From Chondrilla cf. caribensis (taxonomy: Eukaryota > Porifera > Demospongiae > Chondrillida > Chondrillidae), in contig OZ026554.1 of the NCBI GenBank assembly GCA_964020155.1, positions 4,600,327-4,664,326 of the forward strand: a stretch of DNA of 64,000 nucleotides. The letters are read 5' to 3'. The number at the start of each line of letters is the position of its first letter. The first letter of the stretch is position 1. The position numbers and the translations under genes are program-made. This document shows, in pieces, positions 1 to 64,000 of this stretch. The notes under the pieces were generated by a model. It was not told the origin of the DNA. It saw only the letters and a program-made list of their open reading frames with translations, and did no database searches.

Positions 1-198
1 ACCCGGCTTGTGCACCTCGCGACCGTTCTTGTAAATAATAGCCAGGTACTGCTTTTGACTGGCGCTGTAGCGAGTCAGCATTTGATACTTCTTACGAAAA
101 ACGCTAACTCTATTCGGTCCATCGAACAACTCCACTCTGCCATGCTTGTCCACTGTTAAGAGCTGGTTCCCAGCGCGCACCGTCTTCCTCAGGGGCAT
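1..198 (-). CDS. First exon of an unrecognised protein, runs off left edge
   Basis: A reading frame of 66 codons starts at the ATG at 198..196 and is still open at base 1. It begins MPLRKTVRAG and has alternating hydrophobic and charged residues typical of beta-rich domains. The frame is also open upstream to a stop near 310, but that stretch has no other ATG, so 198 is the first possible start. A segment near the edge (KNGREVHKPG) loosely resembles turns of vault or SPFH-type repeats, too weakly to name a family. Codon use is more GC-rich than in the flanks, which supports coding. No splice donor is seen before the window ends, so exon length and product are unknown. Confidence 0.55.
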   Translation of the reverse strand, partial: MPLRKTVRAGNQLLTVDKHGRVELFDGPNRVSVFRKKYQMLTRYSASQKQYLAIIYKNGREVHKPG

Positions 199-829
199 GA
201 CGATTTGAATTCGAGGATGACTCGACTCTTTTTCTGGCCAAGTTCCAGATTGAAATTGATTCGGGAACAGAAAGCATTCATGTACGCTAACAACGATTAT
301 TGTATTGATAATACTGTATTATACGCTCGTTATTTGTTTTAAAATTGTTAAAGAATATATTATAGGTATATTAGCTATGACAACGAAATCAATAATGTGG
401 TGATACCTAACATCGTCTAGTACATAAAATACGTTTCTGTAGCTAATGTGGTTCAAATTAAATATATATTGTATGAGATAATCAATCAATGATTATAATA
501 TTATTATGATCTAATTATGTACATGATCATAAGCTGGGCGATTGGTACACAAAATTGATGTTCTTGATGGTTGTGTATGTGTGCACTACATATAAAAAAA
601 TTAAAGATTTGTGAGTTTTTTAATATTAAATGTCATTAATACGAGTGTTACAACACAGCACATCATGGTATATGGTGGATATAGTTTATATGACATGTTG
701 AGGTGCAGTGGATAGCAGTGGAAAGTAGTAAATTGATACGGGATAAGTTTGAAATTATTATATGTCATGAGTAAAACTGAAAAGTGATTTTACATGTTCT
801 TTAGACTTTGATGGGTTGCAGACAGCTTA
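199..829. other. AT-rich intergenic stretch
   Basis: This lies between the start of the left-edge gene and the 3' end of the first receptor gene. It is strongly AT-rich, with many TATA/ATTA runs. No reading frame, structured repeat or RNA gene was recognised. It should hold the promoter of the left-edge gene and the polyadenylation region of the receptor. Confidence 0.5.
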
Positions 830-3049
830 TTACTGCATGGGGACAGTTTTAGAGTGTCTTGTTCTCAAACAACACAGAAGGGACCAGTAGAGACAAAATA
901 CTTTCTTTGTGAATAGAAAGGCAACCAAAACTGTCACAGCTTGAGTTGTGTTGAAGATGATGAAGAGATACCAGGCCCATGAGAGATCACTTGAGAACAG
1001 AGCTAAGTATCCAAATAACCACGATAAACCGGTAACAGTCAGCAAAGCTACGGCAAATCGGAAATCTTTCCATGATTGTTTCCTTTGTTCTTTGGGGTCA
1101 AGAGACCATGAAATGGGTCCTCGTCTATTACGTCCTAAGATCACCATGACAACAACAAAGGCAATTACATTGAAGATGACAGACAGTCCCACTGGTACTG
1201 CAAATGTCACAATCAGAGCAATAGGTTGGTTTATCCAACAAATACTCCCGACACCATAGTTCACAGAGTCCTCCACTGTAAAATTGATAATGATTGTAGG
1301 AATGACAATGACAAGAGGTGACAGCCATGCCAAGAGCATGTAGAGAGTGATCAACTTCCAGTTTTCAGCAGTACTTTTGTTCAACTTCTTTATGTTGTAG
1401 AAACTCCTCACTAGTTCTGACCCCATCACTGTCATCCAACTGAAACGACACAGGTACACATAATGGATGGCTACTGCAAATATGGAACACAAAATGTCTA
1501 CTCTGACATATAATTGAAAGAGTGGAGTCCCAACAAGAAAGAGGATGTCTCCCAGTAGAATTGACAAGACAAAGTTCACCATCAGCTTACTGAAGAAGGT
1601 ACGGAGGTCTTTAAACAAGAAGAAGGTGAGAAGGAACAATAAGCAGCTCACAAAATCTATGGATATCCCAACATACGAAAGAATCCCAAAGGCAATTGGA
1701 TAACTGAACGTAGTCACAATTTGCATGCTGTTTTTGGTAAAGTTTTGAGTAAGACTGGTACAAATAAGAGGTTTACCATTCTTGTCGGTGCCTTCAATGA
1801 AGTAAGTCTCATTGTCGGACAACCACAACAAATTGAATGTGCTACTGCCATTTCCTTGTTGAACGTACTCACTACTCTCAAGAATGATGGGAACACAGTT
1901 TGTACTCTGGACACTCGGGATGCACACAAGTGGTCTACCATTGTCGTCTACACTCTCAATGGATACATTCAGGTTATAGCTATTCCACAACACACTTTCG
2001 TTGCTTATCAGAGAGTACGAACCTCCTACCAGTGTGATTGCTGTGGAGTTAGTACAGTTGGCAGATGGCAATGTACGACAAGATCCTCTGAATGCATCAT
2101 AGACACTTCCACTTGGACACATGTCTTCTATAAGGTTATAATGCGTTGAAGATGAAACCAATTTTCCAGTACCAGTGACGTCCAAGAGTACAACAATATA
2201 ATCTCCACTGTAACCACCCGGAGAAGAAGAAGAAGAAGAACATGTAACATTTTGGATGCTCACGTTCCAGCAGGCTGCACAGTATGTATTAGCATACACA
2301 GATCCACCAAATGTTACCAGGTTTAGGCCGGATGTAGTACAGTTCTCTCCGAGGTCCATTGGGGAATCTTCAGGGCATGTAGTAATCAGTCCTGTAGGCA
2401 AAACCTTACATCGACGTGGATGAGATAGACTCTGAGATGATGGTGGACTGTGCTTGTAAATACCACAGAACTTTAACAATTCATTGAGAGTAAAATTCGT
2501 TTGTACTTCACCTTCGCGGTTTACAATGATTTCACAATGGATCTGTATACTCCATGAGATCTGGTTTGACTGTTCTAGTCCGTTACATCTGGCGCAGAAC
2601 TTGTTACGATACACTAATCCCGTACTTCCATCAGTTACTGGAGGAGGAACAATTTTATAGGAGGCACGAGTAGCGGTAGGATCCTCGCAAAGAGACACAA
2701 TCTCGTTGACGTTGGCTACTCCGTCAGCTAGCTGTTCGGTGATCCATGAGCGAGAACACGAGGCGATCATCCAGAATGTGCTACGTATACGTCCAGGGCT
2801 AAATCCGGCATCAACACAAGAAAATCGTGATTCTAGAATTACTGTCTTATTAGTTGTTACGTTGGCATCGTGACAACAATCTCCGTACTGTTGGCAAAAA
2901 CGGTCACAATAGCAGTAGGTCGTGGAATTACCATCCAGTCCACAAGAGGAGGCGGGACAATTTCTCGGATCAAGAGAGTCAGCGAAGAGAACTAAAATCG
3001 CAAGAAATAGAATCTGACTGTGAAGGATTTGAACTTGATACTTGGTCAT
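830..3049 (-). CDS. Somatomedin-B domain adhesion-type 7TM receptor (array copy 1)
   Basis: Intronless gene for a 739-aa surface receptor. Residues 1-25 form a signal peptide. Residues 31-78 carry eight cysteines in somatomedin-B order (C31, C36, C46, C48, C52, C58, C59, C78) with the typical CYCDRFC and GDCC elements. A Cys-rich ectodomain with many N-x-S/T sites follows to about residue 449. Seven membrane segments start at about 450, 489, 518, 567, 608, 664 and 690. The TM6 motif GLSWLFG and the CWIN motif in extracellular loop 2 match family B2 (adhesion) receptors. No GPS cleavage motif (HLS/T with flanking Cys and Trp) precedes TM1. The cytoplasmic tail is short, about 25 residues. Ligand and G protein are unknown. 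The first Met starts the signal peptide directly. Confidence 0.85.
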   Translation of the reverse strand: MTKYQVQILHSQILFLAILVLFADSLDPRNCPASSCGLDGNSTTYCYCDRFCQQYGDCCHDANVTTNKTVILESRFSCVDAGFSPGRIRSTFWMIASCSRSWITEQLADGVANVNEIVSLCEDPTATRASYKIVPPPVTDGSTGLVYRNKFCARCNGLEQSNQISWSIQIHCEIIVNREGEVQTNFTLNELLKFCGIYKHSPPSSQSLSHPRRCKVLPTGLITTCPEDSPMDLGENCTTSGLNLVTFGGSVYANTYCAACWNVSIQNVTCSSSSSSPGGYSGDYIVVLLDVTGTGKLVSSSTHYNLIEDMCPSGSVYDAFRGSCRTLPSANCTNSTAITLVGGSYSLISNESVLWNSYNLNVSIESVDDNGRPLVCIPSVQSTNCVPIILESSEYVQQGNGSSTFNLLWLSDNETYFIEGTDKNGKPLICTSLTQNFTKNSMQIVTTFSYPIAFGILSYVGISIDFVSCLLFLLTFFLFKDLRTFFSKLMVNFVLSILLGDILFLVGTPLFQLYVRVDILCSIFAVAIHYVYLCRFSWMTVMGSELVRSFYNIKKLNKSTAENWKLITLYMLLAWLSPLVIVIPTIIINFTVEDSVNYGVGSICWINQPIALIVTFAVPVGLSVIFNVIAFVVVMVILGRNRRGPISWSLDPKEQRKQSWKDFRFAVALLTVTGLSWLFGYLALFSSDLSWAWYLFIIFNTTQAVTVLVAFLFTKKVFCLYWSLLCCLRTRHSKTVPMQ

Positions 3050-3313
3050 ATCTTGAATCTTGTACGGGGCACAACGTGACCCCCTAGGGCATGTGTTTGT
3101 TCATTTATACAGTTTATTGTGGTGAAACGAGATATGCATGAAATTTAATATTATTTCCGCCTGGGCGAACAAGCTAATAGTCTGAAAGAGCGAGTTCCAC
3201 CAGCCACAAAGTCTCAGTTTGAAGCCTTGCTATCGCATGAGCGCATGACCGGCTAGGTCTAGGTATGTCAATCCATCAACAATCAATGAAGCCTGTAGCC
3301 CGAGCTATAATAT

Positions 3314-3444
3314 GGCTCTCTTATAATTGACATTCTATGACGTCATAGGTCTTATTTCGTCATCCTGGTTCTAGTTAGCCCTGGCTAAATGGGCTCTCTT
3401 AATTGACATTCTATGACGTCATAGGTCTTATTTCGTCATCCTGG
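3314..3444. promoter_or_regulatory. Duplicated CRE-like element upstream of receptor copy 1
   Basis: A block of about 55 bp occurs twice in direct order (from 3314 and from 3392). Each copy contains the perfect cAMP-response palindrome TGACGTCA (3338-3345 and 3414-3421), followed by an identical TATTTCGTCATCCTGGT tail. It lies about 270-390 bp upstream of the receptor start at 3049. A related AATTGACA...TGACGTCA block sits upstream of receptor copy 23203-25470. CRE palindromes bind bZIP factors in animals; use here is inferred. Confidence 0.45.
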
Positions 3445-4420
3445 TGGTAGTTGCTAGGACCAACAGTCCTATTATAGGATGTGGTCTTCCTCCTAGACAT
3501 CTTGTATTAGGGAAGCTGGATACTGCATGAATTTCCACATTGCGTATATTATAATGTTAATTCAAACACTATGTAATAGGTGTTATTAATTATATGCTAC
3601 GTAATACCCCTGTTATAATTATAATTGTAATTATGCAAATTCATGAACTGAACCCTGCAGCATTGAGTCTACAAGCCCATAGGGATATGGACACATAAAG
3701 TATATATCTTGGACCTATAATCAACCAAGTTCAAGTGATTAAGTATAAGCAAGCACACACAAGGAATTGACCACAACACAACTAGTCTTGAATCATGTGA
3801 ATAAAAATTATTTGTTATAGTACATACTGTACATGTGCGTATTAACATTATGATCATTGCATAAGTAAAGACTCAAGGATATGCACTATTGATAATTTTT
3901 TAATGGAGTAAATGTTGTGAGAGTCAGATATGAATTTTCCACGTGTGATCATGTGTACATGTGTGTACATGGGAGAAAAATACCTTGGGGTTGCAATTCA
4001 CTGAAACAATGTTGAATTCAAGATTCATGCATAAGGTTTACCTTCAAGGAAACTGATTACCCTCATGCAAGGAAACGTACTGATATTATCCCCCCATGTG
4101 TGCAGTGTGCCACTGTGGGTGTGCATGCGAGTGTGTGTGTGCATCATGTGAATAGTTTGTGAATTATTATTTCAGCTAGAGTTCATGGATTACCACAGTT
4201 ACCACATGCATTGTCTACATTTAGAGGATTAATCATTAATTTCATCAATAAGAGTGATACAACACAACAGACGTTTTCATTTAACATAGTGGATATTTTG
4301 TACAACATGTTGAGCTGCTGCAGTGGATAGTAGTGAATAGTATTGAATTGATACAGTAACTGGTAAGTTGGTAAATAGTATTATATGTCTGCAAGTTACT
4401 GAAGTGATTTTATGTGTTCT
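3445..4420. other. Receptor-array spacer
   Basis: Non-coding spacer. The distal half of the promoter side is AT-rich. From about 3900 to 4420 it matches the 3' flanks of other array members (about 5590-5837, 17345-17658 and 39305-39628): a block with a TACCTTG(A/G)GG element, the GAGGATTAATCAT motif, then a receptor 3' end. It therefore belongs to the duplicated unit of the array. Confidence 0.5.
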
Positions 4421-4907
4421 TTAGACTTCGTTGTTTGTTGTAGACAGCTTATTTCTGGTGACAGCTTTGGAAGGTTTTGTTCTTGAGCAAGTCAGGAGGG
4501 ACCAGTAGAGACGAAATACTTTCTTTGTGAACAGAAAGGCCACCAAAATGGTCAGAGCTTGAGTCGTGTTGAAGATGATGAAGAGATACCAGGACCACGA
4601 GAGATCAATTGAGGATAGGGACAAAAATCCAAATAACCACGATAAACCGGTAACAGTCAGCAAAGCTATGGCAAATCGGAAATCCTTCCATGATTGCTTC
4701 CTTTGTTCTTTGGGGTCAAGAGACCATGAAATGGGCCCTTGTCTATTGCGTCCTAAGATCACCATGACAACAACAAAGGCAATTACATTGAGCAACTTCC
4801 AGTTTTCCACGTACTTTTGTTTAACTTCTTAATGTTGTAGAAACTCCTCACTAGTTCTGACCCCATCACTGTCATCCAACTGAAACGACACAGGTACACA
4901 AAATGGA
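4421..4907 (-). pseudogene. Receptor remnant: TM3-TM7 piece with internal deletion
   Basis: C-terminal fragment of a receptor paralogue. It keeps TM5-TM7 and a full tail (129-aa open frame, with GLSWLFGF and the FNTTQA motif). The segment from TM4 to the start of TM5 is missing: the conserved ENWKLL before TM4 joins straight to NVIAF in TM5. Against the intact copies the gap is 177 bp, a multiple of three, and its ends share a TGA trinucleotide, so a microhomology deletion is likely. Just upstream a one-base loss (near 4805-4812) breaks the frame. Receptor similarity stops at about 4907, where array-spacer sequence begins, so the whole ectodomain is absent. It cannot encode a working receptor. 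Confidence 0.8.
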
Positions 4908-5440
4908 TGGACATGTCTGGATGTCTCATCAATTGCCAACTGTGGATCACATCACTGTACTCTGAACATATAAATTAGTATACATTATGTAACATAGAAT
5001 AATACAATACACTGACATAGTAGTCATTTGATATATACCACACCTTAGTCCTTTATTCTCACTACTAGTGTGCGTAATAGCCTTTAGTAGTTGCTATGAA
5101 GCATGAAGAGGTTTCCTTTAGTTCAGAATTGCATTTTCCTGGAGTCTGAGATCATCTATCACAAATACCTTTGATGTTTTCTTTGTAGTTGGAGCTAAAT
5201 TTGGTAACCCCTTCATTATAGGTTATTACTGTCAATCCCAGGAAACAGACATTGGGAGTTTTATATCAGTGATCATCTTTCTATGTACTTGACAATTGCA
5301 GTCCTACCACCATTACCCTACATTGTCTCCAGGGAACAATGTATATACTTTTAGTTTGTGTTTGATCGCAGTATTGGTACCGTTTGTAGGTGTTACCAGA
5401 AAAGCATGATGTAGTGGTTACACATTTTTGATCATAGCTT
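4908..5440. repeat. Array spacer unit, copy 1
   Basis: This block begins ACATGTCTGGATGTCTCATC and recurs nearly unchanged at about 16603-17155 and, rearranged, at 38660-39135. It contains no coding frame. In this copy it follows a truncated receptor, while at 16603 it follows a complete one, which dates the truncation after spacer duplication. Confidence 0.65.
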
Positions 5441-5442
5441 CG

Positions 5443-5524
5443 TGTGTGTGTGTGTGTGCGTGCGTGCGTGTGTGCGTGTGTGCGTGCGTGCGTACGTGCC
5501 TGTGTGTGTGCGTGTGTGTGTGTG

Positions 5525-5585
<61 letters not shown>
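5443..5585. repeat. (TG)n microsatellite
   Basis: Imperfect then pure TG/GTGC dinucleotide tract of about 140 bp in the array spacer. Matching tracts sit at the equivalent place in other spacers (17177-17343, 13826-13900, 22806-22890). Long CVCVCV or THTHTH frames across it are artefacts. Confidence 0.9.
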
Positions 5586-5588
<3 letters not shown>

Positions 5589-5837
5589 AAAGTTCACAGA
5601 CCACTACAGTTACAAGATGCATCATCTACATTCAGAGGATTAATCATTAATTTCATTAAATTAAATACGAGTGTTACAACACATGATGTTATCATATTTC
5701 GTATGACACGTTGAGCTGCAGTGGATAATGGTGAATAGTAAATAATTAATATGAAATTGATACTGGATGAGTTGGAAAATAATGTGTCTGCAAGTAACTG
5801 AAAAGTGATTTTACATGTTTGGTGTGTGTTATAAGAT

Positions 5838-6577
5838 TGCTTATTTCTGGTGACAGCTTTGGAAGGTTTTGTTCTTGAGCAAGTCAGGAGGGACCAGTAG
5901 AGATGAAACACTTTCTTTGTGAACATAAAGGCCACCAAAATGGTCAGAGCTTGAGTCGTGTTGAAGATGATGAAGAGATACCAGGACCACGAGAGATCAA
6001 TTGAGGATAGGGACAAAAATCAAAATGACCATGATAAACCGGTGACAGTCAGCAAAGCTATGGCAAATCGGAAATCCTTCCATGATTGTTTCCTTTGTTC
6101 TTTGGGGTCAAGAGACCATGACATTGGCCCTTGTCTATTGCGTCCTAAGATCACCATGACAACAACAAAGGCAATTACATTGAAGATGACGGACAGTCCC
6201 ACTGGTACTACAAATGTCACAATCAGAGCAATAGGTTGGTTTATCCAACAACTACTCCCGACACCATAGTTCACAGAGTCCTCCACTGTAAAATTGACAA
6301 TGATTGTAGGAATGACAATGACAAGAGGTGACAGCCATGCCAAGAGCATGTAGAGAGTGAGCAACTTCCAGTTTTCAGCAGTACTTTTGTTCAACTTCTT
6401 TATGTTGTAGAAACTCCTCACTAGTTCCGACCCCATCACTGTCATTCAACTGAAACGACACAGGTACACGTAATGGATGGCTACTGCAAATATGGAACAC
6501 AAAATGTCTACTCTGACATATTGGAAGAGTGGTGCCCCAACAAGAAAGTGCATGTCTCCCAATAAAATTGACAAACA
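5838..6577 (-). pseudogene. Receptor remnant: 7TM part with two nonsense codons
   Basis: This retains TM2 to TM7 of a receptor but no ectodomain. Two in-frame stops are visible against the intact copies: a TGG codon before TVMGSE reads TGA (about 6445-6447), and the Gly codon after LSWSF in TM6 reads TGA (6020-6022). The normal stop is lost and the tail reads on into spacer. Receptor similarity ends abruptly at about 6577 inside TM2, where an unrelated repeat begins. The TM4-TM5 part is still nearly identical to intact paralogues, so decay is recent or gene conversion has continued. Confidence 0.8.
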
Positions 6578-6582
6578 AAGTT

Positions 6583-7290
6583 CAACAACAGTACATGATA
6601 GATCTACACGTGCGCAGTGTACAATTCTAAAAAGAGAAAAGGAACAAAGATTCTGTTATTCGAACATATATAAATGACATAATATTGAGTTGTACATCAG
6701 TCAGTGTCCTGGGATTCGACCTTACTCAGCTAGTAAATTGTGTATTATGCAGCATTTACTGATAGACTCATAATTGAAATTATCCTTGCAGCCACATCAT
6801 CATAATCAATTATGCATTGGGTATCAGAGGTGCTACCCACCTTGTGATGACCAGTAAGATAATTGAATAAAATTCCTTTCTGTCTCCATGCACACTACCC
6901 ACGGTCTGAATGAGACATATTATAGTGCTGGCACAAAGCACGGCATGCACGCATACCCTTTGGAGGTGCTACAAACCTTGTGGTCAGCAGTAAAAAATTA
7001 CCTTAAGTGGGCACAATGCACTACCCAGGAAACAATAAGACGTGCTAAAATGAAGACACATGCAATTAAACACTTTTGGAGGTGCTATGCACCTTCTATG
7101 GGCTGGTAAATAAAATTCTTTCGGGGATATCTACACACCCAAATAAGACATGTTAATCATGATATTAAAACACATGCAGGTACATATATATTGTTCATGT
7201 GAACTACATGGTGTATATACACGTGTTAGGGTTATACTATACTGGGCCCCTACATAACATTATTTCATTGATATAGCTTGTATATGTAGT
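6583..7290. repeat. Segmental repeat with three internal ~130-bp units, copy 1
   Basis: This 700-bp block is paralogous to 20460-21160, from the shared CAGTACATGAT...CTACA start to the shared AACATTATTTCATTGATATAG end. Inside, a motif GAGGTGCTA(C/T) followed by an ACCTT element and a poly-AAAT segment recurs about every 130 bp (near 6828, 6962, 7078), making a short degenerate tandem array. No protein frame is shared between the two copies. Confidence 0.65.
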
Positions 7291-8119
7291 AGTTACTGGC
7301 CCAGGGAAGAATCACTGAACAATCTCAGAAAAAAAGTATGGGAATTTACGTATTACTAAGAATCTCATTTAATTTTATAACCAGATCCAGGAAGGGTTTG
7401 ACATCATGTGCATCATTATGTCCTCAACCACACACTATATGTAATACTTGTGTATAGCATGTATATGTGTACATAATATGCATGTATGTGTACGTGTGTG
7501 TATGTGTGTGCCTGTATGAACATGTGAGTGTTGGTGCAGGTGTTTGTGATATTCACTGGAGGAAAATACTCATTTCCTTCACAATGAACACTATAATTGA
7601 ATCAGAAACATTGTTTAATGATTCCTCTTTTACAATGAATTGACATTGACAGTGTTTCATTCTCAAGGAAACTCAATTAGAAATTATCCTATTGTGTGTG
7701 CAGAGTGCATGTGTGTACATGTGGTGCACAAAATAATCCCAGAAATTGCACATTGCAGCTAGTTCTTATATGGAATACTACAATCAGGACTTAAATTTAG
7801 CCACATTTAGTGTTTGTTTTCGTTTTTTTCCTTATCTTTGTTTCTGTTATAGTATTCACTTTATTATTATCATCTTTATTATTTTACCAATTATATCTAT
7901 AATAATAACAATAATAATAATGATAATAATAATAATAGTCTATAATAATAATAATAATAATAGTAACAATAATGATGATAATAATAGTAATACTATGAAT
8001 TTTCAACAAATGAATGCAATAAGAGTGAAGCAATAGTGCAAAGTTCAAAGGTTGTATGAGGAAAAGCATGGTTTAGTAGCAATAGATCATACATTCTATA
8101 AAAGGAAAGTGTATGTTCT
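7291..8119. other. Spacer with (TAA)n tract
   Basis: Non-coding spacer upstream of the 3' end of the next receptor. It has short TATG/TGTG runs around 7480-7530 and an imperfect ATA/TAA trinucleotide tract at about 7895-7995. Nothing else was recognised. Confidence 0.5.
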
Positions 8120-10408
8120 TTAGAGTTTGGTGTCTACTGTTGATGGTTTGCTACTTGTGATAGTTTTAGAGCGTCTTGTTTTTGAAAAACACAGGAGGGA
8201 CCAGTAGAGATGAAAAACTTGCTTTGTAAAAAGGAAGGCCACCAAAACACTCACAGCTTGAGTCGTGTTGAAGATGATGAAGAGATACCAGGCCCATGAG
8301 AGATTGCTTGAGAATAGGGCCAAAAATCCAAATAACCACGATAAACCGGTAACTGTCAGCAAAGCTACGGAAAATCGGAAGTCCTTCCTCAATTGCTTCT
8401 TTCGTTCTTCAGGGTCGTGAGAGCTTGCCATTGGTCTGCGTCTAATACATCCTATCATCACCATGACAACAACGAAGGCAATTACATTGAAGATGACGGA
8501 CAGTCCCACTGGTACTACAAATGTCACAATCAGAGCAATAGGTTGGTTTATCCAACAACTACTCCCGACACCATAGTTCACAGAGTCCTCCACTGTAAAA
8601 TTGACAATGATTGTAGGAATGACAATGACAAGAGGTGACAGCCATGCCAAGAGCATGTAGAGAGTGAGCAACTTCCAGTTTTCAGCAGTACTTTTGTTCA
8701 ACTTCTTTATGTTGGCGAAACGCCTTACCATTTCTGACCCCATCACTGTCATCCAACTGAAACGACACAGGTACGCGTAATGAAGGACTATACCAACAAT
8801 GATACAAAGTTCGGATAGACTGAAAAATGTGAACAAAGGGCCCCCAAAGAGGAATATCAGATCTCCCAATAGAATTGACAAGACAAAGTTCACCATCAGC
8901 TTACTGAAGAAGGTACGAAGCTTTTTGAACAAAAAGAAGGTGAGAAGGATCAACAAACAGCTCACAAAATCTATGAATATTCCAATATATGAAAGAATGT
9001 CAAAGGCGATTGGATAACTGAACACAGTCTCAATTCTTGTGCTGTTTCTAGTATAGTTTTGAGTAAGACTGGTACAAATGAGAGGTCTACCATTCTTGTC
9101 GGTGCCTTCTATGGAGTAAGTCTCATTGTCAGATAGCCACACCAAGGCGCTGGTTTTGTCACCATCTGGATGGATTTGCAGATGGTACTCACCCCCCTCA
9201 AGAATGATGGGAACACAGTTTGTCCTCTGGACACTCGGGATGCACACAAGTGGTCTACCATGGATGTTTACACTCTCAATGGACACATTCAGGTTGTAGC
9301 TATTCCAGAACACACTTTCGTTGCTTATCAGAGAGTACGAACCTCCTACCAGTGTGATTGCTGTGGAGTTAGTACAGTTGGCAGACGGCAATGTACGACA
9401 AGATCCTCTGAATGCATCATAGACACTCCCACTTGGACACACCTCTTCTACAACATTATAACGTATTGAAGATGATGAAACCAATTTACCAGTACCAGAG
9501 ATGTCAAAGAGTACAGCAATATTAGCTATTCCACTTCTACCAACTGCAAATCTAACAGGAAAACATGTAACATTTTGGATGCTCACGTTCCAGCAGGCTG
9601 CACAGTATGTATTAGCATACACCGATCCATTATATGCTACCAGGTTTAGACCGAATGTAGTACAGTTCTCTCTGAGGTCCATTGGGGAGTCTTCAGGGCA
9701 TGTAGTAATCAGTCCTGTAGGCAAATACTCTTTAATACATCGACGTGGATGAGATAGAGATGATGGTGGACGGTAGTAGTCAAAATCACAGAACGTTAAC
9801 AATTCATTGAGAGTATAATTCGTTTGTACTTCACCTTCGCGGTTCACCGATAAAAAGAGTGGACAACCCAGCTGTATCCTCCATCTGATTTCAGTTGACT
9901 GCTGTAGTCCGTTACATCGGGCGCAGAACTCGTTACGATAAACTAATCCTGTACTTCCATCAGTTACTGGAGGAGGAACAATTTTATAGGAGGTACGAGT
10001 AGCGGTAGGATCCTCGCAAAGAGACACAATCTCGTCGACGTTGGCCACTCCGTCAGCTAGCTGGTCGGTGATCCATGAGCGAGAACACGAGGTAATCATC
10101 CAGTAAGTATCAAGTCCGGAATTGATACACGAAAATCGTGGATCTAGAGCTGTCTTTGGCGTCACTTCAGCATCGTGACAACAGTCTCCGTAAACTAGAC
10201 AAGAGCGGTCACAATAGCAGTAAGTGGTAGATCCACCGATACAAGAGGAAGCGGGACATCCTTCGTTTGGGTTTGCAGGGCGCTCGGGAAAAGCGGGGAC
10301 TGGTTCAAGGTTTGTGAATAGACATAATATCACAAGAAATAGAGTCTGACTTTGAGCTAGTTGAAATCGATACTTGACCATCTTGTTAACACAGTTCAGC
10401 GGATACAA
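8120..10408 (-). CDS. Somatomedin-B domain adhesion-type 7TM receptor (array copy 4)
   Basis: Intronless receptor of up to 762 aa. The first Met gives MYPLNCVNK; Met10 (codon 10381..10379), opening MVKYRFQLAQ, aligns with the start region of the 23203-25470 copy and leads directly into the hydrophobic signal sequence, so it is the better start. The somatomedin-B domain has the expected Cys pattern (CYCDRSC, GDCC). About 295 C-terminal residues form the 7TM. The ectodomain is almost identical to that of 23203-25470, except for a membrane-proximal block (HPDGDKTSALVW) that instead matches 14193-16478. Intracellular loop 3 differs from all others (ERKKQLRKDF rather than EQRKQSWKDF). No GPS motif is present. 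Confidence 0.85.
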   Translation of the reverse strand: MYPLNCVNKMVKYRFQLAQSQTLFLVILCLFTNLEPVPAFPERPANPNEGCPASSCIGGSTTYCYCDRSCLVYGDCCHDAEVTPKTALDPRFSCINSGLDTYWMITSCSRSWITDQLADGVANVDEIVSLCEDPTATRTSYKIVPPPVTDGSTGLVYRNEFCARCNGLQQSTEIRWRIQLGCPLFLSVNREGEVQTNYTLNELLTFCDFDYYRPPSSLSHPRRCIKEYLPTGLITTCPEDSPMDLRENCTTFGLNLVAYNGSVYANTYCAACWNVSIQNVTCFPVRFAVGRSGIANIAVLFDISGTGKLVSSSSIRYNVVEEVCPSGSVYDAFRGSCRTLPSANCTNSTAITLVGGSYSLISNESVFWNSYNLNVSIESVNIHGRPLVCIPSVQRTNCVPIILEGGEYHLQIHPDGDKTSALVWLSDNETYSIEGTDKNGRPLICTSLTQNYTRNSTRIETVFSYPIAFDILSYIGIFIDFVSCLLILLTFFLFKKLRTFFSKLMVNFVLSILLGDLIFLFGGPLFTFFSLSELCIIVGIVLHYAYLCRFSWMTVMGSEMVRRFANIKKLNKSTAENWKLLTLYMLLAWLSPLVIVIPTIIVNFTVEDSVNYGVGSSCWINQPIALIVTFVVPVGLSVIFNVIAFVVVMVMIGCIRRRPMASSHDPEERKKQLRKDFRFSVALLTVTGLSWLFGFLALFSSNLSWAWYLFIIFNTTQAVSVLVAFLFTKQVFHLYWSLLCFSKTRRSKTITSSKPSTVDTKL

Positions 10409-10519
10409 AGTAACCTCCTACCCACAGTATGCTCATATTTAGCATAGTTTACATTCATAGTAATAAAAGGATCTGCACGTGATTGATTGATACAAACACG
10501 GTCATCACGTGCACGCTAT

Positions 10520-10860
10520 TACGATAGGTAAGGTAAAATGGGGTAAGTTCGGCAACTTGACTGCAGCTTAACTGTATACTTGCTGTAGAGAGTATGCAAC
10601 AGGCTTTTCCTAATTTCCCCATCTTACCTCATATGAGGACTATGTCTTGTAACCTGAATAAACTATAGTTGTAGTCTATAAAAAGCAAATTTCCGAAGTA
10701 TCTCCATTCCTGAAGTTACCCAATTTCACCTTACATTACACACTATGCAGACAGTAGGATCATACCAATTGGTAATCACAATAATTTATCTTTTGGGGTG
10801 GTCATGGTTGGTATGTGGTACATCAATGTTGCCACTATCTGAGAAGGGTCAAAGTTAGTG
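10520..10860. repeat. Array spacer, long type, left part (copy 1)
   Basis: This starts near a GGTAAAATGGGGTAA motif and matches 22085-22430 closely and 25975-26080 distantly. It ends at TTAGTGAACTC, exactly where the 360-bp satellite begins here. In the 22-kb copy the sequence continues directly into the part found here after 13182. No gene is seen. Confidence 0.6.
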
Positions 10861-13180
10861 AACTCTGTCACCACGACCTCTCCTGTGTGCATGTTATGCA
10901 TCATAGCTCTAATACGAATCCACGAACACATTCCTGGAACTAATATGGTCCTTCTGATAACAAAAACGATAGGTTTTGTTGCTGATCAAAATTTCTCCCA
11001 GGTGTCCATATGGCACATAGCATTATACATTTGTATGTACATTTCAATATAAGTGTTGTACGCCTTCTGGTGATCACTCAGGTGATTTGACATACCAATA
11101 ATTGTCACCAAGGGCTGCCCAGTGTCCGTGCCAAACACACCAACACAATTTGGGATGCATACAAACCGTCCTGAGTGAGCTATAGGCCTCGTGGTGACAA
11201 GCCAAAAAATGTCAATTTTTGTGCTTGTCACCACGACCTCTCCTGTGTGCATGTAATGCATCATAGCTCTAATACAAATCCATGAACACATTTCTGGAAC
11301 TAATACAGTCCTTCTGATAACAAAAAAGATAGGTTTTGTTGCTGATCAAAAATTCTCCCAGGTGTCCATATAGCACTTAAAATTATACATTTGCATGTAC
11401 ATTTCAATATAAGTGTAATACGCCTTGAGGTGATCACTCAGGTGATTTGACATTTCAATGCTTGTCACCAAGGGCTGCCCAGTGTCCGTGCCAAACACAC
11501 CAACACAATTTGGGATGCATACAACCCGTCCTGAGTGAGCTATAGGCCTCGTGGTGACAAGCCAAGAAATGTCAATTTTTGTGCTTGTCACCACGACCTC
11601 TCCTGTGTGCACGGAATGCATCATAGCTTCAATACGAATCCACAGACACACTCCTGGAACTAATACGGTCCTTGTGATAAAAACGATAGGTTTTGTTGCT
11701 GATCAAAATTTCTCCCAAGTGTCCATATAGCACTTAGAATTATACATTTGTATGTACATTTCAATATAAGTGTAATACGCCTTGAGGTGATCACTCAAGT
11801 GATTTGACATCCCAATGCTTGACACCAAGGGCTGCCCAGTGTCCGTGCCAAACACACCAACACAATTTGGGATGCATACAAACCGTCCTGAGTGAGCTAT
11901 AGGCCTCGTGGTGACAAGCCAAAAAATGTCAATTTTTGTGCTTGTCACCACGACCTCTCCTGTGTGCATGTAATGCATCATAGCTCTAATACGAATCCAC
12001 GAACACATTCCTGGAACTAATACGGTCCTTGTGATAACAAAACGATAGGTTTTGTTGCTGATCAAAATTTCTCCCAGGTGTCCATGTGGCACATAGCATT
12101 ATACATTTGTATGTACATTTCAATATAAGTGTTGTACGCCTTGAGGTGATCACTCAAGTGATTTGACATCTCAATGCTTGTCACCAAGGGCTGCCCAGTG
12201 TCCGTGCCAAACACACCAACACAATTTAAGATGCATACAAACCGTCCTGAGTGAGCTATAGGCCTTGCGGTGACAAGCCAAAAAATGTCAATTTTTGTGC
12301 TTGTCACCACGACCTCTCCTGTGTGCACGGAATGCATCATAGCTTCAATACGAATCCACAGACACACTCCTGGAACTAATACGATCCTTGTGATAACAAA
12401 AACGATAGGTTTTGTTGCTGATCAAAATTTTTCCCAGGTGTTTATATAGCACTTAAAATTATACATTTGTATGTACATTTCAATATATGTGTAATACGCC
12501 TTGAGGTGATCACTCAGGTGATTTTACACCCCAGTGCTTGTCACCAAGGGCTGCCCAGTGTCCGTGCCAAACACGCCAACACAATTTGGGATGTATACAA
12601 ACCGTCCTGAGTGAGCTATAGGCCTTGTGGTGACAAGCCAAAAAATGTCAATTTTTGTGCTTGTCACCACAACCTCTCCTGTGTTCACGTAATGCATCAT
12701 AGCTCTAATACGAATCCACGAACACATTCCTGGAACTAATACGGTCCTTCTGATAACAAAACGATAGGTTTTGTTGCTGATCAAAATTTCTCCCAGGTGT
12801 CCATGTGGCACATAGCATTATACATTTGTATGTACATTTCAATATAAGTGTTGTACGCCTTGTGGTGATCACTCAGGTGATTTGACATCCCAATGCTTGT
12901 CACCAAGGGCTGCCCAGTGTCCGTGCCAAACACACCAACACAATTTGGGATGCATACAAACCGTCCTGAGTGAGCTATATGCCTCGTGGTGACAAGCCAA
13001 AAAAATGTCAATTTTTGTGCTTGTCACCACGGCCTCTCCTGTGTGCACGTAATGCATCATAGCTCTAATACAAATACACAGACACATTCCTGGAACTAAT
13101 ACGGTCCTTCTGATAACAAAAAGGATAGGTTTTCTTGCCGTTCAAAATTCTCCCAGGTGTCCATATGGCACATAGCGCAG
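10861..13180. repeat. 360-bp tandem satellite, about 6.5 copies
   Basis: The landmark TCACCACGACCTCTCC recurs at 10868, 11228, 11588, 11945, 12304, 12664 and 13024, giving spacings of 357-360 bp. Copies are highly similar. Each holds a minus-strand frame of about 100 codons containing GEVVVTSTKIDIF and CVGVFGTDTGQPL, open in nearly all copies and sometimes across a unit boundary. A partial diverged unit occurs at about 37097-37170. No start, splice or domain supports a gene, so I call it a satellite, possibly derived from coding sequence. Confidence 0.85.
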
Positions 13181-13289
13181 TTATCAGACAGTTATTCATC
13201 AGGATCAGGATAACAGCACTACAGGAGAAGCTGAAATCTGCATGAATGTTACATTATACCAGAGTTCTCGTCACCATTACCCTACACTG

Positions 13290-13638
13290 TCTAATGGAGT
13301 CACTAGTGAAATCAAGCATGTTGTATGGGGCAGAGGTATGGGGCTGCTGCCGAAATTTAGAATCTATCGAACAAGTACAGCTACGGGCTTTCAGGATGTA
13401 CACTGGGCATACCTCATCCCAAGGCATCACTGTTGTGTGAGATGAAGTCACTGCCAGTTGTATGGGAGGCCAAGATGAACCGCATGAGATTCTGGATGAA
13501 GATTCTGCCTAATGAGGTATATGTAGGGAGGATGTTAAGGTTAAGGTGGCAAGAGAGGCTGTGAAATGTGGCAAAGGGGTATGGATCAAGAACATGGCAA
13601 AATGTATGAGGGACTTTGAGTGGCAGGATATGGGAGTA
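13290..13638 (+). mobile_element. LINE retrotransposon fragment (end of reverse transcriptase region)
   Basis: Translation gives SMLYGAEVWG then IEQVQLRAFRMYTG and, after a one-base frame change near 13425, LLCEMKSLPVVWEAK and NRMRFWMKILP. This is the layout seen just C-terminal to the reverse transcriptase of many non-LTR elements. It is 5' truncated and frameshifted, so dead. The paralogous spacer at 22545-22635 lacks it: there CACTGTCT and TAGTTCCAGAATATG are separated only by unrelated AT-rich sequence. Confidence 0.7.
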
Positions 13639-13822
13639 GTATGTAGTTCCAGAATATGCCCTATAATATTATACCATATTAGAATATATTTAATCCAGGA
13701 AGAGGTTGAGGTCACGTGCGTATAGTTATTCACATTTATTCCAACCACACTCCACATGTAATATTGGTGTATACTGTGTGTGTTGCATGCGTATGTGTGT
13801 ATATACCAGTACATATGTGCAT

Positions 13823-13903
<81 letters not shown>

Positions 13904-14192
13904 ACTGTAGGTACATGTGCGTGCATGGGTGTTTGTGTGGGTTTGCGATCTCCACTGTGGGTAAATAGTCATTTCCTCAACAATGAAACACAATCACATC
14001 ATCTGATTCAAAACTTTTATAAGTACTGCAGCATAGTCATATAAAATTATGATAGTAATGATAGTGATATACATTTTAGCAATGAGAAAATAAGAGCTAC
14101 TCAGTAGTTTGAATGAAGTTTGAGAAATATGCATGGTTTTAGGTGGAATATATATAGATTATTCAATGGAAGTGAAATTGCATAGTAATTCT
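13639..14192. other. Spacer with (TG)n tract
   Basis: 3' flank of the receptor at 14193. It contains a pure TG tract at about 13826-13900 and is paralogous throughout to 22632-23202. No gene is seen. Confidence 0.6.
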
Positions 14193-16478
14193 TTAGACTT
14201 TGATGTCTGCTGTTGTCGACTTGCTACTTGTGATAGTTTTAGAGTGTCTTGTTCTCGAACAACACAGGAGGGACCAGTAGAGATGAAACACTTTCTTTGT
14301 GAACAGGAAGGCCACCAAAACACTCACAGCTTGAGTCGTGTTGAAGATGATGAAGAGATACCAGGCCCATGAGAGATCACTTGAGAATAGGGCCAAAAAT
14401 CCAAATAACCACGATAAACCGGTAACAGTCAGCAAAGCTATAGCAAATCGGAAATCCTTCCATGATTGCTTCCTTTGTTCTTTGGGGTCAATAGAGCTTG
14501 CCATTGGTTTGCGTTTGATACATCCTATCATCACCATGACAACAACGAAGGCAATTACATTGAAGATGACGGACAGTCCCACTGGGACTACAAATGTCAC
14601 AATCAGAGCAATAGGTTGGTTTATCCAACAACTACTCCCGACACCATAGTTCACAGAGTCCTCCACTGTAAAATTGACAATGATTGTAGGAATGACAATG
14701 ACAAGAGGTGACAGCCATGCCAAGAGTATGTAGAGAGTGAGCAACTTCCAGTTTTCCGCAGTACTTTTGTTCAACTTCTTTATGCTGTAGAAACTTCTTA
14801 TAAGTTCTGACCCCATCACTGTCATCCAACTGAAACGACACAGGTGAATGTAATGAAGGACTATACCAACAATGATACAAAATTTGGGTAAATGGAAAAA
14901 CGTGAACAAAGGGCCCCCAAAGAGAAATATCAGATCTCCCAATAGAATTGACAAGACAAAGTTCACCATCAGCTTACTGAAGAAGGTTCGGAGCTTTTTG
15001 AACAAAAAGAAGGTGAGAAGGAACAATAAACAGCTCACAAAATCTATGGATATTCCAATGTATGAAAGAATGTCAAAGGCAATTGGATATCTGAACACAT
15101 TCTCAATTCGTGTGCTGTTTCTAGTATAGTCTTGAGTAAGACTAGTACAAATAAGAGGATTACCATTTTTGTCAGTGCCTTCAATGGAGTAAGTCTCATT
15201 GTCAGATAGCCACACCAAGGTGCTGGTTTTGCCACCATCTGGATGGACTTGCGGATTGCGGTACTCACTACTCTCAAGAATGATAGGAACACAGTTTGTA
15301 CTCTGGACACTCGGGATGCACACAAGTGGTCTACCATTGTCGTTTACACTCTCAATGGACACACTCAGGTTGTAGCTATTCCAGAACACACTTTCGTTGC
15401 TTATCAGAAAGTACGAACCTCCTACCAGTGTGATTGCTGTGGAGTTAGTACAGTTGGCAGACGGCAATGTACGACAAGATCCTCTGAATGCATCATAGAC
15501 ACTCCCACTTGGACATGCCTCTTCTATAAGGTTATAACGTATTGAAGAAGAAACCAATTTCCCAGTACCAGAGATGTCTAAGAGTACAACAATATTATTT
15601 ATTGTACGTTCAGCAGGTGGAATTCTAGTAGGAGTGCATATAACATATTGGATGCTCACATTCCAGCAGGCTGCACAGTATGTATTAGCATACACAGATC
15701 CACCAAATGTTACCAGGTTTAGGCCGGATGTAGTACAGTTCTCTCTGAGGTCCATTGGGGAATCTTCAGGGCATGTAGAAATCAGTCCTGTAGGCAAACG
15801 CTTACATTCACGTGGATCAGATAGAGATGATGGTGGAGAGCTAGAGGCCAGTGTACAGAATTGCAGGAATTCATTTATAGTAAAATTTAGTGGTTCACCT
15901 CTGCGGTTCACCAATGCGGGTGAATGCAAACAACTAAGCTGTATTCTCCATGAGATCTGGTTTGATTGCTGTAGTCGATTACATCGGGCGCAGAACTCGT
16001 TACGATAAACTAATCCCGTACTTCTATCAGTTACTGGAGGAGGAACAATTTTATAGGAGGCATGAGTAGCGGTAGCATCCTCACAAAGAGACACAATCTC
16101 GTTGACGTTGGCCACTCCGTCAGCTAGCTGGTCGGTGATCCATGAGCGAGAACATGAGGTGATCATCCAGTAGGCGGCATCTCCAGATTTGACACATGAA
16201 AATTGTTGATCTTGAGCAACTATTTCAGTTGTTATGTTGGCATCATGACAGCAGTCTCCATACAGTAGACATGAATGGTCACAATAGCAGTACTCGGCAG
16301 AGCTACAGGAGGAATCAGGACAGCCTTCAACTGGTGAGGGCCCCAGAGGATGTATTACAGTAACTGTAGGAATCGTAAAATTGAATGAGTGAGAACAGTT
16401 TGCTAAATGGCATAGAATCACAACAAGTAGAATCTGACTTGGAACTAGTGGAACTTGATACTTAGCCATTTTGCTCAC
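14193..16478 (-). CDS. Somatomedin-B domain adhesion-type 7TM receptor (array copy 5)
   Basis: Intronless 761-aa receptor opening MSKMAKYQ, then a hydrophobic signal core (ILLVVILCHL). A linker of about 25 residues precedes the somatomedin-B domain (CPDSSC, CYCDHSC, GDCC). The ectodomain has numerous N-glycosylation sequons. The membrane-proximal block is the HPDGGKTSTLVW type shared only with copy 8120-10408. The seven membrane segments occupy the last 295 residues, with GLSWLFG in TM6 and FNTTQAVS in TM7. No GPS motif is seen. Met4 is an alternative start. One of the few-residue differences in TM3 is HLPKF before CIIVG. Function beyond being a surface receptor is unknown. Confidence 0.85.
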   Translation of the reverse strand: MSKMAKYQVPLVPSQILLVVILCHLANCSHSFNFTIPTVTVIHPLGPSPVEGCPDSSCSSAEYCYCDHSCLLYGDCCHDANITTEIVAQDQQFSCVKSGDAAYWMITSCSRSWITDQLADGVANVNEIVSLCEDATATHASYKIVPPPVTDRSTGLVYRNEFCARCNRLQQSNQISWRIQLSCLHSPALVNRRGEPLNFTINEFLQFCTLASSSPPSSLSDPRECKRLPTGLISTCPEDSPMDLRENCTTSGLNLVTFGGSVYANTYCAACWNVSIQYVICTPTRIPPAERTINNIVVLLDISGTGKLVSSSIRYNLIEEACPSGSVYDAFRGSCRTLPSANCTNSTAITLVGGSYFLISNESVFWNSYNLSVSIESVNDNGRPLVCIPSVQSTNCVPIILESSEYRNPQVHPDGGKTSTLVWLSDNETYSIEGTDKNGNPLICTSLTQDYTRNSTRIENVFRYPIAFDILSYIGISIDFVSCLLFLLTFFLFKKLRTFFSKLMVNFVLSILLGDLIFLFGGPLFTFFHLPKFCIIVGIVLHYIHLCRFSWMTVMGSELIRSFYSIKKLNKSTAENWKLLTLYILLAWLSPLVIVIPTIIVNFTVEDSVNYGVGSSCWINQPIALIVTFVVPVGLSVIFNVIAFVVVMVMIGCIKRKPMASSIDPKEQRKQSWKDFRFAIALLTVTGLSWLFGFLALFSSDLSWAWYLFIIFNTTQAVSVLVAFLFTKKVFHLYWSLLCCSRTRHSKTITSSKSTTADIKV

Positions 16479-17175
16479 AAAATCCAGGGAACACGAAGTA
16501 ACTTAATTCCTATCCACTACATCCACTCATAGTTCTATGTAGTAATGTTTACTGGTGTATAAAATTTGTGGTTACTAATTCATATCCATCGAGCATGTAC
16601 GTACACATGTCTGGACGTCTCATCAATTGTCAACTGTGGATCACATCACTGTACTCTGAGCTTATAAATTAGTATACATTATGTAACATAGAATTATACA
16701 GTACACTGACATAGTTTCAGTCAATTGAAATGTACCACATCCTGGTCCCACATCCTTGCTACTAGTGTACATGACAGCTTGTAGTAGTTGCTATGAAGCA
16801 TGAAGGGGTTTCCTTTAGTTCAGAATTACATTTTCCTGGAGTCTGAGATCATCTATCCCAAAGCATCTTTGATGTTTTCTTTGTAGTTGGAGCTAAATTT
16901 GGTATGGTACATCCCTTTGCTATAGGTTATTACTGCCAATCCCAGGAAACAGACATTGGGAGTTTTATATAAATTATCATCTCTCTATGTACGTGACAAT
17001 TGCATTCCTGTCACCATTACCCCTACATTGTCTCCAGGGAACAATGTAAATACTTTTAGTTCGTGTTTGATCACAATATTGGTACCGTTTGTAGGTAATA
17101 ACAGAAGTGCATTACATATGTAGAGGTTATACATTTTTGATCATAGCTTCATTTAAATTTTATGAATAGCACTGT

Positions 17176-17237
<62 letters not shown>

Positions 17238-17258
17238 ATTTGCATAAGTATGTGTGTG

Positions 17259-17346
<88 letters not shown>

Positions 17347-17658
17347 TACTTGTGTAAGTATGTGTGTTTGCATGGGAGAAAAATACCTTGAGGATGAGAT
17401 TCACTGAAATGAAGTTTGAAAGTTCACAGACCACTACAGTTACAACATGCATTGTCTACATTCAGAGGATTAATCATGCATTTCATTAATATGAGTGTTA
17501 CAACACTGTAGATGTTATCATATTTCGTATGACACGTAGAGCTGCAGTGGATAATAGTGAATAGTAACTAATTGATACTGGATGAGTTGGAAAATAATAT
17601 TATGTGTCTGCAAGTAACTGAAAAGTGATTTTACATGTTCTTTAGACTTTGGTGTGTG
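16479..17658. repeat. Array spacer unit (copy 2) with two (TG)n tracts
   Basis: After a short unique 5' flank, the block from 16603 repeats the spacer at 4908-5440. Two TG tracts (about 17177-17235 and 17263-17343) follow, then the standard receptor 3' flank. The region carries the promoter of 14193-16478, but no recognisable regulatory motif was found in it. Confidence 0.6.
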
Positions 17659-19974
17659 TTATATAGACAGCTTATTTCTGGTGACAGCTTCGGAAGGTTT
17701 TGTTCTCAAGCAAGTCAGGAGGGACCAGTAGAGATGAAACACTTTCTTTGTGAACAGGAAGGCCACCAAAACCGTCACAGCTTGAGTCGTGTTGAAGATG
17801 ATGAAGAGATACCAGGCCCATGAGAAATCAATTGAGGATAGGGCCAAAAATCCAAATGACCACGATAAACCGGTAACAGTCAGCAAAGCTATAGCAAATC
17901 GGAAATCCTTCCATGATTGCTTCCTATGTTCTTTGGGGTCAATAGAGCTTGCCATTGGTCTGCGTCTAATACATCCTATTATCACCATGACAACAATGAA
18001 TGCAATTACATTGAAGATGACGGACAGTCCCACTGGTACTACAAATGTCACAATCAGAGCAATAGGTTGGTTTATCCAACAACTACTCCCGACACCATAG
18101 TTCACAGAGTCCTCCACTGTAAAATTGACAATGATTGTAGGAATGACAATGACAAGAGGAGACAGCCATGCCAAGAGCATGTAGAGAGTGAGCAACTTCC
18201 AGTTTTCAGCAGTACTTTTGTTCAACTTCTTTATGTTGTAGAAACTCCTCACTAGTTCTGACCCCATCAATGTCATCCAACTGAAACGACACAAGTACAC
18301 ATAATGGATGGCTACTGCAAATATGGAACACAAAATGTCTACTTTGACATATTGGAAGAGTGGAGCCCCAACAAGAAAGAGCATGTCTCCCAATAGAATA
18401 GACAAAATGAAGTTCACCATCAGCTTACTGAAGAAGGTTCGGAGGACTTCAAACAAGAAGAAGGTGAGAAGGAACAATGAACAGCTCACAAAATCTATGG
18501 ATATCCCAACATACGAAAGAATCCCAAAGGCAATTGGATAACTGAACACTGTCTCAATTTTTGTGCTGTTTTTAGTAAAGCTATGAGTAAGATTGGTACA
18601 AATGAGAGGTCTACCGTTTTTGTCGGTGCCTTCAATGGAGTAAGTCTCGTGGTTGGATAACCACAGCAAATTGAATGTGCTACTGTCATTTCCTTCTTGA
18701 ATGTATTCACTACTATCAAGAATGATGGGAACACAGTTTGTACTCTGGACACTCGGGATGCACACAAGTGGTCTACCATTGTCGTTTACACTCTCAATGG
18801 ACACATTCAGGTTGTAACTACTCCAGAACACACTTTTATTGCTTATCAGAGAGTACGAACCTCTTGCCAGTGTGATAGCTGTGGAGTTAGTACAGTTGGC
18901 AGATGGCAATGTACGACAAGATCCTCTGAATGTATCATAGACACTCCCACTTGGACACGCCTCTTCTATAAGCCTTAGGTTGAAATGTATTGAAGATGAA
19001 ACCAATTTCCCAGTACCAGAGAAGTCCAAGAATACAGCAAAATTAAAAGTTATACCAACTATGGGCACATACGTCGAGCACCCAAGGTTTTGGATGCTCA
19101 CGTTCCAGCAGGCTGCACAGTATGTATTAGCATACACAGATCCACCAAATGTTACCAGGTTTAGACCGAATGTAGTACAGTTCTTTCTGAGGTCCATTGG
19201 GGAATCTTCAGGGCATGTAGTAATCAGTCCTGTAGGCAAATGCTTACATCCATGTGGATGAGATAGTGATGATGGTGGGTGGTAGTAGTCAACATCACAG
19301 AATTGCAACAATTCATTGAGAGTTAAATTTTGTGCTTTACCTTCATGATGTGCTGATACATTGTCTTGACAATAGAGCTGTATACTCCATGAGATCTGGT
19401 TTGACTGCTGTAGTCCATTACATCGGGCGCAGAACTTGTTACGATACACTAATCCTGTACTTCCATCAGTTACTGGAGGAGGAACAATTTTATAGGAGGC
19501 ACGAGTAACGGTAGGATCCTCGCAAAGAGACACAATCTCGTTGACGTTGGCCACTCCGTCAGCTAGCTGGTCGGTGATCCATGAGCGAGAACACGAGGTG
19601 ATCATCCAGTAGGCGGCATCTCCATATTTGACACATGAAAATGGTTGATCTTGAGCAACTATCTCAGTTGTTACGTTGGCATCATGACAACAGTCTCCAT
19701 ACAGTAGACAGGAATGGTCACAATAGCAGTACTTGGCAGAGCTACAGGAGGAATCAGGACAGCCTTTGTTTGGGTTTGGGAAGGGCTTAAATATCATTTC
19801 TTTTACTGTAATGTTGAATGCTGGAACAGGTGTGGAATTTGCCTGGCTGAAATTAAACGAATCAGATGCTCCCAAATTTTTAAAGAGAAATAGAATCCCG
19901 ATAAATAAAATTTGACCCTGAACCATTTGACTCTGATACTTGGTCATCTTGCTCACACTGTCCAGAAGGATCAA
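17659..19974 (-). CDS. Somatomedin-B domain adhesion-type 7TM receptor (array copy 6)
   Basis: Intronless 771-aa receptor, the longest of the array. The first Met opens MILLDSVSK; Met10 (MTKYQSQMVQ) resembles the start of copy 1 and is the likelier initiator. The signal core is ILFIGILFLF. An unusually long Ser/Pro/Phe-rich linker precedes the somatomedin-B domain (CPDSSC, CYCDHSC, GDCC). The ectodomain has the GNDSSTFNLLW membrane-proximal block. TM2-TM3 are of the type in copy 1 (GAPLFQYV, CSIFAVAIHY). TM6 reads LSWSFGF, with Ser where most copies have Leu. The tail (TKPSEAVTRN) matches that of the two minus-strand remnants at 4.4 and 5.9 kb, which shows those derive from this subtype. No GPS motif. 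Confidence 0.85.
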   Translation of the reverse strand: MILLDSVSKMTKYQSQMVQGQILFIGILFLFKNLGASDSFNFSQANSTPVPAFNITVKEMIFKPFPNPNKGCPDSSCSSAKYCYCDHSCLLYGDCCHDANVTTEIVAQDQPFSCVKYGDAAYWMITSCSRSWITDQLADGVANVNEIVSLCEDPTVTRASYKIVPPPVTDGSTGLVYRNKFCARCNGLQQSNQISWSIQLYCQDNVSAHHEGKAQNLTLNELLQFCDVDYYHPPSSLSHPHGCKHLPTGLITTCPEDSPMDLRKNCTTFGLNLVTFGGSVYANTYCAACWNVSIQNLGCSTYVPIVGITFNFAVFLDFSGTGKLVSSSIHFNLRLIEEACPSGSVYDTFRGSCRTLPSANCTNSTAITLARGSYSLISNKSVFWSSYNLNVSIESVNDNGRPLVCIPSVQSTNCVPIILDSSEYIQEGNDSSTFNLLWLSNHETYSIEGTDKNGRPLICTNLTHSFTKNSTKIETVFSYPIAFGILSYVGISIDFVSCSLFLLTFFLFEVLRTFFSKLMVNFILSILLGDMLFLVGAPLFQYVKVDILCSIFAVAIHYVYLCRFSWMTLMGSELVRSFYNIKKLNKSTAENWKLLTLYMLLAWLSPLVIVIPTIIVNFTVEDSVNYGVGSSCWINQPIALIVTFVVPVGLSVIFNVIAFIVVMVIIGCIRRRPMASSIDPKEHRKQSWKDFRFAIALLTVTGLSWSFGFLALSSIDFSWAWYLFIIFNTTQAVTVLVAFLFTKKVFHLYWSLLTCLRTKPSEAVTRNKLSI

Positions 19975-20459
19975 GGTGACTTGTTATATAGCTGGTGTAT
20001 GTCCATAATCAATTTGTGGTTATTAATTACGACCTGTCAGGAATTTATTCTATGTATGTATGTTGTGTCATGTGCTGACAGATTGAAATACATTTCAGTA
20101 TGTACATTTGAACGTCTAGTACAGCAATACCTGCAACAAATGATGGACGAAGGGACGTAACGAGGTGAATTAGAGGCACTGAGATGAAGGGAGAGGGAAG
20201 AAAGAACAGGACAGAGTAAGTAAGAGGGGGAGGGTAGACACCAGGTATTGGGATCACCAGCACACAATCCCACAGGCTGACTACAACACCCAAACAGATC
20301 ATCAGTACATACACGTAAACAAACTCTTCTCCATTGATCCTTGAAATCCATTAGACGCTTCAATAAGCTTTTGGGGATTAATGGTGATAATTAATCAAGA
20401 ACATATAGTTCAAAGGAATTGACATATCACATAAACAAGTGTTGATTAATCCATTTTTT
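19975..20459. other. Spacer, nothing recognised
   Basis: 5' flank of receptor copy 6. It has a purine-rich stretch near 20180-20230. A 108-codon minus-strand frame here has no domain, no paralogue and an atypical composition, so it is not called. Confidence 0.4.
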
Positions 20460-21160
20460 GACAACAGTACATGATTGATCTACATGTGTGCACAGTGTAC
20501 AATTCTAAAAAGAGAAAAGGGAAAAAAATTCAGTTATTCGAACATATATAAATGACATAATATTGAGTTGTACATCAGTCAGTGTCCTGGGATTCGACTT
20601 TACTCAGCTGGTAAATTACGTATTGTGCAGCATTTACTGATAGACTGATAATTGAAACTATCCTTGCAGCCACATCATCGTAATCAATTATGTGTTGGAT
20701 ATCAGTGGTGCTACCCACCTTGTGGCGACAGGTAAGATAATTGAATAAAATTCCTTTCTGTCTCCATGGACTACCGACAGTCTGAATGAGACATATTATA
20801 GTGCTGGCACAAAACACATGCACGTAAACCCTTTGGAGGTGCTACTAACCTTGTGGTCAGCAGTAAAGAAATTACCTTAAGTGGGCACAATGCACTACCC
20901 AGGAAACATGACATGTTAAAATGAAGACACATGCAATTAAACACTTTTGGAGGTGCTATGGACCTTCTATGGGCTGGTAAATAAAATTCTTTTGGTGTTC
21001 ACTACACACCCAAATAAGACATGTCAATCATGATATTAAAACACATGCAGGTACATATATATTGTTCATGTAAGCTACATGGTGTATATACACTCATTAT
21101 ATTATACTGGTCCCCTACATAACATTATTTCATTGATATAGCTATATGTAGTATTTACTG
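20460..21160. repeat. Segmental repeat, copy 2
   Basis: Paralogue of 6583-7290, with the same internal GAGGTGCTA tandem motif. Similarity ends at about 21160, next to the retroelement remnant, which suggests that insertion split or truncated the block. Confidence 0.65.
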
Positions 21161-21174
21161 GGTGGTCCCCCAAG

Positions 21175-21840
21175 GATATGCCAACCAAGTGTGAGTGTTA
21201 AAGACCTTTCAGTGTCAATCGCACTCTAAGCTGCCTCAAGGGGAGATTCCCTACCCTATGGCACAATGAGATCCGTGATCTCACTGCATCTCTACTTAAT
21301 GACGCTTGTCATGATATGCGGCCGGGTTGAACCTCACCTTCAACCACTATATCTGGAGTAACTATATGAGATACAGGACAGCCAATACAGACACAAAAGC
21401 GAGATCAGATATTAGTGCAGATATTAGTTTTGAGGAAGTCTTCATGGATGTACATATCTTTAACCCTAATGCTGAATCATATTACTATTACACCCCTGCA
21501 TGAGACCTGCTTCAGACGACATGAGCAGGAGAAAAGGCGACAGTATGACTAACGAACTAGGGAGATCAAACATGCCTCCTTCTCCCCACTTGTCTTTCTC
21601 AACGTCAGGAGGGATGGGCAAGTCAACATCAATAATTATTTACAAGAGACTTGCTCACCTGCTCTCATTCAAGAGATGAGTCCTACAACAATTTCATTCG
21701 ATGGCTCCGCTGCCGCATAGGCTTTGCCCTTCTCAGATCACAAATCATGTGTCTGAGAGGATGCAGATCTCTCCGCTCTCACAATTGCATCGACTGCCCT
21801 ACATCAATCGCACAATGTGTGATGGAGGGATGTATCCCTA
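21175..21840 (+). mobile_element. Retroelement remnant, C-terminal polyprotein region
   Basis: Across several shifted frames the translation yields LRHNEIRDLTASLLND, VEPHLQPLSG, FRRHEQEKRRQYD, REIKHASFSPLVF, then YKRLAHLLS and WLRCRIGFALLRSQI. This series is familiar from the C-terminal end of reverse-transcriptase polyproteins that are abundant in marine invertebrate genomes. Several frameshifts and stops make it inactive. The longest intact piece is 65 codons (21651-21848). Confidence 0.65.
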
Positions 21841-22084
21841 AAAATTAATTGATTCAACACGCAGTTGCATTTGGTATATGTATCAATTTTAATTTCTACA
21901 TTGTGATAATATCAATATTGTTATTGCTATTATTACTATTAGTATTATCCTTATTATCTTTATTGAATTGTGATATTGTATAATAATAATCATTATCATC
22001 AATATACATATCACTTTTCCTTCATTATAATTATTGAGATCTCACATCTCATACATTTTTATTTTAAGCTATATTTCACCTACC

Positions 22085-22803
22085 ACTATTATGCTAGGTA
22101 GGTAAAATGGGGTAATTTCAGAAATTTGAGTACAGCTTAACTGTAGTCTACTTGCTGTTGAGAATGTGCAACAGGTTTTTCCTAATTTCCCATCTTACCT
22201 CATATGAAGACTATGTCTTGTAACCTGAATTAACTATAGTAGTTTATAAAAAGCAAATTTCCGAAGTATCTCCATTCCTGAAGTTACCCCTATTTCACCG
22301 TACATTACTCACTATGCAGACAATAGGAGCATACCAATTGGTACTGACAATAATTTATCTTTTGCGGTGGTCATGGTTGGTATGTGGTACATCAATGTTG
22401 CCACTATCTGAGAAGGGTCAATGTTAGTGAACTCAGTGTAATTATCAGACAGTTATTCATCAGGATCAGGATAACAGCACTACAGGAGAAGCTGAAATCT
22501 GCATGCATGTTACATTATACCAGAGTCCTCATCACCATTACCCTACACTGTCTCCAGGACACAATATATATTATATATCTATACTTTCATTCACTATATG
22601 TTCATAGTTGTATTCAGTATAATTCCGTGTGTAGTTCCAGAATATGACCTATTATATACAATATTAGAATACACTTTAAATATAATCTGGGAAAAGGTTG
22701 AGGTCACATGCGTAATCATTCACATTTATTCCAACCACACTCCACATGTAATATTGGTGTAGACTGTGTGTGTTGCATGCGTGTGTGTATATACCAGTAT
22801 GTG

Positions 22804-22897
<94 letters not shown>

Positions 22898-23202
22898 TAA
22901 CTGTAGGTATACATGTACGTGCATGGGCATTTGTGTGGGTTTGCGATCTCCACTGTGGGTAAATACTCATTTCCTCAACAATGAAACACAATCACATCAT
23001 CTGATTCAAAACTTTTAGAAGTACTGCAGCATAGTCATATAAAATTATGATAGTAATGATAGTGATATACATTTTAGCAATGAGAAAATAAAAGCTACTC
23101 GGTAGTTCAAATGAAGTTTGAGAAATACACTTAATTTAGGTGGAATATAGTATAATAATATACTATGATTATTCAATGGAAGTGAAATTGCATAGTAATA
23201 CT
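22085..23202. repeat. Array spacer, long type (copy 2), lacking satellite and LINE
   Basis: Paralogous to 10520-14192, but the 360-bp satellite and the LINE fragment are both absent, so it shows the ancestral arrangement. It holds a (TG)n tract at about 22806-22890 and the 3' flank of the next receptor. No coding sequence. Confidence 0.7.
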
Positions 23203-25470
23203 TTAGACTTTGGTGTCTGCTGTTGTCGGCTTGCTACTTGTGATAGTTTTAGAGTGTCTTGTTCTCGAACAACACAGGAGGGACCAGTAGAGACGAAACA
23301 CTTTCTTTGTGAACAGGAAGGCCACCAAAACACTCACAGCTTGAGTCGTGTTGAAGATGATGAAGAGATACCAGGCCCATGAGAGATCACTTGAGAATAG
23401 GGCCAAAAATCCAAATAACCACGATAAACCGGTAACAGTCAGCAAAGCTATAGCAAATCGGAAATCCTTCCATGATTGTTTCCTTTGTTCTTTGGGGTCA
23501 ATAGAGCTTGCCATTGGTCTGCGTTTAATACGTCCTATCATCACCATGACAACAACAAATGCAATCACGTTGAAGATGACGGACAGTCCAACTGGTACTA
23601 CAAATGTCACAATAAGAGCAATAGGTTGGTTTATCCAACAACTACTCCCGACACCATAGTTCACAGAGTCCTCCACTGTAAAATTGACAATGATTGTAGG
23701 AATGACAATGACAAGAGGTGACAGCCATGCCAAGAGCATGTAGAGAGTGAGCAACTTCCAGTTTTCTGCAGTACTTTTGTTCAACTTCTTAACGTTGTAG
23801 AAACTCCTCACTAGTTCTGACCCCATCACTGTCATCCAACTGAAACGACACAGGTACGCGTAATGAAGGACTATACCAACAATGATACAAAGTTCGGATA
23901 GACTGAAAAATGTGAACAAAGGGCCCCCAAAGAGGAATATCAGATCTCCCAATAGAATTGACAAGACAAAGTTCACCATCAGCTTACTGAAGAAGGTACG
24001 AAGCTTTTTGAACAAAAAGAAGGTGAGAAGGATCAACAAACAGCTCACAAAATCTATGAATATTCCAATATACGAAAGAATGTCAAAGGCAATTGGATAA
24101 CTGAACACAGTCTCAATTCTTGTGTTGTTTCTAGTAAAGTTTTGAGTAAGACTGGTACAAATGAGAGGTCTACCATTCTTGTCGGTGCCTTCAATGAAGT
24201 AAGTCTCGCTGTCAGATAACCACAACAAATTGAATGTGCTACTGCCATTTCCTTGTTGAATGTACTCACTACTCTCAAGAATGATGGGAACACAGTTTGT
24301 ACTCTGGACACTCGGGATGCACACAAGTGGTCTACCATTGTTGTTTACACTCTCAATGGACACATTCAGGTTGTAGCTATTCCAGAACACACTTTCGTTG
24401 CTTATCAGAGAGTACGAACCTCCTACCAGTGTGATTGCTGTGGAGTTAGTACAGTTGGCAGATGGCAATGTACGACAAGATCCTCTGAATGCATCATAGA
24501 CACTCCCACTTGGACACACCTCTTCTACAACATTATAACGTATTGAAGATGATGAAACCAATTTACCAGTACCAGAGACGTCCAAGAGTACAGCAATATT
24601 AGGTATTCCACTTCTACCAACTGCAAATCTAACAGGAGAACATGTAACATTTTGGATGCTCACGTTCCAGCAGGCTGCACAGTATGTATTAGCATACACC
24701 GATCCATTATATGCTACCAGGTTTAGACCGAATGTAGTACAGTTCTCTCTGAGGTCCATTGGGGAATCTTCAGGGCATATAGTAATCAGTCCTGTAGGCA
24801 AATCCTCTTTACATCGACGTGGATGAGATAGAGATGATGGTGGACGGTAGTAGTCAAAATCACAGAACGTTAACAATTCATTGAGAGTATAATTCGTTTG
24901 TACTTCACCTTCGCGGTTCACCGATAAAAAGACTGGACAACCTAGCTGTATCCTCCATCTCATATCAGTTGACTGCTGTAGTCCGTTACATCGGGCGCAG
25001 AACTCGTTACGATAAACTAATCCCGTACTTCCATCAGTTACTGGAGGAGGAACAATTTTATAGGAGGTACGAGTAGCGGTAGGATCCTCGCAAAGAGACA
25101 CAATCTCGTTGACGTTGGCCACTCCGTCAGCTAGCTGGTCGGTGATCCATGAGCGAGAACACGAGGTGATCATCCAGTAAGTATCAAGTCCGGAATTGAT
25201 ACACGAAAATCGTGGATCTAGAGCTGTCTTTGGCGTCACTTCAGCATCGTGACAACAGTCTCCGTAAACTAGACAAGAGCGGTCACAATAGCAGTAAGTG
25301 GTAGATCCACCGATACAAGAGGAAGCGGGACATCCTTCGTTTGGGTTTGCAGGGCGCTCGGGAAAGGCGGGGGCTGGTTCAAGGTTTGTGAATAGACATA
25401 GAATCACAAGAAATAGAGTCTGACTTTGAGCTAGTTGAAATCGATACTTGACCATCTTGTCTGGGGACAA
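23203..25470 (-). CDS. Somatomedin-B domain adhesion-type 7TM receptor (array copy 7)
   Basis: Intronless 755-aa receptor. Met1 (MSPDK) or Met6 (MVKYRFQLAQ) may start; Met6 is shared with copy 8120-10408 and sits directly before the signal core (LFLVILCLF). Somatomedin-B: CPASSC, CYCDRSC, GDCC. The ectodomain is nearly identical to 8120-10408 up to about two thirds of its length, then carries the GNGSSTFNLLW block of the other subtype. TM2-TM3 return to the GGPLFTFF/CIIVGIVLHY type. It is thus a mosaic. The 7TM fills the last 295 residues; no GPS motif. A CRE palindrome lies about 150 bp upstream. Confidence 0.85.
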   Translation of the reverse strand: MSPDKMVKYRFQLAQSQTLFLVILCLFTNLEPAPAFPERPANPNEGCPASSCIGGSTTYCYCDRSCLVYGDCCHDAEVTPKTALDPRFSCINSGLDTYWMITSCSRSWITDQLADGVANVNEIVSLCEDPTATRTSYKIVPPPVTDGSTGLVYRNEFCARCNGLQQSTDMRWRIQLGCPVFLSVNREGEVQTNYTLNELLTFCDFDYYRPPSSLSHPRRCKEDLPTGLITICPEDSPMDLRENCTTFGLNLVAYNGSVYANTYCAACWNVSIQNVTCSPVRFAVGRSGIPNIAVLLDVSGTGKLVSSSSIRYNVVEEVCPSGSVYDAFRGSCRTLPSANCTNSTAITLVGGSYSLISNESVFWNSYNLNVSIESVNNNGRPLVCIPSVQSTNCVPIILESSEYIQQGNGSSTFNLLWLSDSETYFIEGTDKNGRPLICTSLTQNFTRNNTRIETVFSYPIAFDILSYIGIFIDFVSCLLILLTFFLFKKLRTFFSKLMVNFVLSILLGDLIFLFGGPLFTFFSLSELCIIVGIVLHYAYLCRFSWMTVMGSELVRSFYNVKKLNKSTAENWKLLTLYMLLAWLSPLVIVIPTIIVNFTVEDSVNYGVGSSCWINQPIALIVTFVVPVGLSVIFNVIAFVVVMVMIGRIKRRPMASSIDPKEQRKQSWKDFRFAIALLTVTGLSWLFGFLALFSSDLSWAWYLFIIFNTTQAVSVLVAFLFTKKVFRLYWSLLCCSRTRHSKTITSSKPTTADTKV

Positions 25471-25598
25471 AAGAACTTCATATGCTCATCTTTAACAACG
25501 TTCAGAAAAAACTGCGGGAAGATACAAAGGATGTTGCGGTTGATAATGGATATTTATCAACGCAGTCACCACACTACTATGTGTTCCTTCCACGTTTC

Positions 25599-25635
25599 CG
25601 CCGTTAATTGACAATGTATGACGTCAATTATTATT
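25599..25635. promoter_or_regulatory. CRE-like palindrome upstream of receptor copy 7
   Basis: TGACGTCA lies at 25619-25626 within AATTGACAATG(TA)TGACGTCAATTA, similar to the duplicated element upstream of receptor copy 1. Distance to the receptor start is about 150 bp. A shared bZIP input is inferred only from sequence likeness. Confidence 0.4.
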
Positions 25636-25639
25636 AAGG

Positions 25640-26569
25640 TCGTTGAGTGGCAAGAAAGTACACGATTGAATGTAGAATGGCGAATTAGATGATTTTATCG
25701 ACGGAGAAAACTTGGAAATGGCACCCCCGAGTCAAATTTCCTAGAAAATGTGGCTCCCGCCTAAGAAAATTGGTCTCCCCTTTCCTATAGGGATATTTCC
25801 TCCCATGAGTGAAAACTTTGAATTTTTGTACTACTTATATCCTTTGCATGACATTGTACATTGCTACTCAACTGGTACGGTAACCATTTTTGCCCCTCGT
25901 TATGCACATGACGTCGAATGCATAATAATAATCTTAATTCCGTCGGTGTATTACAGACTATTATAGGCTAACAATGGGATTACAATGGGAGATATTAGCT
26001 GTTGGGATTAACAAAGTTGGCACATGGTATATTGCTGTTGCCACCATCTGTACAGGCTTAATGCTATTCATTAACAACTACAGTTAATCATTAGGCTATC
26101 GTAACAGCTATGCAGAAGAAGCTGAAATAGCCATGCATGTTACCTCCAGATGAATATCCTGCAGCAGTGATACAGGCTTGAATATTAAGCAATTACAATG
26201 TGTTCCCTGTAAGATTAACATCTACCAGGGAGCAAGTGTGAATTCGAATGACAGAACTGATCCGTTACAATGGTCCCTATAGTATACTGAGGGTGTATAT
26301 ATTATGTACGTACGTATATTGTAGATTTAATGTCAGCCTCATTGAATGTTACCATCGTGATAAAATTTAATAATAATCCATATTAGAGATATAATCAAAG
26401 CATACTTTCATACCATGCACACAATGAATACAATATGAGAGGAATCTCAAACAATTGTTTGCAGTGTTACAGTAATAGATGACAGACAAATACAGACTGT
26501 GTTAAAAATAGTTAGCATAATAGTAATGTTTGTTAGTACTGTTACTAGTTTTAGTGACATCTTTATACC
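25640..26569. other. Spacer with a diverged third copy of the long array spacer
   Basis: Around 25990-26145, ATTGCTGTTGCCACCATCTG and GAAGCTGAAATAGCCATGCA echo the spacers at 10.8/13.2 kb and 22.4 kb with much divergence and no satellite. This suggests an older duplication of the same unit. No gene is seen in the rest. Confidence 0.45.
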
Positions 26570-28807
26570 TTAATTTGCACTTGTTGTGGATGGCTTCTTA
26601 CTGGAGATACTCTTGAAAGGATTCATCCTTGAGCAACACAGAAGGGACCAGTAGAGACGAAACACTTTCTTAGTGAACAGAAAGGCCACCAAAACCGTCA
26701 CAGCTTGAGTTGTGTTGAAGATGATGAAGAGATACCAGGCCCATGAGAGATCACTTGAGAATAGGGCCAAAAATCCAAATAACCACGATAAACCGGTAAC
26801 AGTCAGCAAAGCTACGGCAAATCGGAAATCCTTCCATGATTGTTTCCTATGTTCTTTGGGGTCGTCAGAGCTTGCAATTGGTCTGTACCTGATGTGTCCT
26901 ACAATCACCATGACAACAACGAAGGCAATTACATTGAAGATGACGGACAGTCCCACTGGTACTACAAATGTCACAATCAGAGCAATAGGTTGGTTTATCC
27001 AACAACTACTCCCGACACCATAGTTCACAGAGTCCTCCACTGTAAAATTGACAATGATTGTAGGAATGACAATGACAAGAGGTGACAGCCATGCCAAGAG
27101 CATGTAGAGAGTGAACAACTTCCAGTTTTCTGCAGTACTTTTGTTCAACTTCTTTATGACATTGTTGTAGAAACTCCTTATGAGCTCCGACCCTATCACT
27201 GTCATCCAACTGAAACGACACAGGTACACGTAATGAAGGACTATACCAACAGTGATACATAAATCTGGTGAATTGAAAAATGAAAAAAAGGGGGCTCCAA
27301 AGAGAAAAATTAGGTCTCCCAATAGAATTGACAAGACAAGGTTCACCATCAGCTTACTGAAGAAGGTTCGGAGGTCTTTAAACAAGAAGAAGGTGAGAAT
27401 GAACAATAAACAGCTCACAAAATCTATGGATATTCCAATATACGAAAGAATGTCAAAAGCTACTGGATAACTGAACACAGGTTCAATTATTGTGTTGTTT
27501 CTAGTAAAGTTTTGAGTAAGACTGGTACAAATGAGAGGTCTACCATTCTTGTCGGTGCCTTCAATGGAGTAAGTCTTGTTGTCGGATAACCACAACAAAT
27601 TGAATGTGCTACTGCCATTTCCTTGTTGAATGTATTCACTACTCTCAAGAATGATGGGAACACAGTTTGTACTCTGGACACTCGGAATGCACACAAGTGG
27701 TCTACCATTGTCGTTTACACTCTCAATGGACACATTCAGGTTGTAGCTATTCCAGAACACACTTTCGTTGCTTATCAGAGAGTACGAACCTCCTACCAGT
27801 GTGATTGCTGTGGAGTTAGTACAGTTGGCAGATGGCAATGCACGACAAGATCCTCTGAATGTATCATAGACACTCCCACTTGGACACACCTCTTCTACGA
27901 GACTATATGTTGTTGTAGAGGATGAAGCTGTTCTCCCGGTACCAGATATATCCCATAGAATAGCAATATTACCAAGCTCCATTGGTAAGGTGGGTTTCAC
28001 TAAATCTAGTAAGCATGAATCAAGTGTGATGATGGTAACATTCCAGCAGGCTGCACAGTATGCATTAAAATACACAGATCCACCAAAATTGGATGTTACC
28101 AAGTTTAGACCAAATGTAGCACAGTTCTCTCTAAGGTCCATTGAAGCATCTTGTGGGCACGTAGAAATCACCCCTTGAGGTAATGGCTTACATTCACGGG
28201 GACTAGATAGCGATGTTGGAGGTAGATAAAAGTTGGCAGAACAAAATTGGAACAATTCGTTGAAAGTTAGAACAGTTTCCGAACTCAACGTTGTAGAGTT
28301 TTCACAAGAAAGCTGTATCCTCCATCTGATTCCATTTGACTGCTGTAGTCCGTTACATCGGGCGCAGAACTCGTTACGATAAACTAATCCCGTACTTCCA
28401 TCAGTTACTGGAGGAGGAACAATTCTATAGGAGGCACGAGTAGCGGTAGGATCCTCGCAAAGAGACACAATCTCGTTGACGTTGGCCACTCCGTCAGCTA
28501 GCTGTTCGGTGATCCATGAGCGAGAACACGAGGCGATCATCCAGTAAGTATCAAGTCCAGAATTGATACACGAAAATCGCATGTCCGTGGAAGAATTCAT
28601 TGTCGGTACACTAGCATCGTGACAGCAGTCTCCGTACAGTAGACAGGAAGGGTCACAATAGCAGAAAGGAGGATCGTTATTGAAAGTCAATGCACAAGAT
28701 GAATCCAAGCAGGGGCCCAGGTATATACCTTCGGAAGCTACATGCATAGAGCCCCAGATGATAAGAACAATCGGAAGAGAAGAGGGATATCGACTATTTG
28801 CTGTCAT
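26570..28807 (-). CDS. Somatomedin-B domain adhesion-type 7TM receptor (array copy 8)
   Basis: Intronless 745-aa receptor with a different signal peptide (MTANSRYPSS, then LPIVLIIWG) shared only with the broken copy at 39812-42074. Somatomedin-B has CYCDPSC and GDCC. The middle of the ectodomain diverges from the other copies (TFNELFQFC), while the region from CRTLPSANCT-like onward and the 7TM are near-identical to them. Intracellular loop 2 has two extra residues (SFYNNVIKKLNK). TM6 is GLSWLFGF. The tail ends KPSTTSAN. The single Met before the signal peptide makes the start unambiguous. No GPS motif. It is the outermost contiguous member of the array. Confidence 0.85.
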   Translation of the reverse strand: MTANSRYPSSLPIVLIIWGSMHVASEGIYLGPCLDSSCALTFNNDPPFCYCDPSCLLYGDCCHDASVPTMNSSTDMRFSCINSGLDTYWMIASCSRSWITEQLADGVANVNEIVSLCEDPTATRASYRIVPPPVTDGSTGLVYRNEFCARCNGLQQSNGIRWRIQLSCENSTTLSSETVLTFNELFQFCSANFYLPPTSLSSPRECKPLPQGVISTCPQDASMDLRENCATFGLNLVTSNFGGSVYFNAYCAACWNVTIITLDSCLLDLVKPTLPMELGNIAILWDISGTGRTASSSTTTYSLVEEVCPSGSVYDTFRGSCRALPSANCTNSTAITLVGGSYSLISNESVFWNSYNLNVSIESVNDNGRPLVCIPSVQSTNCVPIILESSEYIQQGNGSSTFNLLWLSDNKTYSIEGTDKNGRPLICTSLTQNFTRNNTIIEPVFSYPVAFDILSYIGISIDFVSCLLFILTFFLFKDLRTFFSKLMVNLVLSILLGDLIFLFGAPFFSFFNSPDLCITVGIVLHYVYLCRFSWMTVIGSELIRSFYNNVIKKLNKSTAENWKLFTLYMLLAWLSPLVIVIPTIIVNFTVEDSVNYGVGSSCWINQPIALIVTFVVPVGLSVIFNVIAFVVVMVIVGHIRYRPIASSDDPKEHRKQSWKDFRFAVALLTVTGLSWLFGFLALFSSDLSWAWYLFIIFNTTQAVTVLVAFLFTKKVFRLYWSLLCCSRMNPFKSISSKKPSTTSAN

Positions 28808-30439
28808 CTTCTATACGTGACTTCGCTCTCCACCGTGGTAGCATAGACAAGGTGTTACTGACAAATTGCGTTCGCAGCAATAAGTACATGATTACGTATA
28901 CGCGCGGGTGACATTTTCATTTCTCAGTAGCGGCAGGCCAGTAGGCGACTATCTAAGCGCCCCTCTCATTCCGGGCACTGATAGATCAAATATTAAATTC
29001 TATTATAGCTATAGAACCGTGATAGTGTTCAGTATGCATGCCACACGGTGGGAGTATTTCGTATACATGTACGTTGCATGGTGAGAGTATTTTGCATACT
29101 GTACATAATGTATTATAGAGCCATTTAGGAATGATATATATACAATACTTACGGTGGGAGGTGATAAATAACAATGAGCTAAATAAGAGTGATGTATTAT
29201 AATTATAATTCAACAGTTTCCAATGGAAGTTTGATAATTTGCTGCATGGTATTGCACATGCATGCATGCACGCACATGCACACGCACACACAACACACAC
29301 ACACACACACACACACTTGAATTGTTAGTGGATATCACCACTACTGCTGTATACAGGGACAACGGCTATTACTATTATGTTCACCAAGCAACACATTCAA
29401 GGCTGAATGGTGTGAGTGGTGTGTAAACAGCATCATGAAGTAATGTACAAATTTGGGGTGACCACTGTATATCACCCTTGCCATTATGTGCTGAATACAG
29501 GTGACAGTAGGCTGTTGTCACAGTGTGAGACACTACACCATGGAACCGCAGAGGACATTTTAGTGTTCATGCATGCACTTAGACACAATAAGTCTATCCA
29601 TCTAACAGCAATTTGAAGTGATGAATCATATATTATATTTCACCTGCATGGTGAAATTCATATAGCTGTCACTGTGGTGACAGAACCAAACATGGCAATT
29701 AGGAAGTTTGACCTCACCACAGGAAGTGTCGAGTTTGGACAAAGCCCACCACAGGAATTCCCACCTTCATGTAAGGAATGAGTCATGAGTGATCATCCTT
29801 TTCATGATTGAATCTGCCTGATTCAAGGTGCACACCACATTGTATAGACCCAATTAACACGGTGTGTGTAAATAGACATAGAGGATGTGCCCTACATTTT
29901 ATCAAGGAAAGTCTCCCCCTCCACATTTATACCTGTTAAGCTGATCATGATCAGCAGGAGTGGAATGCAGGTTTAGTAGTTCACACTATGTTAGTCTAGC
30001 TGCTAGCCCCCACATTTACCCCTTGCTAGCCCTTACTTTTACCCTTTGCTAGCCCCCACATTTACCCTTTGCTAGCCCTTACTTTTACCCTTTTCGCTCA
30101 CACGAAGGGTAAAAGTAGGGGCTAGCAGCTAGACTAACAGTGAGTACAGTAGAAGTGCAATAGCCTACACTGTGTGGGTACAGTGGGGCAAGTTGAAGCC
30201 CACCTTATCACATCCTCTCCTTTATACATCCAAATATGCATGTGTGGACATAGATCACCAAAAACATACATAGAATGTGCAATGTTGGTACATACACCAT
30301 ATCATCACTTCACTAATAAAATTCCAATACATTCAAAATAATCAATTCAATGGATATCACAAATGCTACCTGTGATATGTAAAAAATTCAAAAACTACCA
30401 ATACTATATAACACCTATCAATATCTACCTGTAGGAAGA
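28808..30439. other. Intergenic stretch between receptor array and dolichol kinase
   Basis: 5' flank of receptor copy 8 followed by the 3' flank of the dolichol kinase gene. A short (CA)n tract lies at 29280-29315. Apart from the inverted repeat listed separately, no gene or known element was recognised. Confidence 0.5.
29990..30138. repeat. Inverted repeat with perfect 21-bp arms
   Basis: The arm beginning GTTAGTCTAGCTGCTAGCCC (29990-30010) is exactly reverse-complementary to 30118-30138. Between the arms, a GCTAGCCC(C/T)(A/T) plus TTACCCTT motif is repeated four times. It can fold as a long hairpin and resembles a small foldback element. No coding potential. Confidence 0.7.
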
Positions 30440-31452
30440 TCATGTGTAAGAGACAAGCAGGAGGCTGAAGAAGTAAATTGGAAGGATGAGGTTGTCGATC
30501 TGACTGGTGAAGGCCTCTAGAAGTGACGTCATTACGATGGCTCCACCCAGACACCAGTAATCGTACGGAGAGTAGTAATACAAGGAGACAGCTGGGTCTG
30601 GAAAAGACAGAATGGAACACTGCACATAGTCTCGAGTAGCCAGGTAGACATGCAGTTATGTAATAGACAAAATGGAGGCTATGATCCATATATGTAGATA
30701 TTTACGTCTGACTGTACTGTGGAGGTGGAGTGTGCAACTAGCTTCACTTCCACTATATCATGGTTTGATTTTAACACCTCAGGAATGACATCCTGTTGCA
30801 CCACTGGGGAAGTAATGCTGTGATATACTACCTATGGTAAAGGTGGAATTCCACATGATTGAAAATCCAACAATGTAAGCATACTGACTAAGCACTTTGG
30901 AGAGATTGCATTTCATGTAGCAATCATATTTCCCCATTCCCACTTTTGAGCCTCTGTTTGTGGTAATGTTAAAATGTCACTGGTGTTAGAAAACACAATG
31001 GCAGAGAAAAAGTCTGGCTACATAAGACCACCGTAGGACATGATTGGGAAGAAACTGAAAGGTTGAGTGTAATGAGGGGCAAACCTTCCATACATACATA
31101 TAACAACACAGACACAATACACACACTCACCTATGTACGAGAGGAGGACCACAGCAACCACTTGACCGACTATAGAAGCAACAGCTCCCTCTACAGTTTT
31201 ATTGGTGCCTACATAAAGCATACAGGATGAATGACTACAAGTGTAAAACGATTGTGATGCACAGTTGGTACTATTGAATGGAGTACCTGGTATTTTCCAC
31301 TTGCCAAAGGATTTCCCCACAATTGATGCCAACGAGTCACCAACACCCAGGGCAATGACTCCAGAATACAGACTGATCTTAGGCCAACCTACATGAGGGG
31401 GATAGTATTGGTTTCTATGGATAGGCTTACATAAACTCTCTCTCTGTGTGTG

Positions 31453-31492
<40 letters not shown>

Positions 31493-34400
31493 TGTGCATG
31501 AGTATGTGTGGGTGTGTTATGTGTGTGTACATGTGTGTACATGCTTGAGATAAATTAATATTCAAACACACATGGGTATCCTCTAGTGGAGTGGACCTTT
31601 TAAACATTTCAATACATATTTACATACAACTGCACTGAGCTGTAGCAAGTAGAACAATCACCATACCTTTACCATAGCTGTTCAAAGGATACAGCCAGAG
31701 AGGGAGTGAGAAACCAACGAGTAAGTATATGTGGGTGAGAACGAGTGGTCCTTTATCCTTGGAATCCGTGAATTGATTGAGATGTACCCAAAGTGTGTCT
31801 CCAAAGGGCCAAAGTCTCAGACAGCGAACAAACTACAGCATAGAGAGAGTGGTAGGGAGCTGGTACACGATAATATACACACAGTATGTACATACAGTGC
31901 AACTCTCTTGGTAAGCACTGTAGTGAGTATATTCTTCTGTTAATGTATACACCTCACTCAGTCCCTAGCTCATGTATGTACACTATGTTGACCAGTACTG
32001 GTGGTAAGTACCTCTGATAAGAAGTACAGACTTGGTGTGCCCTTCAGGGTACTCACTAAGCAAGTTGGACTGTACTGACAAGACAGAATCTACACATCTG
32101 TACTGTACATGATGTGGATTTGTGGCCACTACTCTTGCAGACATACATACGTACATAAGTATGTAGGTACAAATGTATGCACACAATAAGACACCACTGT
32201 AGACACTTGTCCAGGGGTTAACATACTTCTAAGAACACAAACACAGTGAGAGCCACAACCGAAGCCAAACTGGTGAACTGAGGGTCAATGACTAGCCCTG
32301 GGACATAGATCAACACGGCTAGAAGATGAAACCATTTCCGAAACCATGGAGAGGAAGGACTGGAATAGAAATAAGGAGACAACATGACAGGCATGTATGT
32401 GCAAGTGTATATACACGTGTGCATACAGGTGTGTGTGTGTGTGTGTGCCCTTGTGTGCAAACATTTCAACAGACATACATAAGGTCACCATATTAGGATA
32501 TCCACCACATAGTGATGAATTACACTGGAGCACAATTTTCAACTTCAACTGTGAAAACTCTGCATCACGTGAACAGCATGCGAAGTAAAGACCTGTGGAA
32601 ATGTTCCCGCAAGAACTAGGAGAGGGCTAGTCTGTGTATCTGTGCTCTGTGAGACCTTAGTACTATATGGTACACTCTTGGCTTTATTGCATACGTACTT
32701 GTTTGCCTTGAATGCCATCAACCAGGTTGAAGAGGAAGACTGTGCCATTACTAGGAGCATGGCAAAACCAGACACAAGTGCCCAGTACAGCAACAGTGGA
32801 ATCTGTGCAAACAGACAAGTTATGAATGTCAGTCTCATTTCTCAAAGGTAGAGCGAATGGTCCATGTGTACATACGTACGTACGTACATACCTTGGAACT
32901 GTTGAAAGCATAGGCAAAGAACCAAACAAAAAATCTCCTCTCCATCAATGCTTCTAGCCAGGGGAGACACAGTAACACAGCCATGCCAACAATGGCAAGA
33001 TAAATGGTAGCCGACCAGAATCGATAACTTGTGGGGTCATTTCTGTTGAGGTGAAATGCAAGCCACATGATACACACATGACTGTGTGTGCACTGTATGT
33101 CTCCACACAAGAGGTTGGCACACCATGTGGAGAAGAGACAGTTTACATACACCAGGAACCGTGTCACATGAAATCGCAAAAAATTCAACAAGTATACAGG
33201 TATGTGTGTCTGTATATGTGCATACATACATACATACTGTATGATGTACAGTACGTACATGGAGTCTGTTGTGGGAGTGTGTATATATGTATGATATATA
33301 CACACTCCTATGTACAACAAACTCCATGTACTGTACACGCATACAGCTGATTCCAGACATATCTACAGAAAGTGCAACTGGGATGAATACAAATGCACAG
33401 AACTGATGTTTTCTTGCTGTGTATGTGTTACTCCCTTCTTTTCACAACACATGGTACAGACCTGCTCTGTTGAATTACGTTGTACAGCGTCGAGCACACC
33501 ATGGAGACCACAACAGCAGCAAAGATTACCATCTGAAGGCAGGGAAATGCAACAACGCACTTGAAACATGAATAAAGGATACTTTAAGCACTAAATAAAT
33601 ACATATGTGCATACATACCATATGTGCCAGCTTATGTAGTACATACATATGTAAATACCTGTAAAATGGAGGTAACTTCTGTCCTAGGCACTACCAAAGC
33701 TGCTGGCAGCCTTACAAGTCTGTACTGTAGTAATGGAGAACACATGGGCATGAACACAGGTCCCACACTGATCAAGTGCATGTGACACTCACGTGATTTA
33801 GAAGTTGAAGGATTACATCGTAACACGAAAGGGAAATTCCCTGACCAATGGTACAAGCTTCACACAGGGTGAAGCTACCTTCGAATGCATTCAGCAGCCA
33901 AGCAACAACAGTGATAAACAAATAGGAAGCACAAAGGATGTTGATGAAGAGAGGACCTACAGAAAGTGGGACTGATGTTGAATACTATCTAGCAGGATTT
34001 GGCAAGTGTGAGCCAAAATTAGACTGTACTCCCTCCCTTGAAGACGTCCTTGGTATGAGACTATGTGTGCACCTAATGCCACAACAGTTACTGGGAAGAT
34101 GATATACACCCTATCCTCTCTACAGTACAGTGCACATTCCGGACAACAATTTAAGGTAAAATATTGTACAATGGAATTTCCGTAATCTGACATTCTCTAT
34201 AACCCGATGTTGTTCAGAGACACGTCCATCATCATGGACTATACTATATAAACATCCATAATCTGACACCCTTTGTAATCTAACATACGTACATATTTAT
34301 CCCCCCAAAAGATTGTCAATGTTACAGTACTTGCGGTACACTGTAGATTTAGTGAGTGTACAAAAGTCCATGAAGTACAACACCGAACCATCATAGACTA

Positions 34401-36334
34401 CAGAATGGGTTCGATACTCGATACACTTTGATTCTCTCACACACAACTCAGTTACCTGGTGGTCTAACACTAGTCAGTGTGTGGTGCCATAGCTGGCTGA
34501 TCCCATATGATGCGCCAATGACTGTGAACAGGTACATGGAGATGTTTGTTGGACTGGGGAAACTGTGGAAGAATGTAGCCAGAATCGACATGACTGACAG
34601 GGATACCGATAATAGGAGGTAGAACGATAATGCATCTAAAGGATCAAGTAGAGGAGAAGCATTTGTTCAATTCCATGTATGTACATGCGCAAACACACAC
34701 ACATGCACTCAGGCACACGTACATGCATGCACACACACACACACATACATGCATGCACTCATGCACACATGTATGCACACGCATGCACCTTGTCAAAATG
34801 ACTCCTAATTACTCTAAATGCTACACACAGGTATCAGATTCACTCTCTGTCAACCGTGCAGGCTGGCCCACCTTCCAGACGAGGAGCTCTCAGTGATGTG
34901 CACACCAGAAGAGCTGTCAGGGTCATTGGAGGGAGCATGCAACCAACAACAAGAGCAGAGTTCTTGACCAACCTATCGCCCACAAGCAATGAGAAGTAGA
35001 GTAAGTAAATATGTATGCAAACACATATTTTGAGTATATATGTGAGAAATTATTGCTACATGGGTACATATGTATATATTGTACATGTGCATACGTATAT
35101 GGACAGTGTACATATACACGTATGTGAATATGTGGATTGTATAAGCATACAGACAATGAGTGTACAAATACACATGTGCGTACGTACATCTTGGATATAT
35201 GAACATGGGTTGTCTTTTAAACAATGAGTTCACATACGCATGTACATGAGTGCACATGCATACAAGTACGTACGTATGTAAAGGCACAATCAGTACACAC
35301 ACACATTGTAGCTGATGCACTGTGTATCAATATTTGATCTGAAACACTAGGTATATCTACAACTCGTACACGAGACACAAACCTCAGTTTCAACTCAGTC
35401 AACCTCATTGGAAAATAATCCAACCATCCAGAAAACACCAGAGCTAGGATGCTAACTGGGAAGGCAAGACATGAGGGAGAGGAGACACGTGAATAAGTAG
35501 AGCATCCCAAACAATAGTCTGGCATAGCCAACTCCCCGTTCCTCCATTTTATTGCCATGCGATTATGTGCACCAGAAAAATAAAATGGCAGATCGCGGGT
35601 TGGCTACACTAGACTACCCGGACATGTCACAACAGTTCTCATGAGGGGGAGGAACACAAACAGGAATACAACAGTTACCCACGGGAACCACTCAGATGCT
35701 TACACCGAACGTAGGACATTGTTACATCAATTCAACAACCACATTAATGACAAAAGTGTCTAATGGTGAAGATGCTTATGAAGTACTTGATGTGCATACA
35801 AGACATCACCAGTGTTCATGCCTGGTGAAACAAGGGCTCTCTACTTACAGAAGTATGTGCCCTGACGAACAGTATGTAGACTCAACCTGTCTGAAATACA
35901 CCACTAGTGAGTACTATGGCCAAAAGGAGACCTTTATCAGGGGCCCCGTGTACAATCATGCTATGTGAGGTATATTAGCCATTGTAAGTAACGTGAGGTA
36001 CAGCTGTTGCATACGAGGTACAGCTATCGTACGTAAGTTCCAGCTATTGTGTAAGAGCTACAGCCACTGTATGTGAGTTCCAACGATAGTATACAAGGTA
36101 CAGCCATTTCAGGCGATATAAAGCCATTGTATATGAGGTACAGCTTCAACACATGAAGTATAACTTACTGACAACGTAGGAACACACCGCCCATGCAGCC
36201 ACTAGGTTGCTCCTGCCCAGACGAAAGAAGAAAATATAAGCAATAAATATACTGGACAGAGACACCATCCTGCTTTCAATAATCCTAGGTTGGGAATCTT
36301 TGTGAAATTGTAAAAAAGATTTTAAAGAGGCCAT
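30440..36334 (-). CDS. DOLK: Dolichol kinase (15 exons)
   Basis: CTP-dependent kinase that phosphorylates dolichol in the ER membrane, making the lipid carrier for N-glycosylation. Exons, in gene order: 36169-36334, 35383-35455, 34872-34972, 34456-34635, 33793-33956, 33659-33724, 33462-33532, 32892-33042, 32699-32802, 32227-32359, 32012-32102, 31667-31798, 31287-31388, 31131-31208, 30440-30597. All have GT/AG borders and matching phases, joining to 589 codons plus stop (human DOLK is about 540 aa). Diagnostic segments: FRKWFHLLAVLIYVPG; the CTP-binding GVGDSLASIVGKSFG; NKTVEGAVASI; and a C-terminal SLLEAFTSQIDNLILP. The N-terminal half is a series of hydrophobic helices. The start is the first Met of exon 1 (MASLKSFLQF). 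The exon 2 donor (GTTTGT) is weak; other joins are firm. Confidence 0.88.
31447..31500. repeat. (TG)n microsatellite in a dolichol kinase intron
   Basis: TG tract in the intron between exons 12 and 13. It produces spurious THTHTH frames on the minus strand. Confidence 0.85.
35965..36160. repeat. Degenerate 22-bp minisatellite in dolichol kinase intron 1
   Basis: About nine units of the form GAGGTACAGC(T/C)ATTGTATAC follow one another with frequent changes, ending a few bases before the exon 1 donor (GTAAGT at 36168..36163). Confidence 0.65.
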
Positions 36335-37278
36335 TTTGAGGAGCCGTCGTCCGATTTCGCGCGCATAATGGAATGTGACCTGTATTAAGCGCCTAATGCG
36401 TAAGATAATCGCCTCAATTCAGTTATTATGGCTCGAGCCCCGCTTAGATGTTTGACATTGTACATGCTGCAGCAAGGAGTAGTGGCGGTAATATGTAGAC
36501 ACATGTACACTTATCGATCTTCTTCAATTCCATTTAATGAATGTAGTATGCAACACACATGGCTATGTTACAGCACTGAGTAGTTCAACCGTTTGCACTG
36601 CATGTCATGACGGAAATTGACTCATCTGAAAAAAATGTCCCATGCAAGGTAAAATTTTGCAGCAAAATTCCATCCTAGCTATAGGATAAAAAATTATATC
36701 AATAATTTGACCTAGGACAATTTGATATGCAGAAATGCATCCTACCCAACCAAAGATTATCCTACCTCCAAGTACCATAGGACTAAATTTGCTTCCAGCA
36801 AAACTCCCTCCTGTTGAATATACCACTCACTCTGCAACAGATAATCTTCTATTACATGTTCAACAAAGAATGTCATTACTATTAATTAATCAAATGAAAC
36901 ATAGTATGATTGTGATAAGACATAATGAAATATAATTATTATCGTACACGCAACCTCCCAAGGAGGTGTCTTGACCATATTAATTTTGTCGGTTTGAAAA
37001 GTGTGGTGCTATGACCAAAATATGCCCCCATAGCACCACAGGCTGTCATGTAATATTCGTCCCCCAGGCTGACCAAAATATTATAAAATCACTATACTAG
37101 GCGTGGTGACCAGTAAAAAATCACATTAAATTGTTGATCACCACGGCCACTCTGGTGTCCATGTAATGAATCCCACTGATTATCTATGATCATACGTAGA
37201 GCCGAGATTTTAGTACGTGACGCCATACTACGTAACACATGACTGGCGCGCAGTCTTGCCACGGTACAACACAATAAG
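36335..37278. other. Intergenic: dolichol kinase promoter side and satellite fragment
   Basis: The first 80 bp upstream of the dolichol kinase start are GC-richer, with a CGCGCGC motif. A 75-bp piece at about 37097-37170 (CGTGGTGACCAG...ATCACCACGGCC...CATGTAATGAATC) is a diverged fragment of the 360-bp satellite unit at 10.9-13.2 kb. No gene is seen between. Confidence 0.5.
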
Positions 37279-38588
37279 ATGGCAGTCGCGAAAGAGACGA
37301 TCACACACACGTAGAGGAGTTGGTGAGAAGGTTGTTGCCGAGTTAGAGTGCGCGGAACAGCTTGAGATTCTAAAGAAAAAATCGTGAGTCAGTTTGTATT
37401 TTAAGAAATATATTCAGCATTTGTTATCGCTGGGCTGTTACCATAAATGTGATCGCGTGGACGCGAGTGGAGTGAGATTTAGGGCATGCACACCCGCGGT
37501 GTAGTGTATCATTGCGTATGGATGTAATCAGTATATGTGATTAGTGATAGAGATCGAATACATGCGATAGAAAAGTCTGTATATATCAATTTGTTACGTC
37601 TTATTTAGCGAATCGTGTTCCTCAATAAACTTTAATTATAGAGTTGACGTCAGCAGATAATTGTCTGGTCGTTATTACTGATTATGTGCATTATTGGTGT
37701 GGTTTTCAAAGTTGATCCTTTCTAGTTACTATAATGGCGAATGATCAGTTTGCAATTGTCTTGTACACGAGGTGAGGGGTTTAGCTACAAAGTGAAGTTG
37801 GAAATTACACAGATTACACTCTGTTCCTTTGTTGGCTGATGTTAATAGTCCAACTTTGTGTAGTGGTACCTACGTAGCTGACTGTATACTCTTCAATGCA
37901 GCATAAAATCACTGACAGATGATATACAGCTGGTTAAAATAGACCAGAAGCACTGCGATAATGGTTTTAAGTACATAGTGGAAGGCAAGGTGCAGTATAA
38001 GCCTCTAGCTGGAATGAGATGTGCGGTTAACGTTTTACATTCTCTTGTGATAAGGATTGGCATTTGAGCTTTTTCACATACATGATAATAGCTAGCAGTA
38101 CAGTGGAACCTCTCTATAAAGGACACATCCAGCTAATTTGTCCACTGTAGAGAGTTTGTCCACTCTTCAGAGGTGGAAAATGTATTAGCACTATCAATGG
38201 GAGAATTTATTTTGGTGCTTTACTGAGTGTCCTTGGTAAGGAGGTAATTTCTATGGTGTCCTTCATTGGGAGAGTCCTTTAATAGAGGTTCCACTGTATT
38301 TGATTTATATGTAATTGTAATTCAGTATATGTTGTTGTTCGTTTACAGCCATTTATTTGTGTGTGGGGTGTGTGGGGGAAGGGTGGCTGTGTGTTAAAAC
38401 TGCTTTTGTTTGCATGGATTAGGAGGAATTGCATGCTTTTATGATAGAAGCAGTGGACTCTTTTACATCTTCATCCAAATTCAATCTGGTCCCATGCAAC
38501 TGTGGAGGATGCAAGGCAAGAGAGCTTGCGGTCACAAGACAGTTGTGACATTGACATAGATACCCCTCCAAACTACACTGCTGCTCAT
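37279..38588 (+). pseudogene. Broken pseudo-SH2 membrane adaptor, cluster copy A
   Basis: Remnant of the cluster gene most like copy B. Exon 1 (ATG at 37279) has a small insertion that makes a TAG after 11 codons. Exon 2 has lost its 5' half, including the acceptor and the Trp that opens the SH2-like fold: intron sequence runs straight into the end of the exon at about 37725. Exon 3 (about 37905-37992) is intact. Exon 4 has a short insertion and stops at about 38588 inside the TAA run after the PPNY motif, where receptor-array spacer sequence begins. Exons 5 and 6 are missing. A MITE sits in intron 3. It cannot be functional. Confidence 0.85.
38099..38298. mobile_element. MITE with 15-bp perfect terminal inverted repeats
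   Basis: The ends TACAGTGGAACCTCT and AGAGGTTCCACTGTA are exact reverse complements and are flanked by TA, as for Tc1/mariner-type elements. The same intron of copy C (47580-47620) has a single TA and no element, giving a clean empty site. A diverged second copy lies at 58071-58264. No transposase is encoded. Confidence 0.8.
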
Positions 38589-39629
38589 CTATCACAAAAC
38601 ATCTTTGATGTGATAGGAAAGTACTATGTAGTGCATGGTTATACATTTTTTGGTCATAGATGTGTAAAATTAATGTATACATTGTCAATGTTACATACTA
38701 ATTTATAAGCTCAGAGTACTGTGATGTGATCCACAGTTGACGAGACACTCAGTCATGTCATTGTGCAACATAGAATTATACAATACACTGACATAGTATT
38801 CAGTCAATTGAAATATTATACCACATCCTGGTCCCACATCCTCACTACTAGTGCATGCAATAGCCTTTAGTAGTTGCTATGAAGCATGAAGGGGTTTCCT
38901 TCAGAATTACATTTTCCTGTAGCCTGAGCTAAATTATCTATCACAAAACATCTTTGATGTTTCTTTGATGTTTTCTTTGTATTTGAAGTCTAAAATTCAT
39001 ATGGTACACCCCGTGTATCCAGGGAATAATGTACTAAATACTTTTAGTTTATGTTTGATCATAATATTGGTACCATTTGTAGGTAATGCCAGAAATGCGT
39101 TATGTAGTGGTTATGCATTTTTTGATTATAGCTTCATGCATTTAAATTTTATGAATCGCACTGTAAGGATTGACATCACATGTATATATTGTGTTGAACA
39201 TTTCAACAACACTCCATATGTATGTGTGACTGTGTATGTATGTGTACATGACTGCATGTGTGTGTGTGTGTGTGTGTGTGCGTGTGTGCGTGCATGTGTG
39301 TATTTGCATAAGTACGTATGTGTGTTTACATGGGAGAATTATACCTTGAGAATGAGATTTACTGAAATAAAGTTTCGTATGTGTGTCTCAAAGTTCACAG
39401 ATTACCACAGTTACCACATGCATTGTTTATATTCAGAGTATATATATTAAGCAATAATTTCATTGATATGAGTGTTACAATATAGTTGATATAATATATT
39501 TTTATGACATGCTTGAGCTGCAGTGAATATAGTAGAGAATAGTAATAATTACCATGAAATTGATACTGGATAAGTTGGAATATAATATGTGTCTGCAAGT
39601 AACTAAAAGTGATTTTACATATTCTTTAG
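38589..39629. repeat. Rearranged receptor-array spacer with a small inversion
   Basis: This joins directly to copy A exon 4. It contains pieces of the spacer seen at 4908-5440 and 16603-17155, but about 38660-38758 lies in inverted orientation: CTCAGAGTACTGTGATG...GACGAGACACT is the reverse complement of the usual start. It then resumes in normal orientation from about 38762. A short TG tract lies near 39258-39296. Confidence 0.65.
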
Positions 39630-39770
39630 ACTTCGTTGTTTGTTGTAGACAGTTTATTTCTGGTGACAGCTTTGGAAGGTTTTGTTCTCGAGCAAGTCAG
39701 GAGGGACCAGTAGAGATGAAACACTTTCTTTGTCAACAGAAAGGCCACCAAAACTGTCATAGCTTGCATA
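39630..39770 (-). pseudogene. Solo 3' end of a receptor gene
   Basis: About 140 bp match the last exon stretch and tail of the 17659-19974 receptor type (TM7 end and tail, with TTATTTCTGGTGACAGC). It then jumps to the 3' end of a complete second copy starting at 39812. This is the footprint of unequal exchange between two array members. Confidence 0.7.
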
Positions 39771-39811
39771 GTGGGATATAGATTATTCAATGAAAGTTGC
39801 ATAGTAATTCT

Positions 39812-42074
39812 TTAGACTTTGGTGTCTGCTGTTGTCGGCTTGCTACTTGTGATAGTTTTAGAGTGTCTTGTTCTCAAACAACACAGGAGGGACCAATAGA
39901 GATGAAACACTTTCTTTGTCAACAGAAAGGCCACCAAAACTGTCATAGCTTGAGTCGTATTGAAGATGATGAAGAGATACCAGGCCCATGAGAGATCACT
40001 TGAGAATAGGGCCAAAAATCCAAATGACCACGATAAACCGGTAACAGTCAGCAAAGCTACAGCAAATCGGAAATCCTTCCATGATTGTTTCCTTTGTTCT
40101 TTGGGGTCAATAGAGCTTGCCATTGGTCTGTGTCTAATATGTTCTATTATCACCATGACAACAATGAATGCAATTACGTTGAAGATGACGGACAGTCCCA
40201 CTGGTACTACAAATGTCACAATCAGAGCAATAGGTTGGTTTATCCAACAACTACTCCCGACACCATAGTTCACAGAGTCCTCCACTGTAAAATTGACAAT
40301 GATTGTAGGAATGATAATGACAAGAGGTGACAGCCATGCAAAGAGCATGTAGAGAGTGAGCAACTTCCAGTTTTCAGCAGTACTTTTGTTCAACTTCTTT
40401 ATGTTGTAGAAACTCCTCACTAGTTCTGACCCCATCACTGTCATCCAACTGAAACGACACAGGTACACATAATGGATGGCTACTGCAAATATGGAACACA
40501 AAATGTCTACTCTGACATATTGGAAGAGTGGAGCCCCGACAAGAAAGAGCATGTCTCCCAATAGAATTGACAAGACAAAGTTCACCATCAGCTTACTGAA
40601 GAAGGTTCGGAGGTCTTTAAACAAGAAGAAGGTGAGAAGGAACAATAAACAGCTCACAAAATCCATGGATATTCCAATGTATGAAAGAATGCCAAAAGCT
40701 ACTGGATAATTGAACACAGTTTTAATTTGTGTGCTGTTTCTAGTAATGTTTTGAGTAAGACTGGTACAAATGAGAGGTCTACCATTATTGTCAGTGCCTT
40801 CGATGGAGTAAGTCTCGTTGTCGGATAACCACAACAAATTGAATGTGCTACTGCCATTTCCTTGTTGAATGTACTCACTACTCTCAAGAATGATGGGAAT
40901 GCAGTTTGTACTCTGGACACTCGGGATGCACACAAGTGGTCTACCATTGTCGTTTACACTCTCAATGGACACATTCAGGTTGTAGCTTTTCCAGAACACA
41001 CTTTCGTTGCTTATCAGAGAGTACGAACCTCCTACCAGTGTGATTGCTGTGGAGTTCGTACAGTTGGCAGATGGCAATGTACGACAAGATCCCCTGAATG
41101 CATCATAGACACTCCCACTTGGACACACCTCTTCTATAAGATTATAAGGATGTATTGAAGATAATGAGACCAATTTCCCAGTACCAGAGACATCCCAGAG
41201 TATTACAAAAGTATGGGCAATTCCAAATGGTAAATCACTTACAATAGGTTTAACTAAACATGTAACATTTTGGATGCTGACGTTCCAGCAGGCTGCACAG
41301 TATGCGTTAGCATACACATATCCACCAATTGTTACCAGGTTTAGACCGAATGTAATACATTTCTCTCTGAGGTCCGTTGGGGAATCTTCAGGGCATGTAG
41401 TAATCAGTCCTGTAGGCACACGCTCACATCCACGTGGATCAGATAGAGATGACGGTGGATGGTAGTAGTCAAAATCACAGATCTTTAACAATTCACTGAG
41501 AGTAAAATTCGTTTGCACTTTACCTTCGCGGTTTATAAATATGGTCTTGACAATCGAGCTGTATACTCCATGAGATCTGGTTTGACTGCTGTAGTCCGTT
41601 ACATCGGGCGCAGAACTCGTTACGATAAACTAATCCCGTACTTCTATCAGTTACTGGAGGAGGAACAATTTTATAGGAGGCACGAGTAGCGGTAGGATCC
41701 TCGCAAAGAGACACAATCTCGTTGACGTTGGCCACTCCGTCAGCTAGCTGTTCGGTGATCCATGAGCGAGAACACGAGGCGATCATCCAGTAAAAATTAT
41801 CGAATCGGATACACGAAAATCGCGGATCTGGGGGAGCATCCCTTGTCGGTACACTGGCATCGTGACAGCAGTCTCCGTACAGTAGACAGGAAGGGTCACA
41901 ATAGCAGAAAGGAGGATCGTTACTGAAAGGAGGAGGATGAAGGCAAGATGAATCCTCGCAGTACCATGCGTAGTACATACCTCCGTATAATAATACCTGC
42001 GAAGCTACATGCACAGAGCCCCAGATGATAAGAACAATCGGAAGAAAAGATGGATATCGACTATTTGTGGTCAT
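39812..42074 (-). pseudogene. Somatomedin-B 7TM receptor with a one-base frameshift (array copy 9)
   Basis: Outlying receptor copy. The N-terminal frame (41520-42074, 184 aa) has the signal peptide MTTNSRYPSF and a complete somatomedin-B domain (CYCDPSC, GDCC), of the subtype in 26570-28807. It ends in KPRR and a stop. The rest (39812-41518) continues in another frame with QTNFTLSELL, the full ectodomain end and an intact 7TM with GLSWSFGF. Comparison with intact copies places one extra base in the ATTTATAAACCGC run at about 41530-41545. Everything else is intact, so this is a very young pseudogene, a polymorphism or a sequencing error. The tail (KPTTADTKV) is of the 23203-25470 type, so the gene is also a mosaic. 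Confidence 0.75.
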
Positions 42075-43340
42075 ATTCTATACGTGACTTCGTTCTCCAC
42101 CGTGGTAGCATAGACTAAAGTACTGCTGAAAACTTGCGTTAGCAGGTTCAGGTCTCATTATTTATACTGAAGAGGCCAGTAGCCCAGAGGGCTACTACAA
42201 AGGCTCCCATGCAGTGAGATAAAATAATATAAAATAATAATAATTAAATAATAGTAATAATAATTATGTTTAACTTACTATGTATCTTGATCAGTGCAAC
42301 GCTGTTGCCCCTGTATGAAGAATTGTTTTAGATGTAAATGTGCTAAGGGTGAAAGATGTATATAGATTGCTGGCCATCTAGATGTGAAAACTCCAAAGAT
42401 CCACATAATAGTGCGCCTGCAATTCAGAACATGACAACAGATGATTCAAGAGTGACAGGTCCCCTCTACAATTCTAGCGATTCCGGAGAGATTTCTCAAG
42501 ACTCCAACTCTGTCCTAAGTGCTCTGAAGGACTTACTTCAACAGCTGATCAAAATTTTATGTTAAATCCCACAAGGCTCGATGGTTTGTGCGGCACGAAA
42601 ACTGTGTCAAATAATCAAGCAGGTCAACAATCTATAGGACTGGTGTATTTTTTGCAAATAACAACAAATGCATGTCATTTTGAAGCTTGACATATAAGCA
42701 ATGTGGCAGAAACATAATGCACTTAGTCTATTTTTCGTAATATATATGTACATTGACAGAATATGCCATGTTTCCAACATACTGAGGACTCAGGAGGCAG
42801 TTTCTGGACATCATATTAAGTACTTATCGGACACTGCTAGGAAAAAAACAGTTTCATTACAAACAATTTTAGCTTGCAATTGTCAATGAGAAGATTTGTA
42901 AATAAACATGGATTTGGACATTTACAAGAATTAAGTCCAACCTAAACATTAATTACTGCATGTTGCCCAGTAATAGCCTCTGCGTCCAGTAATTGCCGCT
43001 TTGGGCGTCTATATTGATTGCTCCGTAATAACTCCGCTATGCACAGATGGATTATGATGGCTGTATTGTGGCCTTGTGACTGAAAACATTTAAATTTCAT
43101 TTGCTGGGCTGCTATTCATCACTTCTGCCTATCTGCCTATCCATAGATACTATACCACACTTATATTATGTATCTATGGTCTATCTATTTATCCAGCCAT
43201 CCCTCTGTCCATTGGGCATAGACCATAGTACCTATACCTTGGCATGTGCATCGTTTCTCAGCTTGTGCAAGCTCAGCCCGTGTGATCCTTCTTGGCCACT
43301 ATATTATGAATCCCACTGATCATACGTCAAGCTGAGATTT
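42075..43340. other. Intergenic stretch, AT-rich
   Basis: 5' flank of receptor copy 9, followed by an ATAATA-rich patch at 42215-42265 and unremarkable sequence. Short plus-strand frames here (up to 72 codons) show no domains or paralogues. Confidence 0.45.
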
Positions 43341-43810
43341 TTAGGGGCTGCCACAGGGGGCCCCTATATTTTGTTTTCATTTTGACTTCTGGTATGTAAC
43401 ACTCGTCCAATATAATATACATAATGTGTTCCTACACATAACTGCAACAATGAATTTATATTATAATATCAAATCAAGAGGATAACAGCAGGCTCGGTAT
43501 CAAATGCACTGGTTTTTGGAATCCATCACAAGACGCTGGATGCAAGGGTCGTTAACCCACTAGAGTCAAGTAATCTTTCAGCCTGCAGTGAAATCCTATT
43601 CAGGAGAAACGAGGGAGAAAAGTGGGGACATATGACCAGTGAGCTCGGGAAATTGAGCATGCTTGCTTCACTCCCCTGGTGTTCTCAGTCACACGAGGTA
43701 TTGGGCCATCAGCCGACATATTTCACAAGAGGCACATCTGATTGCAAATGCCAAAGGGCTGATTTATCAAAAGGTCATCAGCTGGAGCTTTTGAACTCGA
43801 ATTACTCGTT
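43341..43810. mobile_element. Non-autonomous element with GC hairpin end, copy 1
   Basis: It starts TTAGGGGCTGCC...GGCCCC and ends GCTTTTGAACTCGAATTACTCG. The first 130 bp and the last 25 bp match the element at 51782-52665, while the interiors differ. The 5' flank of copy A lacks it: there GAGATTTTA runs directly into GTACGTGACGCC, which flanks the element here. Read on the minus strand, the hairpin is followed by CTAA, as in Helitron 3' ends, but the insertion-site rule is not clearly met. Confidence 0.6.
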
Positions 43811-43879
43811 GTACGTGACGCCATACTACGTAACACATGACTGGCGCGCAGTCTTGCCACGGTACAATAACACAATAAC

Positions 43880-44887
43880 ATGGCAGTCGCGAAAGAAACG
43901 ATCACATGTAGAGGAGTTGGTGAGAAGGTTGCTGCAGAGTTAGAGTGCGCTAAACAGCTCGAGATTCTGAAGGAAAAATCGTGAGTCAGTTTGTATTTTC
44001 AGAAAAATATTCAGTATTTGTTATCGCTGGGCTGTTACCATAAAAGTGATCGCGTGGACGCCAGTGGAGTGAGATTTAGGACATGCACACCCGCGGTGTA
44101 GTGTATCATTGCGTATATAGATTTAATCAGTACATGTAATTAGTGATAGAGAATACATGCGATAGAGTATCTGTATCAATTTGTCACGTCTTATTCGGTG
44201 AATCGTGTTCCTTAATAAACTTTAATTATAGAGTTTACGTCAGCAGATAATTGTTTGGTCATTATTACTGATTATGTGCATTATTGGTGTGATTTTCAAA
44301 ATTGATTGTAATATCATTTTTATCATTTTTTCCGCAGTTGGTTCTTTCTGGATATCTCCTATGAGCAGATACAACTCATTCTTGGGCTGAAAGAAGAAAA
44401 TACCTTCCTAGTTACTAATGGTGCATTTTATGATCAGTTTGTCTTGTACATGAGGTGAGGGGTTTACAAAGTGAAGTTGGAAATTACACATATTATACTC
44501 TGTTCCCTTGTTGGCTGATGTTAATAGCCCAACTGTTAGCATGTACTTTTGTAGTATATAGCACCTACGTAGCTATACATGTCTGTATACTCTTCGCTGC
44601 AGTATAAAATCACTGACAGATGATATACAGCTGGTTAAAATAAACCAGAAGCACTGCGATGATGGTTTTAAGTACATGGTGGAAGGCAAGGTGCAGTAAG
44701 CCCCTAGCTGGAATGAGATGTGTGGTTTTGTACATTCTCTCGTGATAAGGATGACCATTTGAACTATTTTCACTTACATTTGACGTGTCACACTATGTGA
44801 TTTGTATATGTGTACCTGTATAATGCTGCATAATATTATGCCTGTAGTCCATTTATATAGAGCCACTTGTGTGTGTATGTGTGTGTA

Positions 44888-44948
<61 letters not shown>

Positions 44949-46357
44949 TAACTTACTTTTCTTGCGGCCACGGATTAGGAGGAAGTGTATTCTTCTGTGA
45001 TTGAAGCAGTGGACTCTTTTTCATCTTCATCTGAATCCACTCTGGTCCCAGCTGTTGACAGTGCAAGCCGAGGAAGAAAGTTTTCACAAGACAGTAGTGA
45101 CATTGACATAGATACCCCTCCAAACTACACTGCTGCTGCCACATTTCCAGTGAGTCGTGACCTGGTAATACATGCATGTATGGAGATGATATAAGTTGTA
45201 CAGATACAATCTCTTGCTTGCTTGTGTGCTCAAATGCTGATAAAGAGATGATACCCATTTAAATCAGTTTGGAATATTACCACTGTGCCTGAATGACAAT
45301 GTTGGAATTTTAATATTACTGTATTACTATATAATTTTCAATTTTTGGATTCAATTTTTTATGTGTATGCAGGGGGTAATCCACTCACTGCCAACTGTGA
45401 CTAGCAAAGTTAATACGTTGACAGGAGAGGACGGTAAGCCATTATGTGCATAGTGTTTTATGTATCTACATATGTTATTTATCCGTGTTTTACTTAAAGA
45501 TTTCTTCAATTGCATGGGGATAAATGGGAGACAGATATCATTATTTTCAATATTGAGATGGACAGAGGCACAGTGCATGTGGACTAGTTGGTATACAATG
45601 TTAGAGTTTCCAGACCATGCAAGGGGTTGATAATATGAGTGAGCATTTAGGATATGGGATGGGAAGGGAGGATTGGGGTACGATGTCCTCAATCCTTGTA
45701 GAAGGTGTGGTCTTAATCACAGAGCCGGAGGTAGCACACTTGAAGCTGTAGACCTAGGTCCACTCACTATGATCATTACATGTAATCGTGAATTCATCTA
45801 CCACATCTTATTAGAAAGAAAGGAAGAAAATTGGTTTAACCAGAGTCTGTATGGCCCAGTAGTGGGTCAGACAGACCTGCTAGCTAGCTGCCTTCCTTCC
45901 TTCAAAGAATTTCCCTTATCAGGGCTTTCTTTGTGTAGTCAATCTCACCCATAAATGTCCATGTTTGCGATTTTTACACTCTAAGGCTATAGAATATTCT
46001 GTCCGCTCTCAATCTTAACTGCCATGGACTATGGAGCTCCTTTGGCTCATTGACATTATTTTGCATTGTGGAAGTAATTATTTTACTATTGAAATGAATA
46101 CTTATTATATATTGACTTGTCCATTTTTTGCATATTTCATGTACCACACAGCTGACAAAGTGACAAATCCTTACCATCCCCATACTATATATGCCATCCT
46201 GCCTCCTGATACCACTGATGTATTGAATCGAGCGAGAGCCGATGCAATGAGGAACATAAACCTGCCCCCTCCTGCTGTTACAGTGGAGCTGCCACAAACA
46301 CATGTGGGGGCATGTGGACAATGTTGCATGCGATGTTTGGATTTCTGCATCTTGTAA
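43880..46357 (+). CDS. Pseudo-SH2/PPxY protein without membrane anchor, cluster copy B
   Basis: Six exons: 43880-43980, 44338-44454, 44603-44690, 44979-45149, 45373-45433, 46152-46357, all with GT/AG borders, predicting 247 aa. SH2-like fold: Trp-FFLDIS start, TFLVTN in place of FLVRES, FVLYM strand, LVKI strand, VIEAVDSF helix and LVPAV end. PPNY follows. After CGQCC the frame differs from copy C by one base and stops at TAA 46355-46357, so the paired-Cys segment is incomplete and the transmembrane helix is lost. The old frame beyond also has stops. It may be a decaying gene or a soluble variant. It is closest to copy A (shared MAVAKETIT start) and to C in exons 2-5. Confidence 0.65.
44857..44947. 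repeat. (TG)n microsatellite in intron 3 of copy B
   Basis: TG/TATG tract, mostly pure from 44898 to 44947, ending about 30 bp before exon 4. Copies A and C have only short GTGTGTG runs at this place. Confidence 0.9.
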
Positions 46358-46813
46358 TCCTGATTACAGTGATATTTTTGAAGAGAAGGGTCGGTATGAC
46401 TTTGAAGGTGCCGGCCCTTCTTGATATGTTTTGGTTTTGTTGTGTTATTGGATATGTTTTTTTTTCTTTTTGCTGTCCGTGTATGTGTATATATATTCCT
46501 TACTTATGTTATCGTTGTGGATCAATTACTGTTGTGGTTATATATGATTCCTGCTTTAGTCCCCTTTGTGAACATTGGTGTTATATTAGTTTTATTGAGT
46601 TTGTAACAGTTGTTGTTTGCAGTGTCTTAGTGTTTTAATTTTATCGTGCAGTTCAAACTTGCTCATAATTCTCCATACAGTGTTATGGACTACCTAAGGC
46701 GTCGCGTAGTCTCGACCGGCCCTCGTTTTGGCTTCCCTGGACACGTTGCCCACAGCGGTCTGGTTGCGCGAGACTATTCGAAGCGGATATAGGCACAATG
46801 TACATGCAACAAC

Positions 46814-48624
46814 ATGGCTGACCCGGACGAAGAGAATATACCAGTTGGCGAAAGGTCTGAGACACAGTTGGGGTGTGTCAAACAGATTGAACTTTTAAAG
46901 GGAAAAGCGTAAGTCGGTTCATATATAAGGATTTCCAGCATTTGGTATCGAGAGAATTTTACTGAGATATGTAAATAGCTACAATCCCGTGATCGAACCG
47001 TATTACAAACAATAATAATAACAGCGTGTTTTTCAATTGAATGACGGCAGACAGTAATTTGGAGACCCTTATTATTGATATCGTCAATTATATTGTAAAG
47101 TTTGTAAATATAAGCTTTTCCTCACGTTGTTTCCGCAGTTGGTTCTTTCTGGACATCTCCTATGAGCAGATACAACTCATTCTTGGGCTGAAAGAAGAAA
47201 ATACCTTTCTAGTTACTAATGGTGCATTTTATGATCAGTTTGTCTTGTACACGAGGTGAGGGGTTTACAAAGTGAAGTTGGAAATTACACATATTATACT
47301 CTGTTCCCTTGTTGGCTGATGTTAATAGTTCAACTTTGCGTAATGGTACCTAGTACCTAGCTGACTGTATACTCTTCAATGCAGCATAAAATCACTGTCA
47401 GATGATATACAGCTGGTTAAAATAGACCAGAAGCACTGTGATGATGGTTTCAAGTACATAGTGGAAGGCAAGGTGCAGTATTTTATTTCATGTCCCTAGC
47501 TGGAATGAGATGTGTGGCTAACGTTTTGTACATTCTCTCATGATAAGGATTGGCATTTGAGCATTCAATTCACATGCATGATAATATCAGTATGTGATTT
47601 ATATGTAATTGTAATTCAGTGTATGTTGTAGTCCATTTGCAGCCATTTAATTTTATTTGTGTGTGTGTGTATGCACGTGCGCGTGTGTGTGGGGGGTGGC
47701 TGTGTGTTAAAATTACTTTTGTTTGCATGGATTAGGAGGAATTACATGCTTCTGTGATAGAAGCAGTGGACTCTTTTACATCTTCATCCAAATTCAATCT
47801 GGTCCCAGCTGTAGAGAATGCAAGGCAAGAGAGCTTGCGGTCACAAGACAGTTGTGACATTGACATAGATACCCCTCCAAACTACACTGCTGCTGCCACA
47901 TTTCCAGTGAGTACAGAGACAGATGTATTAGCAGTAAATGTATAGGCCAGTACTCTCTTACTTGTCTACTTCAATGCATGATAAAGAAATGTTATCCATT
48001 TCAATCAGCCTGGAATATTGTAGTATTAGTAACCTGAATGCTATTTAAGTTTCAATTTTTGATTTTTTTTTTGTTTCATGTATGTGCAGGGTGTGATCCA
48101 CTCACTGCCAACTGTGACTACCAAAGTTGATACTTTGAAAGGAGAGGACGGTGAGACCATTCAATATGTGCTATGTGCATACCTTCGATCTTATGATTTT
48201 TTTAAGGAATTTTTGTGTAGTGTGATTAACACCTATATCTTTCTTGAAAATTTGCACACGCAAAACAGCTGATGATGTTGAAGCACCTCCCACTCCCCAT
48301 GCCATGGATAATACAACTAATCGAGTAAGACGGAATGCAATTAGGAACAGAAATCGCTCATCTGCTGTTCAGCAGGCTCCAACAGCTAGGGAAAGATGTG
48401 GACACTGTTGTGCACAAAGTTGGGACTTCTGTTGTCATGCCGGACGAGATGAGTTGGAAAATGACAGAAGGTGGTATGACTTCAGAGGTGCTGGCCCTTG
48501 CCGGTGTGTTTTAGTATTCATGTTTTGGTTTTGTGTTGTTCTTTTTTGTTGCCCCTTTGCATGTTGTTACTTGTGTTTTTTTATTTACGGTGCTCTTAAG
48601 TTTGTTCTATGTGATGACAGTTGA
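46814..48624 (+). CDS. Membrane-anchored pseudo-SH2/PPxY protein, cluster copy C
   Basis: Exons 46814-46908, 47139-47255, 47385-47472, 47736-47906, 48090-48150 and 48269-48624 join to 295 aa. Residues 1-32 are acidic/charged (MADPDEENIP). Residues 33-126 read as an SH2 fold: W33-FFLDIS (strand A, helix A), TFLVTN 54-59 (strand B), FVLY 66-69, QLVKI 80-84, FKYIVE 93-98, helix SVIEAVDSF 106-114, NLVPAV 121-126. The phosphotyrosine-binding Arg of FLVR is Thr58; the helix-A Arg is Tyr40; the strand-D His is Leu81. PPNY at 147-150 is a WW-binding motif. Paired cysteines (CGHCC 221-225, FCCH 231-234) lead to one helix at 258-286 rich in Cys and Phe, then CDDS. With no signal peptide, the N-terminal part should face the cytosol. 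Family unnamed; role inferred as adaptor. Confidence 0.78.
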
Positions 48625-48930
48625 TTAGAATTCTATCGATTTTTTGTATTATAATTTCTTTCACATACAACACATGCATAATGCCATTCCAAGGTGACCC
48701 CATATTATATCAATAATGTTGACAAATAGGTGCATGGAATAGGATAATTGGAGATTTGTACAGATTATGATGACAACTTTTGAGCTGAAAGTGGTAACAA
48801 TTGCATGACATCATGATCAATCATTATTGAAATTGTGCATAATAAATTTATACTTCAACAAAATGCATAATATTATGTCAATATCCTGTTAATTACTAGA
48901 AAATACAATAATATGTGCTTTATCCTTTTA

Positions 48931-50440
48931 ATATTTTTCAATGTATGGGAGAGTACCGTATAGTGGGAAAGTTTCGTTTCGTTGTTTGAACTTTGCGAAG
49001 AAACTGGTTTTTGCGAAAGTTTTATTCGTGAACACCCAAAGACGTAATCGTGACCTGATGTACTGCAATGGGATTTGTGAAACGTTTTATGCGAAATTGA
49101 GCGATTTGCAAAAGTTGTCCTGCAAAACTGTCCGTCCATACAGTATATTATTATGAGGAAAAATTCTAAGCACCTTTTTATCTAGCTCATGGAAAAGGAG
49201 GCATGTCAACTTGATATTTTTACCAGACCTAGCTGGGGACATGAACTAACATATGAAACAATTCTTATCTCTGTAGCTAACCCGTAACCCCAGCTACATT
49301 CGGAGGTGCTTAATATTTGTCAATGTATGGGAGAGTATAGGACAAAAAAGCTCCTCTTTGCATAACTCATGGGGGAGGGGGCATGCAACTCAAGATTTAG
49401 CCAGACCTAGCTGGAGACGTGAACTAACATTTGAAACAACTCACATCTCCGTAGGTGTCCCATAACCCCAGTAACATTCGGAGGTGCTTAGTGTGTTTTC
49501 AATGTATATGGTAGAGTATATAGTAGTAAGTGCTATAAGTACCTTTTTGTAATATCATGGGGAAGGGTGTGTGTCAACATGATACTTCAGCCATACTTGA
49601 CTTGAGATGTGAACTAACATTTGTAACAATTCCCATTGCTGTAGCTAACCCATATCCCCAGCTATATATTCAGAGGTGCTTTATATTCTTTTCAATGTAT
49701 GTGAGTCAGAGTATATTAGGAGAGAAAGCATTAAGCACCTTTTTACATAGCTCATAGAGAAGGGGGCGTGTCAAATTTTTATTTTAACCAGACCTATCTG
49801 AAGACGTGAACTAACTCATGAAACAATTCCAATCTCTGTAGCTAACCTGTAACCCCAGCTACATTTGAAGGTGCTTAATGACTTTTCCAATGTATCGGAG
49901 AGTATAGGAGAGAAAACACTAAGCACCTTTTTGCATAGCTCATAGGGGAGGAGGCGTTTCAAGTTGATGCTTTTACTAGACCTAGCTAGGAATGTGAACT
50001 ATCATTTGAAACAATTCCCATATCAATAACTAACCGTAGCTGGTAACCCCAGCTTCATTCACAGGTGCTTTTTTCAATGTATGGAAGAGACTCAGTATAG
50101 TAGAAAGCGCTAAAAGCACTTTTTGCATAGCTCATGGAGGAGGGGGGGTGTCAGCAGAATATTTTAGCCAGACCTAGCTGGGGACATGAACTAACTTATA
50201 AAACAATTTCCATTGCCGTAGCTCACCAGTAACCCTGGCTTTATTCCGAGGTGTTTAATATTTTTTCAATGTACAGGAGAGTATAGGAGAGAAAATGCTA
50301 AGCACCTTTTTGCATAGCTCATGGGGGAGAGGGCATGTCAACTCGATATTTTAGCCAGAACTAAATGTGAACTAACATTTGAAACAATTCCCATCTTTGT
50401 AGCTAACCCGTAACCCCAGCTACATTTGGAGGTGCTTAAG
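48931..50440. repeat. Satellite of about 190-bp units, seven to eight copies
   Basis: The motif GGAGGTGCTTA followed by TTTTCAATGTATGG(G)AGAGTAT recurs near 48931 (partial), 49302, 49480, 49671, 49867, 50062, 50248 and 50429. Each unit also carries AAGCACCTTTTTGCATAGCTC, a CCAGACCTAGCTG block and AACCC(G/A)TAACCCCAGCTACATT. Copies differ at roughly a tenth or more of positions, so the array is old. No coding frame is conserved. Confidence 0.8.
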
Positions 50441-50749
50441 ATACATATGGTGTATTGTTATCCAATTCCAATGTAAAGTATTATGTACTATGGAGAAAAG
50501 TAACGACCATCTTGCCTAGATGCTCGAAAATGCAATATGTGCCTTTTGCCTTTAAGAGGTACATATATAGTGTATTATTATTATTATTCAATTTTGATGT
50601 GAGTATATACTACGGAGACAAATAGCGTCCATCTTGCCTATAGCTGAATGCTCGCCGCATCACACACGTGACATCAGCTGACCCCACGTGACCGACGAGT
50701 TCAACAACTTGAGCAATCATTGAAGTCTTTAATATTTTCAATCGTTTAT

Positions 50750-53166
50750 ATGGAGCCTGGAGAAGAAGGGGGAGGTGTGGAAAGTACTCAGACGAACGGA
50801 AATGAACTCGTAGGGGGAGAAGAGGAAGTTCGGCTGCAGTTTAAGCTTCTGAATGAAAGAGAGTCAGTCCACATGTGGCTATCATACTCGGTAGCCGATG
50901 AACTAATAGGGCTTCGGTAACTGCATCCATGCTTCTCCACTCGCAGGTGGTACTTTCAGGACATTTCCTACGAACAAATCGAGCTCATTCTGAAGCAAAG
51001 AAAGGAGAACACGTTCTTGGTGACAAACGGAGCTTTTGAAGACCAGTTTGTCTTGTACATGAGGTGGGTCCAGAGTGTTTGGAGTATCTGTGGTACTTTG
51101 TGAACTACGAAACTACATCTCAACAGTGTCTGTGAATCTGTGATGGTGTATTGATCTCATTTATGCCGTCTATCTGTACATGTAGCATTAAGAACACTCT
51201 CAGTGATCACAGTGCTGAGATGAAGACAATAACTCTTCTCAGGAATCGACATGGAGGGAAGTATACGTACAGGTTTGAGGACAAGGTGTGTTCATGTTGT
51301 CAGTTACATTAACTTCTGATTGCGTAATTTTCATGGTGTGTAACTCTACTCGTCTATAGGAAGATGAATTTCCAAATGTGGTTGAAGCCGTTGTGTCATT
51401 TGTAAATTGTTCCGAGTTCAAACTTGTTCCTGCTATAGCATCCCATGTCACCTTGAGACAAGAGAGCATACAGTCCCAAGGTAGTAACGAGGTAGACCTT
51501 CCTCCCAACTACACAGCAGCAGCTAACTTTCCAGTGAGTGTGCTGACGACCATTCCGCCATTCGCATGTTATGCTTCAGTATGGAGTCAATCCTGTGTAT
51601 CTGTAGGGTGTGACCCAGCAACTTCCTGTAATTCATGCAAAAGTTGATGTTGAGAAGGGAGAAGATGGTGAGTTTGTTCCAACAGATATGAGAGTGTCAT
51701 GCAAGCCTAGCCATCCTTTAGAATGAGACACTTTGTTATCACACTAACATTATAAACTTCATCTGTGATTATAATGGTTAATTAGGGGCTGCCGCAGCCC
51801 CTATATTGTTTTCATTTCGACTTCCGGTATGTAACGCTCGTCTGATAGATAGATATATATATATATAATATGTGTTCCTACGCGTAACCGCAACAATGAA
51901 TTTATTACCGAGCGTTAGCGAGGTAATTGTTTCCTTTCGTTAGGGGAGTCCGATCGAGGTCGCCCATGCTCTTAATTGTGGTGGCCGCCAATATTGTTCG
52001 ATTTAGGTCATTTTTTGGTTTCTTTGAACGCAAATCGTCCGTCGAACGAAGCGTTCAGCAGTAAGTTGTCTCACCGATGGTAATGGGGCACCGTTGCAGC
52101 ATATATTGAAATGACAAACTTGGACAAAGGTTGTTTGTGGTTCACACACGATCCGTTAAAAGAGTACTTACTTTTTGATTCCTCCTGTCAACAAATTTCG
52201 GACTACATCACTACTAAATACCTTAAAACAATTTGAATAACAATTGTCAACTTTTTTGCATAACGATTTTTTGATTTCCTTTGCCGAAGAGCAGGGTTCG
52301 CCAATTCATTGTTCGGGACACTAAATGGTCGGCCATCATGACGTCCATTTTGGAAGACATCTTTAGATGATGTTACTGAACTACGTCATATCATAGATCT
52401 TCATATGCAAGATCTATCTATGGTTTTATGCCTAGCATTTGCGAGGTTCTGAACTTTGTTCACGACTAGTATTATAATTTATATTGCGCGAAATAAAGAT
52501 GGCCAATTTTTAACGCTGACAATTTGAAATTGGGCTAGAATTCGTGTGCTGAAGCTTCGCCAAATGTAATAACTTCAGCAAAGGTTCTTCTGAACCTAAC
52601 ATAGTCGCCAAGTAATTCGAGTGTGGGGGCGGCAGCCCCACAAGTTTTTGAACTCGAATTACTTGTTTTTCCTTTTTTTGTACGAAATTTACTGACAGCC
52701 AAATTTGCTAACACAAGTCCGCCTCTAAGTGACTGTGTGTGACATGTCACTTGCACTTATCAGTATGCATATATGGATACTTACCTATGTTCTCCACTTT
52801 TTCTAATGCATAGCTGATGCTGTTACCACTCCTGTCCAAGTAAGAGATTTTATATATGACGTGAATGATATCATTGCTCATGATGTTAACAGACGACCTG
52901 TGGAACACTGGTCAACACATGTCCACTACTACCAAGATCTTCACTGCTGTCATCCCAAGAATACATGGCACTTCTGTTGTCACAGAGGATATCATAGTTA
53001 TGGTTCAAGAAGAGGATGGTACTCTATTCAAGGATCTGGAATCTGTCGTGCCCTTTGTGTGCTCCTATTCTATTGTCTGGTGGTGGTCTGTTGTCCTTTC
53101 ATATGGCCTTGCTTTTGTATATGTTGCATTTTTCTCATACTGTCTACATGCGAAGATGATGACTAG
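50750..53166 (+). CDS. Membrane-anchored pseudo-SH2/PPxY protein, cluster copy D
   Basis: Exons 50750-50862, 50947-51063, 51186-51285, 51360-51533, 51607-51667 and 52814-53166 give 305 aa. The start is MEPGEEGGGV; an upstream in-frame Met at 50720 precedes an unlikely hydrophobic stretch. SH2-like domain from W39 (WYFQDIS) with TFLVTN (Thr64 for Arg), LVLY-type strand FVLYM, YTYRFE strand, helix VVEAVVSF 117-124 and KLVPAI. PPNY is at 158-161. Exon 6 encodes an acidic linker, WSTHVHYYQDLHCCHP, paired cysteines (C233-C234, C243-C244), RRGWYSI, then a Cys-rich helix at about 268-298 and CEDDD at the end. Exon sizes after the first match copy E exactly. Intron 1 may use a second donor at 50917, which would add SVHMWLSYS-like sequence. 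Intron 5 holds a transposable element. Confidence 0.78.
51782..52665. mobile_element. Non-autonomous element with GC hairpin ends, copy 2 (in intron 5 of copy D)
   Basis: It starts TTAGGGGCTGCCGCAGCCCC, a perfect hairpin, and ends with a second hairpin region (GGGGGCGGCAGCCCC) and TTTTGAACTCGAATTAC. Ends match 43341-43810. The interior includes a (TA)n patch and no clear gene. It lengthens intron 5 to 1146 bp against 253 bp in copy E. Confidence 0.6.
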
Positions 53167-53283
53167 GCATCCCCACTGTTATTTTGTACTTTATGACGTG
53201 TGTGCCGATAGTGTAACGATTGAATGTATTTACTGTATTAATTTTATTGCTTTTTGATTACTTATGTTAGTTTTTATGTTGTG

Positions 53284-53378
53284 CCCATTCAATACAAATG
53301 AAAATAATGATTCACAATTATGCAAACTAGCACTTGACCAGCTGATGCTAATTGTCAATAACAAAGAGTTGGTAGTGA
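53284..53378 (+). pseudogene. Relic of a copy-E-like first exon in the 3' flank of copy D
   Basis: This matches the sequence around exon 1 of copy E (53940-54018 and 54115-54140): GATTCACAATTA...GCTGATGCTAAT then TGTCAATAACA(A/G)AGAG. The start codon and about 97 bp of exon 1 are missing between two AAT trinucleotides. Together with 53655-53990 it shows that the D-E junction was duplicated in tandem. Confidence 0.7.
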
Positions 53379-53477
53379 TCAAGCATTTAAAAATGATAAA
53401 GGATGTATGGATAACAAGCAGAAAAGGTGAAGGAACAAGGTAGGGCTGAGAAGTCTGCTGGATTGAGCCACACATTG

Positions 53478-53613
53478 AAATGAGAAGACTGTCAGAATAT
53501 ATTAATCCTTATATCAACAGCTGCTGCAGACAGTATACCGTGTATTGCACGAGAAATGACTGCTGTTGATATAGGGATTGTATATATTCCGACACTCTTC
53601 TCATTCCAACGTT
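53478..53613. repeat. Hairpin-forming inverted repeat, about 45-bp arms
   Basis: AATGAGAAGACTGTCAGAAT at 53479 and the complementary AT(A/T)CCGACACTCTTCTCATT at the right end flank a short loop. The inner arms contain TATATCAACAG and CTGTTGATATA. It is possibly a small foldback transposon or a structured spacer; no TA or TTAA duplication is certain. Confidence 0.6.
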
Positions 53614-53654
53614 CTGCTCACTCTGATGGTCTTGTCATTCTGCTCATCCTTGAA

Positions 53655-53990
53655 TAGAGTGATACTCTATTCAAGGATCTGAAGTTTGCCGTGCCCTTCA
53701 TGTGCTCCTATTCTATTGTCTGGTGGTGATCTGTGTTCCTCTCATATGGCCTCTGTTTGGTGTACATTTTTGACCATTTCTTCAATAATTATTGTTACAA
53801 TGATGATGACTAGACATCCACACTGTACATTTGTTTTGTGGTTTATGACGTGTGTGTCGATACTGCAAAGTTTTGTATCTATTAACTGCATTAATTGTGT
53901 TTTTACTTGCCCTGTGTTGGTTTCATAATATTGTGCCCATTCAACCCAAATGAGGCTAACACATGTACATGATTCACAATTACGCGTAAT
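53655..53990 (+). pseudogene. Duplicated 3' end of copy D
   Basis: From GATACTCTATTCAAGGATCTG it follows the end of copy D exon 6 and its 3' flank (about 53018-53310), with frameshifting differences in the transmembrane part. It has no upstream exons and ends just before exon 1 of copy E. It is a dead gene end left by a tandem duplication of about 640 bp. Confidence 0.75.
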
Positions 53991-54018
53991 AGCACGTGAC
54001 CATGCAGCTGATGCTAAT

Positions 54019-56008
54019 ATGGATTCGGTCGCTGCGGACCAGATCGTCGAAGATTCAGGGATTATCGACAGCAATACTTTACAAACCAGCAAAGAAGATA
54101 CGTCAAAGTTGGGAATTGTCAATAACAGAGAGTAAGTAGTCAATATAGCTTATGTCTGACGTAGTCGAGGTAAATTTCTGAATCACCCGGTCTCTGGAAC
54201 AATGGTTTTCCGAATCATGTGTTTACCGTGGCTTCGATTCCTGCTTCTGACGCAAGTACGAACTATAGCTGTTCCGGAAAATCTGTAATATTGGCTACGG
54301 AATAATCATTCTAGTTGAGTTTGTAGTCACATACACATCGAAGTGAGCACTACCCCTTGAACCTCGTGGATGCTTTAATAGAGAATTGTGACTGTTATAG
54401 TTCATTTGACGTTTTTCCATGTTTGGAATAGTTCGTGAAACTTTGGAAAGTCACCAGTCTGTTCAGCTATGGCTTGCTAGGTACCAGTCTAGGTTAGTAT
54501 ACCGTAATCATGTCCTCATGTATGTGAGTTCAGTTTCGATGATAATGCATGAATATTTCACCTCTCTTGGTACTTGCACGCAGGTGGTACTTCCAGGACA
54601 TCTCCTATGAGCAGATTGAGCTCATTCTCAAGCAAAGAAAGGAGAACACGTTCTTGGTGACTAATGCAACAGCTCCTGACCAGTTCGTCTTGTACATATG
54701 GTGAGTAAGGGATTGAATTTGATTTAGTACATTGGTTGAAAATTGAGAACTAAATAATTGTACACATTCCATTCTCTCCTATGAATGTACCTATAAAGCT
54801 CCCTTGTAAATTCTAGAGAAGGTATCGATGTACTTACTTTACAGTGCTTGTTGTATCTCCCATAATCAATTTATATGTACATGTGAAGCATCAAGAGTAC
54901 TTCTGATGACGATACCTGTGAGTTGAAAGCAGTGACACTAGACAAGAATCAGCATGGAGATAAATGTGTGTACAAGTTTGAGGGTGAGGTATGTACACTG
55001 TTTACGTCATAATCCATGTTCATGATGTATTTTATATTCTCAAATTTGTGGCTGGTACCACTCAAGAATATAAGAGTGTATCCGCACATCCATAGGAAGA
55101 TGAATTTCCAAATGTGGTCGAAGCTGTTGTGTCATTTGTAAAGCGTTCTGAATTCGACCTTGTCCCAGCCATTGCATTCAGGGTCACCCTCAGACTGGAG
55201 AGTATCTTATCGCAAGGCACTGTCGAGGTAGACCTACCTCCGAACTACACAGCCGCAGCTAACTTCCCGGTGAGTGTACATGATATTGTGTACACTTAGT
55301 GTGTTATGCTTCAGTATGGAGTCTACCCTGTTAACCTATAGGGCGTGACCAAGCAACTTCCTGTAATTGAAGCAAAAGTTGATGTCGAAAAGGGAGAAGA
55401 TGGTGAGTTTGCTTCAGCAGTCAATACAATATTGCATGACACTGTCATTCAGAATGAAACAATCCATTCACTTAACTGTCAAAATTTCTTAAACTTGTCA
55501 GTACTTAATTATCAGTAATGATGTATGATATATTTCACTGTGGTCAGGTTTGCTGGCACAATATCCACCTCTACTGTGTGCGTAGTATATCCTATGCGCA
55601 TACACTATCCATGTGCGAGTGCTCGCCTACTATCTCCTCCTTATCCGGCACATAGCCGATACCGCTATACCTCCAGGTAGAGCTGTGAACATTAATAATA
55701 ATTGTTTGAACTGTCGAATTGCTTCCCCGCAATATGGAGATTATCATGATCAATCTGGAGAACGCTGGTCAACACATGTCCACTACTACCAAGATCTTCA
55801 CTGCTGTCATCCCAAGAATACATGGCACTTCTGTTGTCACAGAGGGTATGACAGCTATGGTTTGGAGAGAAGCTGGTACTCCATTCGAGGCTCTGGAATC
55901 TGCCGTGCCCTCTGCTTGCTCCTATTCTATTGTCTGGTGGTGGTCTGTTTTCCTTTTGTTGGTTTGGTGCTCCTCTGTCGTGTGCTGCGTAAATCACTGC
56001 GTGCTTAG
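54019..56008 (+). CDS. Membrane-anchored pseudo-SH2/PPxY protein, cluster copy E
   Basis: Exons 54019-54131, 54584-54700, 54889-54988, 55096-55269, 55342-55402 and 55656-56008 give 305 aa, all with GT/AG borders. The N-terminus is MDSVAADQIV. The SH2-like domain opens WYFQDIS, with TFLVTN again lacking the Arg; a Cys replaces the Arg/Ser at the exon 2-3 junction. Helix VVEAVVSF and DLVPAI close the fold. PPNY in exon 4 is conserved. Exon 6 has WSTHVHYYQDLHCCHP, FCCH and RSWYSIRGSGICR, then one Cys-rich helix. The tail is basic (RVLRKSLRA) instead of the acidic ends of C, D and F. An alternative first exon may lie at 54419-54492. Exon 6 is identical to copy D over a stretch of more than 75 bp, which suggests gene conversion. 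Confidence 0.78.
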
Positions 56009-56607
56009 TTATGTGGTTTGGGAAGATGTTTGACAATGTTGTGTGTGTTCAACAGGTTTTCATCAATAGACTACCTGTCATCATTAATGAATTTTGTATA
56101 TTATGTATTATAATTGATTGAAATTGATAGATCAATTGATATTATTTGCAAATGTATGGGATTTAGTCAATTATTGTAAATAATAATGATTGAAAACATG
56201 TTATAAATTCATTAATAAATTTTACCACATGTTGGCAACTGTGCCCACATGTTCATGTCCTGACAGTGTGTTTTTGGATCTGTGTCTTATATTTGGGATC
56301 ATGGGTAGTGTAGATTGACCAGCATACGTATGTATATCTTTATCTATATCTGCCTTTGCTGTCTGAGAACAGCTATAGTAAGTCAATATTTCACACAGTG
56401 TGTGTTGGCATTATATAATATGAGCGGTATTCATGGCGCTAAAGTACTTTTATTCAGCAATATCCGTACCTCGAGCATCATCAAATTTTCTTGCCGTGTG
56501 CAATTTAACGCGTTTCTCTAATACTTGTTATGCTACCATACGCACGGCTACGCTAGACTAATTTAGCCACTTGAACCCGTCGTAAACAGTATAATAGATT
56601 CGATACA
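56009..56607. other. Intergenic stretch between copies E and F
   Basis: AT-rich 3' flank of E with several AATAA runs, followed by the 5' flank of F. No repeat or small gene was recognised. Confidence 0.5.
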
Positions 56608-57487
56608 ATGACTTCAGATGGGCTTTCTCAGCGAGAACTTGATGAAGACAGAACAGAAACAAGCCGACAAATAGCACTACTGAAAAGGAAAGAGTAAGTT
56701 TAGAGACGTATTACACCCCTTCCGCATACCAAAGCGTAGACGGTTCTAGTATGTTAGGCCTCTGTTGCTGGCGACTGTTTTACAGCTGGAGAGGTTTACT
56801 GTTATGAGTGTAAAACTGTAATGTCTTTGGTGATGTTGAAACGGAAATGTTGTTCATTCCGTTTCGTATTTGCACGCAGGTGGTACTTCCAGGATATTTC
56901 CTACGATCAAATTGAGCTGGTTCTCAAGCAAAAGAAGGAGAGCGCGTTCTTAGTCACTAACGGGGCCTTCGACAATCAGTTTGTAGTGTACACAAGGTAG
57001 GTGCCGATTAGCCTCGATTTTCCACGCTGTTCGCCCCATTGTGGCCACTCCATATCATGGATACCCCACTATGTAGTAGTGAGTATATACGTAATATGCT
57101 CATGTACATACCGTGTGTTCATGGACATGCGTACTGTAACGGCGTGTTTGGACTAGTTGCATGCATCTGTACAGCCAGCCAGCCATCCACCCATCCACTT
57201 TACTGTGCCCTTCTGCTCACTGTGGCATTGCTCAGACTGTTGTACAGTCTGTATATGACAGCCCTAGCACTGTCTATTGCAGCTCCTGTCATGGAACACC
57301 CCAGTGTTTTATGTGATGATTTATGGTACCTTTAATCTTATTACTCTCACTTGGTGTGTGCAGAATTAAATGCAAGCCCAAGAAAAAACAATTTAAAGTG
57401 AAAACTGCAAACATTGTCCGGAGAAAAGATGGCAACTCCTTTGTCTATGTGATAGAGGGAAAAGTGTGTGTTGTGTGTGTGTTAGTG

Positions 57488-57561
<74 letters not shown>

Positions 57562-57582
57562 TGTGTGTTTGTGTGTGTTTGT

Positions 57583-57622
<40 letters not shown>

Positions 57623-60263
57623 ACGTGCGTGTGTGTGTGTATGTGTGTAAATATGATATCCATTCATCTTAACTCCTCATCCATTTATTTCAGGTGTGTA
57701 CATTTCCTCCTGTTCACATAGTATGTAAACATATAGAGTGTTTGTGTGTGTAGGACATACATTATATGGATTATGTTTGTATAAACCCACCCATACCGTG
57801 CACTTATTAGATTTTTATTTGTATTTATATTCATAGCATGTTATCACCTGCAATTATCATTTCTCGTTTCTTTCCAGAGTGAGGTTAAATTCCCCACTGT
57901 AGTGTCTGCCGTTGAAGAGTATGTATCATTGTCCGAGGACCCACTGGTGCCAGCAGTGGAGCTGAGTGTTAGCGCCATGGAGAGTTCGATTTCACTACGG
58001 GATAATGACATACCACCGGGGTATACTGCCGCTGCCACCTTCCCTGTGAGTGAGCATATGAGGATGGGAATACAGTGGAACCTATATAGAAGGACACTCG
58101 AACAAAAGACACCATAGAAATTACCTCCCTACAAAGGACACTTTCTGAGGCACCAAAAATAGACTTTGCTGTAGTGTTAATAGTCTTTTCTGAAGAGTGG
58201 GCAACCTCTCTACAGTGGACAAATTAGCTGGTCCCAGTGTGTCCTTTATAGACATTCCAATGTATACACCTACACTTGGTTTACCTGATACCTGGTTAAT
58301 CCCATGCTTATGGTTCATCCAGCACCTAGCATATCCTAATGCCTCAATTATCCACACTTTGTGATTTCTCTTTACTGATTTACGGACAATGTATCCTGAT
58401 TTTCCTATCACATTAACCAGGTCCCCTATACAGATACCCATTCAGTACATACATACTTCAGGTGTATGTGTATTTATATCAGTCCAACTGCCAGTATGTA
58501 CCTTGAAGCATGCACCAAATCTGTACTTCTTACCAGAGATACTTGTTATCAGTACTGGCATCAACATCTTGAATGAGCTAGGACCTGATTCAAGTGTATC
58601 TGTTGGCAGAGATGTGTATGTACTGTCCAGGGTACTTCAAATACGTTGCACTGTACAAACACACGCACATGCATACACCATACACACACACACATGCGCA
58701 CATACACACACACTTCCACACCATGCAAATGTATTTATGAACTAAATTGTGTGTTAATGCACTACATTATATCCTTGTGAACTGTGTTATTGTGCAATCC
58801 AGCAAACATCTGGACTCAGACCATACATGTTGATGATGTTTGAACTGAATATCATCCTTTCCACAGTGCATTATGTGTCTGTGTTACTTATCCCCACTTT
58901 TCTGCTAACTTTGTATCATGTGTATCAGGGTGTGATCCAACCTCTGCCCAGTGTGAGAGCAAAGGTTAACCCTAAGAAAGGAGAGGACGGTTAGTTCATC
59001 TGTTTAACTACACTGAGTTTGTGTTAGAGGTGGGGTGGTCAATTGCATGTACCCTCTTCTGTGCTAAAACAGTGCTCAATAGTTAGATGGTATGCTTGCA
59101 ACTATGCATTCTTCTTCCATTATATCCTCAAGAATGCAAGTTTGTCCCCCTACCTGGGGCCCTGACCCTGTCCCCCTACCCGGGATCCTCACTCTGTCCC
59201 CCTACCTGGGGCCCTCACCCTGTCCCCCTACCTGGGGCCCTCACCCTGTCCCCCTACCTGGGGCCCTCACCCTGTCCCCCTACCTGGGGCCCTCACTCTG
59301 CCCCCCTACCCGGGATCCTCACCCTGTCCCCCTACCCGGGATCCTCACTCTGTCCCCCTACCTGGGATCCTCACTCTGTCCCCCTACCTGGGATCCTCAC
59401 TCTGTCCCCCTACCTGGGATCCTCACTCTGTCCCCCTACCTGGGATCCTCACTCTGTCCCCCTACCCAGGATCCTCACTCTGTCCCCCTACCTGGGATCC
59501 TCACTCTGTCCCCCTACCTGGGATCCTCACTCTGTCCCCCTACCTGGGATCCTCACCCTGTCCCCCTACCAGGGGCCCTCACCCTGTCCCCCTACCCGGG
59601 ATCCTCACTCTGTCCCCCTACCTGGGATCCTCACTCTGTCCCCCTACTACCGGGGCCCTCACTCTGTCCCCTACCTGGCGCCCTACCTGGGTCCCTTACC
59701 CTGCATGTATAATATTTATACGAATACATTTACACACACATACACACATCATGACATCTATGTATACCTGCATGTTCGATGATATCACAGCCAACAGAAT
59801 TAACATGATAAAGTTCTTTTTTCTCCCCAAATCACCGTTATCCTTGTGTAATGGGGTACCTGAGGTACCTTCTTGTAGCATTCATTTTGTCTAAGAATTC
59901 TAATCCAAACAGTCACTATTGCTTTCTACAGCTGACAGCCAAGAAGTTCCCTTTGACAGAGGCCTGGCGTGGGAGAGCTATGACGATAGAGATCGTGCAC
60001 GTTGGTCGACCCATCTTCACTACTACAAGGACCTTCACTGCTGTCATCCCAGGAACACCTGCCATTGCTGCTTCCATCGTGGGTTTGATTCCTTCGGTGT
60101 TGAGAGGGAGCTTTACGATTGTCGTGGAACTGGCCCTTGCTGTTGTTTATTGCTTATGTTTATGTACATTTTCTGCTGTTTATTCTGTTGTCCATGTTTG
60201 TTTGTGACTCTCTGTATTTGCTGTCTTGTCAGCTTGTATGATGAATACAATGATGATTACTAG
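56608..60263 (+). CDS. Membrane-anchored pseudo-SH2/PPxY protein, cluster copy F
   Basis: Exons 56608-56693, 56880-56996, 57364-57463, 57878-58045, 58929-58989 and 59932-60263 give 287 aa. It is the most diverged member: MTSDGLSQRE start; SH2-like WYFQDIS, AFLVTN (Arg again absent), FVVYT, VYVIEG, helix VVSAVEEYVSL and PLVPAV. The WW motif is PPGY rather than PPNY, followed by TAAATFP as in the others. Exon 6 has RWSTHLHYYKDLHCCHP, CHCCFH and GTGPCCC, then a helix of about 30 residues with many cysteines and the acidic tail DEYNDDY. Exon 2 and exon 5 keep the family sizes (117 and 61 nt). The exon 5 donor is GTTAGT. Introns carry a TG tract, a MITE and a GC-rich minisatellite. Confidence 0.78.
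57489..57640. repeat. (TG)n microsatellite at the exon 3 donor of copy F
   Basis: The TG tract, with periodic TTTG interruptions near 57558-57590, begins about 25 bp after the exon 3 donor at 57464. A TG-rich downstream tract can affect donor use; that is inference. Confidence 0.85.
58071..58264. mobile_element. Diverged MITE copy in intron 4 of copy F
   Basis: It starts TACAGTGGAACCTATATAGAAGGACA and ends TTTATAGACATTCCAATGTA. Interior phrases (AATTACCTCC, GACAAATTAGCTGG) match the 38099-38298 element in reverse orientation. Its terminal repeats have decayed. Confidence 0.65.
59147..59702. repeat. 26-bp GC-rich minisatellite in intron 5 of copy F, about 21 units
   Basis: The unit TCACTCTGTCCCCCTACCTG plus GGATCC or GGGCCC repeats head to tail. 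Being 26 bp, it shifts frame each unit; the long frames with SPYPGSSLCPP repeats arise because no unit contains a stop codon. The surrounding exons show it is intronic. Confidence 0.85.
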
Positions 60264-60506
60264 AACACAGTAAATGTAACTAGAGATGTTAACTATACTA
60301 CTGGGATCTGATGTACACATGTGTCTGAAATTTGACTATAATATACAAGGATGCCCCAGCCTCGGTAGAAAGAGTCCTTCAGTTGTACTATGTACAGCTA
60401 TATGGAGCTGTAGAGAGTATTGTATATTGTATGTATAGCTACTCCATGCAGTTTTGGTTTCCAATTTTGTGTAGTGGAATTGGAATTGCGTACAATAGCG
60501 GTTAAA
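60264..60506. promoter_or_regulatory. Short intergenic region upstream of CNOT10
   Basis: The stop of copy F and the CNOT10 start are 243 bp apart in the same direction, so this holds the F polyadenylation site and the CNOT10 promoter. No specific element was identified. Confidence 0.4.
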
Positions 60507-61639
60507 ATGGCCGATGGGCAAGTCTCTCCAGTCGAAAGCGAACTCTCTATAGCAGCCGAGCAGCACTTCAAAACTCAAAGCTACGAATCTTGCCTAACTA
60601 CACTGAATAAGCTTTGGGAACAGAGGAGAGACGATCCTAGAGTTCTCCACAACAAAGCGGTCGCTAGGTATTACTTATCCAATCTTACTCAAACAGACGA
60701 TTTCAGAAAAACACTACAGCAAGTCTCAGACCAGGTAAGTTCCGAAGTGTCTTCTTTTTGAATTAAATATCAAAGATAGGAGTTGTGTAGTTTTCGATTA
60801 GTACCTATTGGTAGATCATAATGAATATTGGATTGTAGAGGCATTGTACGAATATAGTACAATACCAGCAGAATATGTTTTCATACATGTGGTCTGTACA
60901 GTACAATTGGAAGTCGCACAGTACAGTACAATTGGAATACACACAATACAGTACAATTGCAATACACACAATACAGTACAATTGCAATACAGTACAATTG
61001 CAATACACACAATACAGTACAATTGCAATACACACAATACAGTACAAATGGAATACAGTACAATTGCAATACACACAATACAGTACAATTGCAATACACA
61101 CAATACAGTACAATTGCAATACAGTACAATTGCAATACACACAATACAGTACAATTGCAATACAGTACAATTGCAATACACACAATACAGTACAAATGGA
61201 ATACACACAAAGCTTAGCTTCTTTTCATCTTGACAATATACTTTCTGTTGCTCCTGCGAGGTAATAGGTCTAATATTATATGTATGTATCTCTGTACACT
61301 TAAATCCCTTGCACCTACGTATGGATAATATATTATATTGTACCTACATGCACGTTGCACACACTTATTTCTCTTACTTATCTGTCTTGTTTGACTCTGT
61401 ATTGCATACAGAGTCGAGTGGTGGAAGGAGGGACCTTTGAACATGCCGTTCTTCTGTACAACAAAGCTCTCATTCTTGTCAGAGTGAGTACCAGATCGGA
61501 CAACATGCTACACTCGTCATCTGGTGAGGTTGGGGTGTGTTTGTAGTCAACGTGATGTGTCTACTCTATTATTTAGTTACGGCAATCAACAAAGGCCATT
61601 GCCATACTTCAAGGACTGTTTGCTGTTGACTCTGCCCTT

Positions 61640-61673
<34 letters not shown>

Positions 61674-62202
61674 CGTGCGTGTGTTGTACGTACATCATTG
61701 TTTCCCAATTCTCCTTCACCTTCTCAGACAAGAACCTCTCTGTTCAAGTGTGCTTTCTCCTTGCAGAGCTCTACCTCACTACTTACCAGGTAACAACCAT
61801 GTATACATACAGTTACTGTAACCATGTTAACCCAACACATGCACTTGCTATCCTCTCAATAATCCAACATGTGTACTTTCTATCCCCTAGGTAACCCAAC
61901 ATTTTGTCCTTGCTATCTTCTTGATAATCTGACATGTTTGTTATCCTCTTGATAAACCAACTGTATGTACTGTACTTAATGTACATATGTTGTCATATCC
62001 ATGTGAATGAAGAAGGGGAACATGTTACTGATTGCAATGTACATTTGGGAACGTAAACTGTCAGTCCCTTATGAGATGCCACATTTGTTCATTGTACATT
62101 GTTGCACAGACCAGCAAGGCTAAGGGTCTCTTGCTGCACATGGAAAATAAGTTTTTTGAAGGCAACGTTCACTCATCAGGAGAAAAAGACAAGGTAAGGG
62201 AT

Positions 62203-62266
<64 letters not shown>

Positions 62267-64000
62267 TGTTGTGCGTGTTTCAGTACCTTGTGTGCTTTCA
62301 GGGTGCCGTACAGAATACCCTGTCCCAACCGTACACACAGAGAGAGGGTCCCACTCTCTCTATACACAGTTCTTACATACTTATAAGGTTGCCCCTTACT
62401 TGTAAGCCTTATTTACATTGGGAACATGTCTCATCCTGTACTGTAGACAAGTGCAAGCAAAGACTTCTTCTATGATGCTGCCCTAAAGGACAGAATGCAC
62501 CAGGTATACCTGTCTGCTCAAATACATCATACGTACCTATGTACACACTCTGTCCGTGAGTGAAAATATTGCAATGTTGACTTATACATACATACATACA
62601 TACATACATACTTATACATACATATATATAGTGCTATTTGCCAGTTATAATTTTGTAGTTATGTACATATATGTGTGTGTACATGCGTAGTTCAAAGCTT
62701 GGCTCCATCTTCTCAACAATGCTACAAAATCGTGTAAGAAAGAGATCAAGGTCCTCACAAGTACTGCTGGATATGTGAGTTATCATTCTCTTCCTGTTCT
62801 CCTTACTAAACTGTGTGTGGTTTAAGTACATACATGTGTACATATGTATGTATGTACGTGTGTACAGTTTGTGCAACACTTGTGTACATACGTACGTATG
62901 TATAATTTTACGTCTCCTATTGAGTGTTCTCAGATCTTCGTGCAATGTCAATAGTTCGCTGCTGATCAACTTACAGTATGTTTGACACCAGCCTGTGGTA
63001 GTAGCCTGTAGGACCTCAAACTCACGTCGAATAAAATTTCCATGCCAATCACCTCAACCACCTCTGCAACCTCCACTCTTATTGAATCGTTCTTAACTCT
63101 ACCATTTTCAACACATACGTACATAGACAACATCTGCTGTGTACCTCAAGGCTAACCTGGAGTTTCAGAGAATGAACCACAGGAAAGCAATGAAGGTCCT
63201 GGCCTCGGCCCCGAAGACTCCCATCCTGACTGAAGCCGGTGAATGCCTCCCTTCCTATTACTACAACAACCTCGGCTGCATCCACTTTCAAATGGGGAAG
63301 TACAGTCTCGCCTCGCACTACTTCAAGAAGGCTCTGGAGGAGAATGACATTGCTGTCAACGACTTCCCTCCTCAGGACAAAGGTGACCAGGTGTACTGAC
63401 AGTGTGTCAGGAGAACCCCTTTACTGTCCCCCTTCCGGGCCTAAAACTGCTCAAAAATGTTACACACACAAGGTCTCCACTACATGAAAAACCTGTTTAG
63501 TGTTTTAGTAGTTGGAGGGATGAGAGTTCTGTCCACTTTGACTCTATTGTGAATACACATATGTACATGCATAGCTGGCCTGCAGCTGTACAGTCCTACT
63601 CTATGCAGAAACTGCCCAAACTCTTTCCTCCATATAAATTGTTGCGCCATCTACTGCAATAAAAAATGGCAGATCTTGGCCTGGACAAAATACTTCTTAA
63701 TCTACATTGTAGCTCATGGTGATTGTGAATGGGTTTCTCCTGCTAGTTGACTACGTATGTATGTACCCACTTGTACCTATGTATAGCAATGATCAACAAT
63801 GCAGGTCTCATACTTTGTACATACCTGCTCTCTCCAACGTGCACTGTTCATTGTTGTGGCGTATATCTACTTGTGTGCACTGTCCTTCCCCTCGCCTGCA
63901 CCTACAGCAACCCCTCTCTCCGGGCGGCCTCTGGCTGTGCTGGGAGTGAACACCCGCCACACTCTCCTCTACAACATCGGACTGCAGCAACTGTTCCTTG
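60507..64000 (+). CDS. CNOT10: CCR4-NOT complex subunit 10, N-terminal part, runs off right edge
   Basis: TPR-repeat subunit of the CCR4-NOT deadenylase complex, which shortens mRNA poly(A) tails; in animals it works with CNOT11 on the CNOT1 N-terminus. Exons: 60507-60734, 61412-61483, 61577-61640, 61728-61789, 62110-62193, 62447-62503, 62691-62774, 63127-63382, 63908-64000 (open). Phases all fit, giving 333 codons so far. Recognisable segments: an N-terminal TPR (AAEQHFKTQSYESCLTTLNKL), AVLLYNKALILV, VCFLLAELYLTTYQ, LEFQRMNHRKAMKVL, GECLPSYYYNNLGCIHF, HYFKKALEENDIA and, in the last exon, LSGRPLAVLGVN and TLLYNIGLQQL. An upstream in-frame stop leaves ATG 60507 as the natural start of MADGQVSPVE. 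It is clearly a conserved single-copy gene. Confidence 0.9.
60895..61205. repeat. Minisatellite in CNOT10 intron 1
   Basis: Units CAGTACAATTGCAATA, alternating with and without ACACAATA (about 25- and 14-16-bp steps), repeat around 14 times. Open frames on both strands across it are repeat artefacts. Confidence 0.85.
62198..62265. repeat. (TG)n microsatellites in CNOT10 introns
   Basis: TG tract just after the exon 5 donor. A shorter one lies at 61641-61672, directly at the exon 3 donor, whose GT is the first TG-tract dinucleotide. Confidence 0.85.

Follow-up and report, generated by a model that had tools for sequence, protein, structure and literature searches.

Background

SH2 domains are known as readers of phosphotyrosine, and Ndfip1/2 and TMEM127 are cellular membrane adaptors. 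Canonical phosphotyrosine binding by an SH2 domain uses an arginine at betaB5 (the FLVR arginine), a histidine at betaD4 and an arginine at alphaA2. According to the accessible text of PMC7530234, SH2 domains without the FLVR arginine are very few, three in humans; TYK2, RIN2 and SH2D5 have kept the domain and lost the phosphotyrosine arginine, and JAK SH2 domains bind receptors with no need of phosphotyrosine. The accessible text of PMC3507883 holds nothing on loss of the FLVR arginine. On the membrane side, tail-anchored PPxY proteins of herpesviruses bind NEDD4-family ligases (PMC5849660, in the part available), and Ndfip1/2 and TMEM127 appear, in sources that are likewise partial, as cellular ligase adaptors of the NEDD4 family.

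The window analysed here, 64,000 nucleotides of the Chondrilla cf. caribensis genome, carries a gene family whose predicted products combine an SH2-like domain, a PPxY motif, a Cys/His segment and a hydrophobic, cysteine-rich C-terminus. Matches to Wnt domains indicate that the source is an animal. This architecture is well supported by sequence comparison. In keeping with the initial annotation, no named family with this layout was found in Pfam, in protein searches or in the available parts of the literature, among the matches listed.

Results and discussion

Exon-by-exon modelling of five copies, with three-frame reading of a sixth, confirms that four intact genes (g2 to g5) and two damaged copies (copy 0 and g1), all on the forward strand, have the same exon structure and order of parts, as the initial annotation had observed. 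Both damaged copies exist; copy 0 (37279..~38600, end approximate, from three-frame reading and DNA) lies outside the range 43880-60263 to which they had been assigned. In copy 0, exons 1 and 4 are frame-broken, the first half of exon 2 is absent, and exon 3 is readable and also matched in the own-genome search (C9:4638208-4638315); no match to exons 5-6 was found nearby. In g1 (43880..46357) exons 1-5 are open and exon 6 stops early. The reading frames of the intact genes are open to the end: g2 (46814..48624, 295 aa; exons 46814-46908, 47139-47255, 47385-47472, 47736-47906, 48090-48150 and 48269-48624), g3 (50750..53166, 305 aa; exons 50750-50862, 50947-51063, 51186-51285, 51360-51533, 51607-51667 and 52814-53166), g4 (54019..56008, 305 aa; exons 54019-54131, 54584-54700, 54889-54988, 55096-55269, 55342-55402 and 55656-56008) and g5 (56608..60263, 287 aa; exons 56608-56693, 56880-56996, 57364-57463, 57878-58045, 58929-58989 and 59932-60263). 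Between g3 and g4 lies a forward-strand remnant of exon 6, interrupted by two stops (53636..53764; own-genome match C9:4653962-4654090). Genome-wide searches found the family at this one locus and no second one in its own genome; a match on C23 (E 0.64) was set aside as noise. Copy 0 sits within a receptor array that runs on the opposite strand. A tie between the SH2-like cluster and this neighbouring array was considered; it is favoured only by their proximity and by where copy 0 lies.

Exon edges in the five copies within 43880-60263 were picked by reading the sequence, not from RNA. The six exons measure 101/117/88/171/61/206 in g1, 95/117/88/171/61/356 in g2, 113/117/100/174/61/353 in both g3 and g4, and 86/117/100/168/61/332 in g5; their phases are identical in all five copies, and all 25 introns start with GT and end with AG. 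Between g3 and g4 the dN/dS ratio is 0.29 overall and 0.17 in the SH2 part, and this pair is under purifying selection. Exons 2, 4, 5 and 6 of the pair are 73-90% identical, above the 53-68% of the five introns, while exon 1 (43%) and exon 3 (63%) are not. The dN/dS, the excess of exon over intron identity for most exons, and relatives elsewhere that match along the protein all speak against a chance origin of the gene models.

These relatives, found by protein searches, divide the family into three subfamilies with one outside relative each: g2 groups with P0002, g3 with P0001 and g5 with P0004. The counts below refer to seven intact members (g2, g3, g4, g5, P0001, P0002 and P0004), or to eight copies when damaged g1 is added. 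Had exons 1-4 and exon 6 proved unjoined, the initial annotation would have fallen; the relatives give the opposite answer, since P0001 and P0004 are each encoded in full on contigs that measure no more than 1218 and 1010 bases, too short for introns like those of g1 to g5, and their exons 1-6 are thus joined. In g2 to g5 the same joining is predicted. A search with the part of P0001 that follows the SH2-like domain (residues 119-288) matched P0001 and P0003 only; because it missed the known relatives P0002 and P0004 as well, it is a poor guide to whether the tail module occurs in other proteins.

The SH2 call, first made by eye, was right at the level of homology, and the sequence evidence for it is firm. 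P0001 matches Pfam SH2 (PF00017) at 21.6 bits against a cut-off of 21 and is the sole one of the seven intact members above it; at E 1 a match is present in four of the seven and absent in three, and none of the four window proteins reaches the cut-off. When the family profile was compared with the PDB, the first 31 of 46 rows were SH2 chains (best E 4.9e-4), the top-scoring being TXK, the PI3K p85-alpha N-terminal SH2, BMX, ITK and SOCS2. Against 15 diverse SH2 domains of the same genome the profile scores 43.6, and none of 300 column shuffles exceeds 16.2; against eight close SH2 domains from one gene array the score lacks significance, 3 of 300 shuffles exceeding it. All eight members outscore every one of 16,000 shuffled decoys, P0004 only just (10.7 bits versus 9.6 for the best decoy). 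In g3, which is itself below the Pfam cut-off, profile and decoy tests place the predicted domain at residues 39-135, encoded by exons 2-4 (50948..51434, forward strand). No other Pfam domain was found in the seven members at E 1.

The function that we infer for the family is that of membrane-anchored adaptors, a tentative reading with a reasonable though less than even chance of being correct. The tail would insert the protein in the membrane, with the SH2-like domain and the PPxY on its cytosolic side; having no FLVR arginine, the SH2-like domain would dock a partner independently of phosphotyrosine, as JAK-family SH2 domains do; and the PPxY would recruit a protein with WW domains, for which a NEDD4-type HECT ubiquitin ligase is the likeliest candidate, with the proposed consequence that the docked partner would be ubiquitinated or sorted at the membrane.

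The PPxY motif, whose cytosolic placement we infer, is present in all eight sequences, damaged g1 among them (forward strand; g1 45117-45128, g2 47874-47885, g3 51501..51512, g4 55237-55248, g5 58013-58024), and in every intact member, as first reported. In the family it is a single, four-residue motif with an assumed partner, whereas NDFIP2 reportedly requires multiple elements (PMC12720080, in the part available). WW and HECT exons occur together on the same strand, as in NEDD4-type genes, at three places in the genome (C15, C9 and C11). Given the same architecture, the PPxY might instead recruit a WW protein other than a ubiquitin ligase, YAP-like or another WW scaffold, and a signalling protein would be tethered or sequestered at the membrane. 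We regard this as rather unlikely: of 30 WW matches in the genome just four on C15, four on C9 and three on C11 lie beside HECT exons, among the matches listed, which leaves room for such a partner, and against it stands the binding of tail-anchored PPxY proteins to a NEDD4-family ligase in the available text of PMC5849660. No sequence feature tells this alternative and the NEDD4 reading apart.

Downstream of the PPxY, the CC...CCH segment (forward strand; g2 48403-48438, g3 52942..52983, g4 55799-55840, g5 60036-60077) had been described as paired cysteines of the form CC...FCCH; of this pattern, two cysteines and one histidine are invariant in all seven intact members. There follows a GxGxC start and a cysteine-rich hydrophobic tract (forward strand; g2 48487-48621, g3 53032..53163, g4 55889-56005, g5 60126-60260), which probably fixes the protein in the membrane. 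The long tract that the initial annotation had read as one C-terminal helix is present in seven of seven, and at 36-44 residues (19-residue window, edges included) it is not clearly one helix, exceeding the usual length of a single one. It ends 0-5 residues from the C-terminus in six of the seven members and 34 residues from it in P0002. A secreted protein was set aside, six of the seven having no hydrophobic N-terminus and P0002 being borderline; the first residues of P0002 resemble an unspliced intron.

Rather than serving as a simple tail anchor, the hydrophobic end might fold into a hairpin or carry palmitate. Were the tract a re-entrant hairpin or a palmitoylated patch, the C-terminus would be cytosolic and the protein monotopic or peripheral. 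The length of the tract, an invariant proline near its middle and the 9-18 cysteines among the final 90 residues of each of the seven members are consistent with that arrangement. On the other side, the second half of the g4 tract is short and basic, and the C-terminal end is acidic in six of the seven (g4 being the exception), as expected of a single-pass protein whose C-terminus is outside; on balance we consider a hairpin or palmitoylated patch unlikely.

At betaB5, in place of the FLVR arginine, all eight copies compared have a threonine (codons on the forward strand, by alignment, at g1 44414-44416, g2 47215-47217, g3 51023..51025, g4 54660-54662 and g5 56956-56958); of the 15 other SH2 domains compared from this genome, 14 have arginine. 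The betaD4 histidine, found in 12 of those 15, is absent from all seven intact members, and alphaA2 is arginine in P0001 alone and tyrosine in the other six, these places being read by eye off the profile alignment. The threonine and the missing histidine make phosphotyrosine binding of the canonical type unlikely. What survives of the initial interpretation is the SH2 homology, the PPxY, the hydrophobic tail and the lack of a named family with this layout; the ordinary SH2 adaptor that it implied is not borne out. A membrane-held phosphotyrosine adaptor in which other basic residues replace the FLVR arginine is decidedly improbable given these substitutions, even with the SH2 homology firm, a lysine at the betaD4 place of P0001 beside its alphaA2 arginine, and the precedent of the p120RasGAP C-terminal SH2, which holds phosphotyrosine through residues besides the FLVR arginine (PMC7530234, accessible text). 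Damage to two of six copies and the exon-6 scrap would suit a decaying family without present function, which the g3/g4 dN/dS of 0.29 and an outside relative for each of the three subfamilies make very improbable indeed.

Comparison with described systems

If the adaptor reading holds, the SH2 fold would have been put to a further use in evolution, one in which the FLVR arginine is lost across three subfamilies and the domain is coupled to a membrane tail and a motif that binds WW domains. The reading is testable with a handful of binding experiments, and the three groups of relatives permit conserved surfaces to be mapped.

The family shares with PF00017 an initial tryptophan, the FLV of strand B and the helix-B region, with homology along most of the domain, and departs from it by the threonine, the missing histidine and the hydrophobic tail; P0001 apart, it also lacks the alphaA2 arginine of canonical phosphotyrosine-binding SH2 domains. 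With TYK2/JAK, RIN2 and SH2D5 it shares an SH2 domain retained without the phosphotyrosine arginine; in the accessible part of PMC7530234, however, TYK2, RIN2 and SH2D5 have histidine or tryptophan at the FLVR place. The family also differs from TYK2/JAK, RIN2 and SH2D5 in having no kinase domain and in its membrane tail and PPxY, and the JAK-type SH2 is part of a larger receptor-binding module with a kinase, whereas the seven members here have no further Pfam domain at E 1. On C10, the same genome has two SH2 plus tyrosine-kinase-like genes in which threonine likewise replaces the FLVR arginine (FLIT, FLVT); their frames are of 884 and 864 residues, the former, which was the one scanned, having a kinase-type domain, and they are absent from the family's own-genome matches.

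The herpesvirus proteins UL56, UL42 and U24 have a cytosolic PPxY and a C-terminal membrane segment with no signal peptide (PMC5849660, in the part available), the arrangement predicted for the present family. For these proteins, as for Ndfip1/2 and TMEM127, the available texts mention no SH2-like domain, and the present family, with its one PPxY, is likened to them by description and not by sequence; it has no Pfam family in common with them. It is possible, if rather doubtful, that an animal lineage combined a phosphotyrosine-independent docking SH2 domain, a cysteine-rich membrane tail and a PPxY into a class of ligase-recruiting adaptors without counterpart among named SH2 proteins.

Gene structure and distribution of the family

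Exon-by-exon modelling of the + strand resolves 43880-60263 into one gene in five copies (g1-g5), all with six exons in common phases, with exons 2 and 5 constant at 117 and 61 bases, and with GT...AG borders at 25 of 25 introns as drawn in the gene models. Four copies are open from ATG to stop: g2 (from 46814; 295 residues), g3 (from 50750; 305 residues, gene span 2417 bases), g4 (from 54019; 305 residues) and g5 (from 56608; 287 residues, gene span 3656 bases). Exon 6 of g1 (from 43880) stops early, and a further copy, copy 0 (37279-~38600), is badly damaged: its frame is broken in exon 1 and again in exon 4, and exon 2 lacks its first half. The exon models bear out the four intact and two damaged genes of the initial annotation, copy 0 lying outside the range it gave.

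Relatives were sought among ~5.8 billion proteins, where g3 as query found three and a six-row alignment (A2) found five (P0001-P0005). P0001 (288 residues) and P0004 (277 residues) resemble spliced transcripts, or else processed copies, that join exons 1 to 6, because their source contigs (1218 bases and at most 1010 bases) are shorter than the 2417- and 3656-base genes here; P0003 and P0005 are incomplete, both continuing into an apparent intron. The best identities of P0002 and P0004 to this genome are 46% and 69%, and both therefore come from elsewhere. When the genome was queried with g3, P0004 and P0002, the family was found at this single locus, besides one match at E 0.64. The genome also has 24 matches to the Wnt domain, an animal family, by which the organism is judged to be an animal. 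In a midpoint-rooted tree of eight proteins, P0002 groups with g1/g2 (support 100/100), P0004 with g5 (100/99) and, with weaker support (86/87), P0001 with g3/g4; under that root, the three subfamilies predate the split between sources.

An SH2 homologue lacking the FLVR arginine

Pfam finds SH2 as the sole domain in 3 of 4 window proteins, every score falling below the cut-off, and in P0001, whose 21.6 bits exceed the cut-off of 21; at E 1, 4 of the 7 intact members (g2-g5, P0001, P0002, P0004) match. Searched against PDB sequences, a seven-member profile returned SH2 chains in rows 1-31 of 46 (best E 4.9e-4), many of these rows repeating one protein, p85-alpha. When the family part was compared with a profile built from 15 diverse SH2 domains of this genome, 75 columns aligned with a score of 43.6 (E 3.4e-8, an E for that single pair; probability 95), and none of 300 column shuffles exceeded 16.2. 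The 15-domain model also scores all eight members at 10.7-22.1 bits, the best shuffled decoy reaching 9.6 (16,000 shuffled sequences, 9,212 with any score). One comparison, made with a set of eight close SH2 domains from a single array, was not significant, since 3 of 300 shuffles gave higher scores. We regard homology to SH2 as established; the SH2 fold, as distinct from homology, is unproven.

The SH2 call of the initial annotation stands as homology, but probably does not extend to the usual phosphotyrosine binding. The FLVR motif, where the alignment has no gap, reads FLVT (FVVT in P0002), so that betaB5 is threonine in all eight copies, and damaged copy 0 is still legible as FLVT; other SH2 domains of the genome have arginine there in 14 of 15 cases. 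Histidine at betaD4 occurs in none of the seven members versus 12 of 15 control domains, and P0001 alone has the alphaA2 arginine. According to PMC7530234, mutation of the FLVR arginine costs up to half of SH2 binding energy, human RIN2, TYK2 and SH2D5 lack this arginine, and receptor binding by JAK-family SH2 domains needs no phosphotyrosine. Given these residues and precedents, usual phosphotyrosine binding by the family domain is unlikely, a point that the initial annotation had missed.

Elsewhere in the genome, two tandem genes on the - strand of a contig C10 region (L041, 1221-3815 and 6394-9048) likewise have threonine for the FLVR arginine. A tyrosine-kinase-like domain follows the SH2 (one gene scanned), with HCAL and ANF in place of the usual HRD and DFG; by eye it is a pseudokinase. 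Contig C14 carries an array of SH2-bearing frames at ~1.55-2.14 Mb and holds 17 of the genome's 20 best SH2 matches.

Linker, tail and selection

PPxY lies in a conserved linker in 8 of 8 proteins, with a KGEDAD block (RGEDAD in P0002, TGEDAD in g1). Two cysteines and one histidine of the Cys/His segment are invariant (7/7), as is one proline of the C-terminal hydrophobic tract, which spans 36-44 residues, edges included (19-residue windows above 1.6, Kyte-Doolittle scale). An N-terminal hydrophobic stretch is absent from members except P0002, where it is borderline. The plain reading of the tract is a C-terminal membrane anchor, though at such a length it might instead form a hairpin or a palmitoylated patch. 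The post-SH2 part as protein query found P0001 and P0003 alone; it also missed the known relatives P0002 and P0004, and is therefore no proof that the tail is unique.

Between g3 and g4, dN is 0.26 and dS 0.91 (ratio 0.29 overall; 0.17 in the SH2-like part), and the g1/g2 pair, which includes damaged g1, gives 0.60; dS is saturated in most other pairs. Exons 2, 4, 5 and 6 of g3 and g4 are 73-90% identical versus 53-68% for the five introns, exons 1 (43%) and 3 (63%) being no more alike than introns.

Neighbourhood of the cluster

Intron 5 of g3 (51668-52813) measures 1146 bases, whereas that of the sister gene g4 has 253, which suggests an insertion; within 51700-52700, inverted repeats of at least 14 bases amount to a single 14-base pair (52609-52665). 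A tandem repeat lies between g2 and g3 (49166-50439; 188-base unit, 6.8 copies), and a minisatellite in g5 intron 5 (59143-59678; 26-base unit, 20.6 copies) is open in all three + frames, where ORF callers may report false frames. On the - strand, 830-28810 and 39812-42077 hold a tandem array of single-exon receptors. Six of its frames are open (746-774 aa), while the copies at 4421-4828, 5594-6445 and 39812-42077 are partial or broken; two frames scanned match Pfam 7tm_2 and, weakly, somatomedin B. We take the frames just downstream of the cluster (60444-63487, + strand) to resemble a CNOT10-type TPR protein and those at 31018-33362 (- strand) dolichol kinase.

A possible membrane adaptor

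The order of parts is plain in the predicted proteins: SH2-like part, PPxY linker, Cys/His segment, GxGxC and hydrophobic tract. We infer that the family is an adaptor, in which the SH2-like part would dock a partner, PPxY would recruit a WW protein and the tail would put both at the membrane; membrane insertion, partner and outcome are likewise our inference. WW and HECT exons occur together on one strand at three genome loci, on contigs C15, C9 (the contig of this cluster) and C11.

Neither Pfam nor the literature matches listed, mostly open-access papers, hold a family with this layout. The searched data include few eukaryote proteomes, and the family is possibly already annotated in sponge databases. 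What would be new about it is the combination, one not met in the sources searched; the domain itself is known, and so is its manner of degeneration. NEDD4-family ligases are served by cellular adaptors such as Ndfip1, and are bound by herpesvirus tail-anchored PPxY proteins (PMC5849660).
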